Of a DNA stretch of 64,000 nt, positions 1 to 64,000 are shown one piece after another. How positions within the stretch are numbered: position 1 is the stretch's first letter; each line of letters opens with the position of its first letter. The notes beneath the pieces were generated by a model. That model made no database searches, had not been told where the DNA came from, and worked only from the letters and a program-made list of their open reading frames with translations. The position numbers and the translations under genes are program-made. This stretch comes from Desulfovirgula sp. (GTDB lineage Bacteria > Bacillota > Desulfotomaculia > Desulfotomaculales > Desulfovirgulaceae). The stretch spans positions 1-64,000 of the forward strand of contig DYEX01000061.1 of the NCBI GenBank assembly GCA_020725525.1, in the 5' to 3' direction.

Positions 1-206
1 ATGATGACCTTTTCAATCCGGTAGTTGAGGATCTCTTTAAGTAATTCGTTAAAATCTTTCCGGTTGTCAAAATCTAAAGCGGAAGCAATGTCTTTGTAAA
101 TCCCATCAATTGTCCAGCCGTTTACTTTGATTTTATTTTCCTACCGCAGCCTGTTGAGGGTGCTCCGGCTGATACGTAATAATTCCATTACTTCTTTGGC
201 TTTCAT
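1..206 (-). pseudogene. IS607-type serine recombinase relic
   Basis: Read from 206 downward, the frame opens with a MerR-like helix-turn-helix (MKAKEVMELLRISRSTLNRL), meets an in-frame TAG after 21 codons, and continues in the same frame into a segment containing GIYKDIASALDFDNRKDF, typical of the IS607 OrfA serine recombinase. In intact family members about 70 residues, including the catalytic serine of the RVST motif, lie between these parts; here they are missing. The gene therefore carries both a nonsense codon and an in-frame deletion. The C-terminal part runs off the window edge. Family assignment is from remembered conserved segments. Confidence 0.75.
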
Positions 207-267
207 AGTAAGTATAATATATCCAATTTGATAAAGACTGTCAAGAAAGTGTTAGAATTGTGGACTA

Positions 268-555
268 TATCTGGAGGTATTGCTGCGTCCAAAGTTTAAT
301 AAGGTAGGTACAATCAATGAGAGACAGGGTATTTTAGAGCAATTCCTTGACCTGGAAAATACGGTTTTGGTATCTCCTGATTTCCAGTTAAACGTTATAG
401 AAAATGATCCCGAAGATAATAGAGTTCTGGAGTGCGCGTTGGAGGGTGGGGTTCAATACATTGTTTCCGGAGATGAGCACCTCTTAGCCCTGGAAGAGTT
501 CCAGGGTATTATCATTGTTTCACCCGCAGAATTTGTTAAGCTTTTTGATACCTGA
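268..555 (+). pseudogene. 5'-truncated PIN-domain toxin (COG1569-like)
   Basis: The product resembles the second half of COG1569 PIN-domain ribonucleases: YLEVLLRPKF at the start, then DPEDNRVLECALEGG, IVSGDEHLLAL and VSPAEFVKLF. The N-terminal half, which carries the first metal-binding Asp (DTN motif) and the conserved Glu, is absent. A TTG at 280 follows GGAGG, but that apparent ribosome site is itself coding in homologues (the LEV of YLEVL), so I read this as a decayed gene. No antitoxin gene is next to it. Confidence 0.7.
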
Positions 556-691
556 ACTGCAATGCTGATATTGCTGCCGGCTCCCAATTAGCCTTACGGA
601 AAATGTGTTCTTGCCAGCCTCTGCCTTCCCGGCATATAATGTCCTTACGGTAGTTTATCAAAAAACTTGAAAAAGGAGCAATAACCTGCAC

Positions 692-1927
692 ATGGGAACT
701 CGTGCCGACCACCTTGATCCACAAATACCCGCCATTGCCGGGGGTGAACCCGTACGGGGAACCATGCTGCCCTATGCCCGGCAGTGGATTGAAGAAGACG
801 ACATCGAGGCCGTCACCCGCGTACTGCGGAGCGACTGGCTGACCACTGGCCCGACCCTGGCCGAATTCGAAAAGCAATTTGCCGCCCGGGTGGGCGCCAG
901 CTATGCCGTGGCCTTCTCCAGCGGGACGGCGGCCCTGCACGCGGCCTGTTTTGCCGCCGGTGTGGGCAGGGGTGACGAAGTGATTACCAGCCCCATTACT
1001 TTCGTGGCCAGCGCCAGCTGCGCCCTCTACCTGGGGGCGAAGCCCGTGTTTGCGGACATAGATCCGCGTACATATAATATCGACCCGGCAGAAATAGAAA
1101 AAAAGATCACCTCCCAAACAAAGGCAATCATTCCCGTGCATTTCACCGGACAGCCCTGCGATCTGGACGCCATTCACGCCCTGGCTAAAAAGCACAATCT
1201 CGTGGTCATCGAAGATGCCGCCCATGCCCTGGGGGCGGAATATAAAGGGCATCCCGTCGGCTGCTTGAGCGATATGACCGTCTTCAGCTTTCACCCGGTA
1301 AAACACATCACCACCGGGGAAGGGGGAATGGTGACCACCAATTCCGGTGAACTGTACCAGTGGCTGCTGCTTTTCCGCAACCATGGAATCACCCGGGACA
1401 GGGAATTAATGGTGGAGGATCAGGGGCCGTGGTATTATGAAATGCTGGACGTGGGGTTCAATTACCGTCTCACGGATATCCAGGCCGCCCTGGGTCTAAG
1501 CCAGCTGCGCAAGCTGGACCGTTTCCTGGAGCGGCGGCGCCGGATCGCCCGGATGTATGACGAGGCCTTTGCCGGCCTGCCCGGAGTGGAAATCCCCTAC
1601 CAGGCGCCGTATGGCCGCTCGTCCTGGCACCTTTACGTGCTGGCTCTGAATCTGGATCTTCTAAAAGTGGGGCGGCGTGAGGTCTTCGAAGCCCTGCGGG
1701 CGGAGAACATCGGGGTGAACGTACATTATATCCCCGTGTACCGCCATCCCTACTACCGCTGGCTGGGGGACCCGGACAGTTGCAGCCTTTCCGGGTTTTA
1801 CTGTTTCCACGCAGAAGAGCTGTACGAGCGGATTATCACCCTGCCCCTTTATCCGGCCATGAGTGACGGGGACGTACGGGACGTGATCACGGCGGTACGC
1901 AGGGTTATAGCCTGGGCACGCAGGTAA
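692..1927 (+). CDS. pseC: PseC-like DegT/DnrJ family aminotransferase
   Basis: A 411-residue PLP-dependent aminotransferase of the DegT/DnrJ/EryC1/StrS family, full length. Best match in memory is PseC, UDP-4-amino-4,6-dideoxy-N-acetyl-beta-L-altrosamine transaminase, which makes a pseudaminic acid precursor used to glycosylate flagellin and surface polymers. Visible motifs are the phosphate-binding SSGTAALH (76-83), VVIEDAAHALGA with Asp175 for the PLP ring nitrogen, and FHPVKHITTGEGG with the Schiff-base Lys204. ATG follows AGGAG at a rather long distance of about 13 bases. The other pse genes are not in the window, so the exact sugar is inferred. It sits just upstream of the flagellar operon. 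Confidence 0.85.
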   Translation: MGTRADHLDPQIPAIAGGEPVRGTMLPYARQWIEEDDIEAVTRVLRSDWLTTGPTLAEFEKQFAARVGASYAVAFSSGTAALHAACFAAGVGRGDEVITSPITFVASASCALYLGAKPVFADIDPRTYNIDPAEIEKKITSQTKAIIPVHFTGQPCDLDAIHALAKKHNLVVIEDAAHALGAEYKGHPVGCLSDMTVFSFHPVKHITTGEGGMVTTNSGELYQWLLLFRNHGITRDRELMVEDQGPWYYEMLDVGFNYRLTDIQAALGLSQLRKLDRFLERRRRIARMYDEAFAGLPGVEIPYQAPYGRSSWHLYVLALNLDLLKVGRREVFEALRAENIGVNVHYIPVYRHPYYRWLGDPDSCSLSGFYCFHAEELYERIITLPLYPAMSDGDVRDVITAVRRVIAWARR

Positions 1928-1940
1928 CACATGATTAATA

Positions 1941-1973
1941 TTAATCGCTATTTAGATTAAATTTTTGTTTTTT
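1941..1973 (+). terminator. AT-rich intrinsic terminator after the aminotransferase gene
   Basis: TTAATC (1941-1946) pairs with GATTAA (1955-1960) over an 8-base loop and is followed by ATTTTTGTTTTTT. The stem is weak, but the position 14 bases after the stop codon and the long T-tract fit termination of the aminotransferase transcript. Confidence 0.45.
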
Positions 1974-1994
1974 CCTGGCGGTACAGGAGGAATT

Positions 1995-2026
1995 TTGACA
2001 GCGTTGTCAAATATTCATTCTTCATA
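1995..2026 (+). promoter_or_regulatory. Candidate promoter and operator of the flagellar operon
   Basis: A perfect sigma-A -35 box TTGACA lies at 1995-2000, about 85 bases before the riboswitch aptamer. The -10 is weak: TTCATA at 2021-2026 is the best but the spacer is 20. The -35 is one arm of a perfect 6-bp inverted repeat, TTGACAGCGTTGTCAA (1995-2010), which could be a repressor site. Start site and sigma factor are not determined. Confidence 0.35.
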
Positions 2027-2083
2027 AGGAAAAGGTTGCCGAAAACTGTTAGGAACATAAAACCAAAAACCACTGAGCATGTA

Positions 2084-2177
2084 CATTGTCCAGGGGCAAA
2101 CTTCACCGAAAGGGAGGGACGCAAAGCCACGGGCCTACAGCGGATTTTTCCGCTAAGGCAGCCGGGTTGCGACAATG
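2084..2177 (+). promoter_or_regulatory. Cyclic-di-GMP-I (GEMM-I) riboswitch aptamer
   Basis: The aptamer core matches the GEMM-I consensus: GGGCAAAC, the GAAA tetraloop with its flanking stem, GGGACGCAAAGCCACGGGCC, and the second half AAGGCAGCCGGGTTGC. The closing stem P1 is exact: CATTGTC at 2084-2090 pairs with GACAATG at 2171-2177. It ends 44 bases before flgB and is followed at once by an intrinsic terminator. By analogy with the Clostridioides difficile flgB riboswitch, ligand binding probably promotes termination (OFF switch). The direction is inferred; aptamer identity is clear from the sequence. Confidence 0.95.
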
Positions 2178-2181
2178 CTTC

Positions 2182-2203
2182 CCGACCTTCGGGTCGGCTT
2201 TTT
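2182..2203 (+). terminator. Riboswitch-controlled intrinsic terminator
   Basis: CCGACC (2182-2187) and GGTCGG (2192-2197) form a perfect 6-bp stem around a very stable TTCG loop, followed by CTTTTTG. It starts 4 bases after the aptamer P1 stem and ends just before the flgB ribosome site. The 5' arm can also pair partly with the CGGG of the aptamer (2163-2166), a plausible antiterminator when no ligand is bound. Confidence 0.85.
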
Positions 2204-2221
2204 GTTCGGGGAGGTGTTTTT

Positions 2222-2623
2222 TTGGATCTTTTTGCCAGTCCCATTCTGGTGGCGCTGCAAAAGCAGCTGGATGCATCGGCTTTAAACCAGCGGGTAATTG
2301 CCCATAACGTGGCCAATGTGAATACGCCGGGATTCAAAAAATCTTTCGTGAGCTTTACGGAGGAACTGCGGCGGGCGCTGGGGGAGGACGTCCTGCCGCT
2401 GGCAACCAGTGACCCCAGGCATATCGGCGCTCCGGTCCCGCTGGCCCGGGTGGAACCCACGGTGGTGAAGGAGGAGGGCACCACCATGGGTTACAACGGC
2501 AATAACGTGGACATTGATCAGGAAATGGTAAACCTGGCCGCCAATACCCTGACGTACCAGGCCGCCGCCCGGGCTCTGGGCGACCGCCTGTCCCTGTTAA
2601 CCTATGTCATCCGGGGGAGGTAA
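2222..2623 (+). CDS. flgB: Flagellar basal-body rod protein FlgB
   Basis: Proximal rod subunit of the flagellar basal body, assembled outside the membrane by the flagellar type III system. From TTG at 2222 the product is 133 residues, the usual FlgB length, beginning MDLFASPILVALQKQLDA. The rod-family motif NVANVNTPGFKK follows near residues 28-39, and the C-terminal region NNVDIDQEMVNLAANTLTYQ is typical. The start is fixed by GGGGAGGTG at 2208-2216, placed right after the riboswitch terminator; a longer upstream reading would translate the aptamer and is not credible. First gene of the operon. Confidence 0.95.
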   Translation: MDLFASPILVALQKQLDASALNQRVIAHNVANVNTPGFKKSFVSFTEELRRALGEDVLPLATSDPRHIGAPVPLARVEPTVVKEEGTTMGYNGNNVDIDQEMVNLAANTLTYQAAARALGDRLSLLTYVIRGR

Positions 2624-2629
2624 CAGGCG

Positions 2630-3076
2630 ATGCCTCTATTAGATGTATTCGGCATTAGTGCCTCAGGCTTAACAGCATCGAGGCTCTGGTTGGATATTAC
2701 GGCCAACAATATTGCCAACCTGCAAACGGCGGGCAGGCCCAACGACCCCCTGAACCCGGCCTACCGCCGGAAAGTCCCCGTGTTTGCCGAGAAACTGCGC
2801 CAGGCCCTGGATTCCCTGCCTGGCCGGCCCTCCTTCAACGCCGCCGGCGTGAGCGTGGCGGCAGTAGTGGAGGATCCATCCCCGCCCCGGCTTGCTTACG
2901 AGCCCTCCCATCCCCTGGCCGACCCCAATACGGGATATGTGGCCTATCCCAACATCAATATTGCCAACGAGATGGTCAGCATGATTGCAGCCACCCGGGC
3001 CTATGAGGCCAACGTTACGGTTCTGAACGCGGCCAAGGACATGGCCTTGAGGGCTCTGGAGATAGGCAGGGGCTAA
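2630..3076 (+). CDS. flgC: Flagellar basal-body rod protein FlgC
   Basis: Proximal rod subunit partnering FlgB, 148 residues. It has the N-terminal rod motif LDITANNIANLQTAG (about residues 22-36), a central segment with the YRRK signature, and the C-terminal coiled segment EMVSMIAATRAYEANVTVLN that packs in the rod. It starts 6 bases after flgB, with the ribosome site GGGGGAGG inside the end of flgB, so the two are translationally close. Length and order match FlgC in other Firmicutes. Confidence 0.95.
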   Translation: MPLLDVFGISASGLTASRLWLDITANNIANLQTAGRPNDPLNPAYRRKVPVFAEKLRQALDSLPGRPSFNAAGVSVAAVVEDPSPPRLAYEPSHPLADPNTGYVAYPNINIANEMVSMIAATRAYEANVTVLNAAKDMALRALEIGRG

Positions 3077-3110
3077 TTATTCATGTAGCTAACGAAAGGG
3101 GCACTCATAG

Positions 3111-3410
3111 ATGCAAATTTTACCCGTTTCCCCCTTAACCCTGGTACCCACGGTAAGCCAGCCCACAAAGCCGGACGCTGCTGCCGGCGCTCCCGGTTTC
3201 GGCCGGATGCTTGAACGGGCCCTGGAAGAGGTGAATAATGCCCAGGTGCGGGCCGACCGGGTGGGCCTCGACTTCCTCACCGGCAGGGTACAGGATCTGC
3301 ACCAGGTGACCATTGCCATGGAAGAAGCCCGGATAATGATGTCCCTGGCTGTGGAGGTGCGCAATAAAATAGTAGAAGCCTACCAGGAAATTTCGCGCAT
3401 GCAGGTTTAA
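3111..3410 (+). CDS. fliE: Flagellar hook-basal body adaptor FliE
   Basis: FliE joins the MS ring to the rod at the cytoplasmic-membrane end of the basal body. The 99-residue product has the usual size and the conserved C-terminal helices: VTIAMEEARIMMSLAVEVRNK followed by IVEAYQEISRMQV at the extreme C terminus. ATG is preceded by AAAGGGG at about 8 bases. It lies between flgC and fliF as in most Gram-positive flagellar operons. Confidence 0.93.
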   Translation: MQILPVSPLTLVPTVSQPTKPDAAAGAPGFGRMLERALEEVNNAQVRADRVGLDFLTGRVQDLHQVTIAMEEARIMMSLAVEVRNKIVEAYQEISRMQV

Positions 3411-3426
3411 GGAGCTGTTGTAGTCG

Positions 3427-4962
3427 ATGGACCCCAAACCGATCCTGGCCCCCATTAAGGAGCGGTGGCAGGCGCTGCCCCGGTTCCGGCAGATCCTTTT
3501 CGCTACCGCTGCGGCGGGACTGCTGGCGACCGTAATTTACCTGGTCGTTCTTATCGCCCAACCTGCATATGCTCCCCTGTTCACCGGTCTGGAGCCAAAA
3601 CAGGCGGGCAAAATCGCCGAAGAACTGAAAAACATGAAAATACCTTACCGGCTGGAGGATCAGGGCAAAACCATCGCCGTGCCGGAAGGGCAGGTGTACA
3701 ACGCCAGAATTCAGCTGGCCAGCAAGGGGGTGCTGGCCGATTCGGGGGCCGGGTGGGAGCTTTTTGACCGGCAAAAGTTCGGTGTCACCGACTTTGAACA
3801 ACAGGTCAATTACCAGCGGGCGCTGCAGGAGGAGCTGCGCCGTACCATTACCAGCCTGGACGAGGTGGAACAGGCCCGGGTGCACCTGGTACTGCCCCGG
3901 GAAAGCCTCTTTCTGGACAACCAGGTGGAACCTTCTGCTTCGATAGCTTTAAAACTCAAGGGCGAATTGAAGCCCGAACAGGTAAAGGGCATTATGGATC
4001 TGGTGGTGGGCAGCGTCCAGGGAATGAAGCCGGAAAACGTACACATCATCGACATGGAGGGCAACGTCTTAAGCGACAACCTGGCCCTGGCCGACGAGCG
4101 GGCCAGGCTGGCCCGCCTGTCCATGGATCAATACCAGGTGCGCCGGCAGTACGAAAAGGAACTGGAGACCCGCATTCAGCAGATGCTGACCCGGATCCTG
4201 GGACCGAACAAGGCAGTGGCCATGGTTACGGCCGACCTGGATTTTGACCAGCGCCAGACCACCACCACCACCGTGCAGCCGGGGCAAACTTTGAGCCAGC
4301 AAACCATTACCGAAAGCGGCTCGGGTACGGGTATCGGTGGGGTGCCGGGAACTCCCAGTTCTCAGCCAGGAAGTACCGTTCCCGCTCTAACAGGCGGCAA
4401 TTCCCAGTACCAGAAGCAGCAGACCATCACCAACTATCAGCTGGGCAGCCAGCAGCAAACCCTGGTCGCCGCGCCGGGAACCCTGCGCCGGCTCTCGGTA
4501 GCCGTGGTTTTAAACGGCAACTACAGTGCACCCCAGTTGCAGCAGGTCCAGGACATGGTTTCGGCAGCAGTGGGCCTGCAGCAAAACCGGGGAGATCAGA
4601 TTAACGTTTCGGCCATGCCTTTTAACACTGTAAGCCAGCTGCCGTTACCGGAAACCGCGCCAAAACCATTTTCCAGCTTACTTAAATACTGGCCGGTACT
4701 GTTGGAAATAGGCGCACTTCTGGTGGGGCTGCTACTGCTTTTGCTGCTGCTGGTATTTTACCTGCGCCGCCGGCGGCGGAAAGCCACGCTGGAGCGACCA
4801 CCGGAGCCGGTTCTGTCAGATGTCGTTCCCGGCGATGAATCATTAGCTGAAACTGCTCATGAACCTGAACAGGAGCCCTTGCGAATCCAGGAACTGCGGG
4901 AGTTTGCCCGGAGTAATCCCGCCCAGGTGGCCGAGGTATTGAAGTTGTGGTTAAGGGAGTAG
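3427..4962 (+). CDS. fliF: Flagellar MS-ring protein FliF
   Basis: FliF forms the membrane-embedded MS ring on which the export gate, rotor and rod assemble. The 511-residue product has an N-terminal membrane helix (about 20-40), the periplasmic ring-building motifs (YAPLFTGLEP, ELRRTITSLDEVEQARVHLVLP at about 136-157), a Gln/Gly/Thr-rich variable linker, a second membrane helix with a run of leucines near 425-445, and a C-terminal tail (REFARSNPAQVAEVLKLWL) that binds FliG. Length and arrangement are standard. AAGGAG precedes ATG by 12 bases; fliG follows after 6 bases. Confidence 0.96.
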   Translation: MDPKPILAPIKERWQALPRFRQILFATAAAGLLATVIYLVVLIAQPAYAPLFTGLEPKQAGKIAEELKNMKIPYRLEDQGKTIAVPEGQVYNARIQLASKGVLADSGAGWELFDRQKFGVTDFEQQVNYQRALQEELRRTITSLDEVEQARVHLVLPRESLFLDNQVEPSASIALKLKGELKPEQVKGIMDLVVGSVQGMKPENVHIIDMEGNVLSDNLALADERARLARLSMDQYQVRRQYEKELETRIQQMLTRILGPNKAVAMVTADLDFDQRQTTTTTVQPGQTLSQQTITESGSGTGIGGVPGTPSSQPGSTVPALTGGNSQYQKQQTITNYQLGSQQQTLVAAPGTLRRLSVAVVLNGNYSAPQLQQVQDMVSAAVGLQQNRGDQINVSAMPFNTVSQLPLPETAPKPFSSLLKYWPVLLEIGALLVGLLLLLLLLVFYLRRRRRKATLERPPEPVLSDVVPGDESLAETAHEPEQEPLRIQELREFARSNPAQVAEVLKLWLRE

Positions 4963-4968
4963 GTCATC

Positions 4969-5973
4969 ATGAACAAGTCAAAACTAACCGGCGCAGAAAA
5001 AGCGGCTATTATTTTAATTACACTGGGAGCCGACCTCTCGGCCAGGGTTCTAAAGCATCTTCCGGAGCATGATATCGAGGTGCTTACGCGGCAAATTTCC
5101 ATGCTGGAGAACATACCCAGAGATATTCAGTCACTGGTGCTGATAGAATTCTTTAAGTTAACTGAGGCACGGAATTACCTGATACGTGGCGGTTCCAAGT
5201 ATGCCCGGGAGATATTGGAAAAGGCTTTTGGTCAGCAGCGAGCTGAAGAAATATTTGAAAAAATGTTAGCAGAGGTTCAGAGTATACCTTTCAACAATCT
5301 TCGCCGTACCGATGCTAAACAATTGCTCAATTTCATCCGGGACGAACATCCTCAAACTATTGCCCTGATCCTGACCCATCTGGTACCGGAACAGGCGGCA
5401 TTCATTCTTTCCTCCCTTCCACCGGAAAAGCAGAGCGATATTGCCCGGCGGATAGCCATTATGGACCGCGTGCCTCCGGAAGTGATAAAGGAAGTGGAAG
5501 GAATACTGGAAAGAAAACTCTCCGTGGTAGTCCAGCAGGAGCAGATCGTGGGCGGTGTAAAGACCCTGGTCAATATCCTGAACCGGGTGGACCGCAGCAC
5601 CGAAAAAACCATCCTGGAAGAACTGGAGATTTCCGATCCCGACTTGGCCGACGAGGTGCGCAAGAGGATGTTTGTTTTCGAAGATATCGTAAAGCTCCAC
5701 GATACGGCCATCCAGCGGGTTCTGCGGGAAGTGGATACCAGGGATCTGGCCAGGGCCATGCGGGGGGCCAACGAGGAAGTCAACGAGCGCATCTTCAAGA
5801 ACATGTCCCGCCGGGCGGCCAACATGCTGCGGGAGGAAATTCAGTTCATGGGACCGGTGCGCCTGCGGGATGTGGAAGAAGCCCAGCAGCGCATAGTGCA
5901 GATTATCCGCCGCCTGGACGAAACGGGCGAAATTATCATCGCACGGGGTGGGGAGGATGCGATCATTATTTAG
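4969..5973 (+). CDS. fliG: Flagellar motor switch protein FliG
   Basis: Rotor protein of the switch complex; its C-terminal domain meets the stator and generates torque. The 334-residue product is full length. It shows the N-terminal LTGAEKAAIILITLG, the middle-domain EHPQTIALILTHL near 123-135 (EHPQ motif that contacts FliM), the Gly-rich hinge region, and the charged C-terminal helix with DLARAMRGANEEVNERIFKN and FMGPVRLRDVEEAQQ. The last 17 bases overlap the start chosen for fliH. Confidence 0.96.
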   Translation: MNKSKLTGAEKAAIILITLGADLSARVLKHLPEHDIEVLTRQISMLENIPRDIQSLVLIEFFKLTEARNYLIRGGSKYAREILEKAFGQQRAEEIFEKMLAEVQSIPFNNLRRTDAKQLLNFIRDEHPQTIALILTHLVPEQAAFILSSLPPEKQSDIARRIAIMDRVPPEVIKEVEGILERKLSVVVQQEQIVGGVKTLVNILNRVDRSTEKTILEELEISDPDLADEVRKRMFVFEDIVKLHDTAIQRVLREVDTRDLARAMRGANEEVNERIFKNMSRRAANMLREEIQFMGPVRLRDVEEAQQRIVQIIRRLDETGEIIIARGGEDAIII

Positions 5974-6769
5974 GATCATCCGGGGCGGCGTATCCTGCGA
6001 TGGGGACCCCGTCTTTATAGCTCCCCGCTACGATTTTCCCGTACTGCCTTTGCACCAGGACGAACACCACGGGAGCAACGGGAACGGCCGGGAGAAAATG
6101 GTTTCTGTGGATGAAACCCGGGCAAAAAGCGAAGAAATCCTGGCTGCGGCTCAAAGGGAAGCTGCGGCTATACTGGAAAAGGCACGGCACGAAGCGGAGG
6201 CGCTGGCCCGGGAAACGGCCGCCAGAGCCCGGGAAGAAGGGCTGCAGGAAGGGTGGGCAGAAGGTTACCGGGAAGGTTACCGCAAAGCCATGGAAGATGC
6301 TGCCGCCGGGGCTCAGGCCTTGAGGGAAGAAGCCCGCCAGGTACTGCAGCAGGCCGAAGAAATCCGCCGGGCCACCCTGGAAGCTCTGGAGGGAGAAATG
6401 GTGGCCCTGGCCCGGGAAATGGCGGAAAAAATTGTGGCCGCCCAGTTGACCATTGACCCCGCCATAGTGCTGAATATAGTGCGGGAAGCCCTGGAGGTGG
6501 CCCGGATACGGGAACAGGTGGTTATTTATGTAAACCCGGAACAGAAGAAATTGATGGAAGAAAGACGGAAGGAAATACTCCTTACCCTGCCCCCCGGAAC
6601 GGTCCTGAATATTATAGGCGACCCGGCCATAGAACCGGGTGGGTGCCGCATTGAAACGGCCGACGGCAGGGTGGACGCCACCCTTGATGCCCGCTGGCGA
6701 GCACTGCAGGAAGTATTGAGGGAAGCAGGGCTGCAGGTCGCCGGCCAAGGGAGGGTGGATCCATCATAG
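5957..6769 (+). CDS. fliH: Flagellar assembly protein FliH
   Basis: FliH is the regulator and peripheral stalk of the export ATPase FliI. From ATG 5957 the product is 270 residues. It has a long Ala/Glu/Arg-rich helical region (about 45-135) with the GxxxG-type repeats expected of FliH (EGLQEGWAEGYREGYR), and a C-terminal domain resembling the V-ATPase E subunit. The start is uncertain: GTG at 5948 is in the same frame, and the GGGGAGG before ATG is very close. The gene overlaps the end of fliG and ends 37 bases before fliI. Confidence 0.85.
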   Translation: MRSLFRIIRGGVSCDGDPVFIAPRYDFPVLPLHQDEHHGSNGNGREKMVSVDETRAKSEEILAAAQREAAAILEKARHEAEALARETAARAREEGLQEGWAEGYREGYRKAMEDAAAGAQALREEARQVLQQAEEIRRATLEALEGEMVALAREMAEKIVAAQLTIDPAIVLNIVREALEVARIREQVVIYVNPEQKKLMEERRKEILLTLPPGTVLNIIGDPAIEPGGCRIETADGRVDATLDARWRALQEVLREAGLQVAGQGRVDPS

Positions 6770-6806
6770 TTTCTGAAGGCTGGATTGGAAAGTGGGGAGA
6801 ACGCAG

Positions 6807-8123
6807 ATGGCTTTACCCCAAATCGACCTGGAACGCTGGCGCTGGCGGGTGCGGGCGGCCAAACTGCTGCGCCCCACCGGGCAGGTGGTGCGGGTCATCG
6901 GCCTGACTGTGGAGGTGCGGGGCATTGCCGCCCGCATCGGTGAAGTCTGCGACATCCACGTGCCCGGCGAAGCACCGGTGGTGGCCGAGGTGGTGGGTTT
7001 CCGGGAAGATGTCACCCTGCTCATGCCCCTGGGGGAACTGCGGGGTATTTTCCCCGGCTGCAGCGTGGTGCCCCGGGGCCGGGGCCTGTCGGTGGCGGTG
7101 GGAGAACACCTCCTGGGGCGGGTACTGGACGGGCTGGGCCGGCCCATGGACGGCCGGGAGCTCACTGCTCCGGACCAGTGTTACGTACCGGTGGACAACT
7201 CCCCGCCCAACCCCCTGTCCAGGCAGCGCATCACGCAGGTATTTTCCACCGGGGTACGGGCCATCGATGCCTTTCTCACCTGCGGGCGGGGACAGCGCCT
7301 GGGCATTTTTGCCGGCAGCGGGGTGGGCAAGAGCACGCTTTTGGGCATGGTGGCCCGGTACAGCAGTGCCGATGTGAATGTGATCGCCCTGGTGGGGGAA
7401 CGGGGCCGGGAAGTGCGGGACTTCATTGAAGGGGACCTGGGTCCGGAAGGCCTGGCCCGTTCGGTGGTGGTGGCCGCTACTTCGGACCAGCCGGCGCTGG
7501 TGCGGGTAAAGGCCGCCTTTCTGGCCAGCGCCATTGCCGAATATTTCCGCGACCGGGGTAAAGACGTACTGCTTCTCATGGACTCGATCACCCGTTTTGC
7601 CATGGCCCAGCGGGAGGTGGGCCTGGCCATCGGCGAACCCCCGGCCACCCGCGGTTACACCCCTTCGGTTTTTGCCCTGTTGCCCCGGTTGCTGGAACGC
7701 TCGGGGATGGGGGCCACGGGTTCCATCACCGCCTTTTATACCGTGCTGGTAGAAGGAGACGACCTGAACGAGCCCATTACCGATGCGGTGCGGGGCATAC
7801 TGGACGGGCATATTGTCCTGTCCCGGGAAATGGTGGCCCGGAACCACTACCCGGCCATTGACATATTGCAGAGCGTCAGCCGGGTGATGCCGGAAATAGT
7901 GGACGCAGAACACCTGGCCCGGGCCGGCCGGCTGCGGGATCTGCTGGCCACCTACCGCCAGTCGGAGGATTTAATCAACATAGGCGCCTACGTGGCCGGG
8001 TCCAACCCCCAGATTGACGCCGCGGTAAAGGTCTATCCCCGCATTGTGCAGTTTTTACGCCAGGACATGCACGAGTACAGCAGCTTTGAGGAAACGATGA
8101 AGACCTTACCGGATCCCGGCTAG
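6807..8123 (+). CDS. fliI: Flagellum-specific ATPase FliI
   Basis: Cytoplasmic hexameric ATPase of the flagellar type III export apparatus, related to the F1 beta subunit. The 438-residue product has the Walker A motif AGSGVGKST (about 169-177), Walker [19 protein letters not shown], and the FliI/YscN signature [21 protein letters not shown] at 6807 is chosen because GTGGGGAG lies 7 bases upstream and the family starts close to this point; a GTG at 6792 would add five residues inside the ribosome site. Confidence 0.96.
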
Positions 8124-8204
8124 ACGATTGGCCCGTCCGGCGGTAGAATGGCCGCCGCTTTCGGTGCCGTTTGTTACACACCTGAAGCTTAAGGAGTGTG
8201 TGGC

Positions 8205-8642
8205 ATGCGCAAATTTCATTTTCGCCTGCAGCCCGTGCTGCAGTTCAGGGAACAGAAGGAAGAGCAGGCCATCCTGGCCCACTCCCGGGCACAGCGGGAA
8301 TACCTGGACCGGGTGGAAGAGCTGAACAGGACGACCTCTCTGCTGGAAGAAAGCTTTGCCGGTTGCAGCGTGGGGCCAATGCGGCCGGAGAACGAATTTC
8401 ACCTGCTGCTCTGGCGGGAGTGGCTCATAAATGACCGGAACCGCCGCCAGGAAGCGGTGGCCAGGGCCAGTGAGAAGCTGGAGCGCCGCCGGATGGAAAC
8501 CCTTGAGGCCCGGCGCCAGAGGATGGTTTTGCAGAGGCTGAAGGAAAAGCAACTCCAGGCCCACATCCTGCAGGCAAACCGGGCCGAGCAAAAGGAAACG
8601 GACGAACAGGGGCTCAGGCTGTTCTGGTGCCGCCAGAGTTAA
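8205..8642 (+). CDS. fliJ: Flagellar export chaperone FliJ
   Basis: FliJ is the central stalk of the FliH/FliI ATPase complex, a small antiparallel coiled coil. The 145-residue product starts FHFRLQPVLQFREQKEEQA, the classical FliJ beginning, and is almost entirely helical with many Arg/Glu/Gln residues. AAGGAG at 8191-8196 sets the start at ATG 8205. Position directly after fliI is canonical. Confidence 0.9.
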   Translation: MRKFHFRLQPVLQFREQKEEQAILAHSRAQREYLDRVEELNRTTSLLEESFAGCSVGPMRPENEFHLLLWREWLINDRNRRQEAVARASEKLERRRMETLEARRQRMVLQRLKEKQLQAHILQANRAEQKETDEQGLRLFWCRQS

Positions 8643-8651
8643 GCAGCAAGC

Positions 8652-8681
8652 CACCTGCGGGATAATTTAACCCGGCAGGTG
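8652..8681 (+). other. RNA hairpin between fliJ and fliK
   Basis: CACCTGCGGG (8652-8661) can pair with CCCGGCAGGTG (8671-8681) with one bulge. No T-tract follows, so it is probably an RNA-processing or stability element inside the operon transcript and not a terminator. Confidence 0.5.
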
Positions 8682-8786
8682 AAAAGCAGGTTACTGCCGA
8701 CAAGTGCTGCAGTATTTGAGCTACCCGGGGGAGGTGATGGCTGAAAAAGGAGAAGGAAGATTTTAAAAAAAGGAGGTGAAACGATC

Positions 8787-10334
8787 ATGGAAATTAATTT
8801 TGTCTCGCCGGCGCCGGAACGGCCATTTTCTCCGGGCGGCATTGCTGCCGGCACATCCGGTTCCAGCACGTTTCTTTCCTTATTAATGCAACTGCTGGGC
8901 ATAACCGGGGAGGGTACAGCCGCTGCAAACGCAGTTGGTGGGGATTTAAACACCGGTACGGAAACCGGCGGCAACCAGGGGTCAGATGCCGGCTCTTTTC
9001 AGGAGCCTTTTACCGATCTCATTTCACTGTTGCCGTCTCACGGCAGTATCTTCGACGAACCACCCACACCTGTATTGAATAACTCCGGGAAGGCGGCAGG
9101 AGAAGATGCCGGGAAACCCGGGACCGGGATGTCCGGTGATTGGACAGCCCTCCTGGCGGCAATCCCGGGCCTCGATGCGGCGGAGCTTCTCCATTACCTG
9201 TTGCAGGCATTATTCCTGCAGCACCTGCAGGAAAATGGAGCGGGGGACATTCAGGATGCAGGTACAGCCGGAAAAGAGGGCTTCCTGCAGGGAAATGCTG
9301 CCGCTGGGGGAAGTGGCGCTTTACCCGGTGTGCTTCCCCCCGGTACAGAAGACATGTTAAAATCTTCTACGCCGGAAACATCCCATATAAGGCCGCATGC
9401 AACGGCCGCTGGTATCCCGGACACGAGACCAGTGGAGGCCGGCCGGCCGGAAGCCTTACTGCTCCGGCTCCTGCAGCAGGAATGGACCGGCGTTTCTCCG
9501 GGAGCGGCAGGGCCGGAGAGCGGAGGCTACAAAAACCCCGGCCCAGGTGAAGAGTTTGCCGGAACCGTGGCCCGGGAGTCGCCGCTGGAGAAAAGCCCGC
9601 CCTTACATACGCTTGGAAGCCGGGGAGTCACCGGTGATCCGGTACCGGTTAAGGTTGCAGAGCAAAGTAGTGGCCCGGCGAACGTGGCAGTGCCGGGCAA
9701 AGTCCGGATACTTGAGCTACCCCCAAATATGCTGTCCCGGGAGACAACACAAAATATGACATCTCTTGCCATGATTCGCAATAACGGGAGCAGGGACATC
9801 CCTCCGGGCAACAACCGTGTACAATATCTGTTGGACAATCCCGGCGGTGGAGAAATAACCGGTGCTTTCAGTGATCCTTCAGCTCCGATAATCCACCGGG
9901 AAAGCGTCAACCTGCTCCAAATGCCCGGCCTGATCTCACGGGTGCTGCAGCAGGCCGTGGCACGGCATATCGAGGGGCAAACCCACCTCTGGTTCAAGCT
10001 TGAACCGGAGCACCTGGGTGAGGTTATGGTCCGCCTGGTCTACCGGCACGGGGATGTGAGCGCCCACTTCCTGGCCAGCAACGCCGCCGCCGGGGACGCC
10101 ATTGAAAGTGCCCTGCCCCAGTTGCGCGAGGCCCTGGCCGCCCAGAACCTGCACCTGCAGAGCGCTTCGGTGTCGGTGGGAAATCAGGGCGATCCTCCAC
10201 CCCAGAGCGATTACCAGCAGCCGGGATACAATTATGTGCGGCAGCACAGCGGTTCCGGCGAAAGACCGGGCGGCAGTGCCGGGCAAGAACCGCCGGCAGA
10301 TCCATTACCTGGTGGTATCAACCTTTTCGTTTAA
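8787..10334 (+). CDS. fliK: Flagellar hook-length control protein FliK
   Basis: FliK is secreted, measures hook length and triggers the export specificity switch through FlhB. The 515-residue product has a long, poorly conserved, Gly/Pro/Ala-rich N-terminal ruler and a conserved C-terminal Flg_hook domain (about residues 390-460) with LWFKLEPEHLGEVMVRLVYR followed by a helix-rich LPQLREALAAQNLHLQS segment. AAAGGAGGTG gives a perfect ribosome site 10 bases before ATG. The 144-base gap after fliJ is the largest so far in the operon. Confidence 0.92.
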   Translation: MEINFVSPAPERPFSPGGIAAGTSGSSTFLSLLMQLLGITGEGTAAANAVGGDLNTGTETGGNQGSDAGSFQEPFTDLISLLPSHGSIFDEPPTPVLNNSGKAAGEDAGKPGTGMSGDWTALLAAIPGLDAAELLHYLLQALFLQHLQENGAGDIQDAGTAGKEGFLQGNAAAGGSGALPGVLPPGTEDMLKSSTPETSHIRPHATAAGIPDTRPVEAGRPEALLLRLLQQEWTGVSPGAAGPESGGYKNPGPGEEFAGTVARESPLEKSPPLHTLGSRGVTGDPVPVKVAEQSSGPANVAVPGKVRILELPPNMLSRETTQNMTSLAMIRNNGSRDIPPGNNRVQYLLDNPGGGEITGAFSDPSAPIIHRESVNLLQMPGLISRVLQQAVARHIEGQTHLWFKLEPEHLGEVMVRLVYRHGDVSAHFLASNAAAGDAIESALPQLREALAAQNLHLQSASVSVGNQGDPPPQSDYQQPGYNYVRQHSGSGERPGGSAGQEPPADPLPGGINLFV

Positions 10335-10349
10335 AGGTGGGATGTACAG

Positions 10350-10754
10350 ATGGAAGTAAATTCAGCAAGCAGTATCTACTACAATCCGCAGGGCAAATTC
10401 CAGCCGGCCAAAAAGGAACTGGACAGGGACGCCTTTTTACAAATTTTGGTGGCTCAGCTGCGCTACCAGAACCCCATGAGCCCCATGGACCAGGACCAGT
10501 TCATGTCCCAGATGACGCAAATTACGGCCCTGGAGCAGATCATGAACCTCAACAAGAACATGGAGGTGTTGCTGCGGACACAGGAGCTTTCGCTGACTGC
10601 CAATCTGGTCGGCAAGCAGGTGACGGCGGTGGGGGAGGACGGCTGGGACGTTGAGGGAACGGTGGAAAAGCTCATTATTAACGAAAACGGCATCAAACTG
10701 GTGATCAACGGCACTCCCTATGATTATGATACGGTAAAGGAGATCCGGGGTTGA
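10350..10754 (+). CDS. flgD: Flagellar hook capping protein FlgD
   Basis: FlgD caps the growing hook. The 134-residue product contains the conserved N-terminal FlgD region: LDRDAFLQILVAQLRYQNPM and MSQMTQITALEQIMNLN (about residues 27-70). It then has only one short beta-rich segment ending YDYDTVKEIRG, so it is a short Gram-positive form without the larger C-terminal domains of enterobacterial FlgD. AAAGGTGG precedes ATG 10350. The next gene starts one base after its stop. Confidence 0.92.
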   Translation: MEVNSASSIYYNPQGKFQPAKKELDRDAFLQILVAQLRYQNPMSPMDQDQFMSQMTQITALEQIMNLNKNMEVLLRTQELSLTANLVGKQVTAVGEDGWDVEGTVEKLIINENGIKLVINGTPYDYDTVKEIRG

Positions 10755-10755
10755 C

Positions 10756-11148
10756 ATGGACGTCAAAATTCACGGACTTTTGCCTGCACCGTTAACTCTC
10801 CAGGTTTCCCGGGAAGGCCGTCCTGAAAAACAAAACAAGGCATCCCAAACGGGCTCTTTCAGGGAAGTGCTGCGCCGGGAAATGGACGGGGGCCAGCTGA
10901 AACTATCAGCCCATGCCGAAAAACGCCTGCGGGAGCGCAACATCACCCTGAATGAAGCCGACATGGAAAAAATCAGCCGGGCAGTGAGCCTGGCCGCCAG
11001 CAAGGGGGTGAGGAATTCACTGGTTATATACCATGACCTGGCACTGGTAACCAGTGTGCAAAACCGCACGGTAGTAACAGCCCTGGATCGCCACTCCGAA
11101 TCCGGGCGCGTTTTCACCAACATTGACGGGGCAATAATTGTCGAGTAA
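10756..11148 (+). CDS. Flagellar operon protein (TIGR02530 family)
   Basis: A 130-residue cytoplasmic protein of the family known only as flagellar operon protein TIGR02530, found between flgD and flgE in many Firmicutes. The conserved core is LKLSAHAEKRLRERNI (about 50-66), ISRAVSLAASKGVRNSLVIY and the C-terminal RVFTNIDGAIIVE. No catalytic motif is visible. It starts one base after flgD, so translation is probably coupled. Its exact function is not established to my knowledge; a role in hook assembly is inferred from position. Confidence 0.85.
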   Translation: MDVKIHGLLPAPLTLQVSREGRPEKQNKASQTGSFREVLRREMDGGQLKLSAHAEKRLRERNITLNEADMEKISRAVSLAASKGVRNSLVIYHDLALVTSVQNRTVVTALDRHSESGRVFTNIDGAIIVE

Positions 11149-11207
11149 CGGCCGGACCGCAAGGAGGCCGCGCAGCCGCTGAACGACGGAGGCGGCGTGG
11201 AATGGAA

Positions 11208-11234
11208 GTCGGTCGTCGGAAGTCGGAAGTCGGA
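11208..11234 (+). repeat. 7-bp tandem repeat before the hook paralogue
   Basis: GTCGGAA units are repeated about three times in tandem (GTCGGAAGTCGGAAGTCGGA, 11215-11234) after a related GTCGGTC. It lies in the 131-base untranslated gap before the GTG start at 11280. Such repeats can vary in copy number by slippage. Confidence 0.7.
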
Positions 11235-11279
11235 AAAGTGCTTGGAATAACCGTGGATATACGTGAGGTGAGAATAAAA

Positions 11280-12104
11280 GTGATCCAGTCCATATATACC
11301 AGCCTGGCCGGTATGCTCAGCCACCGCACGCGCATGGACGTTCTGGCCAACAACATCGCCAACATAAACACTCCGGGGTACAAAGCGTCCCAGGCCAGTT
11401 TTCAGGATACCCTTTACCAAACCATACGCGCCGGCACGGCCCAGAGCAACCCTTCCCAGATGGGAACGGGCGTAATGCTGGCCGCTGTACTCAACAACTT
11501 CAACCAGGGGCCACTTGTGCCAACCGGCCGGTCACTGGACCTGGCCATTAACGGGAACGGATTTTTCGGGGTGAAAACCAGCGATGAAGGTGGGGAAGAA
11601 AGGATCTACTACACCAGGGAAGGCTCTTTTTCAGTGGACAAGGAAGGCTACCTGGTCAATTCCAGCGGCCTCAGGCTGGTGGACGACAGCGGGAGTGAAA
11701 TACAGCTGGATGTATCCAAACCCATCGCTGCCATAAATGTTTCAAACATGGGGAAAATTTCCGTAACCTACAGCGACGGCAGCACCGCCGGCGATGATAA
11801 ACAAATCGGCCTGTTCAGCTTCCCCAACCCCAACGGCCTGACCAGGGTGGGAGGCAACCTGTATACCGACAATAACGCAACGGGGGGCGGTGGTGGAGAA
11901 AGTCCTGCCGGAGAGAGGCTGGACGGAACGCCGGGCAAGGACGGCCTGGGCACCATCGAATCCGGCTGCCTGGAGATGTCCAATGTTGACCTGGCCACGG
12001 AACTGGGCAACCTGATTGTCACCCAGCGCGGCTACGAAGCCAACGCCAGGGTCTTCACCACCTCCGACGAGGTGCTCCGGGAAACCATTGAGCTGAAGCG
12101 CTAA
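11280..12104 (+). CDS. Flagellar hook-basal body protein (FlgE/FlgF/FlgG family)
   Basis: A 274-residue member of the axial protein family. It shows the N-terminal motif LANNIANINTPGYKASQASF, the middle GRSLDLAINGNGFFGV, and the C-terminal GCLEMSNVDLATELGNLIVTQRGYEANARVF. GTG at 11280 is chosen because GTGAGGTGAG lies about 8 bases upstream and the product then starts MIQSIYTSLAGM as expected; an upstream ATG would add 26 residues from the repeat region. It sits directly before the larger hook gene and lacks that gene's variable domain, so it may be a minor hook or distal-rod subunit. Separate flgF/flgG-type genes lie at 24.4-26.0 kb. Confidence 0.85.
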   Translation: MIQSIYTSLAGMLSHRTRMDVLANNIANINTPGYKASQASFQDTLYQTIRAGTAQSNPSQMGTGVMLAAVLNNFNQGPLVPTGRSLDLAINGNGFFGVKTSDEGGEERIYYTREGSFSVDKEGYLVNSSGLRLVDDSGSEIQLDVSKPIAAINVSNMGKISVTYSDGSTAGDDKQIGLFSFPNPNGLTRVGGNLYTDNNATGGGGGESPAGERLDGTPGKDGLGTIESGCLEMSNVDLATELGNLIVTQRGYEANARVFTTSDEVLRETIELKR

Positions 12105-12264
12105 GATTCAACCGGGATTTCGTCAGATGCTGTATGATGTTTCGTCCTGCGATGGTTAATGAGAACAGGCCAGTTCGCAGGGATGGTAAAACAGCTACCC
12201 TTTTTCCATCAACCTCTGTTTTGTAATTATAAAGAGGGCTACCTGTAAAACCGGAGGGATTGAA

Positions 12265-13830
12265 ATGATCCGATCTCTTTTCGCCGGCGTCGCCGGCATG
12301 AAGAATCACCAGATCCGCATGGATGTGATCGGCAACAACATCTCCAACGTGAATACCGTAGGCTATAAAAGCGGGCGGGCCAACTTCCAGGACGTGCTCT
12401 ACCAGACGCTGAAAAGCGCCAGCACGTCTACCAACCCGGCCCAGGTGGGCCTGGGCGTCTCCCTGGCCGGCATCAGCAGCAACATGAGCCCCGGCGGCAT
12501 GCAGTCCACCGGCCGCACCCTGGACCTGGCCATCAACGGTGAGGGTTTCTTCAAGGTGATTGACCCCGGCAATGGCAAGGAATACTACACCCGCGACGGA
12601 GTCTTCTATATCGACCGGGACGGCTATGTGGTCAACTCCAGCGGCTATCGGCTGGTAGGGGAACTGCGAAACATCACGGCTGCCAGATCTACGGAAGTAT
12701 ATAGCCGGGTCCAGGATACAGAAACCACAAACCCAACGACGACCCTTGTCCTGCAGGTAACCGGCAAGAACGGTCCATTGGGCAAGCGCACGGATTTCAC
12801 CATAGATACTGCCCAGAAGGCTGATATCAGTGCCGGTGGAGGTTATAAAATTTCATCAGGAGGAACTACTAAACTAAGTTCTTTGGGATTTCAAAATAAC
12901 GACGTAATCACAGTTACTTATACTAATAAGTATACAGGTGAAACTGTAAGTAAAGATATCAAAATTACTGATGCTACCAATCAAGATGTTGCCTGGCTTA
13001 AAACACAATTTGGCGGTATAGGTGGCGGCGGGAAAGTCGAAATGGTTTATACTGATACGAATACAGATGATACAATTAACTTCAGAACAACTGACTGCGG
13101 CCCCGGAGTAAGCCTTTCCATTACCGTTAAAAACAGCTCGGGAGCACCTAAAGATGCCTTCACCGGCACCAACTCCGATTTTAGCGACGGGTATGCCCGT
13201 GCCAGCGGCACCGGCGATGATGTGGATACCATAATCGCCAAGATTAACGCCCAGACGGCCAACGTGGGTGTAAGGGCTTCAAAGGATGCGCAAAACAGAC
13301 TGGTGCTGCGGACTGTGTATACAGGCACCGACGCGGAGATTGAGATCGGCGGCGACGCGGCGGCCTACCTGGGCCTGCCTTCCGGCATCGTGAAGAACCC
13401 GGGCAACACATACACGGGAGCCATCCGACTGATCAACGGGCCGGCGGCCAGCCTGAACATCAGCAATGACGGGGTGATCACGGGCACGGACAGCAACGGC
13501 AACATGCTGGAATGGGAGGACGGGACGGCCACCGTTACCAATGCGGATTTCGCCCAGATTAACCTTTATACCTTTTCCAACCAGGACGGTTTGCAAAGGG
13601 TGAATAAAAACCTGTTTGTGGTCAGTGAAAGCAGCGGCACGGCAACCCCGGGCACTCCCGGTTCCGCCGGTTACGGCACCATCGAGTCCGGCTACCTGGA
13701 GATGTCCAACGTGGACCTGACGGACGAGTTCACCAGCATGATCACCACCCAGCGCGGCTACCAGGCCAGCGCCCGGGTTATCACCGTTTCCGACACCATG
13801 CTGGAGGAACTGATCAACCTGAAGCGGTAA
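12265..13830 (+). CDS. flgE: Flagellar hook protein FlgE
   Basis: Major hook subunit, 521 residues. Conserved ends are GNNISNVNTVGYKSGRANF near residue 22 and GYLEMSNVDLTDEFTSMITT with QRGYQASARVITVSD at the C terminus; GRTLDLAINGEGFFKV follows near residue 85. The central domain (about residues 140-410) is surface-exposed in hooks. Part of it, DNA 12830-13090, is strikingly AT-rich with codons such as AAA, ACT and TAT that neighbours avoid, suggesting replacement of the variable domain by foreign DNA. GGAGGG lies 7 bases before ATG. The 160-base gap upstream holds a weak TATAAA (12228-12233) and a CCTGCGA/TCGCAGG inverted repeat. Confidence 0.94.
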   Translation: MIRSLFAGVAGMKNHQIRMDVIGNNISNVNTVGYKSGRANFQDVLYQTLKSASTSTNPAQVGLGVSLAGISSNMSPGGMQSTGRTLDLAINGEGFFKVIDPGNGKEYYTRDGVFYIDRDGYVVNSSGYRLVGELRNITAARSTEVYSRVQDTETTNPTTTLVLQVTGKNGPLGKRTDFTIDTAQKADISAGGGYKISSGGTTKLSSLGFQNNDVITVTYTNKYTGETVSKDIKITDATNQDVAWLKTQFGGIGGGGKVEMVYTDTNTDDTINFRTTDCGPGVSLSITVKNSSGAPKDAFTGTNSDFSDGYARASGTGDDVDTIIAKINAQTANVGVRASKDAQNRLVLRTVYTGTDAEIEIGGDAAAYLGLPSGIVKNPGNTYTGAIRLINGPAASLNISNDGVITGTDSNGNMLEWEDGTATVTNADFAQINLYTFSNQDGLQRVNKNLFVVSESSGTATPGTPGSAGYGTIESGYLEMSNVDLTDEFTSMITTQRGYQASARVITVSDTMLEELINLKR

Positions 13831-13920
13831 GAGTTGAGTCAGCAGTATCGAGCCACCGGCGGTACCCGGTTCATGGCCGGCGACAAACACACGGTTGCCG
13901 GGTGCCGCCGCTAAAAATTC

Positions 13921-13956
13921 CGGCTGCCGGCACTCATAATTAAGAACCGGCAGCCG
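13921..13956. other. Perfect inverted repeat before fliL
   Basis: CGGCTGCCGG (13921-13930) and CCGGCAGCCG (13947-13956) form a perfect 10-bp stem. On the plus strand no T-tract follows; on the minus strand the stem is followed by GAATTTTTA, so it would terminate antisense transcription. It may also be a processing hairpin between hook and export genes. Confidence 0.55.
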
Positions 13957-13974
13957 CAAAAAGGGTGTTTCCAG

Positions 13975-14457
13975 ATGCCTGTCAGCAGAAAAAAACAAAC
14001 TGGCGATGAAAATGAGAAAAAACGGGGTGGACGCAGCCGCACCATCCTCATCGTGATCCTGGCCGTCATTATCGGCGGCGGGGCAACCTTCGGCGCCCTC
14101 TGGTTCTTCGGCCCTCTGGCCGGGCCGGTGCAGGCCACGCCCAAAGAGCACCCCATGGAAACCCTGGACCTGGGGGACAAGGTCCTGAACCTGGCCGACG
14201 AAGGTCCCAGCCACTACCTGCGGGTGCGGGTGGTACTGGAGTTCCCCCATGATAAAAAGCTGGCTGAGGAAATTAAGGCCAAGCAGCCCATGCTTACCGA
14301 GGCGGTGCTGACCATTTTGCGCAGCAAAAAAGCGGATGAAGTGCTCCCGGTGCAAAACCAGGAGGCCATCAAAAAACAAATTCTCGACCACATCAACAGC
14401 CAGCTTCTGCACGGCAAGGTGGAACGGCTGTATTTTACCGATTTTCTGGTGCAATGA
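13975..14457 (+). CDS. fliL: Flagellar basal body-associated protein FliL
   Basis: FliL is a single-pass membrane protein at the stator-rotor interface. The 160-residue product has a basic cytoplasmic N terminus (SRKKQTGDENEKKRGGRSR), one membrane helix at about 23-47, and a periplasmic domain with YLRVRVVLEF and the conserved end VERLYFTDFLVQ. Length is normal. MotA/MotB genes, often its neighbours, are absent here. Confidence 0.9.
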   Translation: MPVSRKKQTGDENEKKRGGRSRTILIVILAVIIGGGATFGALWFFGPLAGPVQATPKEHPMETLDLGDKVLNLADEGPSHYLRVRVVLEFPHDKKLAEEIKAKQPMLTEAVLTILRSKKADEVLPVQNQEAIKKQILDHINSQLLHGKVERLYFTDFLVQ

Positions 14458-14518
14458 GCCCGGGCCGGCGCCATGCCCCGAACGGCTGAATAACAATTGA
14501 TGAAAGCAGGCGGTACCC

Positions 14519-14899
14519 GTGATCACCGAAGATGAAATTAAAGATATGATTGAGCGTATGGAAGGGCGGCAGCCGGCGGTTAGAAAAGTAAGCTTTCCTC
14601 CTCTAACTGCCCCGGCGGGGATGGACCGCCTGAAAATATCCCTTGATTACCTGACCGACGTAGCGGTAACTATAACGGTGGAACTGGGAAGCACAACCAT
14701 GAAGGTGCGGGACATACTGCGCCTCTCCGAAGGCTCGGTGGTGGAACTGGACCGCCCGGCCGGCGATACGGTGGAAGTGCTGATCAATGACCAGCCTTTT
14801 GCCCGGGGGGAAGTGGTGGTCCTGGGCGGCAACTTTGGCGTCCGTATTGAAAGCATCCATGAAATACGAAAATCACGGCCGGGTGGGGAAAAACAATGA
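14519..14899 (+). CDS. fliN: Short flagellar motor switch protein FliN
   Basis: A 126-residue SPOA (surface presentation of antigens) domain protein. The C-terminal half has the FliN signature: LRLSEGSVVELDRPAGDTVEVLIN followed by GEVVVLGGNFGVRI. FliN forms the lower C-ring where FliH/FliI dock. Start is GTG 14519 with a weak ribosome site. The last four bases ATGA are also the start of fliO. A second SPOA protein, FliY, lies at 29.4 kb, so this genome keeps both forms. Confidence 0.88.
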   Translation: MITEDEIKDMIERMEGRQPAVRKVSFPPLTAPAGMDRLKISLDYLTDVAVTITVELGSTTMKVRDILRLSEGSVVELDRPAGDTVEVLINDQPFARGEVVVLGGNFGVRIESIHEIRKSRPGGEKQ

Positions 14900-15366
14900 G
14901 CGACGGCGACCTGTTCTGGGCGGTGGTGCAGCTGGCCGTGAGCCTGCCCCTGGTGGCCGGCCTGGCCTACCTGGCCGTGCGCTACGGGCTGGGCCGCCGC
15001 CTGGCCGTCAACCGGGGCCGGCACATGCGGGTGGTCGAGCAGGTACCCCTGGGACCGAAGGCCGCCCTGACTCTCGTGCAGGTGGGCCGGCGCTACTACC
15101 TGCTGGCCCAGCAGGAAAGCGGTGTGACCCTGCTGCAGGAATTCGACCACCTTCCGGAAGTGCTGCCGTTTCCCGGTACGCCCGCCGGGGACGGGCTCCG
15201 GCCGGCCTCATTCCGCCAGGATCTATCCCTGGCCATAAACCGGTTGAAGGAACGGTTCACCGGTGAAAAACCGGCTGCGCCGGATAACGGGCAAAAGCGT
15301 TTATTGAACCGACATCAAAGCCATCGGGATGAACAAAAAGATGAAAACACTGCCGGAAAGAAATAG
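14896..15366 (+). CDS. fliO: Flagellar biosynthesis protein FliO
   Basis: FliO helps assemble the FliP ring of the export gate. The 156-residue product has one N-terminal membrane helix (about 8-28), then the FliO domain with MRVVEQVPLGPKAALTLVQV and VGRRYYLLAQQESGVTLLQE, and a long hydrophilic tail. Translation is coupled to fliN through the ATGA overlap. Weakly conserved family, but position before fliP and the domain pattern are clear. Confidence 0.85.
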   Translation: MSDGDLFWAVVQLAVSLPLVAGLAYLAVRYGLGRRLAVNRGRHMRVVEQVPLGPKAALTLVQVGRRYYLLAQQESGVTLLQEFDHLPEVLPFPGTPAGDGLRPASFRQDLSLAINRLKERFTGEKPAAPDNGQKRLLNRHQSHRDEQKDENTAGKK

Positions 15367-16315
15367 CTGCAAGACCTCAAAGCCTGGCATGAGCCGCGGT
15401 CCGTCCTTCCGATTGACCGGTAAGGGGGCGGGCGTAAAACACAGCACCGGCGCCGGGGGGATGGAAGTAGTTCCGGCGGCCGGACCGGGTGGACGGGAAG
15501 TTGTCCTTCCCGGGACTTCCGGGACGATAGCCGGGTTCAGCCGGTTGTTGCCGGCGAAACGCCCCGCCTGGCCTTACAGCCTGCCGGCCCTGGTGTTCCT
15601 GCTGGCCCTTATATTGTTCCCAGCAGCAGCCCAGGCGCAGCCCCTGCCGGGCATCGACCTGCGGGTCACCCCCACGGACAACCCGGCCCAGGTGGTGGAC
15701 AGCGTCAAGCTGCTGGTTCTGCTCACGGTGCTGGCCCTGGCCCCGGGCCTCCTGATCATGGTCACCAGCTTTACCCGCATTGTGGTGGTCCTGTCCATCC
15801 TGCGGGGAGCCCTGGGCATACCGCAAACGCCGCCCAACCAGGTGATCATCGGCCTGTCCCTGTTCCTGACGTTTTTTGTGATGACACCTACCTTTCAGGA
15901 AATTAACCGGGAGGCCCTGCAGCCCTATTTAAACAACCAGTTGACTCAGGAGCAGGCCTTTGAGGCCGCGGCCAAACCGCTGAAGACATTTATGCTCAAA
16001 CAAACCCGGGAGAAGGACCTGGCCCTGTTCGTAAGCCTGGCCAAAATGCCCCGGCCCCGGAATGCCGACGACCTGCCCTTAACGGTGGTCATTCCGGCTT
16101 TCGTAATTAGCGAATTAAAAACCGCCTTTCAAATAGGCTTTCTTTTGTACGTGCCCTTCCTGGTCATCGATATGGTGGTGGCCAGCGCCCTGATGTCCAT
16201 GGGCATGTTCATGCTGCCCCCAGTAATGATCTCGCTGCCCTTCAAGCTGCTGCTTTTTGTGATGGTGGACGGCTGGTACCTGGTGGTCCGGTCCCTGGTG
16301 GAAAGCTTTCATTAG
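15329..16315 (+). CDS. fliP: Flagellar export-gate protein FliP
   Basis: FliP forms the export-gate ring with FliQ and FliR in the centre of the MS ring. The core is certain: a signal-like helix ending AAAQAQP, then LLTVLALAPGLLIMVTSFTR, ALGIPQTPPNQVIIGLSLFL, and C-terminal helices with DMVVASALMSMGMFMLPP. From ATG 15329 it is 328 residues, about 70 more than typical, because of a basic Gly/Pro-rich extension overlapping fliO. No good ribosome site marks the start, so the true start may be later (ATG 15389 or 15461). Confidence 0.93.
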   Translation: MNKKMKTLPERNSCKTSKPGMSRGPSFRLTGKGAGVKHSTGAGGMEVVPAAGPGGREVVLPGTSGTIAGFSRLLPAKRPAWPYSLPALVFLLALILFPAAAQAQPLPGIDLRVTPTDNPAQVVDSVKLLVLLTVLALAPGLLIMVTSFTRIVVVLSILRGALGIPQTPPNQVIIGLSLFLTFFVMTPTFQEINREALQPYLNNQLTQEQAFEAAAKPLKTFMLKQTREKDLALFVSLAKMPRPRNADDLPLTVVIPAFVISELKTAFQIGFLLYVPFLVIDMVVASALMSMGMFMLPPVMISLPFKLLLFVMVDGWYLVVRSLVESFH

Positions 16316-16420
16316 AAGTTAAAACGAGCGAGGGCCAGAGCAGGCCAGGTTGGAAAGTGGGGATAACTCAGAGAGGTTAGCAAAACGGTGGTAAACCGAT
16401 AACCGTAGGGGGAAAACGCT

Positions 16421-16690
16421 GTGACCGATACCCTTGTCACCCAAATCGCCCGGGAAGCGCTGATGATGATCCTGATCCTGTCCCTGCCCACCCTGGCGGT
16501 GTCGCTGCTGGTGGGGCTGGTAATCAGCATCCTTCAGGCCACCACCCAGGTGCAGGAGCAGTCCCTGACCTTCGTGCCCAAGATCATTGCCGTCTTCCTG
16601 ACACTGGCCATCACCGCTCCGTGGATGGTCCGGCTGATGACCAGTTACACCACGCGGCTTTTCAACCACCTGCCCAACCTCACGGGGTAA
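16421..16690 (+). CDS. fliQ: Flagellar export-gate protein FliQ
   Basis: Small export-gate subunit with two membrane helices, 89 residues, the standard length. Visible family features are ALMMILILSLPTLAVSLLVG and QATTQVQEQSLTFVPK in the cytoplasmic loop. Start is GTG 16421 with TAGGGGGA about 8 bases upstream. It lies about 105 bases after fliP, a longer gap than usual for this pair. Confidence 0.93.
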   Translation: MTDTLVTQIAREALMMILILSLPTLAVSLLVGLVISILQATTQVQEQSLTFVPKIIAVFLTLAITAPWMVRLMTSYTTRLFNHLPNLTG

Positions 16691-16703
16691 GGAGAGAGCC
16701 AGA

Positions 16704-17474
16704 TTGCTCAACTATGAAGCGGCAGCAACCTTCATCTTAATCTTCGTACGGGCCAGCGCTTTTTTAGCGGCGGGACCCCTGTTTTTCTTCCCCAGCGTGC
16801 CCCGGCCGTTCAAGGCCTTCATGGCTTTTGTGCTGGCCGTGGTGCTTTTCCCCGTGGTGCCGGGAGTGGAACCGGACTTTCCAGGAGGGCTTTTGGGATT
16901 TGCCCTTGCGGCGGCCGAAGAAGCCGGCGTCGGTCTGGTCCTGGGTTTCATTGCCAGCCTGGTCTTCCAGAGCCTGACCATGGCCGGACAGATCATGGAC
17001 ATCCAGATGGGCTTTTTCATGGCCAACCTTTTCGACCCGGCCATGGGCCACCAGGCCACCATCAGCTCCCGTTTCCTGTACCTTCTGGGCATGGTGCTCT
17101 TTCTCATCCTGGACGGCCATCACGTGCTCATTGCCGGCCTGGCCAGGAGTTACGAACTGGTACCCCTGACCGGTGCCGCCCTGGACGGAACCACCACCCT
17201 GACCGTGGTCAAGATTTTTGCGCGCATGGTGGCCCTGGCCGTCCAGATTGCCGCCCCCGTGGTGGCGGTGGTGCTGATCATCGATATCTGCCTGGGCCTT
17301 TTGGGCCGCACCGCTCCGGAAATGAACATTTTCATGCTGGGCTTTCCGTTGAAGATAGCTCTGGGCATCCTCACCTTAAGCGTGATGGTTCCGCTTTTCG
17401 GCGTGGTCTTCCGGGCTATGGTCCGCATGATGGAGCAGGACCTGTACACAGTGATCCGCGGGCTTTCCGGGTGA
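16704..17474 (+). CDS. fliR: Flagellar export-gate protein FliR
   Basis: FliR is the single-copy export-gate membrane protein that seals the FliP/FliQ channel. The 256-residue product is strongly hydrophobic with about six membrane segments. It has the family motifs VPRPFKAFMAFVLAVVLFP and MDIQMGFFMANLFDP. Start is TTG 16704 after AAGGAGAG at about 7 bases. Confidence 0.93.
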   Translation: MLNYEAAATFILIFVRASAFLAAGPLFFFPSVPRPFKAFMAFVLAVVLFPVVPGVEPDFPGGLLGFALAAAEEAGVGLVLGFIASLVFQSLTMAGQIMDIQMGFFMANLFDPAMGHQATISSRFLYLLGMVLFLILDGHHVLIAGLARSYELVPLTGAALDGTTTLTVVKIFARMVALAVQIAAPVVAVVLIIDICLGLLGRTAPEMNIFMLGFPLKIALGILTLSVMVPLFGVVFRAMVRMMEQDLYTVIRGLSG

Positions 17475-17479
17475 TACGA

Positions 17480-17526
17480 AATAAGTTAATGAATGGCGTG
17501 CCAGGCACCTGATTTATTAACTTATT
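17480..17526. repeat. Nested inverted repeat between fliR and flhB
   Basis: AATAAGTTAAT (17480-17490) and ATTAACTTATT (17516-17526) are perfect 11-bp inverted repeats. Between them is GTGCCAGGCAC, itself a near-perfect palindrome. There is no T-tract. It is AT-rich unlike its surroundings and could be a miniature mobile repeat or an RNA-processing hairpin inside the operon. Confidence 0.75.
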
Positions 17527-17544
17527 GGAAAGAGGGGATGAAGA

Positions 17545-18615
17545 TTGGCCCACGGCGGGGGCGCCCAGCAGAAAACTGAAGCCCCAACCCCAAGGCGATT
17601 GCAGGAAGCCAGGCGCAGGGGCCAGGTGCCGAAGAGCAGGGACTTTGCCGCGGCAGTAGTGCTCATGGCGGCTGTCATCCTGGCCTACCTTTTAAGGGGT
17701 CCGGCCATGGAAAACTGGCAGAAAGAGCTCACCTGGTATTTCAGCAACTGTCTGGCCTTTGATCTGGCACCCGAACACCTGCCCCGGGTAATTTACGATG
17801 TCGCCCGCGGGGCGATATGGATGTGCACGCCGTTTTTCCTGGTGCTCACCGGTGCAGCCCTGGCGGTGCACCTGGTGCAAACAGGCTTCATCTTTGCTCC
17901 GGAGGTGATCAAACCCAACCTGGAGCGGCTGAATCCGGTCAGCGGCCTTTCCCGCATGTTCAGCCTGCGCACCCTGGTGGAGCTGGGTAAAAGCATCCTT
18001 AAGGTAACGGTGGTGGCGGGGGTCAGTTACCTGGTGGTCAAAGCGCACCTGCATGAGCTGCTGCTGGTTTTTCACCGTCCCCCCCAGGCGGCCTTCAGTA
18101 CGGTGACCTGCGTCATGCTGGCGGCGGCCGCAGCCGCGGGCGGTACCTTCCTGCTCCTGGCGGTAATTGACCTCTTCTACCAGCGGTGGGAATATATGCG
18201 CAGCATGCGCATGACCAAACAGGAGGTAAAGGATGAACTCAAACAGACTGAAGGAGACCCGCTCATCAAAAGCTGGCAAAGGCGCCGCCAGCGGCAGATC
18301 CTGCTCAACCGTATCCGGCAGGAAGTGCCCCGGGCCACGGTGGTAATCACCAACCCCACCCACCTGGCGGTAGCCCTGCGCTACGACGAAAAGGAAATGT
18401 CCGCTCCCCAGGTGGTGGCCAAAGGAGCCGGGGACCTGGCCCGCCGCATCCGGGAACTGGCTGCCGGGCATAAAGTACCAATCATACATAATCCCGAAGT
18501 GGCCCGGACCCTTTACCACCAGGTGGAAATCGGGCAGGAAATCCCGGTGGAGCTCTACCAGGCCGTGGCCCAGATCCTGGCCCTGGTCTACCGCCTGAAA
18601 AAACGGCCGGTGTAA
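17545..18615 (+). CDS. flhB: Flagellar export switch protein FlhB
   Basis: FlhB controls the export substrate switch from hook to filament proteins. The 356-residue product has the basic N terminus KTEAPTPRRLQEARRRGQVPKS, four membrane segments, and a cytoplasmic domain with the autocleavage motif NPTH at about 270-273 in VVITNPTHLAVALRYD. All parts are intact. Start is TTG 17545 with AGAGGGG about 8 bases upstream. Confidence 0.96.
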   Translation: MAHGGGAQQKTEAPTPRRLQEARRRGQVPKSRDFAAAVVLMAAVILAYLLRGPAMENWQKELTWYFSNCLAFDLAPEHLPRVIYDVARGAIWMCTPFFLVLTGAALAVHLVQTGFIFAPEVIKPNLERLNPVSGLSRMFSLRTLVELGKSILKVTVVAGVSYLVVKAHLHELLLVFHRPPQAAFSTVTCVMLAAAAAAGGTFLLLAVIDLFYQRWEYMRSMRMTKQEVKDELKQTEGDPLIKSWQRRRQRQILLNRIRQEVPRATVVITNPTHLAVALRYDEKEMSAPQVVAKGAGDLARRIRELAAGHKVPIIHNPEVARTLYHQVEIGQEIPVELYQAVAQILALVYRLKKRPV

Positions 18616-18633
18616 GTTAAGGAGGGACAAACC

Positions 18634-20709
18634 ATGCCCGCACCCGGCACAACCTTGAGATCACAATTGAAACGCAACACCGACCTGCTTATCGCCGGCC
18701 TGATCGTGGGCATCGTGCTGATGATCATCATCCCCATGCCCCCCAGGGCCCTGGACGTACTGCTTTCCATCAGCATCACCCTGGGGCTGGTGATCCTGCT
18801 GATTACCATGTTCACCACCGAGCCCCTGCAGTTTTCCATCTTTCCGGCCCTCTTGCTGGTAACCACCCTCTACCGGCTGGCCCTGAACATCTCCTCCACC
18901 CGGCTGATCCTGGGGCAGGGCTACGCGGGCAACGTCATCGACGCCTTCGGGCACTTTGTGGCCGGGGGCAATTACGTGGTGGGATTCATCGTTTTCATCA
19001 TCATCACCGTAATCCAGTTTGTAGTAATCACCAGCGGTGCCGGCCGGGTGGCCGAGGTGGCTGCCCGGTTCACCCTGGATGCCATGCCCGGCAAGCAGAT
19101 GAGCATTGATGCTGACTTCAACTCCGGCCTGATCACCGAGGCCGAGGCCCGGGAAAGGCGCAGGAGGCTGCAGCGGGAGGCCGATTTCTACGGTGCCATG
19201 GACGGTGCCAGTAAATTTGTGCGGGGGGACGCCATCGCCGGCATCATCATCACCCTGATCAACATCCTGGGGGGCATTGCCATCGGTACCCTGCAGATGG
19301 GCATGCCCGTGTCCGAAGCCCTGCGCACCTTCACCGTGCTTACCATCGGCGACGGGCTGGTGACCCAGGTGCCTTCGGTGCTCATCTCCACCGCCGCCGG
19401 CATCCTGGTCACCAGGGCCTCCTCTGATGCCAGCTTCGGCACGGACATCTCCCGGCAGTTTACCGGTTTTCCCCGGATCCTCTACCTGGTGGCAGGGATC
19501 CTCTTCGTCCTGGGATGCATCCCGGCCATGCCCAATATCCTTTTCCTTTTGCTCTCGGGGATCAGTTTCCTCGCCGGCAGAAGCCTGGTGCAGGAAAGGC
19601 AAAGGGAGGAGGCCCGCCGGCAGGAGGCCCGGGCGCGGCAGCAGGTGCAGGAAACCCGCCGGGAACCGGAAAACGTGACCACCTACTTCCAGGTGGACCC
19701 CCTGCAAATTGAAATCGGCTACAACCTCATTCCCCTGACCGACGAGTCCCAGGGCGGGGATCTGCTGCACCGGCTGGCGGCGGTGCGCCGGCAGTGCGCC
19801 ATAGAAATGGGTATTTACGTGCGGCCCATCCGTATCCGGGACAACCTGCAGCTGGCCCCCAACGCCTATGTCTTTAAAATCCGGGGGGAACAAACCGCCA
19901 GTGGAGAATTGATGCCCGGCTACTACCTGGCGATGGATCCCACGGGCCAGGCTACCGGTATACCCGGCATACCCACCACCGAACCCACCTTCGGCCTGCC
20001 GGCCTGGTGGGTGCCGGCCGGTGAAAAGGAAAGGCTGGAGCTGGCCGGGCTTACAGTGGTGGATCCTTCCACCGTTATGGTTACCCACCTGACGGAATTC
20101 ATCAAGGCCCACGCCCACGAGCTGCTGGGCCGCCAGGAAGTGAAGGAACTTCTGGAAGCCATCAAGGAAAAGGACCCGGCGGTGGTGGAAGAACTGGTTC
20201 CCGATCTGCTGACCCTGGGCGAAGTGCAGAAGGTGCTGCAAAATCTCCTGCAGGAAAGGGTGCCCATCAGGGATCTGGTGACCATTTGCGAGGCCCTGGC
20301 CGATGGAGCCCGCTTAAACCGGGATAACGATTTTCTTACCGAACACGTGCGCAGCCGTCTTTCCCGCACCATCAGCCGGCTCTACCTGACGCCCGAAAAC
20401 AAGCTGGCCGTACTCACCCTGCACCCCCGGCTGGAGCAAACCATCACGGATTCCATCCAGCAGACCCAGATCGGGGCCTACCCGGTGCTGGAACCCGGGC
20501 TGGCCAGAAAGATCCTGGAAAGGCTGCAGGAGCAGGCCGGAAAGATGAGCCTGAAGGGCCTGACCCCGGTGGTGCTCTGTTCGCCCCGGATAAGGCTGCC
20601 CTTCCGGCGGTTGATTGAACGCAGCCTGCCGGCAGTGGCCGTGTTATCCCTGAATGAAATCGCACCCGGTATCGAAGTGGAAGTGGTGGGGACGGTGATT
20701 GTGGAGTGA
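18634..20709 (+). CDS. flhA: Flagellar export protein FlhA
   Basis: Largest export-gate component, a nonameric ion-driven export engine. The 691-residue product has about eight N-terminal membrane segments with the conserved SISITLGLVILLITMF and the cytoplasmic FHIPEP-type loop region ARFTLDAMPGKQMSIDADFN and GAMDGASKFVRGDAIAGI. The C-terminal half is the large cytoplasmic cargo-binding domain. AAGGAGGGA precedes ATG by about 8 bases. Its last four bases GTGA contain the start of flhF. Confidence 0.97.
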   Translation: MPAPGTTLRSQLKRNTDLLIAGLIVGIVLMIIIPMPPRALDVLLSISITLGLVILLITMFTTEPLQFSIFPALLLVTTLYRLALNISSTRLILGQGYAGNVIDAFGHFVAGGNYVVGFIVFIIITVIQFVVITSGAGRVAEVAARFTLDAMPGKQMSIDADFNSGLITEAEARERRRRLQREADFYGAMDGASKFVRGDAIAGIIITLINILGGIAIGTLQMGMPVSEALRTFTVLTIGDGLVTQVPSVLISTAAGILVTRASSDASFGTDISRQFTGFPRILYLVAGILFVLGCIPAMPNILFLLLSGISFLAGRSLVQERQREEARRQEARARQQVQETRREPENVTTYFQVDPLQIEIGYNLIPLTDESQGGDLLHRLAAVRRQCAIEMGIYVRPIRIRDNLQLAPNAYVFKIRGEQTASGELMPGYYLAMDPTGQATGIPGIPTTEPTFGLPAWWVPAGEKERLELAGLTVVDPSTVMVTHLTEFIKAHAHELLGRQEVKELLEAIKEKDPAVVEELVPDLLTLGEVQKVLQNLLQERVPIRDLVTICEALADGARLNRDNDFLTEHVRSRLSRTISRLYLTPENKLAVLTLHPRLEQTITDSIQQTQIGAYPVLEPGLARKILERLQEQAGKMSLKGLTPVVLCSPRIRLPFRRLIERSLPAVAVLSLNEIAPGIEVEVVGTVIVE

Positions 20710-21986
20710 AAATTAAAAAATATATCGTCAGGGAAATGCAGGAAGCCATGCGCCTGATCAGGGAGGACATGGGACCCGATGCGGTGATTATCGGCAGCTA
20801 CCGCCTGCCCAGGAAGAGCATTTTTGATTTTTTCCGCCCGCCGCAGCTGGAAGTAACTGCGGCCCTGGACGAGCTGCCTGCGGCCCCCGCCCCGGCGGAA
20901 CTGCCTCCGGGAAGGCCGTCCGGGGCTGAGCCTCCTGCCCTGAGGGAAGTGGTAACTCCCGGGACGTTTCCCCCGCCTTCGACTACGCCCCCGGGGGTGC
21001 AGCGGACCCGGAGGGAAGGGGTGATGCTCCTGAGAGAAAGCATTTTCAACAAAGATGGCCCTGAACAAATATTACCTCCCGGTGTAAAAGCACTCGCAAA
21101 TTCAGGACCGGAAAAGGAGGAAAACAATCCCTCCCCCTTTAATATAATCCTGAGGCAACAGGAGGAAACCATGATGGACGGGGACGTTCTTGAAAGATGG
21201 CGCCGGCGCCTGCTGGACATGGAAGTGATGGAAGGAGTGGTGGAAGACCTTTTACGCGGTCTCGAGGTAAACGATACCACCGGGGACGGCGAAGACTTTT
21301 TGCTCCTGCAATTAAAGGGACGGCTGGCCTCCCTGGTGGAAGATGTTTATTCTGCACGGGACCACAGCAGCAAAATCCATGCCTTTATCGGCCCCACGGG
21401 AGCCGGCAAAACCACCACCCTGGCCAAGCTGGCCACCAGGCAGGCCCTTTTCGACCAGAAAAAAATAGCGCTAATCGCCGTATATAGCCACTACTTCGGG
21501 GTGGTGGAGGAACTGAAATTTTACGGCCAGACCATCGGCGTGCCTGTAGAAGTGGTGATGACCCCGGCGGAACTGGCATCGGCAGTGGAAGCCCATCAAG
21601 ACAAGGAGGCCGTTTTCATCGATACCGAGGGCATTTCCTGCCGCAATGCCAGCCAGCTGCTCAAGTTAAAGGGGTTCATGGACGCCCTGCCGCCGTCCCG
21701 CCGGATTTTCCTGGTCCTGAGCGCCACCACCCGCAACCGGGATCTTTTACATATGGCCCGGGAATTTGCCCGGGTGGGATATTCGGATTTCATTTTTACC
21801 AAACTGGACGAAACCCAGACCCGGGGAGGAGCGTTAAACCTGATCCACCAGATGCGCCGTCCACTGGCCTACGTTACCGGCGGGCAGAATGTCCCCGACG
21901 ATATTGCCGGCATGACCCCCCGGCTGCTGGCCACCCTTCTCCTGGAGGGGGGCGAAAACAATGTGGGGGCGGGCTTCCGGGGCTAA
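20706..21986 (+). CDS. flhF: Flagellar GTPase FlhF
   Basis: SRP-type GTPase that sets flagellar position and number. The 426-residue product starts MKIKKYIVREMQEAMRLIRE, has a basic/proline-rich linker region, and an NG domain with the P-loop GPTGAGKTTT from residue 229, the DTEG motif (in place of the usual DTAG) and TKLDET. Start is GTG 20706, overlapping the flhA stop. The end overlaps flhG by 26 bases. Confidence 0.95.
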   Translation: MKIKKYIVREMQEAMRLIREDMGPDAVIIGSYRLPRKSIFDFFRPPQLEVTAALDELPAAPAPAELPPGRPSGAEPPALREVVTPGTFPPPSTTPPGVQRTRREGVMLLRESIFNKDGPEQILPPGVKALANSGPEKEENNPSPFNIILRQQEETMMDGDVLERWRRRLLDMEVMEGVVEDLLRGLEVNDTTGDGEDFLLLQLKGRLASLVEDVYSARDHSSKIHAFIGPTGAGKTTTLAKLATRQALFDQKKIALIAVYSHYFGVVEELKFYGQTIGVPVEVVMTPAELASAVEAHQDKEAVFIDTEGISCRNASQLLKLKGFMDALPPSRRIFLVLSATTRNRDLLHMAREFARVGYSDFIFTKLDETQTRGGALNLIHQMRRPLAYVTGGQNVPDDIAGMTPRLLATLLLEGGENNVGAGFRG

Positions 21987-22893
21987 AGGGGGGCGCATCT
22001 TCGGCCGCGTCCCGGGCGGCAGCCCCATGGCAGGCGTAAACCCGGATGAAGACGTGGTCCCGCCGGCGGAGTCCCGGGCTGCCGTGGCCCGGGTCATCGC
22101 CGTCACCAGCGGCAAAGGTGGGGTGGGCAAAAGCAACCTGACGGTAAACCTGGGCCTGGCCCTGGCCGCTTTAAACCAGCGGGTGATTATCCTGGACGCA
22201 GACCTGGGCCTGGCCAATGTGGAAGTGCTCCTGGGAATAAGTCCTCCCTGTACCCTCTACGACTGCCTCTACAGGGACCGGGATATCCGGGAAGTGCTGG
22301 TGCCCGCTCCGGGAGGAGTGCAGTTCATTTCCGGCGGTTCCGGTTTTCTGGAACTGGCCAACCTGGACCGGGCCCGCTGGCAAAGGCTGCTTTCATCCCT
22401 GGCCCTTCTGGACAACCTGGCCGATTTCATTCTCATCGATACCGGGGCGGGTCTTTCCAAAAATGTGCTGGGCTTTCTGGTTGCCGCCGGGGAAGTAATT
22501 GTGGTCATTACCCCTGAACCCACCTCCCTCACGGACGGTTACAGCATGATTAAGGTACTGGCGCGCTTCAAGGTCCACCGGGAGGTGCTGCTTGCAGTCA
22601 ACCGGGCCGGCAGCGAACAGGAGGCCCGGGCTACCGTCCGCCGGGTGGAAATGGTGGCCGACCGTTTTCTGGGCCTGCCGGTCGTCTACCTGGGTGCCAT
22701 TAATGAGGACCGGGCGGTGATCCGGGCCGTGCGGAACCAGAGGCCTTTTTTCCTGGCAGAGCCCCGCTCCCAGCCCGCCATAAGTGTAGCCGCCATGGCC
22801 CGCTGCCTCACCGGCGGCGGGTCCCGGGAGGAACCGCCCCGGCCGGGATTACGAGGTTTTGTGCAACGCCTGGCCAGGTTATTTGACCGTTAG
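21961..22893 (+). CDS. flhG: MinD-like ATPase FlhG (FleN)
   Basis: ParA/MinD family ATPase that works with FlhF to control flagellar number and place. The 310-residue product has the deviant Walker A SGKGGVGKSN at about 50-59, LDADLGLANVEVLLG and DTGAGLSKNVLGF. The N-terminal extension (about 45 residues) is of the kind that activates FlhF in Bacillus. GGAGGGGGG 9 bases before ATG 21961 decides the start inside flhF. Confidence 0.94.
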   Translation: MWGRASGAKGGRIFGRVPGGSPMAGVNPDEDVVPPAESRAAVARVIAVTSGKGGVGKSNLTVNLGLALAALNQRVIILDADLGLANVEVLLGISPPCTLYDCLYRDRDIREVLVPAPGGVQFISGGSGFLELANLDRARWQRLLSSLALLDNLADFILIDTGAGLSKNVLGFLVAAGEVIVVITPEPTSLTDGYSMIKVLARFKVHREVLLAVNRAGSEQEARATVRRVEMVADRFLGLPVVYLGAINEDRAVIRAVRNQRPFFLAEPRSQPAISVAAMARCLTGGGSREEPPRPGLRGFVQRLARLFDR

Positions 22894-22919
22894 GGAAACT
22901 GTACGGGAGGTCACTCATA

Positions 22920-23558
22920 TTGTTGGACCAGCTCAGGATAAACCAGAAGATACAGGTGGCAAGGGAGGGGGAAAGGGACTGGTATGCCTCCACCATCCAG
23001 GACATCAAAGGCGGTGAACTGCACATCGCCATGCCCCGCCTGCGGGGGGATGTGCTCGTCCTGACGCCGGGCGATAATGTGAAGGTCCGTTTTTTCGACG
23101 AAAATGCCAGCTTCATTTTCCCCGCCCGCTACCTGGGGCGTACCATAGAAGCCATTCCCCTTTACCGCCTGGCTCCCACGGGCGATTGCCAGCGGGTGCA
23201 ACAGCGCCAGCATGTGCGTTTGAAGACTGTCCTTGAGGTCCACTACGCCCATCCTCCGGAGAAAAACCGCCGCCCCCGGTACAAAAAAGCCTTTACGGTG
23301 GACATCAGTGGCGGGGGTATGCTTCTGGCCATAGACGAACCGGTCCTGCCCGGCAGGGAACTGCTGGTGGAGTTCAACCTGCCCCTGCGCACCGGTGCCC
23401 GGAAGATGGAACTCCGGGGCCGGGTGGTGCGTCTTCAGGAAAGGGAAAAGTCAAAATACCACGTGGCCCTGGAGTTTGTGGACATTACAACCGCCCAGCA
23501 GGATCTGATCATGCGCTACATTTTCCAGTGCATGGCCGAACAGGCTTGGCTGCGCTAG
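22920..23558 (+). CDS. PilZ-domain cyclic-di-GMP receptor (YcgR-like)
   Basis: A 212-residue protein with an N-terminal YcgR-type beta domain (about 1-90) and a C-terminal PilZ domain. Both PilZ ligand motifs are intact: RQHVR (96-100, RxxxR) and DISGGG (128-133, DxSxxG). Such proteins bind cyclic-di-GMP and brake or jam the flagellar motor (YcgR, YpfA/DgrA-type). It lies between flhG and fliA in the riboswitch-controlled operon, so the second messenger should act on both expression and function. Start is TTG 22920 after GGGAGGTC. Confidence 0.92.
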   Translation: MLDQLRINQKIQVAREGERDWYASTIQDIKGGELHIAMPRLRGDVLVLTPGDNVKVRFFDENASFIFPARYLGRTIEAIPLYRLAPTGDCQRVQQRQHVRLKTVLEVHYAHPPEKNRRPRYKKAFTVDISGGGMLLAIDEPVLPGRELLVEFNLPLRTGARKMELRGRVVRLQEREKSKYHVALEFVDITTAQQDLIMRYIFQCMAEQAWLR

Positions 23559-23569
23559 GATGTGAGAGC

Positions 23570-24322
23570 GTGGGTAATAAGGAGAAGCTCTGGCAGGAGT
23601 ACAAGCGAACGAAGAGCCCGGAAATCCGCCACCAGCTCATTCTGTCTTATCTCTGGCTGGTCAAGTACCTGGCCGGCCGGCTGGCCGTCAAGCTGCCTGC
23701 GTGCATGAGCCAGGAGGACCTGGAAAGCTGTGGTGTTTTTGGATTAATAGAAGCAATCGACAAATACGACCCCGATATGGGGTGCGATTTTGAAGCCTAC
23801 GCCAGTATCCGGGTGCGGGGAGCCATGCTGGACGAAGTACGCCGGGCTAACTGGATGCCCCGCACCCTGTGGTACAAGCTGCAGCGGCTCAGGGCTACCC
23901 GGGAGAGACTGGAAAACCTGCACCAGGAAAAGGTATCTATGGAGGCAGTGGCCCGGGAAATGGGTATCACCCGGGCCGAAGTGCACTACCTGGACAACCA
24001 GTTGTACCGCCTGTTCACCCTTTCCCTGGATGAAATGGTGGCCACGGGCAACGGTGAGCCCGTCCGGCTGGGGGACCTGTTGCCCGACGAAACCAGCCCC
24101 GACCCCCTGGACCGCATCACCGAGGAGGAAAACAAGGAACTTCTGGCCCGCGCCGTGGCCAGCCTGCCGGAAAAGGATCAGCTGGTGCTGGCCCTGTATT
24201 ACCAGGAGGGGCTGACCTTAAAGGAAATCGGGGCCGTGCTGGAAGTTTCCGAATCAAGGGTATGCCAGCTGCACAGCCGGGCCATCAACCGCCTGCGCAA
24301 AAAGCTGGCAGAATTAAGCTGA
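23570..24322 (+). CDS. fliA: Flagellar sigma factor FliA (sigma-D/sigma-28)
   Basis: RNA polymerase sigma factor for late flagellar and chemotaxis genes. The 250-residue product has regions 2 (ESCGVFGLIEAIDKYDPDMG and FEAYASIRVRGAMLDEVRR), 3 (MEAVAREMGITRAEV) and 4 (LTLKEIGAVLEVSESRVCQLHSRAINRLR). GTG 23570 gives the usual length and follows AGGATGTGAG; an earlier start would overlap the PilZ gene. Targets such as flagellin are not in the window, and no clear sigma-28 promoter was seen here. Confidence 0.95.
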   Translation: MGNKEKLWQEYKRTKSPEIRHQLILSYLWLVKYLAGRLAVKLPACMSQEDLESCGVFGLIEAIDKYDPDMGCDFEAYASIRVRGAMLDEVRRANWMPRTLWYKLQRLRATRERLENLHQEKVSMEAVAREMGITRAEVHYLDNQLYRLFTLSLDEMVATGNGEPVRLGDLLPDETSPDPLDRITEEENKELLARAVASLPEKDQLVLALYYQEGLTLKEIGAVLEVSESRVCQLHSRAINRLRKKLAELS

Positions 24323-24391
24323 TAAATTTTGAAAATCCGCATCGATGGCAATCACTAAATCTCCAACACTTTTTAGGGAGGAACTCCAATC

Positions 24392-25162
24392 ATGATCCGT
24401 GGCATTTATACGGCCGCTTCCGGCCTGGGCGTACAGCAGGCCCGGCTGGACGTGCTGGCCAACAACCTGGCCAACGCCTCCACCAGCGGCTTCAAGGCAG
24501 ACGGCGTCATTCAAAAACCTTTTCCCGAACTCCTGCTGGTGGAACAGCAGGACCGGGGACCCGCGGCCACTGGATCCCGCTGGCGCTATGTGGGCGTAAC
24601 CAATCAGGGTGCAGCAGTCACCCGGGTGGTAACCAATTTTTCCCCGGGTCCCCTCAAAGCCACGGGCAAAAACACCCACCTGGCCCTGGCCACCGCCAAT
24701 ACATTTCTGGTGGTCCAAACACCCCAGGGGGAACGTTACACCCGGGACGGCGACCTGGCGATAGATGGCGAGGGCTACCTGGTGGATTCCCGGGGCAACC
24801 GGGTGCTGGGAGAAACCGGCCCGGTGCAGGTGGAGAACGATGATTTCCGCATTACTGCCGGGGGAGAAATCATTTTGCCCGGACAGGGAACAATAGACCG
24901 CCTGCGTATTGTACAATTTGCCGATCTCAGCCTGCTGGCCAAAACCGGAGACAACTACTATACGGCTCCGGCCGGTAGCGCCCAACCGGCGGCCAATCCC
25001 GAAGTGCGCCAGGGCTATCTCGAAGGGGCCAATGTAGATCCCGCCGCTTCCATGGTGCAGCTGGTCAGCGCCATCCGTTCCTACGAGGCCAACCAGCGCC
25101 TGCTCCAGGCCCAGGACCAGCTTCTGGATCTGGCGGTCAACCGGGTGGGAGCGCTGCGGTAA
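24392..25162 (+). CDS. flgF: Flagellar rod protein FlgF-like (FlhO)
   Basis: A 256-residue axial protein of the distal rod. It has LDVLANNLANASTSGFKADG near residue 22, the middle RYTRDGDLAIDGEGYLVDSRG, and the C-terminal GYLEGANVDPAASMVQLVSA with the YEANQRLLQAQ helix. It pairs with the following flgG-like gene as FlhO/FlhP do in Bacillus. TAGGGAGGAA gives a good ribosome site before ATG. Confidence 0.88.
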   Translation: MIRGIYTAASGLGVQQARLDVLANNLANASTSGFKADGVIQKPFPELLLVEQQDRGPAATGSRWRYVGVTNQGAAVTRVVTNFSPGPLKATGKNTHLALATANTFLVVQTPQGERYTRDGDLAIDGEGYLVDSRGNRVLGETGPVQVENDDFRITAGGEIILPGQGTIDRLRIVQFADLSLLAKTGDNYYTAPAGSAQPAANPEVRQGYLEGANVDPAASMVQLVSAIRSYEANQRLLQAQDQLLDLAVNRVGALR

Positions 25163-25229
25163 CGCCTTTCCTTCACATAGAAACGGCCTGCCGTCCGGGC
25201 GATAAGACATATCTTAATGAGGTGATCCC

Positions 25230-26030
25230 ATGCTGCGAGCCCTTTCAACCGGTGCTGCGGGGCTGACTGCCCAGCAAATCCGCCTGGACACCTGTGCCAA
25301 TAACCTGGCCAACATCAACACATACGGCTACAAAAAGCAGGGAGTCAGTTTCGCCGACCTGCTCTACCAGGAAATGGGCCGGGAAGGTATACCCGCCGAA
25401 AGGAAAGCCCCGCCGGGAGCAAACACCCCCGGCCCCACGCCCCCGGAGGGAAGCGGTGTGCGGGTGGCCGCCGTTTCCCGGGATTTTTGCCCCGGCAGCC
25501 TGATCCGTACCGGCCGGCCGCTTGATGTGGCCATCCAGGGCAAAGGTTTTTTCCGGGTGCGTCTTCCCGGCGGCGCATACGCCTACACCAGAGCCGGCAT
25601 GCTGACCGTGGATGCAGACGGCCGCCTGATCACCCAGCAGGGCTATCCCCTGGAACCGGAAATAATTTTGCCCCCCGGATATCAGTCCGTCACCCTTCAC
25701 TCCGACGGGCGGGTGACGATAATAAACAGTGATCGGCAACAGGAAGAGGTAGGCCGGCTCGCCCTTTACTCCTTTACCAATCCGGCGGGTCTTGCCGCCC
25801 GGGGAGAAAACCTTTACCTGCCCACGGCAGCCAGTGGCGAACCGGTGGAATATTACCCGGGAACCGGCGGCGCGGGTACTTTAATTCAGGGTTGTTTGGA
25901 GGCCTCCAACGTAGACCTGACGATCGAGTTAACCAGCCTTATTGAAGCCCAGCGCATCTACCAGCTGAATTTACGGGTAATCAGCTCGGCTGATGAAATG
26001 TGGAGTATGGCCAATAACCTGCGCAAATAA
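25230..26030 (+). CDS. flgG: Flagellar rod protein FlgG-like (FlhP)
   Basis: A 266-residue distal rod protein. Conserved features are LDTCANNLANINTYGYKKQG, GRPLDVAIQGKGFFRV and the C-terminal GCLEASNVDLTIELTSLIEA followed by QRIYQLNLRVISSADEMW. It starts 67 bases after the flgF-like gene with ATGAGGTGATCC as its ribosome site. It completes the set of rod genes in the operon. Confidence 0.88.
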   Translation: MLRALSTGAAGLTAQQIRLDTCANNLANINTYGYKKQGVSFADLLYQEMGREGIPAERKAPPGANTPGPTPPEGSGVRVAAVSRDFCPGSLIRTGRPLDVAIQGKGFFRVRLPGGAYAYTRAGMLTVDADGRLITQQGYPLEPEIILPPGYQSVTLHSDGRVTIINSDRQQEEVGRLALYSFTNPAGLAARGENLYLPTAASGEPVEYYPGTGGAGTLIQGCLEASNVDLTIELTSLIEAQRIYQLNLRVISSADEMWSMANNLRK

Positions 26031-26093
26031 AAGGGGTAGCCGGTCCGGGGCAGCCGAGAAACCCCGGCAGGCAGTCTCAAAAGGAGGACTGGA

Positions 26094-26603
26094 ATGGAGC
26101 CGGCCAAGGTCGCCAGCGACCCTGTGGAAATACAGGTCGGCATAGCCGACTATAAAATTGGCAGGGACCCGGCCCGGCTGATTACCCTGGGTCTGGGTTC
26201 CTGCGTGGGGGTCAGCCTTTACGATCCCGTGCTTAAACTGGGCGGGCTTTTACACCTGATGCTCCCCGACAGCACCCAGTTCAGCAACGTCACCAAGCCG
26301 GCCAAGTTTGCCGATCTGGGCATACCGCTATTGATCGACGAAATGAAAAAACACGGCGCCCAATTATCCCGCCTGCAGGCCAAGCTGGTGGGGGGAGCCC
26401 AGATGTTCTCCGGCCTGGACAACAAAATGGTTTTGAACATCGGGCAGCGCAATGTGGAAAAGGCCCGGGCGTTGTTAAAGGACGCGGGTATTCCCATTCT
26501 GGCGGAAGAAGTGGGAGGCAACCGGGGACGGACCATGATTTTCGACACCAGCAACGGCAAGGTGAGCATCCGCATGCTGGGGAGCAAATTGAAGGTGATC
26601 TGA
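26094..26603 (+). CDS. cheD: Chemoreceptor glutamine deamidase CheD
   Basis: CheD deamidates glutamines in chemoreceptors and, bound to CheC, tunes adaptation. The 169-residue product keeps the catalytic triad with family spacing: Thr31, Cys37 (GLGSCVGVSLYD) and His54 (LLHLMLPDS). The C-terminal segment GGNRGRTMIFDTSNGKVSIR is also typical. AAAGGAGG lies 9 bases before ATG. cheR follows after one base. Confidence 0.95.
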   Translation: MEPAKVASDPVEIQVGIADYKIGRDPARLITLGLGSCVGVSLYDPVLKLGGLLHLMLPDSTQFSNVTKPAKFADLGIPLLIDEMKKHGAQLSRLQAKLVGGAQMFSGLDNKMVLNIGQRNVEKARALLKDAGIPILAEEVGGNRGRTMIFDTSNGKVSIRMLGSKLKVI

Positions 26604-26604
26604 G

Positions 26605-27393
26605 ATGGATTTTGCCCGGTTCAAGGAAATGATGCGCCAGCACTTTCGCCTGGACCTGAACAGCTACAAGGAAACTCAGCTGAAAAGGCGCCTGGACGCC
26701 TACCTGTTGCGGCGACAGCTTCCCGACTATGGCGCACTGTTCCAGAATCTCAAAAACGACCCCGGAGCCTACCAGTCCTTACTGGATTATCTGACCATCA
26801 ACGTATCGGAGTTTTTCCGGGACCCGGAAAGGTTTCGGGAGCTGGAAAGTATTGTTTTACCCGCCCTTTTAAAAGAAAAAAGAACGCTGAAAATATGGAG
26901 CGCCGCCTGCGCGGCGGGCGCCGAGCCTTACTCGGTAGCCATCATCCTGGAAGAACTTACCCCGGGACACCTGCACCACCTGGAGGCTACCGACATAGAT
27001 CAGAACATTCTGGTCAGGGCAAAAGAAGGCCGGTACCCCCCCGACGTTGTACGCAACGTAAGCTCGCAGCGGCTGGCCCGTTTTTTCACCCGGGAAAACG
27101 GTTTTTTTGTCATTAACGAAAATATCCGCCGGCGGGTGACCTTCAGGCGCCACGATTTGCTGAACGATCCCTTTGGTCAGGGTTACGACCTGATCCTGTG
27201 CCGCAACGTGACCATTTATTTTACCAGGGAAGCTCAGGACAGGTTAAACCAGAAACTTGCCCGGGCCCTTGTACCGGGGGGGGTATTATTTATTGGAGGA
27301 AGCGAAATGATTTTTAATTACCGGGAGCTGGGATTGCAAAAGTTACGCACCTGTTTTTACTGCAAGCAGGGGGCAAAGGGGGGGAGCTCTTGA
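26605..27393 (+). CDS. cheR: Chemotaxis methyltransferase CheR
   Basis: S-adenosylmethionine-dependent methyltransferase that methylates receptor glutamates. The 262-residue product has the N-terminal helical domain (QLKRRLDAYLLRR), the linker NVSEFFRDPERFREL, the SAM motif IWSAACAAGAEPYSVAIIL (about 96-114), a TDIDQN acid motif and DLILCRNVTIYFT. Its TGA overlaps the TTG start of cheC. Confidence 0.95.
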   Translation: MDFARFKEMMRQHFRLDLNSYKETQLKRRLDAYLLRRQLPDYGALFQNLKNDPGAYQSLLDYLTINVSEFFRDPERFRELESIVLPALLKEKRTLKIWSAACAAGAEPYSVAIILEELTPGHLHHLEATDIDQNILVRAKEGRYPPDVVRNVSSQRLARFFTRENGFFVINENIRRRVTFRRHDLLNDPFGQGYDLILCRNVTIYFTREAQDRLNQKLARALVPGGVLFIGGSEMIFNYRELGLQKLRTCFYCKQGAKGGSS

Positions 27394-28019
27394 GCTACAG
27401 GCCTCTTTCACCGGTGGAACTGGACGCCCTTAAAGAAATCGGCAATATCGGGCTGGGTAACGCGGTGACCTCCCTGGCCCAGCTAATCAACCGCCGGGTG
27501 AACATGCGGGTACCCCGCAGCAGCTTTCTGCCCTTTGAAGAAATGATTGAACTGGTGGGAGGCTACGAGGAGCTGGTGGGATGTGTGAGCCTGCGGGTGC
27601 TGGGGGATGCCCCGAGCATAGTACTGTATATCTTCGACAAAGAAAGCACCTTCCACCTGGTAGACATGCTCATGGGCCTGCCGGTGGGTACAACCGGAGA
27701 ACTGGATGAAATGGCCCAATCGGCAATAAAGGAAATCGGCAATGTGCTTACCGGTTCCTTTGTCAGTGCCATCAGCATGATGACCGGCCTGAAAATGATC
27801 ACCACCGTGCCGCTGTTTGCCTTCGACATGCTGGGTGCGGTGCTGACTTCCCTGATGGTGGCCGCGGGAAGGGTGGAAGACCAGGTGCTGGTTATTGAAA
27901 CAGAGCTGTTCCATAATGCGGAAACATTGATTAAAGGGCACTTTTTCCTGCTCACCGAACCGGGAGCCATCGACCGGCTGATGGCCGCCCTCGGTTTCAG
28001 TGAAGGGCAGGGCTCTTAA
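27390..28019 (+). CDS. cheC: CheY-P phosphatase CheC
   Basis: CheC hydrolyses CheY-P and binds CheD. The 209-residue product has both active-site pairs of the family: Glu16/Asn19 in LKEIGNIGLGNAV and Glu115/Asn118 in AIKEIGNVLTGSF. The spacing matches Thermotoga CheC. Start is TTG 27390 after GGGGGGGAG, overlapping the cheR stop. Confidence 0.94.
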   Translation: MSYRPLSPVELDALKEIGNIGLGNAVTSLAQLINRRVNMRVPRSSFLPFEEMIELVGGYEELVGCVSLRVLGDAPSIVLYIFDKESTFHLVDMLMGLPVGTTGELDEMAQSAIKEIGNVLTGSFVSAISMMTGLKMITTVPLFAFDMLGAVLTSLMVAAGRVEDQVLVIETELFHNAETLIKGHFFLLTEPGAIDRLMAALGFSEGQGS

Positions 28020-28041
28020 AACATGCGAGGGGGAAACAGCA

Positions 28042-28416
28042 TTGGGTAAAAGGATCCTGGTGGTGGACGACGCTGCCTTCATGCGCATGATGATTAAAAA
28101 CATCGTCACCAAAAACGGCTATGAAGTAGCGGGGGAAGCTGAAAACGGCAAGCAGGCCGTGGAGAAGTACGCCGAATTAAGGCCCGATATTGTCACCATG
28201 GACATCACCATGCCCGAGATGGACGGCATCGACGCAGTGAAGGCCATCCGGGCCATTGATCCCAACGCCAGCATTATCATGGTCAGTGCCATGGGTCAGC
28301 AGGCCATGGTCATGGACGCCATCCAGGCCGGAGCAAGGGACTTCATTGTCAAGCCCTTTCAACAGGACCGTCTCCTGCAGGCTATTGAGCGGGTGCTATC
28401 CCGTTCCCGCAAGTAA
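28042..28416 (+). CDS. cheY: Chemotaxis response regulator CheY
   Basis: Single-domain receiver, 124 residues. The acidic pocket VVDDAAFMR, phospho-acceptor Asp54 in VTMDITMPEMDG, the switch Ser in MVSAMGQ and Lys in FIVKPFQ are all present. TTG at 28042 is chosen because GAGGGGGAA lies 7-8 bases upstream and the product then starts at the first beta strand. Its kinase CheA is not in this window. Confidence 0.95.
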   Translation: MGKRILVVDDAAFMRMMIKNIVTKNGYEVAGEAENGKQAVEKYAELRPDIVTMDITMPEMDGIDAVKAIRAIDPNASIIMVSAMGQQAMVMDAIQAGARDFIVKPFQQDRLLQAIERVLSRSRK

Positions 28417-28437
28417 TACCATAAGGAGGCGTGTTGA

Positions 28438-29433
28438 ATGCAGGAAGTCCTGAGCCAGGGGGAAATAGATTCCCTTCTGGCGGCCCTTACCTCCGGTGAA
28501 CTGAGCCTGGAGGAGGCCCAAAAGTCCCCGGCTTCCCCGGTCAAACCCTACGACTTCCGCCGGCCGAATAAATTTTCCAAGGAGCACCTGCGCACCCTGG
28601 AAATGCTGCACCAGCATTTTGCCCGGCTCCTGTCCAGCTTCCTTTCCGGCTACCTGCGGGCCACGGTCAGCGTGGAAATGGCTTCGGTGGGACAGATGAT
28701 CTATGAAGAATTCATCCGTTCCATTCCCAGCCCTACGGCCCTGGCCGTTTTTAGTTTAAAACCCCTGGAAGGTTCGGCACTGATGGAAACCAATACCCAG
28801 GTGGTTTTTCCCATGCTGGACCTGCTTTTCGGCGGGCCGGGTACTTCCACAGTTCAGATACGGGAACTGACCGACATCGAGCTGACGGTGGTACGGCGGC
28901 TGGTAAAACGCATTTTAGAGCACCTGGCCCAGGCCTGGCATGATTTTTATACCGTTGAGCCGGAAGTCCAGGCCATCGAAACCAACCCCAGAATGCAGCA
29001 GCTGTACTCACCCAATGAAGTGGTGGCGCTGATCACCTTTGCCGTATCCATTAACGAAGAAGAGCGGGGTTTTATCAATCTGTGCCTGCCGTATATATTG
29101 ATGGAGCCGGTGATATCCCGGCTTTCGGTGCGCCAGCAGTTCAGCCGCCAGGTGGGGGGCCCCCGCCCCGAGGATCTGGAGCGGCTGAGCCACTGGCTTG
29201 GATTTTCCCGGGTGGAATTGCAGGTGATCCTGGGAGAAACGGAAATCACCGTGCATGAATTGCTGCAACTGCAGGAAGGAGACGTACTGGTGTTAAACCG
29301 CCATCTAAACCAGGACCTGGACCTTTACGTGGAAGGGGAGCGTAAATTTGGCGTGCAGGCCGGCCGGGTGGGACAGAATATGGCGGTGCAGGTGGTATCG
29401 CTCATTGAGGAGGAAGTAAATGGTGCCGGATAA
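28438..29433 (+). CDS. fliM: Flagellar motor switch protein FliM
   Basis: C-ring protein that binds CheY-P and joins FliG to FliN/FliY. The 331-residue product has the N-terminal CheY-binding peptide VLSQGEIDSLLAAL, the CheC-like middle domain with QMIYEEFIRSIPSPTALAVF, and a C-terminal SPOA domain (HELLQLQEGDVLVLN). AAGGAGGCG precedes ATG. The last 14 bases overlap fliY. Confidence 0.96.
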   Translation: MQEVLSQGEIDSLLAALTSGELSLEEAQKSPASPVKPYDFRRPNKFSKEHLRTLEMLHQHFARLLSSFLSGYLRATVSVEMASVGQMIYEEFIRSIPSPTALAVFSLKPLEGSALMETNTQVVFPMLDLLFGGPGTSTVQIRELTDIELTVVRRLVKRILEHLAQAWHDFYTVEPEVQAIETNPRMQQLYSPNEVVALITFAVSINEEERGFINLCLPYILMEPVISRLSVRQQFSRQVGGPRPEDLERLSHWLGFSRVELQVILGETEITVHELLQLQEGDVLVLNRHLNQDLDLYVEGERKFGVQAGRVGQNMAVQVVSLIEEEVNGAG

Positions 29434-30724
29434 TAATCAGTTTTTAAGTCAGGAAGAAATAGACGCCCTGCTAAAGGCCGCTGGCGGAGAACCTGCGCCG
29501 GAAGAGGACCCGCAGGCCGGACAGGGGGCGGAAGAAGCGGCTGCTACCTCCACAGTGGCCCGCGAGGATACTCCAGGGGAATATATGGAGGCTCCGGACA
29601 TTGATTCCGGGGTGGCCCCTGAACTATCCGGGGAACCTGCAGGCACCATCTCGACAGTGGGTGAAGCGCCGCCGGAAAGCAGCCCCCTGACCGCAGTGGA
29701 CCTGACCCCCGAAGAAAGGGATGCCCTGGGGGAAATTGGCAACATTTCCATGGGCTCCGCAGCCACCACCCTGTCCGAACTCCTGAGACAGAAAGTAACC
29801 ATTACCAGCCCCCGGGTGGTCACCTGCACGCAGGAAAAGCTTTTTGCCAGCTTTAAGGTCCCCTATGTAATCATTCAGGTGGAGTTTAAGGAAGGGCTCA
29901 AGGGGTTCAACGTACTCATCATCCAGTTAAAGGACGCCATGGTCATGGCCGATTTGATGATGGGCGGCGACGGTACCAACGTGTCGGAACAGATCTCCGA
30001 ACTGGAGCTTTCGGCAGCCTCGGAAGCCATGAACCAGATGATCGGCACGGCCTCCACCTCTTTAGCTACCATCTTCCGCCGTACCATCAACATCTCCCCA
30101 CCCCAGACCACAGTACTGGAGGTGTCCGAAGGAGGGGCCGGTTACCGGCTGCCCATCGAAGACCCCATTGTCGTGGTTTCTTTTAAGATGACCATCGGCG
30201 ATCTGGTGGATACGGAGATCATGCAGATCATGAGCCTGGAGACGGCCAGGGAGGAGGCCGCCATCCTTTTAGAGCAGTTAACGGCGGAAACGACAGCTCC
30301 CGCCCCGGAACCGGCAGCCGGAGGGCAGGAGACCGTCCCGCCCCCTGAACCACAGCCGGCGGTTGCCCGGGTGGAAACACCCCCGGCAAGGGTTGTAGGG
30401 GCACCGCCTGCGAGCGGTGAAAGGCGCGCTTTTGCCACCTTAAGCGAAGAGGAGCAGCGTAAGCTGGAGCTGCTGCTGGACATCCCCCTGAAGGTCAGCG
30501 TGGTCCTGGGCCGCACCCGGCGGCCCATTAAGGAGGTACTGGGTTTGACGCCGGGAGCCATTGTGGAACTTTCTTCCCTGGTGGATGAACCGGTGGAGGT
30601 GCTGGTGAACGGCACCCTGGTGGCCCGTGGGGAAGTGGTGGTGGTCAACGAAAACTTCGGCGTGCGCATCACCAGCATTATCAGCCCGGAAGAGCGGGTG
30701 GAACAGCTGGGAACGCGGCATTGA
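29420..30724 (+). CDS. fliY: Flagellar motor switch phosphatase FliY
   Basis: A 434-residue fusion of three parts: an N-terminal FliM-like peptide (FLSQEEIDALLKA), a CheC-type phosphatase domain with paired Glu/Asn motifs (LGEIGNISMGSA and ASEAMNQMIGTAS), and a C-terminal FliN/SPOA domain (about 345-430, with GLTPGAIVELSSLVDEPVEV and GEVVVVNENFGVRI). Pro/Ala-rich linkers separate the domains. It removes phosphate from CheY-P at the switch. Last gene of the operon; a strong terminator follows. Confidence 0.94.
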   Translation: MVPDNNQFLSQEEIDALLKAAGGEPAPEEDPQAGQGAEEAAATSTVAREDTPGEYMEAPDIDSGVAPELSGEPAGTISTVGEAPPESSPLTAVDLTPEERDALGEIGNISMGSAATTLSELLRQKVTITSPRVVTCTQEKLFASFKVPYVIIQVEFKEGLKGFNVLIIQLKDAMVMADLMMGGDGTNVSEQISELELSAASEAMNQMIGTASTSLATIFRRTINISPPQTTVLEVSEGGAGYRLPIEDPIVVVSFKMTIGDLVDTEIMQIMSLETAREEAAILLEQLTAETTAPAPEPAAGGQETVPPPEPQPAVARVETPPARVVGAPPASGERRAFATLSEEEQRKLELLLDIPLKVSVVLGRTRRPIKEVLGLTPGAIVELSSLVDEPVEVLVNGTLVARGEVVVVNENFGVRITSIISPEERVEQLGTRH

Positions 30725-30730
30725 GGAAAA

Positions 30731-30759
30731 CAGGCGGGTAACCCCGCCTGCAATTTTTT
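30731..30759 (+). terminator. Terminator of the flagellar/chemotaxis operon
   Basis: CAGGCGGG (30731-30738) and CCCGCCTG (30743-30750) form a perfect 8-bp stem with a TAAC loop, followed by CAA and six T (30754-30759), with a second T-rich stretch shortly after. It begins 7 bases after the fliY stop and is the only strong terminator since the riboswitch. Confidence 0.9.
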
Positions 30760-30884
30760 ATGTTAATTTTTTTGCAGGAAGATTTTGCAACAAAAAAGGA
30801 GGAATTAAGGAATTATTGTAGAATGGTGTAACTTGTGCCTTAAGTATCCTGACAAAACTTTATAACACAGAAGGAGTTAGACCC

Positions 30885-32456
30885 ATGGCCAAAGCAACTG
30901 CCACAGCCTCCCGGGCAAATCGCACAAGGGAATTGGCTGCAGTAACGGCGGCTGCCCGCCCCTGGACCTGCCAGGTCGCCTTCTGGGGACTGGCGGCGCT
31001 GCTCTTTTTCCCACCCTTTTTCCGGGGGCTCTTCTTCCCTCCCGAGCAGGAACTGGCCCTGATGAGTGCGGCGGTGGTCTTCTGGTTCACCTGGCTCTGG
31101 AAGCACGGGCGGCGGGATTACAGCTTTTTATCGCACTCCCTGGACTATTTCACCCTGGCCCTGCCTCTGGTGTACGTTATTGCCGCCTTCGGGGCGGTCA
31201 ACTACGGCCTGGCCGTAGACGAGATCGTCAAGAACATCCTGTATTTCCTGGCCTACTGGGTGGCCGTTCAGGTGGTGGAGCGGGAAGAAGACGCCGGCCG
31301 GCTGCTGCATGTCATTTATCTGGCCGCCGCCGGTGTAGCATTGGCCGGTCTCTTCACGGCCACCGGCCTAGTATATATAAAGGACGGTTTTCTAAACGGA
31401 CGGATTTATTCTACCTTCCAGTACCCCAACGCCCTGGCCAGCTACCTGGCCCTGGCAGGCTTCCTGGGGCTGTTCTTCTGGGCGAACTACGGTTCCCGCA
31501 CCGTGGGTGAAAGCATTACCGACCGGACGCTGCTCAAAACCCTGCCCCGGCGCCTGCTGGAATGCCGGCCGTACGGGCATTTTTACGCCGCGGCCAACTT
31601 CATCATCCTGGCCGTGCTCTTCGGCACCAAATCCCGCGGCGGCCTGCTCATCACCGGCGCAGTGTTCGTGCTCTACCTGATCGGGCTGCACTGGCAAAAG
31701 CGGCTGCCGGTACTGCTGCATGCGCTGTATGTGGGCGGCCTTGGTTATATTGCATCCCATAAGTTCATCGCGTCGGCCATGGCCAAACAGATGGGAACGG
31801 CCTGGCTCTGGTTTTCCGGCGGGCTGGCTCTGGTGCTGGCCGGGCAGTGGGCTTATGGCTTTGCGGAAAGGCGCTTTTTATCCCAGTGGTTTGAAAATAA
31901 AAAGCGGGTGAATGTGGCTTTGGCTTCTATAGTAATCGCCTGTTTGATTGCAGGCACGGTGGTGTTGGCTGCACACCCTCAGGCACTGGAGAAGGTGACA
32001 AGCTTTACCTACCTGCGCAATGCCTTTGAACGCGCCTATTTTGTTAAAGATGCCCTGGCCATGATTAAAGACCGCCCCGTTCTGGGCTGGGGGGGCGGCG
32101 GCTGGGAAGAGGCCTACCGGGCCTACCAGGGCTACCTGTACAACTCCAACGAGGTACACAGCCACTACTTCCAGGTGGCCGTGGAGACTGGCATGGTGGG
32201 ACTGCTTGTGATGCTGGGCATCTGGGCCTCCTTCCTGTGTGCCGCCCACCGGGCGTACTGGAGCGCGCCCGCCGGCAGCACCCGCCGGGCCATGGCCTGG
32301 GCCATGACCGCCGGAGCCCTGGCCGTGGGCCTGCACGCAGCAGTTGACTTCGACCTGTCTCTTTCGGCTCTAACACTGGCGTTGTGGACTCTCTTTGCCT
32401 GCGTCAGGGTTTCAGGTTATAATCGAAACAGGGAAATAAGTGTGGAAGGTGAGTGA
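30885..32456 (+). CDS. O-antigen polymerase/ligase family membrane protein
   Basis: A 523-residue integral membrane protein with about 12 hydrophobic segments. The large external loop before the last helices carries the Wzy/WaaL-type pattern: PVLGWGGGGWEEAY, then NEVHSHYFQVAVETGMVGLL, as in O-antigen ligase family (PF04932) proteins. It likely polymerises or transfers a lipid-linked glycan outside the membrane; which of the two cannot be told. It begins the surface-glycan locus 126 bases after the flagellar terminator. AGAAGGAG precedes ATG. Confidence 0.82.
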   Translation: MAKATATASRANRTRELAAVTAAARPWTCQVAFWGLAALLFFPPFFRGLFFPPEQELALMSAAVVFWFTWLWKHGRRDYSFLSHSLDYFTLALPLVYVIAAFGAVNYGLAVDEIVKNILYFLAYWVAVQVVEREEDAGRLLHVIYLAAAGVALAGLFTATGLVYIKDGFLNGRIYSTFQYPNALASYLALAGFLGLFFWANYGSRTVGESITDRTLLKTLPRRLLECRPYGHFYAAANFIILAVLFGTKSRGGLLITGAVFVLYLIGLHWQKRLPVLLHALYVGGLGYIASHKFIASAMAKQMGTAWLWFSGGLALVLAGQWAYGFAERRFLSQWFENKKRVNVALASIVIACLIAGTVVLAAHPQALEKVTSFTYLRNAFERAYFVKDALAMIKDRPVLGWGGGGWEEAYRAYQGYLYNSNEVHSHYFQVAVETGMVGLLVMLGIWASFLCAAHRAYWSAPAGSTRRAMAWAMTAGALAVGLHAAVDFDLSLSALTLALWTLFACVRVSGYNRNREISVEGE

Positions 32457-32737
32457 TGATGCAATTCCGTAATGGCTTTTTTACTTTCGTTTTAAAGAAA
32501 AGTGGCGGGTACTGGGTGGCCTTATGTCTGGAAAATGGCCTGATCGGCCAGGGAAAAACAAAGGACGAGGCTATTTTTAAATTAAAAGAAGCCATTGACT
32601 CTTTCGAAGATGCCCGCAGGGAAGATCCCGAAATTTACACGGCACCCGTTCCGATAAATGAATTACATGAGTTTTTATCAATGCCTTCTGATGAACCTGT
32701 ACCTGAATACTTCGAACTGAGGGCAATCCATGCCTAA
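32456..32737 (+). CDS. HicB-family antitoxin-like protein, orphan
   Basis: A 93-residue protein with the partially degraded RNase-H-like fold of HicB: FVLKKSGGYWVALCLENGLIGQ, then TKDEAIFKLKEAIDSFEDA. No HicA toxin gene is next to it, so it is an orphan antitoxin or has another regulatory use. Starts GTG 32453, ATG 32456 and ATG 32459 are all possible after GGAAGG; the gene overlaps the previous stop codon. Confidence 0.65.
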   Translation: MMQFRNGFFTFVLKKSGGYWVALCLENGLIGQGKTKDEAIFKLKEAIDSFEDARREDPEIYTAPVPINELHEFLSMPSDEPVPEYFELRAIHA

Positions 32738-32781
32738 AAAGTGATAAAGAGATAGGATTTAGTATTTAAGGACTGATAAAA

Positions 32782-33714
32782 ATGGCTAAAAAAGCTAAAC
32801 GCAAGAAGATCTTACAGGTAACAGGTGAACCTGCTCAAACAACAGTTACCCTAATGCGGCGTGTAAAAAGCGCCAGGAGCCAACCCTCGAAACCAGCCGT
32901 CCTGGCCGCAGCCTCCGTTGTCAGCGCCATAGTGTTCCTTTTTGCTTTCTTCCTGGCCTCTGCCGACAGCTACGCCCGCCAGGCAACCGGATACCTGCAG
33001 CAGGGAAACGTCCAGCAGGGCCTGGCCGCCATGCAAAAGGCAGCCGCTTATAATCCTTTCAATGCCGACTACCATACCGTCCTGATGCGCATTTACCTCA
33101 GTACGGGCAGGCCCCGGCAGGCCCTGGAGGAAGCCCGCCGGGCCGCCGCCCTGAGCCGTTTCAGCGCCGGGCGCCAGGCCGACCTGGCCCGGGCCTCCCT
33201 GGCCGCCGGCAGGTATGCCGGCGCCGTGGCTTACGCCCGCCGGGCAGTGGAACTGGCACCGTACCAGATCGCCTGGTACGAAACTCTGGCCGCCACCTGC
33301 GCTGCCGCCGGCAGGGGTGAACTGCAGGCCGGCAACAGGGATGCCGCCCGCCGGCACCTGGAGGAAGCCCTGAAGGTACCGGAGATGATCCAGGCCCGCG
33401 TGGCGGGGCTGGGGGAAGAAGAGAAGAAGCTCTGGGTAGACGCCCCCATGCTCTCCGTTACGCCCGGAGTACACCTGGGCGTGGGACAGGCCCGGTACCT
33501 GCTGGGCGACCTGCCGGGAGCGGAAAAAAGCCTGCAGGCCGCTCTGCAGGATAATCAGTTGAAAGGAGAAGCGTACCTGTGGCTGGCTCTGGTGAGAGAA
33601 AAGCAGGGTAAAACGGAGGAAGCGAAAAAGCTGGTAAAGGAAGCCGGGCAGATAAACAAAAGTTTTGAAGCGGCTTTTCAGCAGTTGAAGGCAGTTCCGG
33701 CCTTGCAGGGATAA
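32782..33714 (+). CDS. Membrane-anchored TPR protein
   Basis: A 310-residue protein with a Lys/Arg-rich N terminus, a single membrane helix at about 41-61, and tetratricopeptide-type helical repeats outside (for example ATGYLQQGNVQQGLAAMQKA and RYLLGDLPGAEKSLQAALQ). Such proteins often scaffold glycan or envelope machinery. It lies between the polymerase-like gene and the glycan exporter. Specific function not recognised. Confidence 0.75.
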   Translation: MAKKAKRKKILQVTGEPAQTTVTLMRRVKSARSQPSKPAVLAAASVVSAIVFLFAFFLASADSYARQATGYLQQGNVQQGLAAMQKAAAYNPFNADYHTVLMRIYLSTGRPRQALEEARRAAALSRFSAGRQADLARASLAAGRYAGAVAYARRAVELAPYQIAWYETLAATCAAAGRGELQAGNRDAARRHLEEALKVPEMIQARVAGLGEEEKKLWVDAPMLSVTPGVHLGVGQARYLLGDLPGAEKSLQAALQDNQLKGEAYLWLALVREKQGKTEEAKKLVKEAGQINKSFEAAFQQLKAVPALQG

Positions 33715-33733
33715 ATCAAGCAGGTGCAATAAT

Positions 33734-34510
33734 ATGTGTGAGCAGATCAAAGAGATTTACGCCTACAGGGAAATGCTCAGAAATCTGGTGGCCAAAGAGC
33801 TCCGGGCACGCTACAAAGGGTCGGTGCTCGGTTTTTTGTGGACATTCTTCAATCCTCTTCTTATGCTGGTCGTTTATAACGTCGTATTTTCTTTTGTCAT
33901 GCGGGCTCAAATCGAAAATTACGCCATGTTTCTTTTTGTGGCCCTTTTACCCTGGAACTATCTTTCGGTCTCAGTCCTCCAGGGAGCGGCCAGCCTGGTG
34001 CAGAACGGCGCCCTGATTAAAAAAATCTACTTCCCCCGGGAGGTCCTACCCCTCTCGGTGGTCCTGGCCAACCTGGTCAACTACCTGTTAAGCCTTTTAA
34101 TCCTCGTTCCGGCCCTTCTGGCCTTCAAAATTAAGCTCACCGCAGCGCTCCTGGCCTTCCCGGTAGTGCTGCTGGTGGAAACCATGCTGGTGACTTCCCT
34201 GGCCCTCTGTGTTTCGGCGGCCAACGTTTACTTCCGGGATCTGGAGCACATCGTGGGTATTTTGATGACCGTGTGGTTTTTTCTCACCCCCGTGCTCTAC
34301 CCGGTGGACATAATACCGGCGAAAGTGAAGCCCTTTTTCAGCCTCAATCCCGCCACCCCCTTGATGGAAGCCTACCGGGCCATTTTCTTCTACGGCCGCT
34401 GGCCCGACTGGGCGTCCCTGGGCTACCTGGCCGCAGGCCTGGCAGTTCTTTTGACGCTGAGCCTGGTTTTCTTTAACCGGCTGCAGCGCAACATAGCCGA
34501 AGAAATTTAA
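33734..34510 (+). CDS. ABC-2 type glycan exporter permease (Wzm/TagG-like)
   Basis: A 258-residue permease of the ABC-2 family with six membrane helices. Family features are the amphipathic N terminus ending VAKELRARYKGSVLGFLWTF, LIKKIYFPREVLPLSVVLAN, and FFLTPVLYPVDIIP. Together with the following ATPase it should export a lipid-linked polysaccharide or teichoic acid precursor. Gene symbol is left open because Wzm and TagG cannot be told apart here. Confidence 0.9.
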   Translation: MCEQIKEIYAYREMLRNLVAKELRARYKGSVLGFLWTFFNPLLMLVVYNVVFSFVMRAQIENYAMFLFVALLPWNYLSVSVLQGAASLVQNGALIKKIYFPREVLPLSVVLANLVNYLLSLLILVPALLAFKIKLTAALLAFPVVLLVETMLVTSLALCVSAANVYFRDLEHIVGILMTVWFFLTPVLYPVDIIPAKVKPFFSLNPATPLMEAYRAIFFYGRWPDWASLGYLAAGLAVLLTLSLVFFNRLQRNIAEEI

Positions 34511-34525
34511 AGCGGAGGGCATCCC

Positions 34526-35263
34526 GTGGCTGCAGTGGAAGTAGTAAATTTATGGAAAAAATTCCGCATCTACCACGAGCGGGCAATATCCCTCAAGGAG
34601 CGGGTCATCTTCTGGGGCCGGCAGCGCGCCGAAGACTTCTGGGCGCTCAAAAACATAAACCTCACCGTGCCGCGGGGAACAACCGTGGGCCTCATCGGCC
34701 GCAACGGCTCCGGCAAGAGCACCCTTTTAAAAGTAATCAGCCGCATCTTATACCCCACGGAGGGTGAAGTGCGCGTAAAGGGGAGGGTTTCCACCCTGCT
34801 GGAGCTGGGCGCCGGCTTCCACCCCGACTTCACGGGCCGGGAGAACATTTTCTTAAACGCCTCCATCCTCGGCCTGACCCGCAAAGAGATCAAGGAGCGC
34901 CTGGACGACATCATCGCCTTTGCCGAGCTGGGCGACTTCATCGACAACCCGGTACGCAACTATTCCTCGGGCATGTACATGCGGCTGGGCTTTGCCGTGG
35001 CCGTGCACGTGGACCCGGAAATCCTGCTCATCGACGAAGTGCTGGCCGTGGGGGACCTGGCCTTCCAGGAGAAGTGCCTGGCCCGCATCCGGGAACTGCA
35101 GGGGCAGGGGAAGACCATCATCTTCGTCACCCACGCGCCAAAGCAGGTGGCGGAACTGTGCGACCTGGCGGTGTGGCTCGACCGGGGGGAGATAAGGATG
35201 CAGGGCCCGGCCAGGGAAGTGGCCCGGGCGTATGCGGAGTTTATGGGCGGGGCGGCGGGGTGA
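34526..35263 (+). CDS. Glycan exporter ATPase (Wzt/TagH-like)
   Basis: A 245-residue ABC ATPase. It shows the Wzt/TagH-type start (VVNLWKKFRIYHERAISLKE), Walker A GRNGSGKST at 58-66, the signature YSSGMYMRLGF, and Walker B EILLIDEVLAVGD. It lacks the long C-terminal carbohydrate-binding domain of many Wzt proteins, so export is probably not tied to a terminal cap. Start is GTG 34526 after GCGGAGGG, 15 bases after the permease gene. Confidence 0.9.
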   Translation: MAAVEVVNLWKKFRIYHERAISLKERVIFWGRQRAEDFWALKNINLTVPRGTTVGLIGRNGSGKSTLLKVISRILYPTEGEVRVKGRVSTLLELGAGFHPDFTGRENIFLNASILGLTRKEIKERLDDIIAFAELGDFIDNPVRNYSSGMYMRLGFAVAVHVDPEILLIDEVLAVGDLAFQEKCLARIRELQGQGKTIIFVTHAPKQVAELCDLAVWLDRGEIRMQGPAREVARAYAEFMGGAAG

Positions 35264-35271
35264 AGCGGGAT

Positions 35272-35328
35272 TGCAGCTCCGGGTTCACCGTTCATCTGGA
35301 AAGCATCTTCAAAGGTTGGCCGGGTTAA
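35272..35328 (+). pseudogene. Orphan 3' tail of a Uma2-type gene (copy 1)
   Basis: After the ATPase stop codon, the frame SGFTVHLESIFKGWPG with its stop matches the last residues (SGFTVRLESIFESWPG) of the intact Uma2 gene ending at 56455. Nothing of the upstream part of the gene is present. Similarity ends at the stop codon here, whereas copy 2 at 49985 also keeps the 3' flank. Confidence 0.8.
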
Positions 35329-35374
35329 TTTTATCTATTTTCGGGTGGGGGAAAATGGTAGGAGGAACTATCCC

Positions 35375-36550
35375 TTGCTAAGGATTTGCGGTGCCGTCAT
35401 CTTGGCGGCGGTTGATTGGAATTTCCTGCGGCAGCGGGTGCACCACCTGGCCGCCGGCATGGCACAGATGGGGCTTAAAGTTTTGTTTGTAGAAAATACT
35501 GCCGTACGGTCTCCGCGTCTCTCGGATCTGCCGCGCATCCTACAACGGCTGCAAGTGGCATTTATCCGTCCAGCCGACAAATGTGGAGAACCGGTGCCCG
35601 AAAATCTGGCGGTTTACTCGCCTCTGGCCGCACCCTGGCCCTACAATACAGCGGCGGTGGCCTGGAATTACGCCCTTTTGAAGCGGCGCGTGCAGAGGTT
35701 TCTGGAAGAGGAAAAGCTGCGGCCGGAGGAAGTATTGTTGCTCACTTATCTCGCCACGCCGCTGGTGCTACACCTGATCGAGTCCTTTCCCTGGGCACGT
35801 GTGGTTTACGATGTGGTGAGCGACCCGAAACAGGTGGAACCGCGCCTTGCACCCTTCGAAGGGCGGCTTTTACGGCGGGCGGACGTTACGCTTTTCGCTT
35901 CCGCGACACTGCTGGAGCAATACCGGGACCACACCAAAAACCCGGTCCTGTTCCGCGACGGCTTCAACACAGAACTTCTGGAGGCCGAGGTGGAAATACC
36001 GCCTGATGTAGCTCGTCTACCGCGTCCGCGCCTGGTGTATATAGGCGGTATCAACCGGAAGCTGTGGGTGGAAGCCATCGCGGCGCTGTGTGAGGCGGTT
36101 CCCCACGGTTCCGTCATCCTGATGGGGCCCGTGGCCCACGGCGAAGTAGTGCTTCCTAAGTTGCCCAACCTTCACCTACTACCGCCTCGCCGTCGATATA
36201 TTGAACTGGCCGGGGTCTTGCGAGCTGCCGATGTGGGGCTTATTCCCTACCGTTCCGACCCTTACGCGGGCGCCATGCACCCGGCCAAGCTTAATGAGTA
36301 CCTGGTCTTCGGGCTGCCGGTGGTGGCCACGGCCACGCCGGAGCTGCAACGACTGGCGCAAGAGTGGCCGAAAGTCGCTGTATATTTGGCACGAACAGCA
36401 AAAGAATTTCAAGAAGTTACCGTAAAAGCCATATCGCGATGCTGTACTGAAGCCCAGGTGAAGAATTATACGACAATTAGTGACAATAACTGGCCTCAGC
36501 GTGTAAGAAATGTTTTCGTCATATTGGACTGTTTTGGATGCAAGGATTAA
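35375..36550 (+). CDS. GT-B fold glycosyltransferase
   Basis: A 391-residue cytoplasmic glycosyltransferase with two Rossmann-like halves. The N-terminal half has LAGMAQMGLKVLFVENT; the C-terminal half has RLVYIGGINRKL, a nucleotide-sugar site LRAADVGLIPYRSDPYAGAM followed by the PAKLNEYLVFGLPVVATATPE motif of group-1 enzymes. TTG 35375 is chosen since TAGGAGGA lies 9 bases upstream; a GTG at 35345 lacks such a site. Codon use turns AT-rich in the last 60 codons, and the end may be a recombination joint. Confidence 0.82.
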   Translation: MLRICGAVILAAVDWNFLRQRVHHLAAGMAQMGLKVLFVENTAVRSPRLSDLPRILQRLQVAFIRPADKCGEPVPENLAVYSPLAAPWPYNTAAVAWNYALLKRRVQRFLEEEKLRPEEVLLLTYLATPLVLHLIESFPWARVVYDVVSDPKQVEPRLAPFEGRLLRRADVTLFASATLLEQYRDHTKNPVLFRDGFNTELLEAEVEIPPDVARLPRPRLVYIGGINRKLWVEAIAALCEAVPHGSVILMGPVAHGEVVLPKLPNLHLLPPRRRYIELAGVLRAADVGLIPYRSDPYAGAMHPAKLNEYLVFGLPVVATATPELQRLAQEWPKVAVYLARTAKEFQEVTVKAISRCCTEAQVKNYTTISDNNWPQRVRNVFVILDCFGCKD

Positions 36551-36566
36551 TGAAAGGGATGAAAGG

Positions 36567-39500
36567 ATGAAAAAAGTAGGCATTTTGTACGATAACATTA
36601 GTGGAAACATTGGTGATCAGGCGATTGGCATAAGTTTAAGAAAAATGCTAAGAAAAATAGGAGTGGAGTTTGAGGAGCTGGTACCAGGTCGGTTTCATCC
36701 GAAAGATTATCAAACGATAATTATTGGTGGTGGCTATCTTCTGCAACCGAGCCCAAATTTTTTCTACGACAAGTTTAGAGTAGCCGGTCCCCATATCCTT
36801 AACGCTTGTGGTATAGTTGGTTTCCCGGATGACCTACAGTACCTAAACGATTATCTTTATGTATCCGTTAGGAGCAGTGGGGACAAGCATAAGCTTTATT
36901 ATCTCACAAAAGAAGTTAAAGTAGTACCCTGTACCACTATGCTTCTTGACGATTTGGTAGAGATTGACCTACGAATCCATAAACCGTCAGTTGGCGTTCA
37001 GTTATGGGATGGAATAATTGATGAAGAGTTATTGGCACAATTTTTATCAACCCAACCTTATCACGTTTATTTTTTACCGATAACTCATTACAACCATGAT
37101 TTCAAGTATCTCGGGAGGCTCAGCCAGAAAGTAAAGAATGCTACGTTGCTTCCGATTTTGACACCTGAAGAGGTTTTTACTATCATAGGCAAACTCAATT
37201 ATCTCATAACTGCTTCCCTTCATGGGGCTATTTTTGCGTATGTGCATAATGTTCCTTTCGCCTTGTGCGGCGGTCAAGATAAGCTAGTCTTTTTTATGCA
37301 AGACAGAAACCTAGATGCTTATCTGTTTAACAACTTTGATGAACTGAAGTCTACCTTTGAGGTCCTCCAGAATAATCCTCCTGATTATTCCGAAAGCCTG
37401 GAAAGAGACCTTAAAACATTAAAGGAACATCAAGGTATAATTAAGGATAACTTATATAAGAACTACTTTATGCCAGCAATGCAAATTGAAACGGGTGTCT
37501 TTGAAGATGCCTATCATGATGTGCTAGCAAAGTTACAGCAAAGGAACTTTCAAATTCACTATCTGCAAAAGCAAGTAGAGGCTCTTGATGTCCAAGCTAA
37601 AAGCTTGGGGTTTCGCTTAAAAGAAAAGGAAGCTCAAGTAAAAAGTTTGGAGGAGAATTTGGCACAGCTGAGAAATCAGCTGGCCCAAAGGGAGCAAGAA
37701 CACGCTGCCGAGAAGGAGCGCCTATGCTCTAGGATAACCGAAAATGAGCGGACTATTGCACAGCTTGAAGAAACTCTCAATCAACTAAGAAAACAGCTGG
37801 TAGAAAAGGATACCGAAATACTCTTGATTCGTAGTTCGCTTGGGTGGTTTCTTATCGCGCGGTATCGGAGGTTTGCAGACAAGTTATTCCCATCGGGAAC
37901 GAGGCGTCGGATAATCTTCGAATTAAGCCAGAAAGCTTTAAAAGTACTGATAACCGCGGGACCGATAGTTCTCGTCAAAAAAATAAAAAATTGGCTGGTA
38001 TTTGCCAGGCATAAAAAGGCAAAAAATCATGGTTTTTCTGAGAGGAAAGGAGAACAAACATTACTTACGGATGATTTTACCCCCTTTGCTCTGCCTGAGG
38101 TTAGTCACCCAAAAGCTTCCATTATTATTCCAGTATTCAATAAGTGGCTTTACACGTACAACTGTCTAAGGTCGATTGCTCAAAATACCGAAGGGGTGCC
38201 CTACGAAGTTATTGTAGTTGACAACGCGTCTCAAGATGAAACCAGGACCTGGCTGGACCGTATTGAGCGCGTAAGGGTAATCAGAAATTCCAAAAACGAT
38301 GGTTTCGTAACGGGTTGTAACAGAGGAAGTCAAGCTGCGCGTGGGGAATATTTAGTTTTCTTAAATAATGACGTAGTAGTAAAACCCGGGTGGCTTTCTG
38401 AACTCATACGCACCTTTGAGTCCGATGCGAGCATTGGCTTGGTAGGGGCAAAACTACTATATCCGGACGGTTCCTTGCAGGAAGCAGGCGGGATAATATG
38501 GAACGATGGGACCGGTTGGAATTACGGCAGAGGAGATCAGTCCAACAAGCCCGAGTATAACTTTCTGCGAGAAGTAGACTATTGCTCTGGGGCTTGCCTG
38601 GCTGTAAAAAGGGAGGTATTTGAAGCCTTAGGTGGTTTCGATGTACGCTACCAACCTGCGTACTATGAGGACTCCGACCTTTGCTTCGCCGCGAGAAATT
38701 TGGGCCTTAAAGTCGTGTATCAGCCAAAGGTAGAAGTAATTCACTTTGAAGGTGTCACCGCGGGTCGAGATGAGTCTCAGGGTGTCAAAGCATTTCAGGC
38801 TATAAACCGTCCAAAGTTTGTGGACAAGTGGCGTGAGGTGCTCCAGCAACACCACTGGCCGCCGGAAGCGAGCCTGGTTTGGCGGGCGCGACGATGGGGG
38901 AAAAAGCCAGAAGTGTTAATTGTGGATCACTATGTACCTGAATGGGACAAGGATTCAGGCTCTTTTCGCATGCGGCAAATAATCGAGCTTTTTAATGAGT
39001 TGGGATGGAATATTACATTTTACCCGGACAACTTATCTAGGCTTGAACCTTACACGTCTGATTTGCAACAATTGGGCGTTGAAGTTATTTACGGTGCCAC
39101 TACATTTGAGTTATTTATAAAAGAACGCGCGAATCAGTTTGATCTTATAATATTATGCAGACCGGATGTATCTTTTAACAAGATAGACATTATTCGTCAT
39201 TTCTCACCCAAAACTAAGATAGTTTATGATACCGTTGATCTCCACTTCATTAGGGAGGCGCGTCGGGCCGCTGTAGAACATAGTGAAGATGCTCGTTTAT
39301 CGGCCGAACGATACAAAGCTATCGAAATATATCTTGCGAAGACTGCCGACATGACTCTTGTAGTTACGAAGGAAGAACAACAACGACTGCTTGAAATTGA
39401 TTCAGCACTCAATGTCAGCGTAATACCAAATATTCATCCTACCCCAGAACAAGAGTTCAGAGATTTTGAAACACGGTCAGGTGTGCTCTTTCTGGGTAGC

Positions 39501-40076
39501 TATATGCATCCCCCTAATGTGGACGGTGTCAAATGGTTCGTTGTAGAGATATGGCCTCTCATTCGGCGCGAGCTCCAGGATGTAGAGTTTTACGTTATTG
39601 GTAGTAATGTGCCGGAAGAAATTAAGCGTTTAAAAAAGATTACCGGTGTTCGTGTTGTGGGCTGGGTACCTGACGTTGCTCCGTGGTTTGATAAATGTCG
39701 CATCTTCGTTAGTCCCCTACGGTATGGTGCCGGCATGAAGGGCAAGATAGGCCACGCCATGAGCTACGGACTACCGGTGGTGACTACTACGATAGGGGCG
39801 GAGGGGATGGACCTGATAGACGGCGAGACCGCTGTTATAAGAGATGATCCTGAGGAGTTTGCAAAGGCAGTTGTTGAATTGTATCGGTCGAGGATCTTGT
39901 GGAAGAAACTCAGTCGGAAAAGCATCGAGCATATAGAGGCAAACTATTCGCCGCGAGCCGTACTATCGAAATTGAATTCCGTGTTACAAAGATTGGGGCT
40001 CCCCACCAACGTGTCGCTCTTGGAAGGCATATCTGAGGTAAAGGTTCGACATATTCAGGTTGGTCAAGCTAAATAA
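36567..40076 (+). CDS. Three-enzyme fusion: pyruvyltransferase, GT2 and GT4
   Basis: A 1,169-residue protein with four parts. Residues 1-300: polysaccharide pyruvyl transferase domain (NISGNIGDQAIG, IIIGGGYLLQ, LITASLHGAIFAYVHNVPFA). About 313-425: a long coiled coil. About 513-755: a GT-A glycosyltransferase of family 2 (SIIIPVFNKW, FLNNDVVV with the metal site, YYEDSDLCFAARNLG). About 777-1141: a GT-B glycosyltransferase (FVSPLRYGAGMKGKIGHAMSYG). It probably adds two sugars and a pyruvyl ketal to the exported glycan. ATG 36567 follows AAAGGGA. AT-rich codon use differs from the flagellar region. Confidence 0.85.
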   Translation: MKKVGILYDNISGNIGDQAIGISLRKMLRKIGVEFEELVPGRFHPKDYQTIIIGGGYLLQPSPNFFYDKFRVAGPHILNACGIVGFPDDLQYLNDYLYVSVRSSGDKHKLYYLTKEVKVVPCTTMLLDDLVEIDLRIHKPSVGVQLWDGIIDEELLAQFLSTQPYHVYFLPITHYNHDFKYLGRLSQKVKNATLLPILTPEEVFTIIGKLNYLITASLHGAIFAYVHNVPFALCGGQDKLVFFMQDRNLDAYLFNNFDELKSTFEVLQNNPPDYSESLERDLKTLKEHQGIIKDNLYKNYFMPAMQIETGVFEDAYHDVLAKLQQRNFQIHYLQKQVEALDVQAKSLGFRLKEKEAQVKSLEENLAQLRNQLAQREQEHAAEKERLCSRITENERTIAQLEETLNQLRKQLVEKDTEILLIRSSLGWFLIARYRRFADKLFPSGTRRRIIFELSQKALKVLITAGPIVLVKKIKNWLVFARHKKAKNHGFSERKGEQTLLTDDFTPFALPEVSHPKASIIIPVFNKWLYTYNCLRSIAQNTEGVPYEVIVVDNASQDETRTWLDRIERVRVIRNSKNDGFVTGCNRGSQAARGEYLVFLNNDVVVKPGWLSELIRTFESDASIGLVGAKLLYPDGSLQEAGGIIWNDGTGWNYGRGDQSNKPEYNFLREVDYCSGACLAVKREVFEALGGFDVRYQPAYYEDSDLCFAARNLGLKVVYQPKVEVIHFEGVTAGRDESQGVKAFQAINRPKFVDKWREVLQQHHWPPEASLVWRARRWGKKPEVLIVDHYVPEWDKDSGSFRMRQIIELFNELGWNITFYPDNLSRLEPYTSDLQQLGVEVIYGATTFELFIKERANQFDLIILCRPDVSFNKIDIIRHFSPKTKIVYDTVDLHFIREARRAAVEHSEDARLSAERYKAIEIYLAKTADMTLVVTKEEQQRLLEIDSALNVSVIPNIHPTPEQEFRDFETRSGVLFLGSYMHPPNVDGVKWFVVEIWPLIRRELQDVEFYVIGSNVPEEIKRLKKITGVRVVGWVPDVAPWFDKCRIFVSPLRYGAGMKGKIGHAMSYGLPVVTTTIGAEGMDLIDGETAVIRDDPEEFAKAVVELYRSRILWKKLSRKSIEHIEANYSPRAVLSKLNSVLQRLGLPTNVSLLEGISEVKVRHIQVGQAK

Positions 40077-40155
40077 GCTGTGCTACGTTGGATATGGGTT
40101 GACATGTTGGGATTAACTGGGAAATAAAACGACCACCCGGGCTTGCCCCAGGTGG

Positions 40156-40184
40156 TTGAGTACGCACAGCGCTCCCCTTATAAT
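40156..40184 (+). promoter_or_regulatory. Sigma-A promoter of the IS transposase
   Basis: TTGAGT (40156-40161) and TATAAT (40179-40184) are separated by exactly 17 bases, 36 bases before the GTG start. A hairpin ACCACC/GGTGGT (40132-40156) lies directly upstream of it. Confidence 0.65.
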
Positions 40185-40219
40185 GGTGATGGCCAAATCT
40201 ACCATAAGGGGGAAGAGCT

Positions 40220-41042
40220 GTGTATACTCATCCTACAGCATTACGCTACAGAAAGCAAGCCATGAAACTCGATAAGGGAAAAGTTTACACTCGCAGGGAA
40301 ATAGCAAGAAGATGTCTGATGTCTCATACCACCTTCTAAAAGTTTTTGGAAAGGTACAAGGAACAGGGTGTGGCCGGCCTCCACGATAAAGAACGTGTAC
40401 CAGGCATCAGACCCAATCAGACCCCACCGGACATTGAGGAAGCCATTCTGGCTTTTGTCCGGGACCACCCTGCTTACGGCCCGAGAAGAATCAGCGCTGA
40501 ACTGAGAAAGCCGGAAAACGGCGGCATTATTGTCGGCGAAACCGCCGTATAAGGAGTACTCAAACGGAACGGCCTCAATACTAGGCACAAACGATTTAAA
40601 TGGATTGACTCCCTGCAGCCTCCGCAGGAGAAAACAGCCTGGGAGTTGGACAAGGAGGCCAGCCAGTACCGGCACGTTCATGCTCCCGTACCAGGATACC
40701 TGATGAGCCAGGACGGGAAGCTTATCGGCCGCCTGGCTGGTATTGGAAAAGTGTATGTCCAGGTTGGGGTGGACTGCGCCAGCAGCTATGGTTGGGCACG
40801 GCTCTACACCGATAAGACGGCTGATTCCGCTGCTGATTTTCTAAACTACGTCCATTACGATTATCCATCTTATGGGTGTTAAGTTACAGCGGGTTCTGAC
40901 TGATAACGGCAAGGAATACGGCTCATCCGAACCCACTTACGGGCACTACTATGGTGCTACATGCCTTATTTTGGGTGTAAAGCACAAAACCACTAAGGTG
41001 AAGCACCCCTGGACCAACGGTTACGCTGAACGGTTTATCTGA
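40220..41042 (+). pseudogene. IS481-like transposase, multiply disrupted
   Basis: From GTG 40220 the frame encodes a helix-turn-helix region (YTRREIARRCLMSHTTF), then FLERYKEQGVAGLHDKER, FVRDHPAYGPRRISAELRK, and an integrase core with VGVDCASSYGWARLYTDKTA and VLTDNGKEYGSSEP. It is broken by TAA codons near 40336 and 40550, a frameshift near 40875, and TGA at 41040, with the C-terminal catalytic part lost. Not functional. Confidence 0.85.
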
Positions 41043-41249
41043 GTTACGTTATCAAGGAGTTGACATGTTGATAATGATTATCGCTCCCCTTGTGACACAA
41101 AGTTATTTACACTACCGGCAGATCTTGGAGAAGCAAATATCTAACTACTGCCGCCGTGAAGAAAAAACTATAAAATCGCTCGATACTCTGAAGATGCTTG
41201 CCTATCAATTAAAAAATGTTTTACTCATAATTCGTACGGAGGAAATAAC

Positions 41250-42848
41250 ATGCGTAGGAAACACTCAATTTTGATGTTGGTAATCTGTACTATAACCTTC
41301 GGATTTTTATCTTTATTGCTTGGTCAAGACGCAAATTGGGATCTAAGGAATTACCATTTCTATAACGGATATGCAATTATAACTGGTCGGACTTTCAAGG
41401 ATTACATTCCGGCTCAACTCCAGACCTTTTTCAACCCTGTGTTAGATATTTTTCATTATTTTCTTATCAGTAATTTCCCGCCAAAGCTTGTTGGCTTCAT
41501 CTTAGGCGGGGTACAGGGGATAAACTGGTATCTTCTCTTCATCATCGCCTTTTTAGTTCTTCCACTCCGGCCTATCTTGAAATGGATTGTTTCATTTTCA
41601 TGTGCCTTTCTCGGTATGTATGGGCCTACTGCTATTTCAGAACTCGGTACTACAATGGGGGATTTGACTCTCTCGCCTTTTGTCTTAGGTGGTTTGTATT
41701 TATTGCTTAAGTTGAATTTCAACCCACCAGACGAACCTAAAACGCTGTCGCGCTGGGTTCTCTTCTCGGGTTTTCTTTTTGGTTGTGCTGCAGGGATAAA
41801 ACTGGCCTTTGCGCCCTACGCCCTTGCTGGAGCAATAGCGTTTCTAATTGTATGTGGGAAGATCTCCTCATCCAGAAATATCTTTGTATCTTCAAAGAGT
41901 TTTTGTCTATTTATGGTAGGCATTGCTTTGGGATTTGCTTTAACGGGTGGTTTCTGGATGGCTTTCCTATACGTTCACTTTAAAAACCCATTTTTCCCTT
42001 TTTTCAACCAGATATTTAGATCCCCCTATGCTCTTCCTATATCTTGTCAGGACCTTCGTTGGCTACCCAAAACCGTTGGAGAATACCTGATGCTCCCGTT
42101 CTCCTTTGTTGGCCTAGGACCTCACAAAATCTTGGAATTACCTTTCAAAGCAATCAGGTTTCCACTAACGATAGCGCTAGCGCTAATCTATGTTACGATG
42201 TTAGCCTGGTATTTCATACGCAAAAGAGATCGTACCACACCTGCTGAGTTAAATTTTCTATTGGCTTTTTTTATTACGTCCCTGGTAACTTGGGCTGCGG
42301 TCTTCTCATATTACCGTTACCTTGCTCCACTAGAATTACTAGCCCCATTCCTCATAGTGCTTCTAATACTTCACATAATCTCCACCTCAGCATTCAGGTT
42401 CTTTTTAGTGACCCTTGTATTCTGCCTGATGATTGGCACTATGAAAGCCCCGAACTGGGGCCGTCTACCGTGGTGCGATTCTAATTACTTTGGAACATCC
42501 GTTCCGGCGATTCCAGGCTTAGAAAACGGCATGGTAATAATGACGTCGTACTCGCCAACTGCATTCGTTGTTCCTTCGTTCCCTCGCGAGACCCGCTTTG
42601 TCCGGGTACAAAGCAATTTTGATGGTGCGGCTTCAGAAAGGTGGCAACAGGAAGTTAAAGAAGTCCTTGTAGCTCACTCCGGACCATTCTTTTTGCTTAC
42701 TACGAAAGAAAGCTTTCAAGAGGCCCCTGGTATTCTAAAACGATACGATCTTGCGATAATCAAGGGAAGCTGCGTTGAAATACATAATTATCTGGAGCCG
42801 ATTATACTATGTAAGTTAAAGAGGTTTGGTTCAAACGAACGAGAGTAA
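41250..42848 (+). CDS. Multi-pass membrane protein, GT-C-like
   Basis: A 532-residue protein with about ten membrane segments. The first external loop has DANWDLRNYHFYNGYAI, with an Asp pattern like that of lipid-dependent GT-C glycosyltransferases, and ends with a soluble domain of about 110 residues. It stands in the glycan locus directly before a GT2 gene. A role in transferring a sugar from a polyprenyl-phosphate donor is inferred. Codon use is AT-rich. ATG follows CGGAGGAAA at 9 bases. Confidence 0.6.
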   Translation: MRRKHSILMLVICTITFGFLSLLLGQDANWDLRNYHFYNGYAIITGRTFKDYIPAQLQTFFNPVLDIFHYFLISNFPPKLVGFILGGVQGINWYLLFIIAFLVLPLRPILKWIVSFSCAFLGMYGPTAISELGTTMGDLTLSPFVLGGLYLLLKLNFNPPDEPKTLSRWVLFSGFLFGCAAGIKLAFAPYALAGAIAFLIVCGKISSSRNIFVSSKSFCLFMVGIALGFALTGGFWMAFLYVHFKNPFFPFFNQIFRSPYALPISCQDLRWLPKTVGEYLMLPFSFVGLGPHKILELPFKAIRFPLTIALALIYVTMLAWYFIRKRDRTTPAELNFLLAFFITSLVTWAAVFSYYRYLAPLELLAPFLIVLLILHIISTSAFRFFLVTLVFCLMIGTMKAPNWGRLPWCDSNYFGTSVPAIPGLENGMVIMTSYSPTAFVVPSFPRETRFVRVQSNFDGAASERWQQEVKEVLVAHSGPFFLLTTKESFQEAPGILKRYDLAIIKGSCVEIHNYLEPIILCKLKRFGSNERE

Positions 42849-42875
42849 AGCACCAAATAAGGCGAGGTGATCCTA

Positions 42876-44093
42876 ATGCCACAAATATCCGTAATAATTC
42901 CAGCTTACAACGAAGAAGCAGGTATTAGCGCTACGCTAGAGGAGGTTAGGGAGGTTCTCGCTGGAAAATCAGCGGAAATCATCGTAGTGGACGACGGTTC
43001 TACGGACAAAACGGCAGAACTTGCACAAGATCTATCTGATAAAGTAATTAGACACGTCACGAACCGTGGTAAAGGGGCGGCAATGCGGACCGGTTTCGAA
43101 GCGGCCAATGGGGAATATATAATTTTTTTGGATGCTGACGGGACCTACCCGGCTATGTTTATCCCAGCGATAGTCCAAAAGTTGGATGAAGTGGACGCGG
43201 TATTTACATACCGCACAAACAGGGAGCATATACCTCTTCTCAATCAGTTTGGTAACTGGTTAATAACAAGGTTAATTAAGAAGTTTTCTGGCTTCACGGG
43301 TAACGATCCTCTGTCAGGGTTATACGGTTTAAGGCGTAACGTGTTAAAGGCAATAAGTTTAGAATCTTCTACCTTTGCCATCGAAACTGAAATCGTGGTA
43401 AAAATAAGCAGAATGCGATTTACCACTGCAGAGATTCCAATAACTTACCGTCCCCGCCTTGGAGAGAGCAAATTACGCCCCCTTCGGGATGGGTGGCGGA
43501 TACTGCGGGTTCTAGTTGATTTACTATTTATCTTCCAGCCCTTTTTAACTTTTATTCTGCCTGGGTTAATTATTGCTGCAACAGGACTATGCCTTGCCGG
43601 TGCCCTTGCCATCAAAGGGACCATCTATTTCGACCACGTCCGGTTAAGCCTACATACCTTCTTAACTAGTTTGGCCCTTATGCTTCTCGGTACCAGTACA
43701 TCTGCTTATGGCGTTATAATTGACCTTTACGCGGTACGCCACCGGTTTAAAAAACCGTCGCGGGTCACGCGCATGCTTACTAACCTTGCTCTTTATAAGA
43801 ATATACGCAACCTCAGCTTGTTTCTTTTGTGTATCAGCATACCAACTTTAGGCTACCACTTCATTCGTTGGGCGGGCGGTGGATTCGGGCCTTTCGTGGC
43901 TACCAAAAGTTGGATGCTCTCACTAACCGGGCTTCTTCTGGGACTACAAGGGGTTTACACCAGTATTACCGGTAGGATTTTTGCTAAAGATTGCTTGGAT
44001 GTGGATGTTTTTGGAGGAGTGGTGGACAATCTGGGATCGACTGATTACCAATATACGGTATGCGAAGGTAAAAAGGTTAATACCTCCCGGTAG
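42876..44093 (+). CDS. Family 2 glycosyltransferase with membrane tail (DPM1-like)
   Basis: A 405-residue protein. Residues 1-220 form a GT-A domain of dolichyl-phosphate mannose synthase type: SVIIPAYNEEAGI, EIIVVDDGSTDKT, YIIFLDADGTYP and TEIVVKISRMRF. Four hydrophobic segments follow. It would load a sugar onto a polyprenyl phosphate, a donor suited to the GT-C-like protein encoded upstream. ATG 42876 has GCGAGGTG 7 bases upstream. Its 3' end overlaps the damaged methyltransferase by about 90 bases, unusual and perhaps itself due to a frameshift. Confidence 0.82.
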   Translation: MPQISVIIPAYNEEAGISATLEEVREVLAGKSAEIIVVDDGSTDKTAELAQDLSDKVIRHVTNRGKGAAMRTGFEAANGEYIIFLDADGTYPAMFIPAIVQKLDEVDAVFTYRTNREHIPLLNQFGNWLITRLIKKFSGFTGNDPLSGLYGLRRNVLKAISLESSTFAIETEIVVKISRMRFTTAEIPITYRPRLGESKLRPLRDGWRILRVLVDLLFIFQPFLTFILPGLIIAATGLCLAGALAIKGTIYFDHVRLSLHTFLTSLALMLLGTSTSAYGVIIDLYAVRHRFKKPSRVTRMLTNLALYKNIRNLSLFLLCISIPTLGYHFIRWAGGGFGPFVATKSWMLSLTGLLLGLQGVYTSITGRIFAKDCLDVDVFGGVVDNLGSTDYQYTVCEGKKVNTSR

Positions 44094-44593
44094 CGTGCTC
44101 TGTGATGTTGGTTGTGGCCACGATGGGCGTTTTCTGCAAATGTTATTGGCCTCACGGTTAATCGCCAAAGGTTATGACTTTGACCGAAAGGTCGACAAAG
44201 TAATGGCAGGGGTTAGATCTAATATTGTCTTCATTTGATCTGGACAACGATACATTTCCATTGGCAGATGAAAGTGTTGACTGCGTGACTATGCTGGCGC
44301 TTTTGGAGCATTTGAGTAAGCCTGTTGGGGTTCTTCAGGAGTTTTTCCGGGTTTTGAAGCCCGGTGGAAAACTTATTCTTACCACCCCTTTTCCTTGTTC
44401 CAAGCCGCTGCTGGAATTCTTGGCTATGCGCCTCCAGATGATCTCGGCTGAAGAGATAAAAGACCATAAGCATTATTTTTCGGAAACAGAAATCCAGCAA
44501 TTATTAAAGGACATAGAGTTTATAAACATACTTTATAAACGTTTCCAGTTGAGGTTAAACCAACTTGTATCGGCGATTAAACCTCCAGCATGA
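43999..44593 (+). pseudogene. SAM-dependent methyltransferase, frameshifted
   Basis: Two adjacent frames together make one class I methyltransferase. Frame one gives VLCDVGCGHDGRFL (SAM motif I) and the DFDRKV acid loop, ending at 44238. Frame two, shifted by +1 near 44215-44230, gives FPLADESVDCVTMLALLEHL and FRVLKPGGKLILTTPFP. The joint falls between motif I and motif II, so neither piece can work alone. The exact start is unclear (ATG 43999 or 44005). A sequencing error would give the same picture. Confidence 0.8.
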
Positions 44594-44661
44594 TTATCAA
44601 AGCATTTAATATAGTAGCTGGCTTAAATACCAGCTATTGGTAGTATATAGAGAGGGATAAG

Positions 44662-45663
44662 ATGCTCGTTAAGATTAAAGGAAAAAAGCTAAAAGCGTTA
44701 GCCAGCCTAGCGTTTAGTGTTTTTTTCTTAGGGATTGCCTTTCACAATGTGAGCTTTGCCAAATTCTGGGCGGCACTAGGCCAGGTTAGTTTATTTGCGC
44801 TGGCCATCTCTGTTTTCTTTTTCAGCTTGAGCTGCCTTTTCCGGGCGCTGATGTGGCACGTGACCACAAGGGCGCTTGGGAAAGTAGGCTTCAGTAAGCT
44901 CTTCGGCGGAGTGGTGGTTGGGTATCTGGCCAACAATTTCCTGCCCCTGCGGGCCGGAGAGGTGGTGCGGGCGGGCTACCTGGCCGCTGCCAGCGAGATC
45001 CCGGTGGCAGCTTCGCTTTCTACTGTTTTCATAGAGCGGGTCTTCGATGTGTTTTCCCTTGGCTTTTTACTCTTGCTGGCCCTTTCCATGGGTATTAAGG
45101 GGCTTGAGCGGCCGGCAGGCGAGACGATCTGGCTTTTCTTAGGCGCGCTCGGTTTTCTTTTTATCCTGCTTGTTGGTGCTGTTAAAGCTGCCAGAGGGGT
45201 AGAAGGGCGGGAGGTGCCTTCCAGGCCTCTTGGCCTTCTCCTGCGTTACGCGGGAGAATTCCTCCGGCCGCTGGGCCAGCTACGTGAGCCGCGGATGGCG
45301 GCTTTACTGGCCGCCCTCAGTCTGGGTGCCTGGGCGAGCAACTACCTGTCGGTACTGTTTCTTTTGAAGAGCACGGGGAATTTCCTTTTCGAGGCGGCTT
45401 TGCTGGTGATGCTTTTTGTTAACCTCGGAATGCTGATACCCTCTTCCCCCGGTGCTCTGGGCGTTATGCAGGCGGCCTTCTGGCTGGCCCTGGCCCCCTT
45501 CGGGGTGCCGAAAGAACAGGGCCTGGCCCTGTCTTTCGCCTACCAGGGCGGGCTTTACCTCTTTACCCTGGCAACAGGGCTGCCTTATATTCTGCGGGGC
45601 CAGTTAAGACCGGGCTTATGGCGCAAAACTCCGATGGCGAACAGCAAGGCCCTTCACCGGTAG
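44662..45663 (+). CDS. UPF0104 family membrane protein (flippase-like)
   Basis: A 333-residue protein with about eight membrane helices and the UPF0104/LPG-synthase transmembrane domain pattern: GYLANNFLPLRAGEVVRAGYL, VAASLSTVFIERVFDVFSLG, and SSPGALGVMQAAFW near the C terminus. Relatives include the membrane part of MprF and proteins in glycolipid loci. Function is inferred as lipid or glycolipid translocation. The GC content returns to the genome norm within this gene, marking the end of the AT-rich block. Confidence 0.8.
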   Translation: MLVKIKGKKLKALASLAFSVFFLGIAFHNVSFAKFWAALGQVSLFALAISVFFFSLSCLFRALMWHVTTRALGKVGFSKLFGGVVVGYLANNFLPLRAGEVVRAGYLAAASEIPVAASLSTVFIERVFDVFSLGFLLLLALSMGIKGLERPAGETIWLFLGALGFLFILLVGAVKAARGVEGREVPSRPLGLLLRYAGEFLRPLGQLREPRMAALLAALSLGAWASNYLSVLFLLKSTGNFLFEAALLVMLFVNLGMLIPSSPGALGVMQAAFWLALAPFGVPKEQGLALSFAYQGGLYLFTLATGLPYILRGQLRPGLWRKTPMANSKALHR

Positions 45664-45773
45664 GTATACCGGAATTGGAGATAAGAGTCCAGGCAAGTCG
45701 TTTTGGTAAAAGTGCTGTTACCGTTGTCATCGACGACGGGGCGGGGGAAAGAGCGGGGCAGGGGTTGGGCTAA
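45618..45773 (+). CDS. Possible small ORF overlapping the membrane-protein gene
   Basis: A 51-codon ATG reading frame overlaps the end of the previous gene in another frame and continues 110 bases beyond it. Its C-terminal part, ELEIRVQASRFGKSAVTVV followed by IDDGAGERAGQG, looks coding in composition. There is no good ribosome site and I recognise no family. It may be a fragment of a longer lost gene. Confidence 0.3.
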   Translation: MAQNSDGEQQGPSPVGIPELEIRVQASRFGKSAVTVVIDDGAGERAGQGLG

Positions 45774-45845
45774 ATTAAAGTGAGAATTGACAGTAATATT
45801 GCAAGGATTGGAGGCTTCACCTGTAAAACCATGCGGGGAAAAAAC

Positions 45846-45965
45846 AACACGCCGTTATCCTTGCCGGAGTGGGCGGCGAGCGGTTCCGGCCCCGGGTTCG
45901 AGAAAAAGGACCAGGCAGTTCCTGCGGCTGTCCGGGAAAAGGATGATGCAGCAGGTGCCCGGCAA
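45846..45965 (+). pseudogene. Decayed 5' fragment of a manC-like gene
   Basis: The stretch matches the start of the intact manC at 48845-48960. AVILAGVGGERFRP corresponds to AVIMAGGAGERFWP (the nucleotide-binding loop), and after a frameshift QFLRLSGKRMMQQ corresponds to QFLSLVGERTMLQ. The frame is broken and the rest of the gene is absent. It lies 3 kb from the intact copy in the same orientation. Confidence 0.7.
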
Positions 45966-46000
45966 TTATACCAGCACGCAATGATGATTATTATGACTGA

Positions 46001-46102
46001 CAGGAGGATTGGGCAGATTATTTCGCCGCGTTGAGGAGAAGATTTGCCCGTTTCCCGGCACTCCAGGAAGAGTTGGACGGGGCGGGGTTGTAAAAATGGG
46101 GC
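46001..46102 (+). pseudogene. Orphan 3' tail of the SWIM gene (copy 1)
   Basis: About 100 bases match the last part of the SWIM gene at 54566-54664, from the region encoding ENWEDYFAALRRKYARFPAL through the stop codon and about 14 bases past it (TAAAAATGGGGCG against TAAAAACGGGGTG). No upstream SWIM sequence is present. Confidence 0.85.
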
Positions 46103-46162
46103 GAATGATCCCTGCCGTCAAAGCCGGGCAGGCGAGATTTTCTAGGAGATAGCCCCAAGATC

Positions 46163-46171
46163 TGCTATAAT
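46163..46171 (+). promoter_or_regulatory. Extended -10 promoter for the Rpn-like gene
   Basis: TGCTATAAT at 46163-46171 is a perfect extended -10 element (TGnTATAAT). No convincing -35 is seen. AAGGAG follows at 46178-46183 and a TTG start at 46195, leaving almost no 5' leader; transcription would start around 46178, so the ribosome site may be at the very 5' end. Confidence 0.45.
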
Positions 46172-46194
46172 ATCGTTAAGGAGCGAAACAAACA

Positions 46195-46857
46195 TTGCGG
46201 ACCACCTTTGACTTTCACCCCCAGAGCCGGGATATTATGTTCAAATGCCTGACAGGTGCTTTTAAAGACAGGATGGTGGAATTCTTCGGCATAAAGATCG
46301 GCAAAATTATCGGGGTAGAGCCGACGGTACAGGCGGCCATAGAGGTGGAGCGGCGCGACATGGACAGCCGGCAACATACACTGGAAGAACTGGCCATTGA
46401 ATCTGCTGCAATACTACGTGATAAAGTGGCTGCACCCGAAGACGGCTACCTGATCGGATGCCTGATGGTTATGAACAGCAAACTACTGGACAGCAAAACC
46501 ATGGACAGGTTATGGGAGGTGTTAATCGTGACCGACGTTTTCCACCAATACATCGCTAAAGAGCTGGAGAAGGCAGAAATGAAGGGGATTGAAAAGGGAA
46601 TTGAAAAGGGAATTGAAAAGGGAATAGCACTGGGTGAGGCCAGAGGTGAGATCAAAGGCAAAATCCATGGAAAGCAGGATGCCATCCGCAAATACCTGGC
46701 CCGCCGCTTTGGAGAAAAGTCCACCGGTTTACAGCAAAAGATCAGCCATATGACTAATCTCGATGTCCTGGACCATGTCCTGGAAGAGCTGTTTGCTGCA
46801 AACACACTGGAAGAAGCCACGGCCATTGTTAATGACAACCTCAAAGATATCATCTGA
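46195..46857 (+). CDS. Rpn/PD-(D/E)XK nuclease-family protein, core deleted
   Basis: A 220-residue protein. The N terminus (SRDIMFKCLTGAFKDRMVEF then GVEPT, IEVERRDMD) and the C-terminal helical tail (KGIEKGIEKG repeats, DAIRKYLARRFGEKS, EELFAANTLEEA) resemble the Rpn-type or transposase-linked PD-(D/E)XK proteins common in Firmicutes. In those, the segment after RRMD contains the catalytic Glu-x-Gln strand (EFQ). Here it is absent, so nuclease activity is doubtful. Start is TTG 46195 after AAGGAG. Family assignment rests on memory of conserved segments. Confidence 0.6.
   Translation: MRTTFDFHPQSRDIMFKCLTGAFKDRMVEFFGIKIGKIIGVEPTVQAAIEVERRDMDSRQHTLEELAIESAAILRDKVAAPEDGYLIGCLMVMNSKLLDSKTMDRLWEVLIVTDVFHQYIAKELEKAEMKGIEKGIEKGIEKGIALGEARGEIKGKIHGKQDAIRKYLARRFGEKSTGLQQKISHMTNLDVLDHVLEELFAANTLEEATAIVNDNLKDII
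46588..46623 (+). repeat. 12-bp tandem repeat inside the Rpn-like gene
   Basis: ATTGAAAAGGGA occurs three times without interruption at 46588, 46600 and 46612. It encodes repeated Ile-Glu-Lys-Gly in a helical linker. Unit loss or gain keeps the frame. Confidence 0.9.
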
Positions 46858-46886
46858 TATCGGGCTGACCCCCTGAGATTGGACAA

Positions 46887-46985
46887 TTAGTTCTTCTTGC
46901 TCACGATTTTAGCGAATTTCAATTCAGGGCGGCGGTCTTTACTGTCACCCCGCACGTGGTTAATCAAAACCACCGACGGAGCGGC
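46887..46985 (-). pseudogene. Unrecognised C-terminal coding remnant
   Basis: On the minus strand an open frame ends VVLINHVRGDSKDRRPEL followed by KFAKIVSKKN and a stop at 46887-46889. It has a coding look with an ordinary stop, but no start or upstream part is seen. It may be the end of a transposase or another lost gene. The 220-base stretch from 46858 otherwise contains nothing I can name. Confidence 0.4.
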
Positions 46986-47077
46986 TCCGCGCCAAATTCT
47001 GATGAAAATTCTGGAAGTATAAAGCGATAATTTGATGCACAGGAATACGAGTTCCTTTTATGCAGGGGGCGTTAATA

Positions 47078-47178
47078 ATGAGCATGTTTAAGATCATTGT
47101 AGAAAAACATCCTGATGGATATGTAGCTTATCCTTTGGGATAAAAGGTGTAGTGGTTAGTGAAGGTGATTATGAGGAA
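47078..47178 (+). pseudogene. HicB-family antitoxin relic
   Basis: ATG 47078 opens MSMFKIIVEKHPDGYVAYPLG, the common start of HicB-family antitoxins. After a one-base deletion the next frame gives IKGVVVSEGDYEE, the expected continuation. The sequence then stops matching and joins directly to a SWIM gene tail at 47191. No HicA gene is nearby. Confidence 0.75.
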
Positions 47179-47190
47179 GTTGATACCAAT

Positions 47191-47242
47191 CCCGGCGCTT
47201 CAGGAAGATTTGGACGGAGCGGGGTTGTAAAAACGGGGCGAT
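47191..47242 (+). pseudogene. Orphan 3' tail of the SWIM gene (copy 2)
   Basis: CCGGCGCTTCAGGAAGA and the following bases match the SWIM gene end at 54619-54665, again through the stop codon and past it (GTAAAAACGGGGCG). It is shorter than copy 1 and starts directly after the HicB relic. Confidence 0.85.
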
Positions 47243-47298
47243 CTGTTTTTCAATACCCATTCGCAATGGTTTTGTGATGTAAGGAGGCGATTTTCGAC

Positions 47299-48696
47299 TT
47301 GCCGAAGATATCTCCTTTCTTAAACCCCTCCATCTTCCGGGAATACGACATCCGGGGCGTGGCCGGAAAAGACTTAACCTTTGAAACTGCCCGTACCCTG
47401 GGAAAAGCCTTCGGCACCTATCTTTTAGAACAGGGCTTAAGGGAAGTGCTGGTGGGCCGGGACAACCGGGCCAGCTCCGGAGAATTGCGAAACGGAATTT
47501 GCGATGGGCTTTTATCAACGGGATGTGATGTTATTGATCTGGGCCTGGTGGTTACCCCCATCGTATATTTCGCCCGTTACCACCTGGGCGTGAAAGGCGC
47601 TGTGATGGTCACCGGCAGCCACAACCCGCCGGAGGAAAACGGATTTAAGCTCGCTGCGGGCGGCGCGGAAACGATTTACGGGAAAGAAATCCAGAGGCTT
47701 AGGGAGATTTGTTCGCTCGGTTCTTTTGCAACCGGGAGGGGGAAAATTAAAACTGCTGACGTTGTTCCCGCCTACCTGGATGCGCTGGCCGGTAAAATTA
47801 AGCTTGGTCCCCGCCAGTTAAAAGTGGTCGTGGACTGCGGCAGCGGTACGGCGGGCTTTTTCGCGCCGCAGCTCTTGCGCCGCTGGGGTTGTAACGTGAT
47901 AGAGCTTTATTGTACTCCCGACCCGGCCTTTCCCCACCACCACCCCGACCCGGTAAAAACGGCCAACCTCCTCGATTTGCAGAAGAAAGTTCTTGAGGAG
48001 GGGGCAGACCTGGGCGTGGCCTACGACGGGGATGCCGACCGCCTGGGGGTTGTGGACGACCGGGGGAACGTGGTCTGGGGAGACAAACTGATGATCCTCT
48101 TCTGGCGTGAAATTCTTCCCCGTTTTCCCGGTGCCCCGGTGCTGGTGGAAGTCAAGTGCTCCCAGAGCCTGGTGGAGGAGGCCGCCCGCCTGGGGGGGAA
48201 GCCCGTTTTTTCCCGCACCGGGCACTCCCTGATCAAGGCCAGAATGCGGGAACTTAACGCCCCCTTCACAGGGGAAATGTCCGGCCACATGTTTTTCGCC
48301 GACGAATATTACGGCTACGACGATGCACTATATGCCACCGGGAGGCTTTTGCGTATTTTATCAAATACGGAAAAACCTCTTTCTCTGCTTTTGGCCGGCG
48401 TGCCGCAATATTACTCCACGGCGGAGACGCGCGTACCCTGTCCGGACGAGGTTAAATTTGCCGTTGTAGAGCAACTTGTTAAGGAGTTTCAGCGCCAGTT
48501 CGAAGTTATTGACGTGGACGGTGCCCGGGTACTGTTTAAGGACGGGTGGGGACTTGTGCGCGCTTCCAACACGCAGCCCGTGCTGGTGGCCCGCTGCGAG
48601 GCGAGGACGCCGGAAGGATTGCAGAGGATCTGCGATCTAATGAAAAAAGCAATTACCGCCCAACCCCAGGTGGGAGATTTCGAGTGGGAGTTTTAG
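47299..48696 (+). CDS. manB: Phosphomannomutase/phosphoglucomutase
   Basis: A 465-residue alpha-D-phosphohexomutase. It interconverts hexose 6- and 1-phosphates, giving mannose 1-phosphate for GDP-mannose. All four active-site loops are present: the phosphoserine loop TGSHNPPEENGFK (Ser107), the metal loop DGDADR (243-248), the sugar loop GEMSGH, and the phosphate loop RASNTQP. Start is TTG 47299 with AAGGAGGCG 9 bases upstream. It is followed by manC, so the pair supplies GDP-mannose to the glycosyltransferases here. Choice between mannose and glucose substrate rests on that context. Confidence 0.9.
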   Translation: MPKISPFLNPSIFREYDIRGVAGKDLTFETARTLGKAFGTYLLEQGLREVLVGRDNRASSGELRNGICDGLLSTGCDVIDLGLVVTPIVYFARYHLGVKGAVMVTGSHNPPEENGFKLAAGGAETIYGKEIQRLREICSLGSFATGRGKIKTADVVPAYLDALAGKIKLGPRQLKVVVDCGSGTAGFFAPQLLRRWGCNVIELYCTPDPAFPHHHPDPVKTANLLDLQKKVLEEGADLGVAYDGDADRLGVVDDRGNVVWGDKLMILFWREILPRFPGAPVLVEVKCSQSLVEEAARLGGKPVFSRTGHSLIKARMRELNAPFTGEMSGHMFFADEYYGYDDALYATGRLLRILSNTEKPLSLLLAGVPQYYSTAETRVPCPDEVKFAVVEQLVKEFQRQFEVIDVDGARVLFKDGWGLVRASNTQPVLVARCEARTPEGLQRICDLMKKAITAQPQVGDFEWEF

Positions 48697-48838
48697 CGGG
48701 AAACAAAGAAGAATAGATTTCCGGCAGGAAGTTAATCCGGTTACCTCAGTAGCCAGGAACGCACTGGTTACCGTTAGGAAAACAGTTCGGTCAGCCGGGA
48801 AAATCTGGTTGGCTACTTCTGATGGGGGGGATGTGTTT

Positions 48839-49912
48839 TTGTTTTATGCCGTAATTATGGCCGGTGGGGCGGGGGAGCGCTTCTGGCCCCTCTCCCGGCG
48901 GGATAGACCCAAGCAGTTCCTCTCCCTGGTGGGGGAACGCACCATGCTGCAGCTTACCTTTGACCGGCTGGCAGGGTTGGTACCGCCGGAGAATGTGCTG
49001 GTCATTACCGGTGTCAATTATATCGAAACCGTGCGCCGGCAGTTGCCGGAGATTCCTCCGGAAAACATTGTGGCCGAACCGTGTGGCCGGGATACGGCGG
49101 CGGCCGTAGGGCTGGGAGCCCTCCATGTTTTGCGAAAGGATCCCCGGGGGGTAATGGTGGTGCTGCCGGCTGATCACTACATTGCCCATGTGCGGCGGTT
49201 TCAATCGGTGCTGCAGGCGGGAGTATCCCTGGCGGCCGGTGGGCGGTGGCTGATAACCATGGGCATTACCCCCACCCGGCCGGACACGGGATACGGGTAC
49301 ATATGCCAGGGCGAGCTGCTCGAATACCATGAAGGCATACCAGTTTACCGGGTGGAAAGGTTTACGGAAAAACCGGGGCCGGAAAAAGCCCGGCAGTTTC
49401 TGGCTTCAGGCCGCTACCTGTGGAACAGCGGGATGTTTATCTGGCGGGCTGATTTAATCTACCGGTTGATTGAAGAACACCTGCCGGCCCTGGCGGCCGG
49501 GCTGGCGGAAATAGGGCGGGCCATGGACCGCAGCTCCTGTCAGGAAGTCTTATCCCGTGTATATCCCCGCCTGGCGAAGGTTTCCATTGATTACGGGGTC
49601 ATGGAAAAGGCCCCCAACGTGCTGGTCCTGCCGGGTGACTTCGGCTGGGACGACGTGGGTTCCTGGCCGGCCCTGGAGCGGTGCCGGGAGACGGAAGAAA
49701 ACGGCAACGTGATCGAGGCGCGGGGGGTTTTTCTGGAAACCCGCAACAGCATCATCCATGCCCCCGGCAGGCTGGTGGCCACCCTGGGGGTGGAGAACCT
49801 GGTAGTGGTGGACGACGGGGAGTGCCTGCTGGTGTGCCGTAAAGACCGCGCCCAGGAGCTGAAGCGTCTCACCGCCGCCCTCAAAGAAGCAGGTCTCGAA
49901 CATGCTTTATAG
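48839..49912 (+). CDS. manC: Mannose-1-phosphate guanylyltransferase
   Basis: A 357-residue nucleotidyltransferase making GDP-mannose from mannose 1-phosphate and GTP. It starts MFYAVIMAGGAGERFWPLSR with the GGxGxR loop (9-14) and Lys25 in DRPKQFLSL, then AEPCGRDTAAAVG, VLPADHYI, FTEKPGPEKA and WDDVGSWPALE. It lacks the C-terminal cupin isomerase domain of bifunctional enzymes. TTG 48839 is chosen from the purine-rich GATGGGGGGG 8 bases upstream. A decayed copy of its 5' part lies at 45846. Confidence 0.92.
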   Translation: MFYAVIMAGGAGERFWPLSRRDRPKQFLSLVGERTMLQLTFDRLAGLVPPENVLVITGVNYIETVRRQLPEIPPENIVAEPCGRDTAAAVGLGALHVLRKDPRGVMVVLPADHYIAHVRRFQSVLQAGVSLAAGGRWLITMGITPTRPDTGYGYICQGELLEYHEGIPVYRVERFTEKPGPEKARQFLASGRYLWNSGMFIWRADLIYRLIEEHLPALAAGLAEIGRAMDRSSCQEVLSRVYPRLAKVSIDYGVMEKAPNVLVLPGDFGWDDVGSWPALERCRETEENGNVIEARGVFLETRNSIIHAPGRLVATLGVENLVVVDDGECLLVCRKDRAQELKRLTAALKEAGLEHAL

Positions 49913-49948
49913 GGAATGCTTGTTTTTCCTTTAGTTTCCCCGCCGGCA

Positions 49949-49985
49949 GCCGGTAGGTATTATTTAGGACCCGGCATTCTTTTTT
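49949..49985 (+). terminator. Weak terminator after manC
   Basis: GCCGG (49949-49953) can pair with CCGGC (49971-49975), followed by ATTCTTTTTT. The stem is only 5 bp with a long loop. It lies 37 bases after the manC stop. Confidence 0.4.
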
Positions 49986-50043
49986 GGGAAAACATCTTCG
50001 AAGGTTGGCCAGGTTAACCTTCCCTGTTACAAGGCAATTGTAA
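49985..50043 (+). pseudogene. Orphan 3' tail of a Uma2-type gene (copy 2)
   Basis: About 58 bases match the intact Uma2 gene end at 56424-56484, from the codons for SIFESWPG through the stop and into the 3' flank (CTTCCCTGTTAC, GGCAATTGTAAA). The flank match shows that a DNA segment, not just a protein motif, was copied. It sits between the manC terminator and the next glycosyltransferase. Confidence 0.85.
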
Positions 50044-50144
50044 AAAGATAGAGGTATGGAGAAGACCGGGGACGGGTAGCCGGAATAATTCGCGGAGGAT
50101 AAGGAACACCCACCCGGTGATTGACGTTGACGGGGTATGGTATC

Positions 50145-51320
50145 ATGGAAAAAGTTAAGCTCCTCCAGCTAATTACCCTTTCCGAACTGGGCGGCGCCCA
50201 GAAGGTGCTCTACCACCTGGTGGCCGGGTTGAACCGGGAGCGCTTTGAGATTACGGTGGCCTGTGCGCCGGGCGGGGAGCTGGTGCGCTGGCTTTCCGGG
50301 CACAACGGCGTGAGGATCGTGGAAGTGCCGTATCTCTGCCGGGAGGTGTCGCCTTTAAGGGACCTGCCCGCCTTTTGTTTTTTGTACCGCCTTATGCGCC
50401 GGGAGCGCTTTCACATCGTGCACTGCCACAGTTCCAAGGCGGGTATCCTGGGGCGCCTGGCGGCCTGCCTGGCCGGGGTACCGGGCATCGTCTTCACCGT
50501 TCACGGCTGGGGAATAAACGATTACCAGTCCCGGGCGGCCCGGCTTTTATTTGTGCCGGCTGAAAGACTGGCCGGGCGGGTGAGCGGCCGGGTGGTGTGT
50601 GTTTCGCAGGCCGATCTGCAAAAGGGCCTTGAGCTGGGACTGGCTCCGCCTTCCCGGCTGGTGGTTATTCACAACGGCCTGCCGGAACCCCCATCCAAGC
50701 CGGGTGCCCTGCGCCGGGAGCTGGGCCTGGGCGAGGATGCCCTGCTGGTGGGTACGGTTTGCCGGCTGCGTGCGCCGAAGGATCCCCTGTTCTTCCTGCA
50801 AACGGCCCGGGCGCTGCTTTCCACGGGGAAATGGTCGAACCGCCTTTATTTCGTGCTCATTGGCGACGGCCCTTTAATGGCCGGTTGCCGGGAGTTTGTG
50901 GCGCGCCACGGCCTGGCCGGAAAAGTGTTCCTCCCGGGCGGCCGCGAGGATGCCCCGTCCCTTCTGGGCGACCTCGATGTTTTTGTCCTCTTCTCCCTCT
51001 GGGAAGGCCTGCCCCTCACCATTATCGAGGCCATGTACGCGGCAAAGCCGGTGGTGGCCGCGGCGGTGGGCGGGGTGGGGGAACTGGTCGTCCCCGGGGA
51101 GACGGGGTTCCTGGTTCCGCCCCGGGATCTGCCGGGAGCGGTAAAGGCCCTGGAGGTGCTCCTGGAAGATGCGCGGCTCCGCCGGGAGATGGGGCAAAAG
51201 GCCGGGCGGCTGGCCCGGGAAAGGTTTCCGGTGGAACGGATGGTAAAAAGCTATACGGTGCTGTACGAAGAAATACTCCGGCACCCTGTTGAAGGAAAAT
51301 TGCTCCAACCGTCGAAGTAA
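50145..51320 (+). CDS. Family 4 glycosyltransferase
   Basis: A 391-residue GT-B enzyme. It starts KLLQLITLSELGGAQKVLYH, with the acceptor-side motif VHCHSSKAGILGRLAA and the donor-side SLWEGLPLTIIEAMYAAKPV, a classical E-x7-E pattern, then GGVGELVVPGETGFLVP. It probably extends the lipid-linked glycan begun by the next gene's product. ATG 50145 has only a weak GGGGT upstream; TTG 50121 would add eight residues. Confidence 0.9.
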   Translation: MEKVKLLQLITLSELGGAQKVLYHLVAGLNRERFEITVACAPGGELVRWLSGHNGVRIVEVPYLCREVSPLRDLPAFCFLYRLMRRERFHIVHCHSSKAGILGRLAACLAGVPGIVFTVHGWGINDYQSRAARLLFVPAERLAGRVSGRVVCVSQADLQKGLELGLAPPSRLVVIHNGLPEPPSKPGALRRELGLGEDALLVGTVCRLRAPKDPLFFLQTARALLSTGKWSNRLYFVLIGDGPLMAGCREFVARHGLAGKVFLPGGREDAPSLLGDLDVFVLFSLWEGLPLTIIEAMYAAKPVVAAAVGGVGELVVPGETGFLVPPRDLPGAVKALEVLLEDARLRREMGQKAGRLARERFPVERMVKSYTVLYEEILRHPVEGKLLQPSK

Positions 51321-51370
51321 GTCAATAAGTAAAAATCAGAACCCCAAAACATTTACTGGAAGTTTCTCCT

Positions 51371-52798
51371 ATGAAAAAATTTTTGCGTCTTTTAAAACCA
51401 CTTTTTCCCTGGCTTCTGGCGCTCGGGGACGCCCTGGGGGTCCTGGGCGGCTATTACCTGGCCTTTATCCTTCGCTTTGGCGGCGTGCTGCCGCCCGAAA
51501 ACTGGCAGGCCTTTCTGCAGGCGCTTCCTGGCATCGGGGCAGTTACGTGGGGGATCTTCGGTACCCTGGGGCTGTACCAGAGGAGTTACAACGGCTTCAT
51601 GCCCGTGCTGCGTGCGGTTTTAACCGGCGTGGCGGGCGTGGCTGTGGCTGCCATGGCTCTCACCTTCTGGCTGCGGGGTTTTGCCTTTCCCCGCAGCGTT
51701 TTGCTGCTGGCGCCGCCCATCCAGGCGGGGCTGATCTGCCTGTGGCGCTGCCTCTTCTGGCATCTCGAACACCGGATCTACGGCCGGCGGGAGCTGCTGG
51801 TGGTGGGGCCGCCGGAGGAGGCCGCAGAAATCCTGGGCAAGGTGCTGGAACTGCCCCGGGGGTGGTTCAGGGTACGCCGGGTGCTGGCGCCGGGGGAACT
51901 GGGAGAATTAAAGAAATGGCTGCCCGCGGTGGATGCCGTGCTGGTGGTGCCCTCCCTCTCCCGGGAGGACAAGGCCGGGGTGGTCGGTGCCTGCCTCAAG
52001 GCCCGCCGGGAGGTCTTCCTGGTGCCGGATTTGTACGACATTTTGTTGATCCGGGCCAGCCTGACCCAGCTGGACGACCTGCCGGTGGTGGAGGTGCAGG
52101 ATATCCGCCTCACCTGGCCGCAGCGGGTGACCAAGCGCGCGATGGATGTGGTGGTGGCGGGTTTGGGTTTGATTCTGGCGGCTCCGGTAATGGCTCTTTG
52201 TGCCCTGGCCGTAGCCGTCACTTCTCCCGGCCCCGTTTTTTACACCCAGGAGCGGACGGGTTTCCGGGGCAAGACCTTCCGGGTCTACAAGTTTCGCACC
52301 ATGATCCAGGATGCGGAAAAACAGACCGGGCCGGTACTGGCAGGAGAGAAGGACCCCCGTATCACTCCGGTGGGCCGCATCCTGAGGGCCACCAGATTGG
52401 ATGAGTTGCCACAGCTGTTCAATGTGCTCAAGGGGGATATGAGCCTGGTAGGTCCCCGGCCCGAACGTCCTTTCTTCGTTAAACAGTTTGCGAGCGAAAT
52501 ACCCGATTATCACTACCGCCACCTGGTAAAACCCGGGCTTACCGGCCTGGCCCAGGTCCACGGCAAGTACACCACTTCCGCGGCGGACAAGCTCCGCTAT
52601 GATCTCTACTACATCCGGAACTATTCCCTGCTCCTGGATCTGAAGATCTTGCTGCAGACCATCCCTGTCATCCTGGGGGGTGAGGCGGCCCGGGGACAAA
52701 GCGAAGCGGACCCGGAAAAGCGCGCCGCGATCCATGCCCTGGTGAACGGTCAGCAGGAAGCAGCACCGGAGAACCGGGGGCAGCAATCTGCCTGGTAA
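51371..52798 (+). CDS. Undecaprenyl-phosphate sugar phosphotransferase (WcaJ-like)
   Basis: A 475-residue polyprenol phosphate sugar-1-phosphate transferase that begins glycan assembly on undecaprenyl phosphate. It has four N-terminal membrane helices, a central NAD-like domain (about 125-230), a re-entrant hydrophobic helix ([20 protein letters not shown]) and the catalytic C-terminal domain with [24 protein letters not shown] and [10 protein letters not shown]. The sugar is not predictable. No strong ribosome site is seen before ATG. Confidence 0.93.
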
Positions 52799-52915
52799 CA
52801 TCGATCTGGACTGCAATGAGGAAAACCTTTCAAGCCTGCCTGACTGGAAGAAGGCGGTTGTTCTACTACAGGCAACTTCTATGAGTTTGTCCAAATCCTG
52901 AAAGGTAGTGTGGCC

Positions 52916-54658
52916 GTGACTGGAAGAAAGAGCAAAACAAAGAAGGATAATTTGCCGCGACTAACCGAATCCCACATCCGCGACATGGCGGACCCGCAGA
53001 GTTTTGAGCGCGGCAGGAATTATTATAATGATGGAGCTATCATAGACCCCGTCCGCCAGGGGATGGAACTGCGCGGGGAATGCAGCGGTTCCCGGTACCA
53101 GCCATACAGGGTCAGGGTCAGGTTTAGCGACAAAGGCATTGTGGAAGCTTCCTGCACCTGCCCCCGGGGCGGGTTCTGCAAGCACATCGTGGCCCTGTTG
53201 CTTGCCTATGTCCATGAACCGGAATCTTTCCGGGAACTGGTCCCGCTGGAGGAAATGCTTGCCCGGCTGAGCAAGGAAGAGCTTATATCTTTAATTGGTG
53301 AGATGATTGACCGGGAACCGTCCTTGATGGCCCTGGTGGAACTGTCGGCGTCCGCAGCGCGGGGAAATTTGGATGCGGCGTCGTGCCGCCGGCAGGCGTT
53401 ACGTGTGCTGCGGCATGAAGATCCGCTCCTTATCGAAGCGGATTTACGGGGGATGCTTAACATGGCCGAACGTATGGCCGCAAAAGAAGACTGGCTCGGC
53501 GCGGGTACGGTTTGCCATGCCCTGTTGAGCGTGCTGTCATCCGAATATGAGGATATTCAGTTCATGGACGAAGAGGGGGACATAGCGGTTGTTGCCGGCG
53601 ATTGCGCCGAACTTTTGGGCGAGTGTCTGGCCCAGGGACGGGCTGACGCCCGTACGCGGCGGGAGTGGCTGCAGACGCTGCTGGAAGCCGAACTGGCCGA
53701 CATCAGGCTGGGCGGTATTGACTTTGCGTCCGGCGCCTTTGACGCCATTCTGGAGCATGCCACCGAAGAGGAATGGGCCGTACTCGAGGAACGAATACGT
53801 GAGGCCATGGGGGAAAGCAATGACTGGAAGAAGGAAATGCTGGTCAGGATGCTTGTCTCCTGGCGGGAGAAACACGGCCGGCATGAAGAAGCAGGCGATA
53901 TTATCCGAAAACTGGGTACCCCGGAACAGCGCATGCTGTGGTTGGTCAGGGACGGAAAACCGGATGAGGCTGTGGCCATTGCGCGGCAGCATTGCCTGGA
54001 TAAACCCGGTTTGATTACCAGGTTTGCCGGTGAGCTGGTGGAAGCCGGCGCCCGGGAACAGGCCGTAACCCTGCTGACCGAACTGGCGGAGGGGGCTAAC
54101 TCCCACTGGAGCTATATGGAATGGCTGGCGGAATATTACCGGGTACACAGAGATTGGGAAGCGGCCTTGAAGTGGCAGCGCAGGGTTTTTCTCCAGAACC
54201 CACGGGTTAAATCGTTCATAGACCTGGAATACATTAGTAAAAAGCTTGGTGTTTGGGAACAGGTGCGCTCCGAAGTACTGCACACTCCGGAGATTGAGAA
54301 AAAACCGCACGTGTTGCTTGAAATCGCCCTTCATGAGGGCGACGTGACGAGAGCGCTGGAGTTATTGCCCCGGGCTTCCGGTTGGGGGTGGCGTAATTAC
54401 AAGGAGAGGGTGGCCGGGGCCGCTGAAAAAGAACGGCCGGAAGACGCCATAGCGTTGTACAAAGAGCTGGTGGAAGAGGCCATCGGCCGCCGTCAGCGCG
54501 GGGCCTACCGGGAAGCCGCAGGCTACCTGTGCCGGATTAAAACTCTCTGCCAGCGCACCGGCGCGCAGGAGAACTGGGAAGATTACTTCGCCGCGTTGAG
54601 GAGAAAATATGCCCGTTTTCCGGCGCTTCAGGAAGAGCTGGACGGAGCGGGATTATAA
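52916..54658 (+). CDS. SWIM zinc-finger protein with helical repeats
   Basis: A 580-residue protein. The SWIM zinc finger CTCPRGGFCKHIVALLLAY (CxCx6CxH, about residues 80-98) follows a typical FERGRNYYNDGAI segment. The rest is helical, with repeats resembling TPR (for example AKWQRRVFLQ and ALYKELVEEAI types). SWIM proteins bind DNA, RNA or protein; in bacteria some accompany SNF2 helicases, but none is next to this gene. Start is GTG 52916 with AAAGG 10 bases upstream, GTG 52910 possible. Its 3' end recurs at 46001 and 47191. Confidence 0.85.
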   Translation: MTGRKSKTKKDNLPRLTESHIRDMADPQSFERGRNYYNDGAIIDPVRQGMELRGECSGSRYQPYRVRVRFSDKGIVEASCTCPRGGFCKHIVALLLAYVHEPESFRELVPLEEMLARLSKEELISLIGEMIDREPSLMALVELSASAARGNLDAASCRRQALRVLRHEDPLLIEADLRGMLNMAERMAAKEDWLGAGTVCHALLSVLSSEYEDIQFMDEEGDIAVVAGDCAELLGECLAQGRADARTRREWLQTLLEAELADIRLGGIDFASGAFDAILEHATEEEWAVLEERIREAMGESNDWKKEMLVRMLVSWREKHGRHEEAGDIIRKLGTPEQRMLWLVRDGKPDEAVAIARQHCLDKPGLITRFAGELVEAGAREQAVTLLTELAEGANSHWSYMEWLAEYYRVHRDWEAALKWQRRVFLQNPRVKSFIDLEYISKKLGVWEQVRSEVLHTPEIEKKPHVLLEIALHEGDVTRALELLPRASGWGWRNYKERVAGAAEKERPEDAIALYKELVEEAIGRRQRGAYREAAGYLCRIKTLCQRTGAQENWEDYFAALRRKYARFPALQEELDGAGL

Positions 54659-54710
54659 AAACGGGGTGGCGCGCCCTTATCATGTAGGTAATACAATTCA
54701 TACCGGCGGG

Positions 54711-54953
54711 CAAAACAAACGGGCAAACTGCAGGCCATCAAAACAACTGGAGGGACTTACCGCATTGTCCTGGAAAAGGACAAGGAGTATGATGTGGACC
54801 CCGTGGTGAGGGTAACTGACCCTTCGGGCAACAAAATTGCCTTTTCCGACCTGGACCGGTATATCAAATCCCGGGTCGAGCTGTGGCTGGATGGAGCCGG
54901 CGTGGTCATGGAGGTCCAGATTGCAGGTGAATAGCATGCTTCGCACCTGTTAA
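54711..54953 (+). pseudogene. Orphan 3' tail of the SLH-protein gene
   Basis: About 243 bases repeat the end of the SLH-protein gene at 59910-60151, with roughly a dozen mismatches by eye, mostly silent or conservative. The frame stays open from TGKLQAIKTTGGTYRIVL to the stop, and the match runs about 25 bases past it (CGCACCTGTTAAA). It has no start and joins directly to DNA behind the SWIM gene. The following 230 bases to 55190 hold no gene that I can see, only two TACCCGGTAC repeats (55022 and 55044). Confidence 0.92.
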
Positions 54954-55190
54954 ATAGTATCCCTCTATCCCGCCCTCACCAAAGAGATTGCTGCCGGCAT
55001 GTGGTTATAAGCTTTACCCGCTACCCGGTACTCGTGTACCCATTACCCGGTACGCATTCACCGGTATCCTGCACGGACCTCACCCCTGAGAAGTTAACGG
55101 AGACGCGCGTCAGCGCGGCTACGGCCGGATATAGCACCTCCGGCGGGGAGATGCCCTCAGCAGCTCCCACCTCTGGTTACACCTGAAATT

Positions 55191-55655
55191 TTATTCGTTC
55201 AATTCGGTTGTCCAGTTCACCGCCTGGATGGCCGTATCAAGTTCCCGGTACGCCTTGGCCAGGGCGTCGGCTTCGCGCCGCCACCGGGCTACATCTATCG
55301 TGGGCTGGAACTTAACCTCGGAACGGGTTATTCGCCAACTATCACGATCAGGTGCGGCTGCATCAACCAGATCCGTAACCAGTTTCTGGCGCAACTTGAG
55401 CATGTCGCGATGCACGATGGCTTCCATTAATGTCAGCCCGTCAGGGAGCCTAGCCTGCAGGTTGGTACGGTTTATTGCCACCACCAGTGTCTCCAGACGG
55501 CGGGTCAACTTCTCAATTTCGGCCATCAAGTCTTCCGGGCGCTCCGCCGGCAGGTCACCCTCCTGCACCCAGGCATCCTTGAAGGCGCGCTCTCTTAACG
55601 CAGCAATCTGCTCCTTTATACTTTTACGCTCCAAAAGTGCCTCCGCCAACTTCAT
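55191..55655 (-). CDS. DIP1984 family protein
   Basis: A 154-residue, mostly helical protein matching the DIP1984 (septicolysin-like) family: KLAEALLERKSIKEQIAALRE at the N terminus, a central RRLETLVVAINRTNLQ, and a C-terminal WRREADALAKAYRELDTAIQ with WTTEL. Role unknown; such genes are often found near mobile or defence genes. ATG 55655 is chosen because GGAAGGAG lies about 8 bases upstream; an ATG three codons earlier overlaps that site. Confidence 0.8.
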   Translation of the reverse strand: MKLAEALLERKSIKEQIAALRERAFKDAWVQEGDLPAERPEDLMAEIEKLTRRLETLVVAINRTNLQARLPDGLTLMEAIVHRDMLKLRQKLVTDLVDAAAPDRDSWRITRSEVKFQPTIDVARWRREADALAKAYRELDTAIQAVNWTTELNE

Positions 55656-55785
55656 TGTTACCATCTCCTTCCCTGATAGAATTAGACACAGGAAAAGAGA
55701 TGAAAGTTCCTTAAAATTTAATATTTTCATATCGAGGAATGCTGGCAAGCTTCTCATGATTTTTGCGTTTTAACCCCGCAAATCA

Positions 55786-55814
55786 TTGCCTGCCTTCCGG
55801 AAAAATGTTACAAT
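55786..55814 (+). promoter_or_regulatory. Sigma-A promoter of the Uma2 gene
   Basis: TTGCCT (55786-55791), 17 bases, then TACAAT (55809-55814) preceded by TGT, making an extended -10. It lies 60 bases before the ATG in the divergent gap between the DIP1984 and Uma2 genes. Confidence 0.7.
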
Positions 55815-55873
55815 AATGCCGCGAAAGAGCCAGTCAGGGCCTTTCCCCGCAAGCATCCAGGGGGGTGAAATCG

Positions 55874-56455
55874 ATGAAGGCAGCACTTGCAGAGACCGCC
55901 GCTGCCGGCGAAAAAAAATACACCTACGCAGACTATTGTAAGCTCCCCGAGGGGGCACCCTACCAGCTCATTGGAGGTGAATTAATCGTGACGCCTGCTC
56001 CGGGGACTTACCACCAGACTGTTTTGTTTAACCTGGGATTGGAAATGGGAAATTTTGTACGGCAGGGAAACCTGGGAAGAGTGCTCTTCGCCCCACTGGA
56101 CGTCTACCTCGGCGAAACCGAAACCTACCAGCCGGACATCATCTTTATCGCCCGGGAAAGAATGAATATCATCGAACCGCAGCGGATAAACGGCGCTCCC
56201 GACCTGGTGGTGGAAATTTTCTCTCCGGTCACCGCCTATTACGACCTGCGGAAAAAATTCAAGGTTTACGAGCGGTGCGGCGTCAAGGAATACTGGATCG
56301 TGGACCCGGAAGAAAAATCGGTACAGGTTTTTCTGCTCAAGGAGGGCCGGTTCGTCCTCGACCAGGAGGCAGAGCAAACAGGCGAAATCTCCTCCTGTGT
56401 CCTTTCCGGGTTTACCGTTCGTTTGGAAAGCATCTTCGAAAGTTGGCCAGGTTAA
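55874..56455 (+). CDS. Uma2 family (DUF820) endonuclease-like protein
   Basis: A 193-residue protein of the restriction-endonuclease-like Uma2 family. Visible motifs are YTYADYCKLPEG, YQLIGGELIVTPAP, QPDIIFIARERM and the nuclease-like APDLVVEIFSP-type strand (here GAPDLVVEIFSPVT) followed by KFKVYERCGVKEYWIVDPE. Members are often multicopy; function is not settled. ATG 55874 follows GGGGGTG. Two orphan copies of its 3' end occur at 35272 and 49985. Confidence 0.9.
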   Translation: MKAALAETAAAGEKKYTYADYCKLPEGAPYQLIGGELIVTPAPGTYHQTVLFNLGLEMGNFVRQGNLGRVLFAPLDVYLGETETYQPDIIFIARERMNIIEPQRINGAPDLVVEIFSPVTAYYDLRKKFKVYERCGVKEYWIVDPEEKSVQVFLLKEGRFVLDQEAEQTGEISSCVLSGFTVRLESIFESWPG

Positions 56456-56536
56456 ACCTTCCCTGTTACAGGGCAATTGTAAAGTGTTGATATTTGAAAA
56501 AGGAAAGGCTAAAATTTTACCAACAGGTACGTCATC

Positions 56537-56558
56537 AAAGTTGTACATAAAGTTGTAC
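56537..56558 (+). promoter_or_regulatory. Direct repeats, possible antitoxin operator
   Basis: AAAGTTGTAC occurs at 56537-56546 and again at 56549-56558, a period of 12 bases, in an AT-rich stretch just before the AbrB-type antitoxin gene. Such antitoxins commonly repress their own promoters, so this could be the operator. Inference from position only. Confidence 0.45.
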
Positions 56559-56581
56559 TTCGCGAGAAGGATGGACAACCG

Positions 56582-56905
56582 ATGAAGATAGCAAAAGCCC
56601 ACGAAAAGTCTCCGGATAAGCGGGCGTACCGGGAAGCAAAAAAGAGGCAGTGGGTTTTGAAGCTCAACCCTAAAGGGCAGGCAACCATCCCATTGGAAGT
56701 GTGCCGGATGCTCGGTGTCGAAGGCGTGTGCCGGGGGTTGAAGCTGGTTGCGCTGGAAGACGGGTTTCGTCTCCTGCCCCACAAGCCGCCGTCTCCCATT
56801 CAGAAGTATACAGGTTGCTGCGCCGAGGAACTGGCGGACGTGAGCGACGCCGCAGCCTTCGTCCGGGAATTGCGCGGCCGGGAACCCGAGCCGGGAGAAG
56901 CCTGA
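56582..56905 (+). CDS. AbrB/MazE-type antitoxin
   Basis: A 107-residue protein with a SpoVT/AbrB swapped-hairpin domain at about residues 22-65: VLKLNPKGQATIPLEVCRML and GLKLVALEDGFRLLPH. The C-terminal tail, CAEELADVSDAAAFVRELRG, probably covers the partner toxin. It pairs with the PIN-domain gene 4 bases downstream (VapBC-like). AAGGATGG precedes ATG. Confidence 0.82.
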   Translation: MKIAKAHEKSPDKRAYREAKKRQWVLKLNPKGQATIPLEVCRMLGVEGVCRGLKLVALEDGFRLLPHKPPSPIQKYTGCCAEELADVSDAAAFVRELRGREPEPGEA

Positions 56906-56909
56906 CCCT

Positions 56910-57098
56910 ATGCGCACTGCCATCGATACCAACCTGCTGAAGACGCTGGGGTTTCCCCGTCATATACTTCCGGACTTTCTGGTCGCCGCCCACGCCCTGC
57001 ACCGGGCAGACCTGCTACTTACGGCGGATAAAGGAATCCCGCAAAGATACTTCCCCACGTTGAGAATCAGTAACCCGCTGGAACCAACCGGAGACTGA
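56910..57098 (+). pseudogene. PIN-domain (VapC-like) toxin with internal deletion
   Basis: A 62-codon frame. It keeps the first metal-site Asp in MRTAIDTN and the last part LPDFLVAAHALHRADLLLTADKG, which has two more Asp residues. About half of a normal 120-130 residue PIN domain is missing between them, including the conserved Glu. The junction is in frame at about residue 10. Activity is unlikely, so its antitoxin may now be an orphan. Confidence 0.78.
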
Positions 57099-57252
57099 GA
57101 TCAGAAGCGGATTCTCACCCCCCGTATCCTGTATTCGTGCCCTTAAAAAACGCCGGATCTTGGAGACGCCGCTGGCCGCGGCGGAGCTTGCGGTATCCGG
57201 GTGGTGATTGGTAACGCTGGGGAAATGACTGAACCAGTAAAAGGTGGTCGGC

Positions 57253-58455
57253 ATGTGTGGAGTACCGAAGCAATTATTAGCCCGGCTTGTCCTTGGGCTG
57301 CTTATCTTTCATCTAATCGTTCCTTCTCCCGCCTGGGCCGCCCAAGAGCTGACCGTCTATTCCCCGGCCGAACAGAAGGGGAAACCGGCGCAGTTTATCT
57401 GGCAGTTGTCCGGGGTGGGCCGCCTTTCGGGGGACATAATGGTTGGCCCCAACGGCCTTTTATACCTCCCCGTAGGCAACAAACTGGCGGCGGTGGACAC
57501 CCGGGGGCGGGTGGTCTGGGAGGCGGCCGGTCCGGCGGGAGGAAGGATGGGCCGGCCGGTTTTCGGTCCCGCCGGTTCTATTTTTTTACCGGGGAGTACC
57601 GTGGTGCAGGAAATAAAAATGAACGGGGCGGCGGGATGGAGTTTCAGTGCCTTCCAGGGTTCCACGGCATCCGGGCCTGCCTGGTTGTCTTCAGGTCCGC
57701 GGGGTTACCTTTACCTGCCCCTGCCTGCGGCATTGTACGCCGTGGACACCATTGGCCGGTATAAATGGGCGTTATTACACTGGGATGCCGGCGACCTGTA
57801 CCGGGCCGTCCCCCTTAAAGACCGGGCAATTGACGGTTGTGCCGGCGACGACCGGGCGGTATACGTGGTTTGCAGCCGCAGGCAGGCCGGATCGACCTTG
57901 CTGGCTGTGGACGGTGCCGGGAAAATCCTCTGGCGTTACTGGCTGGGAGAGATAAAGGAGGTCCACCTGGTTCCGGGGGGCGACGGCGTTCTCTATGTAA
58001 CGGTAAATCCGTCGAAACTCGACAGGTTGAACAAAGGGAAGGTTTATGCTTTCCGGCTGGAAGACAACGGCCGGCCCGCCTGGAGCCAGACCATATCCTT
58101 CGACGACCTGACCGCTCCGGTTTTTTCCCCGGATAAAACCCTTTATTTCACTGCCGGTGGACGCATTTATGCCCTGGATGCGCAAACCGGGCAGCAAAAA
58201 TGGTATCAGCCGCTCTTGAATCTGGTTTCAGCCCCGGCGGTGGACGGCAGGCGGAACAGGATTTATGCCGGAACTTCCGACAAACGCCTGCTGGCGGTCG
58301 GCACCGGAGGGCGGTTGCTCTGGGAATTGGAGCTGGACGGGGCCGTCGACAGGCCGCCGCTTGTGGGCCCGGACGGTTACCTGTATGTAGTCACCGGCAA
58401 AGGGAGTTTGTACAAAATACTGGATGCCGGCAACCCCTGGCGCCTGTTCAAGTAG
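57253..58455 (+). CDS. Secreted PQQ-type beta-propeller protein
   Basis: A 400-residue exported protein. A signal peptide with AWA cleavage site occupies residues 1-29 or so. The rest has at least six PQQ/BamB-like blades, each with a G-x-LY-x-hydrophobic-AVD pattern (NGLLYLPVGNKLAAVDTRG, KTLYFTAGGRIYALDAQTG, DGYLYVVTGKGSLYKI). It probably works as a surface scaffold with the SLH protein encoded 11 bases downstream. ATG 57253 follows AAAGGTGG at 7 bases. Confidence 0.85.
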   Translation: MCGVPKQLLARLVLGLLIFHLIVPSPAWAAQELTVYSPAEQKGKPAQFIWQLSGVGRLSGDIMVGPNGLLYLPVGNKLAAVDTRGRVVWEAAGPAGGRMGRPVFGPAGSIFLPGSTVVQEIKMNGAAGWSFSAFQGSTASGPAWLSSGPRGYLYLPLPAALYAVDTIGRYKWALLHWDAGDLYRAVPLKDRAIDGCAGDDRAVYVVCSRRQAGSTLLAVDGAGKILWRYWLGEIKEVHLVPGGDGVLYVTVNPSKLDRLNKGKVYAFRLEDNGRPAWSQTISFDDLTAPVFSPDKTLYFTAGGRIYALDAQTGQQKWYQPLLNLVSAPAVDGRRNRIYAGTSDKRLLAVGTGGRLLWELELDGAVDRPPLVGPDGYLYVVTGKGSLYKILDAGNPWRLFK

Positions 58456-58466
58456 GTGTTCCTGAT

Positions 58467-60131
58467 ATGAGGCGATTTCATCTCCAGTTTGTCCTGTTGA
58501 TGGCGGGAATTATGGCAGGGATTATGTTTATTTTGCCCTCCCGGGTGGCAGCGGGGGAGTCGGCCGGAACAGAATGGTTTAAGGATACACGGAACCACTG
58601 GGCCAGAAGCCACATCCTGCGCCTGGCCGCCCTGGATCTGGTCCGGGGTTATCCCGATGCCACCTACCGGCCCCAGCGCCCCCTCACCCGGCTGGAACTG
58701 GTGGCCCTGGTGATGCGGGTGGGCGATTTCGAAAAGGCCGCGGCGGAGGCGGCCCGCCGGGAAACCCAGGGGCGCACCGGTACGGCTGCCGGCACGCCTT
58801 CGCCTGCTGGAAGTCCTATCCCCCGGGTGCCCTGGGGCCAGGATTCCTTTGCCTTTGCAGTAAAAAAGGAGTTTTTGCCCCCGGAGTGGGTGGCTTCCTT
58901 TAATCCGGATAAACCGGTAACCCGGGCCGAAGTGGCCGTTTTACTGGCCCGGAGTTTTTACCTGGCCGTACCGGAAGAGGGAGGCACTTCCGGCAGTGCT
59001 CCTTCCACCGGCGTCTTTCCCGATATCGACCGGGCACCCGCCCTGTACCAACCCTACATCCGGGCCGTGGCCGCAGCCGGGATCATGTCCGGGTATTCCG
59101 ACGGCACTTTCCGTCCCGCCCACATATTGAACCGCGCTGAAATGGCGGTCATTCTTTCCAGCCTGCTGGACCGCAACTGGGTTAAAGTGCCGGCGGGCCG
59201 TCGGCTGGAGGGTTGGGTTTCCAGTGTGCGTATGGACCCGAAAGGCCTGGAACTGGAGCTCACCTCCCTGGTCGGGGTGCAGAAGTTGCGGGTAAGTCCA
59301 GATTATCATTGCTTCGCCGACGGCAGGGAATGCACGCTGCTCCAGGCCGGCAATCACCGGGTGGAAGTTATCCTGGACGGCCGCCGGCAGGTGCGCTGGG
59401 TCAACCTGCTGGAGAAACGGAAGATAGCAGGTAATACAGAGAAAGTAACCGGTTCGGTGAAGTCCGTAGTCCTGGGTGAAGATAACCTGCTGGTATTGAA
59501 CGATTTGAACTGCGAGGATCGTATTTTTTCTCTGGCCTGGGATGCGGTGCTGGTGGGGAAAAAGGCCAAGCAGGATTTCCGCTCCCTCAAACCGGGCGAC
59601 TTCGTGGAAGTGGAGCTTGACGGCGGCCGGGTAAAGCGGGTTACCCTGCTCGAGGTGAAAAAAATCTCGGGTACCGTAGGTACACTCACCAGCAAAACGC
59701 TGGGGCTGCTGGGCAGGTCCGGCCAGAAGGGCAACCCGGATCGCTTCGATTACTGGGACCGGGCCAGGATAGTGGACAAGGAAGACCGGCGCGCCGGGGG
59801 CGTTATGCGGGGAGACCGGGTGGAAATTACCTACCTTGATCCCATCCCCGGGGAGATTCAGGACGAACGGGTGCTTCAAATTAAGATAACCTCCCGTCCC
59901 GGCCTGAAAAAACAAACGGGCAAACTGCAGGCCATCAAAACAACTGGAGGGACTTACCGCATTATCCTGGAAAAGGACAAGGAGTATGATGTGGACCCCG
60001 CGGTGAGGGTAACTGATCCCTCGGGCAACAGAATTGCCTTTTCCGACCTGGAACGGTACATCAAATCCCGGGTCGAGTTGTGGCTGGATGGAGCCGGCGT
60101 GGTTATGGAGATCCGGATTGCAGGTGAATAG
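58467..60131 (+). CDS. S-layer homology (SLH) domain protein
   Basis: A 554-residue exported protein with a signal peptide (1-29). Three SLH-type modules follow, two clear ones (HWARSHILRLAALDLVRGYP and YIRAVAAAGIMSGYSDGTFR) around a more divergent one. SLH modules anchor proteins to pyruvylated secondary wall polymers. The C-terminal 300 residues are beta-rich repeats of the kind VTGSVKSVVLGEDNLLVLND, ending with a domain that recurs as a tail at 54711. ATG 58467 after TAGGTG is chosen; earlier in-frame codons lie in the propeller gene. Confidence 0.9.
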   Translation: MRRFHLQFVLLMAGIMAGIMFILPSRVAAGESAGTEWFKDTRNHWARSHILRLAALDLVRGYPDATYRPQRPLTRLELVALVMRVGDFEKAAAEAARRETQGRTGTAAGTPSPAGSPIPRVPWGQDSFAFAVKKEFLPPEWVASFNPDKPVTRAEVAVLLARSFYLAVPEEGGTSGSAPSTGVFPDIDRAPALYQPYIRAVAAAGIMSGYSDGTFRPAHILNRAEMAVILSSLLDRNWVKVPAGRRLEGWVSSVRMDPKGLELELTSLVGVQKLRVSPDYHCFADGRECTLLQAGNHRVEVILDGRRQVRWVNLLEKRKIAGNTEKVTGSVKSVVLGEDNLLVLNDLNCEDRIFSLAWDAVLVGKKAKQDFRSLKPGDFVEVELDGGRVKRVTLLEVKKISGTVGTLTSKTLGLLGRSGQKGNPDRFDYWDRARIVDKEDRRAGGVMRGDRVEITYLDPIPGEIQDERVLQIKITSRPGLKKQTGKLQAIKTTGGTYRIILEKDKEYDVDPAVRVTDPSGNRIAFSDLERYIKSRVELWLDGAGVVMEIRIAGE

Positions 60132-60172
60132 CATACTTCGCACCTGTTAAAAGGAGGCAATCCAACGGAATA

Positions 60173-60475
60173 ATGAAGGTCAATAAAGCTGAGGAACTTG
60201 TTTCAAAAGGTAGAGAGTTCCTGGAGAAGGGCGACTTCCAGGCTGCGGAAAAGGCATTTGCCGAAGCCCTGAAAGAGGATAACGCTGTTCCCACACGCAA
60301 CAACCTGACGCTGGCCGTCTTCATGGCCGGGGAGCCCCGGCGCGCCCTTGAGATCCTGTAACCGTACCTGGACCCGGAAATGGTGGGTAAAGCTACGCTG
60401 GAAGGGCGCCGCGTCAAGATTGCCACAATCCCCCTGGAACTGCGGCAACCCCTGAAGGAAATACTGGGCATATAA
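60173..60475 (+). pseudogene. TPR-like protein gene with nonsense codon
   Basis: One frame runs from ATG 60173 to TAA 60473-60475 and is interrupted only by TAA at 60359-60361. The first 62 codons encode a tetratricopeptide pattern (AEELVSKGREFLEKGDFQAA and NNLTLAVFMAGEPRRALEIL). The codons after the stop continue PYLDPEMVG, as expected in intact relatives (EILEPYLDP). A single GAA-to-TAA type change may explain the break. AAAGGAGG precedes the start. Confidence 0.7.
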
Positions 60476-60511
60476 CATTTACGCCACCGGAGGCAATTAT
60501 GCCCACTCTTA

Positions 60512-60934
60512 TTACTCCTCCAAAAACATGTCCCTGACCATGCCGGCAAACAGGCGTAAATCACCGAGATTATTTCGTAATATCCCATACAGGATTTCGG
60601 GATCAATTCTGGCGTAATCGTGAACGATAACGTTACGAAATTGCGCCATTTTTTTTAAATTCTCCAGCCTGGCGGGAGGAAGATATCCTGCTTCAGTAAG
60701 AACAACCATGATGTCTTTGTAGTCCTGGGGTTCGCGTAGCTGAGAGTCGGCAATAATATGGTTGCCGATATCCAGGCAGGCTTCAACAGCCAGGTGAAGG
60801 GTTCGCTCAATGTATCGCCTGATCATTTTGTTTTGTTTTAGTTCCTTTAAGCTGACGCGGGACTGTTCCTCCAGGTCGGTAATGTACTCCGTTAACAGTT
60901 TGCATTTTTCCCGTAACAATTCACGATCTACCAT
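60512..60934 (-). CDS. hepT: HepT-like HEPN ribonuclease toxin (DUF86)
   Basis: A 140-residue all-helical HEPN protein. The RNase motif RX4HXY is intact: Arg100, His105 and Tyr107 in FRNVIVHDYARI. In characterised HepT/MntA pairs the antitoxin adds AMP to that tyrosine to silence the RNase. Its start overlaps the end of the nucleotidyltransferase gene by 7 bases, so the two are co-translated. Reverse strand relative to most genes here. Confidence 0.88.
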   Translation of the reverse strand: MVDRELLREKCKLLTEYITDLEEQSRVSLKELKQNKMIRRYIERTLHLAVEACLDIGNHIIADSQLREPQDYKDIMVVLTEAGYLPPARLENLKKMAQFRNVIVHDYARIDPEILYGILRNNLGDLRLFAGMVRDMFLEE

Positions 60935-61374
60935 TTTTCATCCCCCAGTTTTTTTAACCGTATATCCAGGCGCCGCCGGTCGTACCATTGCATGTCCAGG
61001 TAGCGGCGGCGTGACCGCACTTCAAAAGCAATGCGGTAGGATCTGTCTTTGTCCACCAGAAGGAGCCCGTATTTGCGCACCTGATGTTGCAATCCGGGGG
61101 AAGCTGTTTCGAGGTCGACCACCTGCACAGGGCGCTTGAGCCTTTCTTCCAGGGCAATCTCCATTTCCAGGCGCCGGTTAAAACGGGCAAATTTGTCCTC
61201 CATGGAAGGGGTGAACAGCACCGCTATATCTACGTCACTGTCCTGTTTGCCCCGGCCCCGGGCCAGGGAGCCAAACAGGTAGGCCGTTATCACATCCGCT
61301 TGGTGTTCCATATAGCTGGTGACCGTGCTAATAATGCTGTTGATACCCGGCATTTCTTTAAAGTCGGCACACAA
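60928..61374 (-). CDS. mntA: MntA-like nucleotidyltransferase antitoxin
   Basis: A 148-residue minimal nucleotidyltransferase. The active site GSx10DxD is intact: Gly35-Ser36, Asp47 and Asp49 in LFGSLARGRGKQDSDVDIAV; a third acidic strand is VQVVDLETA. It should AMPylate and neutralise the HepT RNase. TTG 61374 is chosen for spacing from AAAAGGA; GTG 61383 is too close to it. A promoter lies just upstream. A short copy of part of the gene lies at 61490. Confidence 0.85.
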   Translation of the reverse strand: MCADFKEMPGINSIISTVTSYMEHQADVITAYLFGSLARGRGKQDSDVDIAVLFTPSMEDKFARFNRRLEMEIALEERLKRPVQVVDLETASPGLQHQVRKYGLLLVDKDRSYRIAFEVRSRRRYLDMQWYDRRRLDIRLKKLGDEKW

Positions 61375-61406
61375 AATTAACACATCCTTTTAGAACTCTT
61401 ATAAAA

Positions 61407-61435
61407 ATTATAACATTTCCAGCCAGGGGAGGCAA
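61407..61435 (-). promoter_or_regulatory. Sigma-A promoter of the toxin-antitoxin pair
   Basis: On the minus strand TTGCCT (61435-61430), 17 bases, TATAAT (61412-61407), with TGT before the -10. It lies 33 bases before the MntA start. The layout is the same as in the Uma2 promoter. Confidence 0.78.
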
Positions 61436-61489
61436 TTTAGCCCTGCCTGGGCCTTGGAATCGCGGCCCGCCGCTGCCGGAATCGGCCAT

Positions 61490-61541
61490 CGAGGGGCAAT
61501 CTCCATTTCCAGGCGCCGGTCAAAGCGGGGAAATTTCGGCC
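61490..61541 (-). pseudogene. Duplicated internal fragment of the MntA gene
   Basis: About 50 bases match 61149-61200 inside the nucleotidyltransferase gene, with 26 identical bases in a row (61495-61520) and a few mismatches after. The rest of the gene is not repeated. It lies 300 bases from the original in the same orientation. Confidence 0.8.
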
Positions 61542-61613
61542 TTATTCAAGCGGGATCTTACTACCTTCATAGAGAAAATGCGAAAACTGTTATTTGATAA
61601 TAACCTTGACTGA
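61536..61613 (+). pseudogene. Unrecognised C-terminal coding remnant
   Basis: A short plus-strand frame reads SALFKRDLTTFIEKMRKLLF then DNNLD and a stop. It looks like the end of a real protein, and begins where the MntA fragment stops. Nothing upstream continues it. I cannot name the family. Confidence 0.3.
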
Positions 61614-61664
61614 TTAAAATGTAAATCACTTTGCGGAAGCGGAACAAGTGAAAAGTGGGACCCC

Positions 61665-61694
61665 TTGTCTGTTCCGTGCCGGGCGTGTTATTAT
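61665..61694 (+). promoter_or_regulatory. Candidate promoter of murJ
   Basis: TTGTCT (61665-61670), 18 bases, TATTAT (61689-61694), 45 bases before the proposed CTG start. A moderate match to sigma-A. Confidence 0.5.
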
Positions 61695-61739
61695 TTGGAT
61701 ATGACTAGATGTTGCCAGAAATCGAGGTGAATTTACGCA

Positions 61740-63362
61740 CTGACTAACCAGGAACGGATCGCCCGGGCCACGGCGCTGGTCATGGGCGCCACCATTTTAA
61801 GCAAAATCATGGGGTTTGGCCGGGAGGCGGTCTTGGCGGCGGCCTTCGGGGCCAGCGCGGCCACCGATGCCTACCTGGTGGCCATGATCATTCCGGCACT
61901 CCTGTTTGGCCTGGTGGGTACCACCATTACCACCGTGGGTATTCCCTTTTTCAGCGAGTACATCCACCGGCCGGATAAAAGGTCCGAGCTGCCGGTATTG
62001 ATCTGGACCAGTTTTCATGCTGTCACCGGCGCCCTTTTAGTTATTGCCCTGCTGGGGCTGCCGGCGGCTCCCTGGCTGGTGCGCATCCTGGCCCCGGGAT
62101 TCACCCCGGAGCAGGCGGCGCTTACCACCCAGCTGGTGCGGGTGCTGCTGCCCATGGTGGTGATCATGGGCATGGTGGGCTGGTCCCAGGGGGTGCTCAA
62201 CGCCCACCAGCACTTCGCCGCCCCGGCCTTTATGGGCATTCCCTATAACATCATCATGATCGGGGGTATTTTGCTGGCCGGGGCTTACGGGGGTATTACC
62301 GGGGTGGCCTGGGCCACGGTGCTGGCTACGGCAAGCCAGTTTCTCATCCAGGTACCGGCCCTCTACCGGCGGCGCATCACCTACCGCCCGGTCTTTAACT
62401 GGCGCCACCCGGCCTTAAAGAAAATGCTCTGGCTGGCCGGGCCGGTGTTAATTGGCGTGGGAGCCAACCAGTTAAACGTGATTGTAGACCGCATGCTGGC
62501 TTCAAGCCTGGCCGAAGGCAGCATTTCCGCCCTTAATTACGCCCAGCGTGTTTTAAACCTGCCCCAGGGCCTTTTTGCCATTCCCCTGATTACCGTGCTT
62601 TACCCCACCCTGACGGAACGGACGGCCCTTGAGGATTCCACCGGCTTTTTGGCGGGTTTAAGCAGAGGTTTAAGGGTGCTGGCCTTTGTTTTGATTCCCC
62701 TGACGGTGGGAATGATGATTCTACGGGAAGACCTGGTGCAGTTTATTTTTCAGCGGGGTGCCTTTGATGCCCGGGATGCCGGCATGACCGCCGTGGCGCT
62801 CCTCTTTTACACTCCGGGCCTGCTTTTCCTGATGTGGCGGGAGTTCCTCAACCGGGCCTTTTATGCCCTGCAGGATACCTGGACTCCCATGGGTACGGGT
62901 CTGGTGGCCGTGGCCGTTAACATCGTTTTAAACCTGATCCTGGTCCGGTACATCGGCCTGGCCGGGCTGGCCCTGGCCACCTCCGCTGCCGCGGGGGTTG
63001 GCTGCATGCTTTTGTTCTGGCTGCTGCGCCGGCGGCTGGGGCATATTGGCGGGGCAGCCCTGCTGCGGGAAACGGGGCGCATTTTGACGGCCTCAGTAAT
63101 GATGGGGCTCTTAGTGTGGTGGCTGGATGTACGGGGACTGGCGCTAATGGGCTGGCCCTTCCTGGAAGGCCTGGCGGTGGATTTCCTGAGCAGCGGTGGC
63201 GTGACCAGTTTTGTGCTGCAGGGCCTGCGCCTGGGAGCGCTCATCACCGCCGGCGGGTGTTTCTATTTCTTAAGCTGCTGGCTGTTGCGGGTAGGGGAGA
63301 TGAACTACGCCCTGGAACTGGCCCGGAACATTTTCCACCGCCTCCGCCCGGCGGCCCGGTAA
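61740..63362 (+). CDS. murJ: Lipid II flippase MurJ-like protein
   Basis: An integral membrane protein of the MATE-like MVF family with about 14 helices, from CTG 540 residues. The N terminus ILSKIMGFGREAVLAAAFGA, the segment LLPMVVIMGMVGWSQGVLNA and the ANQLNVIVDRMLASSLAEG motif are characteristic. It flips lipid II or a related lipid-linked sugar. The start is unusual: the family has residues like ERIARATALV before the first ATG (61782), an in-frame stop lies at 61728, and only CTG 61740 with GAGGTG 10 bases upstream fits. If CTG is not used, the product begins at 61782. Confidence 0.88.
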   Translation: MTNQERIARATALVMGATILSKIMGFGREAVLAAAFGASAATDAYLVAMIIPALLFGLVGTTITTVGIPFFSEYIHRPDKRSELPVLIWTSFHAVTGALLVIALLGLPAAPWLVRILAPGFTPEQAALTTQLVRVLLPMVVIMGMVGWSQGVLNAHQHFAAPAFMGIPYNIIMIGGILLAGAYGGITGVAWATVLATASQFLIQVPALYRRRITYRPVFNWRHPALKKMLWLAGPVLIGVGANQLNVIVDRMLASSLAEGSISALNYAQRVLNLPQGLFAIPLITVLYPTLTERTALEDSTGFLAGLSRGLRVLAFVLIPLTVGMMILREDLVQFIFQRGAFDARDAGMTAVALLFYTPGLLFLMWREFLNRAFYALQDTWTPMGTGLVAVAVNIVLNLILVRYIGLAGLALATSAAAGVGCMLLFWLLRRRLGHIGGAALLRETGRILTASVMMGLLVWWLDVRGLALMGWPFLEGLAVDFLSSGGVTSFVLQGLRLGALITAGGCFYFLSCWLLRVGEMNYALELARNIFHRLRPAAR

Positions 63363-63422
63363 AGAATGCATCAAAACACAGGCGTTTTAGGAGGCAGCTT
63401 GCACAGCAAGGGAAGTGAACAG

Positions 63423-63465
63423 GGGCGGCGGCCGTTCCTTCACCCACGGGGGACAGCCGCCGCCC
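63423..63465. terminator. Hairpin between convergent genes
   Basis: GGGCGGCGGC (63423-63432) and GCCGCCGCCC (63456-63465) form a perfect 10-bp GC stem with a 23-base loop between two convergent genes. There is no T-tract on either side, so it may be a two-way block to transcription and not a classical terminator. Confidence 0.45.
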
Positions 63466-63489
63466 AACCAGTTTAATAATCAGTTAATA

Positions 63490-64000
63490 TTAAAAAAGAG
63501 GGTTGATGACCAAACCGGTAATCAGCTTGGGGTAAAAGAAAGTGGATTTCTGAGGCATTTTTTCACCGTTGGCGGCCACCGCCGTGACCTCCTCCACCAG
63601 GGTGGGGTTCAGGAAGAAGGCCAGCTGGTATTCACCTTCGTCCACAGCTTTCAGCGCCCCCTCCTCTTCCCGGGTGTAGGTGAGGTGGCTCTCCCTGGCC
63701 CGCTCTGCGCCGCCGATGCCCAAAAGGCGGTCCAGGATCAGGTGGTGCAGCACCGAAACATCCAGCCCCTGCCAGGCGGCGGAATGGCCGGCGGGCATCA
63801 GGCGGGGCAATGCCCCTTCATCCCGCAGGGTCAAGAGATACAGGCGCCCCCCGCCGCAGTACAGGCCGAAGGAATGGCGGTGGGAAAGGGAACCGGCCCC
63901 GGGCCGGGCATCTCCCGTAAAGCCCCCCCGGACGGCCAGTTCTTTGATGAAACCGGCAAAGTTGCCGTAGCCGGGGGCAAGAGGGAAGCCCTCTACCTCG
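63490..64000 (-). CDS. DUF1015 family protein, C-terminal part
   Basis: The open frame enters from the right edge, so the N terminus is outside the window. The 169 visible residues match the C-terminal part of DUF1015: YNFAGF-type segment (here YGNFAGFIKEL), VLHHLILDRLLGI, YTREEEGALKAVDEGEYQLA and the diagnostic end MPQKSTFFYPKLITGLVINPL. The family is sometimes called SerB-associated in anaerobes; its function is not established. It converges on murJ. Confidence 0.88.
   Translation of the reverse strand, partial: EVEGFPLAPGYGNFAGFIKELAVRGGFTGDARPGAGSLSHRHSFGLYCGGGRLYLLTLRDEGALPRLMPAGHSAAWQGLDVSVLHHLILDRLLGIGGAERARESHLTYTREEEGALKAVDEGEYQLAFFLNPTLVEEVTAVAANGEKMPQKSTFFYPKLITGLVINPLF

Follow-up and report, generated by a model that had tools for sequence, protein, structure and literature searches.

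The flagellar gene run and its PilZ protein

The window, that is the whole stretch of 64,000 nt of DNA that was analyzed, harbors a long run of flagellar and chemotaxis genes with a c-di-GMP-I riboswitch ahead of it. The following features were assigned:

2085..2174, + strand: c-di-GMP-I (GEMM-I) riboswitch aptamer (Rfam RF01051, 69.6 bits versus a gathering score of 35)
2182..2203, + strand: predicted OFF-switch expression platform, an intrinsic terminator with its stem at 2182-2197 followed by CTTTTT (sequence, folding)
2222..22893, + strand: 23 genes, flgB-flgC-fliE-fliF-fliG-fliH-fliI-fliJ-fliK-flgD-(Flagellar_put)-flgG-like-flgE-like-fliL-fliN-like-fliO-fliP-fliQ-fliR-flhB-flhA-flhF-flhG (Pfam; gaps ≤160 nt)
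22920..23558, + strand: pilZ, c-di-GMP receptor of the YcgR/MotI type, putative flagellar brake or clutch (PilZNR and PilZ, Pfam)
23570..24322, + strand: fliA/sigD-type sigma factor (Sigma70_r2 and r4, Pfam; GTG start read from the sequence)
24392..30724, + strand: remainder of the run with two flgF/flgG-like rod genes, cheD, cheR, cheC, cheY, fliM and fliY (Pfam)
30731..30750, + strand: terminator-like hairpin ending the run (8 pairs, 7 of them GC, tail CAATTTTTTA)

The pilZ gene sits between flhG and fliA, about 20 kb past the riboswitch. The 23 flagellar genes in between are all on one strand, and the largest gap is 160 nt. flhG ends at 22893, which leaves 26 nt to pilZ, and fliA begins 11 nt after pilZ if it starts with the GTG at 23570, the first in-frame start past the pilZ stop codon. 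Gene starts were taken from a mechanical ORF list, and the start of flgB (TTG at 2222) was read from the sequence. The score of fliJ is under the Pfam cut-off, and flhF and flhG were named from domain type together with position. The initial annotation had placed a c-di-GMP receptor-type protein within a flagellar run that begins behind a c-di-GMP riboswitch; the common strand, the short gaps and the RF01051 match in the leader confirmed this.

The gene layout suggests that a single RNA of more than 20 kb runs from the riboswitch through pilZ. Sites resembling sigma-A promoters occurred at about chance frequency (9 versus 5.6 and 7 versus 5.1 in shuffled sequences, both strands). On the + strand none was present at the scan threshold between 16901 and 25696, the scans covering some promoter types and not all. 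A simple pattern based on the sigma-D consensus, with the CGA core required, gave no sigma-D-like site near pilZ. Terminator-like sites were at chance level in 1900-16900 (16 versus 19.7 in shuffles) and above it in 16901-31500 (30 versus 18.7, both strands), so that an internal terminator may exist in the latter region. Ahead of the hairpin at 30731, the clearest of these sites is at 27078-27101, downstream of pilZ. Past the flagellar run, a glycan-type cluster extends from 30885 to 45663 and comprises Wzy_C, an ABC-2 transporter, glycosyltransferases, a pyruvyl transferase and LPG_synthase_TM.

The pilZ ORF has a TTG start and encodes 212 aa. PilZNR (residues 7-85, E 2.3e-16) and the PilZ domain (residues 94-203, E 6.2e-19) both scored above their Pfam cut-offs and follow each other in the order expected of YcgR/MotI-type proteins. 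The ligand motifs of PilZ proteins are defined as RxxxR and (D/N)xSxxG, and the protein carries both, as RQHVR at 96-100 and DISGGG at 128-133. In an alignment they pair with RQYVR and NISAGG of B. subtilis YpfA (PDB 5VX6). A PDB search with the single sequence matched this structure, YpfA/MotI, and no other (E 5.4e-8); with the profile it ranked first (E 6.8e-28), followed by 2gjg and 3kyf, which were deposited as uncharacterised proteins. The PDB sequence searches, run at E 0.01, returned no chain named YcgR; the Pfam text for PilZNR reads 'Flagellar protein YcgR'. An AlphaFold2 model built from three input sequences was of low confidence (mean pLDDT 58.7).

Two named relatives are Desulfofundulus thermosubterraneus, with 96% identity, and D. 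thermobenzoicus, with 75%; Desulfofundulus is placed in the Bacillota, class Clostridia. Across 19 aligned relatives with 35-95% identity to the window protein (three Desulfofundulus proteins, the window's included, and 16 of 30 order-level loci, all placed by tblastn coordinates and not by motif), 13 columns were invariant, among them R96, R100, D128, S130 and G133. Both ligand motifs were kept in 33 of 33 proteins, 15 from genomes with and 18 from genomes without a flagellar riboswitch; these ORFs were located at PilZNR matches and picked with the motif pattern, and not all are independent (L034 equals L036 in the motif region, and L010 was judged to be from the same genome as G065). No PilZ match besides the window pilZ was found in the 191 contigs of the genome. 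Domains and motifs support the assignment of the window protein as a MotI/YcgR-like, c-di-GMP receptor-type protein; the initial annotation had called it a c-di-GMP receptor with both ligand motifs kept. It would be expected to bind c-di-GMP and to act as a brake.

MotA and MotB each gave a single match in the genome. Both lie on contig C186, and none of the riboswitch matches falls on that contig. The view that 'motor and brake' are together under the riboswitch is, therefore, right for the rotor and basal body and wrong for MotA and MotB. If PilZ works like MotI, its target would be MotA. Since MotA is encoded outside the window gene run, the stator could be lost at high c-di-GMP through sigma-28, through another route, or not at all. 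The simple pattern with the required CGA core gave no sigma-D-like site on the motBA strand of locus L163.

At least eight c-di-GMP-I riboswitch matches (150 of 270 candidates scored) and fifteen GGDEF matches are present in the genome. One of the riboswitches (L003 950-1040, contig C65) precedes the gene for an HD_5 (HD-GYP-like) protein, which is possibly a c-di-GMP phosphodiesterase in a feedback loop. Contig C65 also carries two GGDEF matches and another riboswitch, which lies ahead of a gene for a STAS protein. Further riboswitches precede a T2SSF (PilC-like) gene (L002 1501-1589) and a gene for a Cache-domain protein (L007 176-259).

The riboswitch leader and the predicted direction of switching

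The match to RF01051 is full length (model positions 1-87) and was the sole Rfam match in the window at the gathering score. The closing helix P1 (CAUUGUC/GACAAUG) is present, and a terminator-like hairpin, CCGACC-UUCG-GGUCGG-CUUUUU, follows at +8 after the aptamer. A hairpin with a U tract, starting at least 4 nt past the aptamer, was found for 37 of 38 flagellar riboswitches. The minimum-energy fold up to the U tract holds P1, P2, P3 and the terminator together.

In the ensemble without ligand, the probability of P1 was 0.36 and that of the terminator 0.54. As a stand-in for the ligand we used a soft constraint in which six pairs of P1 and P2 each received a bonus of 5 kcal/mol. The terminator probability was 0.99 when P1 and P2 were favored in this way and 0.29 when P1 was penalised. 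Among nine leaders of family f1, the value with the favored aptamer was equal to or above the free value in all nine and at least 0.99 in eight. Penalising P1 lowered it below the free value in six of the nine; the penalty had no effect in L141 (0.99), and in L136 and L137 the value was 0.00 with and without it.

The terminator does not overlap the 3' strand of P1. An antiterminator above chance was not found in the window leader, where 119 of 200 shuffled arms paired equally well, and the strong antiterminator considered at first for this leader was dropped. Complementarity of a terminator arm to the aptamer passed 10 of 200 shuffles in only 7 of 37 leaders. The switching mechanism is therefore the prediction of an energy model with an added ligand stand-in. 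The aptamer would be expected to bind c-di-GMP, and folding, together with the experimentally established OFF riboswitch of the C. difficile flgB operon (PMC6366702), favors OFF, the case considered in the initial annotation, as the predicted direction in vivo.

Two further observations concern the leaders. An inverted repeat, TTTGACA-gcgt-TGTCAAA, lies upstream of the riboswitch at 1994-2011 and could be an operator or part of a promoter; several leaders of the same genus show its right half only. In L143, from the same-genus genome G064, tandem c-di-GMP-I-like aptamers (1111-1198 and 1379-1467) precede flgB, each followed, as judged by eye, by its own terminator-like hairpin. The second of them, which model R1 scored at 54 bits, was absent from the Rfam matches at the gathering score.

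Conservation of pilZ and occurrence of the riboswitch

We searched 113 genomes of the order and found PilZNR in 90, RF01051 in 97 and FliE in 92. Of the 92 FliE genomes, 61 have PilZNR 15-24 kb downstream of fliE and on its strand. In 26 it was found elsewhere, on a different contig in 25 and at an unlinked site of the fliE contig in G030, and five have no PilZNR. FlhG, PilZ and FliA were adjacent in 31 of 32 loci, the exception, L023, giving PilZ only. The stretch upstream of fliE, about 2.5 kb and shorter at contig ends (G008, G100, G005), was taken from the other 91 genomes. Rfam found a c-di-GMP-I aptamer in 37 of them, always on the coding strand, which makes 38 of 92 with the window. Five of the 37 (L085, L082, L086, L092 and L093) score best as the c-di-GMP-I-GGC variant, RF03167. 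In L073, L076, L085, L088 and L092 the aptamer is about 120-155 nt before the FliE match, compared to about 1 kb usually, and flgB and flgC do not lie between aptamer and fliE.

Riboswitch and linked pilZ occur together in 28 of the 92 genomes, which belong to eight families. With a riboswitch, PilZNR was elsewhere in eight genomes and without a match in two (G081, G103). Genomes without a riboswitch had PilZNR linked in 33 cases, elsewhere in 18 and not at all in three. When the comparison was limited to the 62 genomes that carry both genes on the same contig, pilZ was linked in 28/28 with and in 33/34 without the riboswitch; there was no association. A covariance model built from 29 flagellar aptamers recovered all 37 Rfam loci of the order, 28 of which were in its training set, and in addition L106 of genome G078. 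The share of linked pilZ genes without a riboswitch is 33/61, or 32 if this weaker match is counted.

The arrangement is not confined to the order. In a phylum sample of 149 genomes, 119 genomes outside the order had FliE, and PilZNR was linked in 78 of these, on another contig in 26, absent in 12 and unlinked on the same contig in three. Over order and phylum sample the distance from fliE to PilZNR is 15-26 kb downstream. The aptamer search outside the order covered the 78 linked genomes, so that the comparison of genomes with and without linkage applies to the order. The covariance model found a flagellar aptamer, always on the coding strand, in 28 of the 78; for the 20 genomes put through both methods, Rfam and the model agreed in every case (6 with, 14 without). 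Counting 28 genomes of the order and 28 outside it, riboswitch and linked pilZ were found together in 56 of the genomes sampled. The arrangement recurs in many related bacteria and is not unique to this genome.

The initial annotation had treated the pairing of riboswitch and pilZ as something special. This did not hold, as the position of pilZ is conserved with and without the riboswitch. A linked invention of the two was rejected, since pilZ keeps its place without the riboswitch in more than half of the linked genomes of the order (33/61).

Two proposed layers of c-di-GMP control

Swimming appears to be under c-di-GMP control at two points, an RNA switch and a brake-like protein. We consider it probable that an old brake gene was kept with the flagellar operon and that a c-di-GMP-I OFF switch was placed in front as a separate layer. 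Since pilZ is part of the operon whether or not the RNA switch is there, an old brake gene with an easily gained or lost RNA layer is the simplest account. The pilZ gene would be an old, stoichiometric accessory gene of the clostridial-type flagellar and chemotaxis operon. Its MotI/YcgR-like product, when loaded with c-di-GMP, would slow or disengage the motor, most likely by contacting MotA. The riboswitch would form the second layer: rising c-di-GMP would stabilize the aptamer, the terminator at 2182-2203 would form, and termination would cut new transcription of the rotor, export, brake and sigma-28 genes together. Because the brake is cut along with the basal-body genes, its synthesis would be confined to cells in which basal bodies are made too. 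The brake would act at once on motors already built and would later be diluted along with them. Both the read-through over 20 kb and this timing are what we infer from the gene layout, from which 'fast stop, slow loss' plausibly follows.

Selection might instead have put the protein receptor under the RNA receptor as a purpose-built nested circuit, in which the ligand sets the abundance of the brake and times a fast stop and a slow loss. The co-occurrence in 28 of 92 genomes of the order, spread over eight families, and in 28 of 78 linked genomes outside would agree with this. We regard it as unlikely, since pilZ is linked without the riboswitch in 33/61 genomes (32 with G078 counted), linkage is the same with and without the riboswitch (28/28 versus 33/34), and PilZNR gave no match in genome G081, where the riboswitch is present. 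With the position of pilZ kept either way, the pair does not give the impression of a purpose-built circuit. The fixed order flhG-pilZ-fliA in 31 of 32 loci, and the fact that the presumed target MotA is encoded elsewhere, could also point to a PilZ protein with a role other than braking, as a c-di-GMP-dependent partner of FlhF, FlhG or FliA that acts on flagellar number, flagellar placement or sigma-28 activity. This is quite improbable given that the best match of solved structure is YpfA/MotI, a clutch reported to bind MotA (PMC7064775), and that Pfam names PilZNR after the flagellar protein YcgR.

The longer window leader folds with the flgB ribosome-binding region (2208-2216) paired to an aptamer strand. 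Such an alternative fold would fit a riboswitch that switches ON or works through flgB translation, with the ligand raising the synthesis of motor and brake. We give this very little credence: favoring the aptamer never lowered the terminator probability in the nine leaders, the terminator leaves the 3' strand of P1 free, and leaders of the same genus have extra sequence between terminator and flgB. Among these readings, the old brake gene with a separate OFF layer is the one we prefer.

Whether the same holds across the Bacillota is a wider question. We propose only tentatively that RNA and protein receptors of c-di-GMP are nested in one flagellar operon across the phylum, that the ligand sets the activity of the brake and, more slowly, its abundance, and that the RNA layer was gained and lost many times on a fixed, brake-bearing operon. 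If so, cells would become progressively less brakeable under prolonged high c-di-GMP, and when the signal falls the remaining motors would restart at once and rebuilding would be slow. The picture of c-di-GMP acting on motility at two levels, the expression of genes and the function of the motor, is usually assembled from genes that are not linked; in the window both receptors lie in what looks like one transcription unit. The 56 genomes with both layers, and others with pilZ but no riboswitch, offer natural comparisons of the share of each layer in stopping and restarting.

In B. subtilis, motI lies outside the flagellar operon, unlike the window pilZ, which lies inside the flagellar run. MotI (DgrA, YpfA), the clutch reported to bind MotA (PMC7064775), is like the window protein of the PilZNR plus PilZ type, and the ligand motifs of the two align. 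A pilZ gene in the flgB-fliA locus of Eubacterium and Roseburia was already published (PMC3720852), so that there, too, pilZ belongs to the main flagellar locus. In most of those genomes, unlike the window, pilZ is followed by cheBAWCD with fliA last, and the accessible parts of that paper mention no riboswitch. Titles and abstracts, which made up most of the literature searched, gave no description of a pilZ gene nested in a flagellar operon under a c-di-GMP riboswitch.

The c-di-GMP-I riboswitch Cd1 (Cdi-1-3) of the C. difficile flgB operon was found to be OFF by experiment (PMC6366702). As in the window, a class I aptamer lies before flgB, followed by a terminator and a long early flagellar operon including a sigma-28-type gene (PMC6366702, PMC6200980, PMC11477304). 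The OFF direction was measured for Cd1 and is predicted for the window, and pilZ lies directly before fliA in the window, whereas the available text on the Cd1 operon mentions no PilZ. The YcgR protein of E. coli and Salmonella, which has the same domain pair as the window PilZ by Pfam naming, is described as a brake made under, and co-regulated through, the flagellar regulon (PMC12713396).

Follow-up and report, generated by a model that had tools for sequence, protein, structure and literature searches.

What could a single polypeptide that joins a pyruvyltransferase, a long coiled coil and two different glycosyltransferases (GTs) be doing in Desulfovirgula sp.? The gene for such a protein lies on the forward strand at positions 36567..40076 of the window (the whole 64,000-nucleotide stretch of DNA that was analyzed), and its 1,169-residue product is ordered as pyruvyltransferase, coiled coil, amphipathic segment, GT2, and GT4. 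The original prediction of this chain allowed for a hidden frameshift that would make the parts separate genes. This can be ruled out, as all domains share one frame that is open over 36510–40076 with zero internal stops across 1,169 codons, and as a second locus (L084, described below) shows the identical domain order in one frame of its own. The ATG start codon at 36567 comes straight after the stop codon of the preceding gene, with a Shine–Dalgarno sequence (AAAGGG, 36553–36558) 8 nt upstream. Pfam searches matched all three of the families proposed for checking well above their cut-offs, namely PS_pyruv_trans (PF04230, residues 14–234, E 2.7e-20, 73.8 bits vs a cut-off of 25.3), Glycos_transf_2 (PF00535, residues 518–688, E 2.3e-30, 106 bits, above the curated cut-off), and Glyco_trans_1_4 (PF13692, residues 972–1107, E 2.7e-29, 103 bits, likewise above it), and transmembrane prediction returned zero segments for the fusion protein. 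The predicted composition of the chain is thus borne out.

The part that separates the enzymes is a long helix or coiled coil (37500..37886, + strand, residues 312–440), assigned from heptad scoring and a low-confidence model. The heptad score of segment 312–426 is 0.66, compared to a 95th percentile of 0.52 in same-residue shuffles, and AlphaFold, whose model from a three-row alignment serves just for the helix and the GT4 part, gives residues 312–440 as one helix (~129 residues) at low confidence. If helical throughout, this segment would measure ~190 Å, close to the ~200 Å given for the WbdD coiled coil (PMC5082667), which we count in favor of a ruler-type reading. Directly after the coiled coil follows a basic amphipathic segment (37851..38012, +, residues 429–482), with a hydrophobic moment of 0.63 at residues 429–446, which ranks highest in the fusion protein, and with helices at 446–464 and 466–482 in the AlphaFold model. 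This segment is a module common to several relatives, and membrane contact is a possible role for it.

In the characterized polymerase-terminators, the polymerase lies close to the membrane and the distal end of the coiled coil bears the terminator; how long the coiled coil is determines how long the chain becomes (PMC11231755, PMC5082667). The fusion has the same layout, with a terminator-type enzyme and polymerase GTs at opposite ends of the coiled coil. WbbB of Klebsiella pneumoniae O12 and Raoultella terrigena likewise unites in one polypeptide a terminator at the N-terminus, a coiled coil as ruler, and a pair of polymerase GTs at the C-terminus and is ABC transporter-dependent, as in the fusion locus (PMC11231755), but its terminator is a Kdo transferase, its GTs belong to other families, and its proven system exports terminated chains only. 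ORF6 of K. pneumoniae O7 also has an N-terminal modifier, a central coiled coil, and two C-terminal GT modules (PMC11231755), although the terminator is a methyltransferase-kinase and both GT modules are GT2, rather than GT2 and GT4. WsaE, from the S-layer glycan system of Geobacillus stearothermophilus, carries an N-terminal capping enzyme and two GTs, and its gene lies downstream of wzm/wzt in a cluster with a Wzy_C ligase and a TPR protein; in contrast to the fusion, it uses a methyltransferase cap, methylation in vitro is independent of chain length, and a coiled coil goes unmentioned in the portion of the source available to us (PMC2943079, for all of these points). The original suggestion that the architecture is undescribed therefore holds for the pyruvyltransferase fusion itself, as the literature searched described no chain that unites a pyruvyltransferase with a polymerase, but not for its kind, which is known from WbbB, O7 ORF6, and WsaE. 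Among the proven coiled-coil terminators, the group added is methyl, methylphosphate, or Kdo. The overall design is thus already known, and the pyruvyltransferase as its capping module is a variation on it.

The residues of the N-terminal domain (36606..37268, +, residues 14–234, from Pfam and alignment with CsaB) bear on how far it could act as such a module; the AlphaFold model of this domain (pLDDT 20–35) is useless. In an alignment with CsaB proteins of related genomes, N14-x-G16-D17 of the fusion falls on the NxGD motif, and R102, H219, and K239 fall on R148, H308, and K328 of Paenibacillus alvei CsaB, whose numbers were placed on the alignment by inference from motifs. The roles of the CsaB residues in PEP binding have been described (PMC10435577), the R and H motifs are conserved throughout the pyruvyltransferase family (PMC10629545), and we count the retention of the PEP-binding R, H, and K in favor of pyruvyl capping. 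The position of CsaB R306 is a serine in the fusion, the R207 region is without arginine such that the equivalent of R207 is, from the alignment, probably not basic, and the residue four past R102 is D106 and not Ser or Thr. Two arginines that CsaB relies on are missing, and this, together with the divergence from CsaB, would fit a degenerate domain in which the pyruvyltransferase fold has become a non-catalytic acceptor-binding or scaffold module; we consider this very improbable, given the strong PF04230 match and the retained NxGD motif, R102, H219, and K239. A sequence search of the PDB with this domain gave no relevant match, and close relatives of it were found neither in 113 genomes of the class and 398 of the phylum nor among plasmids or viral contigs; a scan of genome contigs gave matches to the GT2–GT4 part only.

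CsaB makes the pyruvate to which SLH domains bind. The original prediction had placed the fusion in this context, citing an SLH protein in the same window, and that protein is indeed encoded at 58200–60131. Since many polymers contain pyruvylated repeats, the fusion might accordingly build and pyruvylate each repeat of a wall polymer, possibly making SLH-binding sites. The domain shares its Pfam family (PF04230) and part of its PEP-binding residues with CsaB, but CsaB is a stand-alone SCWP enzyme for SLH anchoring, of which a true copy lies elsewhere in the same genome. This separate CsaB (G000:C178:16934-17926, L063) scores 298.5 bits against TIGR03609, the CsaB equivalog model with a cut-off of 213.1, whereas the fusion domain reaches 35.1 bits. 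We therefore rejected the fusion as a CsaB orthologue with a role in the SLH epitope. As the genome encodes a separate bona fide CsaB, SLH anchoring is explained without the fusion, and the proposed link between the two is left unsupported. A long spacer between modifier and GT would, furthermore, be odd for a per-repeat modification, and other fusions carry typical capping enzymes at the equivalent place, so that we regard pyruvylation of every repeat as improbable. That one chain both builds and pyruvylates a glycan nonetheless stays plausible and fits the polymerase-terminators; it is end capping, rather than modification of every wall-polymer repeat, that provides the better parallel. At least one gene of the pyruvyltransferase family is present in 24 of the 26 genomes searched. 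A further locus (L076, 217–2559) holds a 781-residue open frame in which ~400 residues without a Pfam match precede a CsaB-type pyruvyltransferase.

Turning to the C-terminal half, the GT2 domain (38118..38630, +, residues 518–688) contains the motifs LNND and YYED, and the GT4-type domain (38904..39992, +, residues about 780–1142, from Pfam and Foldseek) has a GT-B fold for which Foldseek finds MshA, BshA, PimB', and other GT4 enzymes. The classical EX7E motif is absent from the GT4 part: in PLRYGAGMKGKIGHAMSYGLP, the first E is missing and H replaces the second, a deviation that is partly common to the relatives in the alignments. Elsewhere in the same genome (G000:C144:34062-36012, L050), a further GT4 and, behind it, a GT2 are encoded by genes of their own, the GT2 being 53% identical to the GT2 domain of the fusion; this cluster is kept within the genus, with its two GTs as separate genes.

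The neighborhood points to export of the product by an ABC transporter. Upstream of the fusion, and all on the + strand, lie a WsaB-like membrane protein of the Wzy_C O-antigen ligase/O-oligosaccharyltransferase type (30885..32456), a TPR protein between this ligase-like gene and the exporter (32782..33714, cf. WsaA), a Wzm-like ABC-2 permease (33734..34510, 33% identical to the permease beside L084), and a Wzt-like ABC ATPase of 245 residues (34526..35263, 49% identical to its L084 counterpart), such that wzm and wzt together occupy 33734–35263 of the fusion locus. A weak, TuaH-like GT4-like glycosyltransferase (35345..36550, +) is the sole ORF between wzt and the fusion. In S-layer glycan (slg) clusters, the gene for the multidomain repeat-unit enzyme comes downstream of wzm/wzt, either immediately or after one intervening ORF, and a TPR protein accompanies the ligase-like protein, which contains Wzy_C (PMC2943079); the order in the window (ligase, TPR, wzm, wzt, one ORF, multidomain enzyme) is the same. 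Downstream, again on the + strand, follow a multi-pass membrane protein of 532 residues without a Pfam match (41250..42848), perhaps a GT-C type enzyme, and a GT2 glycosyltransferase (42867..44093), both in the same cassette as the fusion, then phosphomannomutase and mannose-1-phosphate guanylyltransferase-like genes (47299..49912), possibly for GDP-mannose supply, and a polyprenyl glycosylphosphotransferase for chain initiation (51371..52798). Genes for an LPG_synthase_TM protein and a GT4 are also found downstream.

The GC content is ~0.45 over 36 kb to 44 kb, compared to 0.55–0.62 in the surroundings, and other genomes of the family keep the ligase-TPR-wzm block (wzm 97%, 85%, and 66% identical) while the cassettes behind it differ. 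The fusion therefore belongs to a variable glycan cassette, which was probably imported. At a further locus (L095, 4933–6974), an IS607-like resolvase and a TnpB-like protein are inserted right behind wzt, at the border between the conserved exporter and the variable cassette. In another genus of the family (L096, 13409–16327), a Wzt with a Wzt_C domain is followed by a 521-residue methyltransferase protein, and thus the type of Wzt varies with the cassette.

Among the 398 genomes of the phylum, eight further genomes carry a near-complete GT2–GT4 tandem, with varied N-terminal partners. Beside wzm/wzt, the tandem is joined through a coiled coil to a methyltransferase (L081, L082) or a sulfotransferase (L053), and L084 (3614–7579, − strand, 1,322 residues) begins with a pyruvyltransferase (PF04230, 2.6e-27) and a coiled coil, also beside wzm/wzt. 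Three methyltransferase forms are without a coiled coil (L080, L085, L086), with no wzm/wzt within the stretch read, and two of these (L085, L086) sit among flagellar genes, in flagellar islands. One tandem is without an N-terminal enzyme (L083); at 5500–11062 of that locus it adjoins a NeuB-like gene and a wzt whose product includes Wzt_C, and the cap might there be a nonulosonic acid. The partners of this one tandem thus include methyltransferase, sulfotransferase, and pyruvyltransferase domains, so that across the GT2–GT4 fusions of the phylum the capping module is swapped while the design stays constant. The pyruvyltransferase domains of the fusion and of L084 are just 23% identical across 181 residues (E 0.004), and searches turned up close relatives of neither domain in its own group, which suggests, from sequence comparison, that the two were probably recruited separately. 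We note that L084 has an extra domain without a Pfam match at residues ~370–500, between the pyruvyltransferase and the coiled coil, which could be a carbohydrate-binding module standing in for the missing Wzt_C.

In proven ruler systems of the O8/O9a type, Wzt_C couples capping to export. The Wzt in the window has ABC_tran only, without the Wzt_C carbohydrate-binding domain (PF14524), and Wzt_C is absent from both pyruvyl loci and present in the methyl- and sulfo-fusion loci, the numbers being small. This speaks against cap-gated export, and it leaves room for a pyruvyltransferase that only decorates chain ends, with the balance of synthesis and export setting the length and the coiled coil merely oligomerizing the complex. 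Such is the precedent of WbbZ in Klebsiella pneumoniae O1, a pyruvyltransferase that acts at the non-reducing chain end alongside an ABC transporter without a carbohydrate-binding module, as at the fusion locus, and in this system, likewise without Wzt_C, the terminal pyruvate does not determine chain length (PMC10629545). WbbZ, however, stands alone as a protein, has no coiled coil, and is dispensable for chain length (PMC10629545), whereas the long coiled coil of the fusion is placed right where it parts the modifier from the polymerase, as proven rulers have it; we thus consider a cap without a ruler rather unlikely, while taking it seriously.

Pyruvylation of the chain terminus by WbbZ nevertheless stops polymerization in vitro (PMC10629545), and this, together with the polymerase-terminator layout, leads us to favor, with moderate confidence, the fusion as a self-contained pyruvyl-capping polymerase-terminator of an ABC-exported surface glycan. 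Against this reading count the absence of Wzt_C from the exporter, the loss of CsaB R306, and probably of R207, the useless model of the N-terminal domain, and the lack of a canonical EX7E motif in the GT4 part. In the mechanism we propose, the amphipathic segment would hold the C-terminal GT2 and GT4 domains at the membrane, where they would extend a polyprenyl-linked chain, while the coiled coil would keep the pyruvyltransferase at a distance from them. Once long enough, the growing chain would reach the pyruvyltransferase, and PEP-dependent ketal-pyruvylation of its non-reducing end would block further extension. The adjacent Wzm/Wzt would then export the finished glycan, and the Wzy_C ligase would probably transfer it to a protein, be it an S-layer protein, flagellin, or another surface protein.

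Pyruvate as a chain terminator and length regulator has been proposed, in one sentence and without proof, for two proteobacteria (PMC10629545), which belong to a different phylum and for which that proposal gives no architecture. Against this background of a terminator so far merely suggested, the fusion and the probably independent L084 are compact candidates, in which use of the donor PEP, cap, ruler, and polymerase would all reside in one chain, and they raise the question of whether a ruler needs a cap-reading exporter. We suggest tentatively, and with more doubt than confidence, that a ketal-pyruvyl cap serves as the ruler-controlled stop signal of a single-chain polymerase in a lineage that also has SLH proteins and CsaB. 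Such a polymerase would have been put together independently two or more times within a single phylum, and its partner would be an exporter without a cap-reading domain. If this is true, a coiled coil would control chain length with no tie to cap-gated export.
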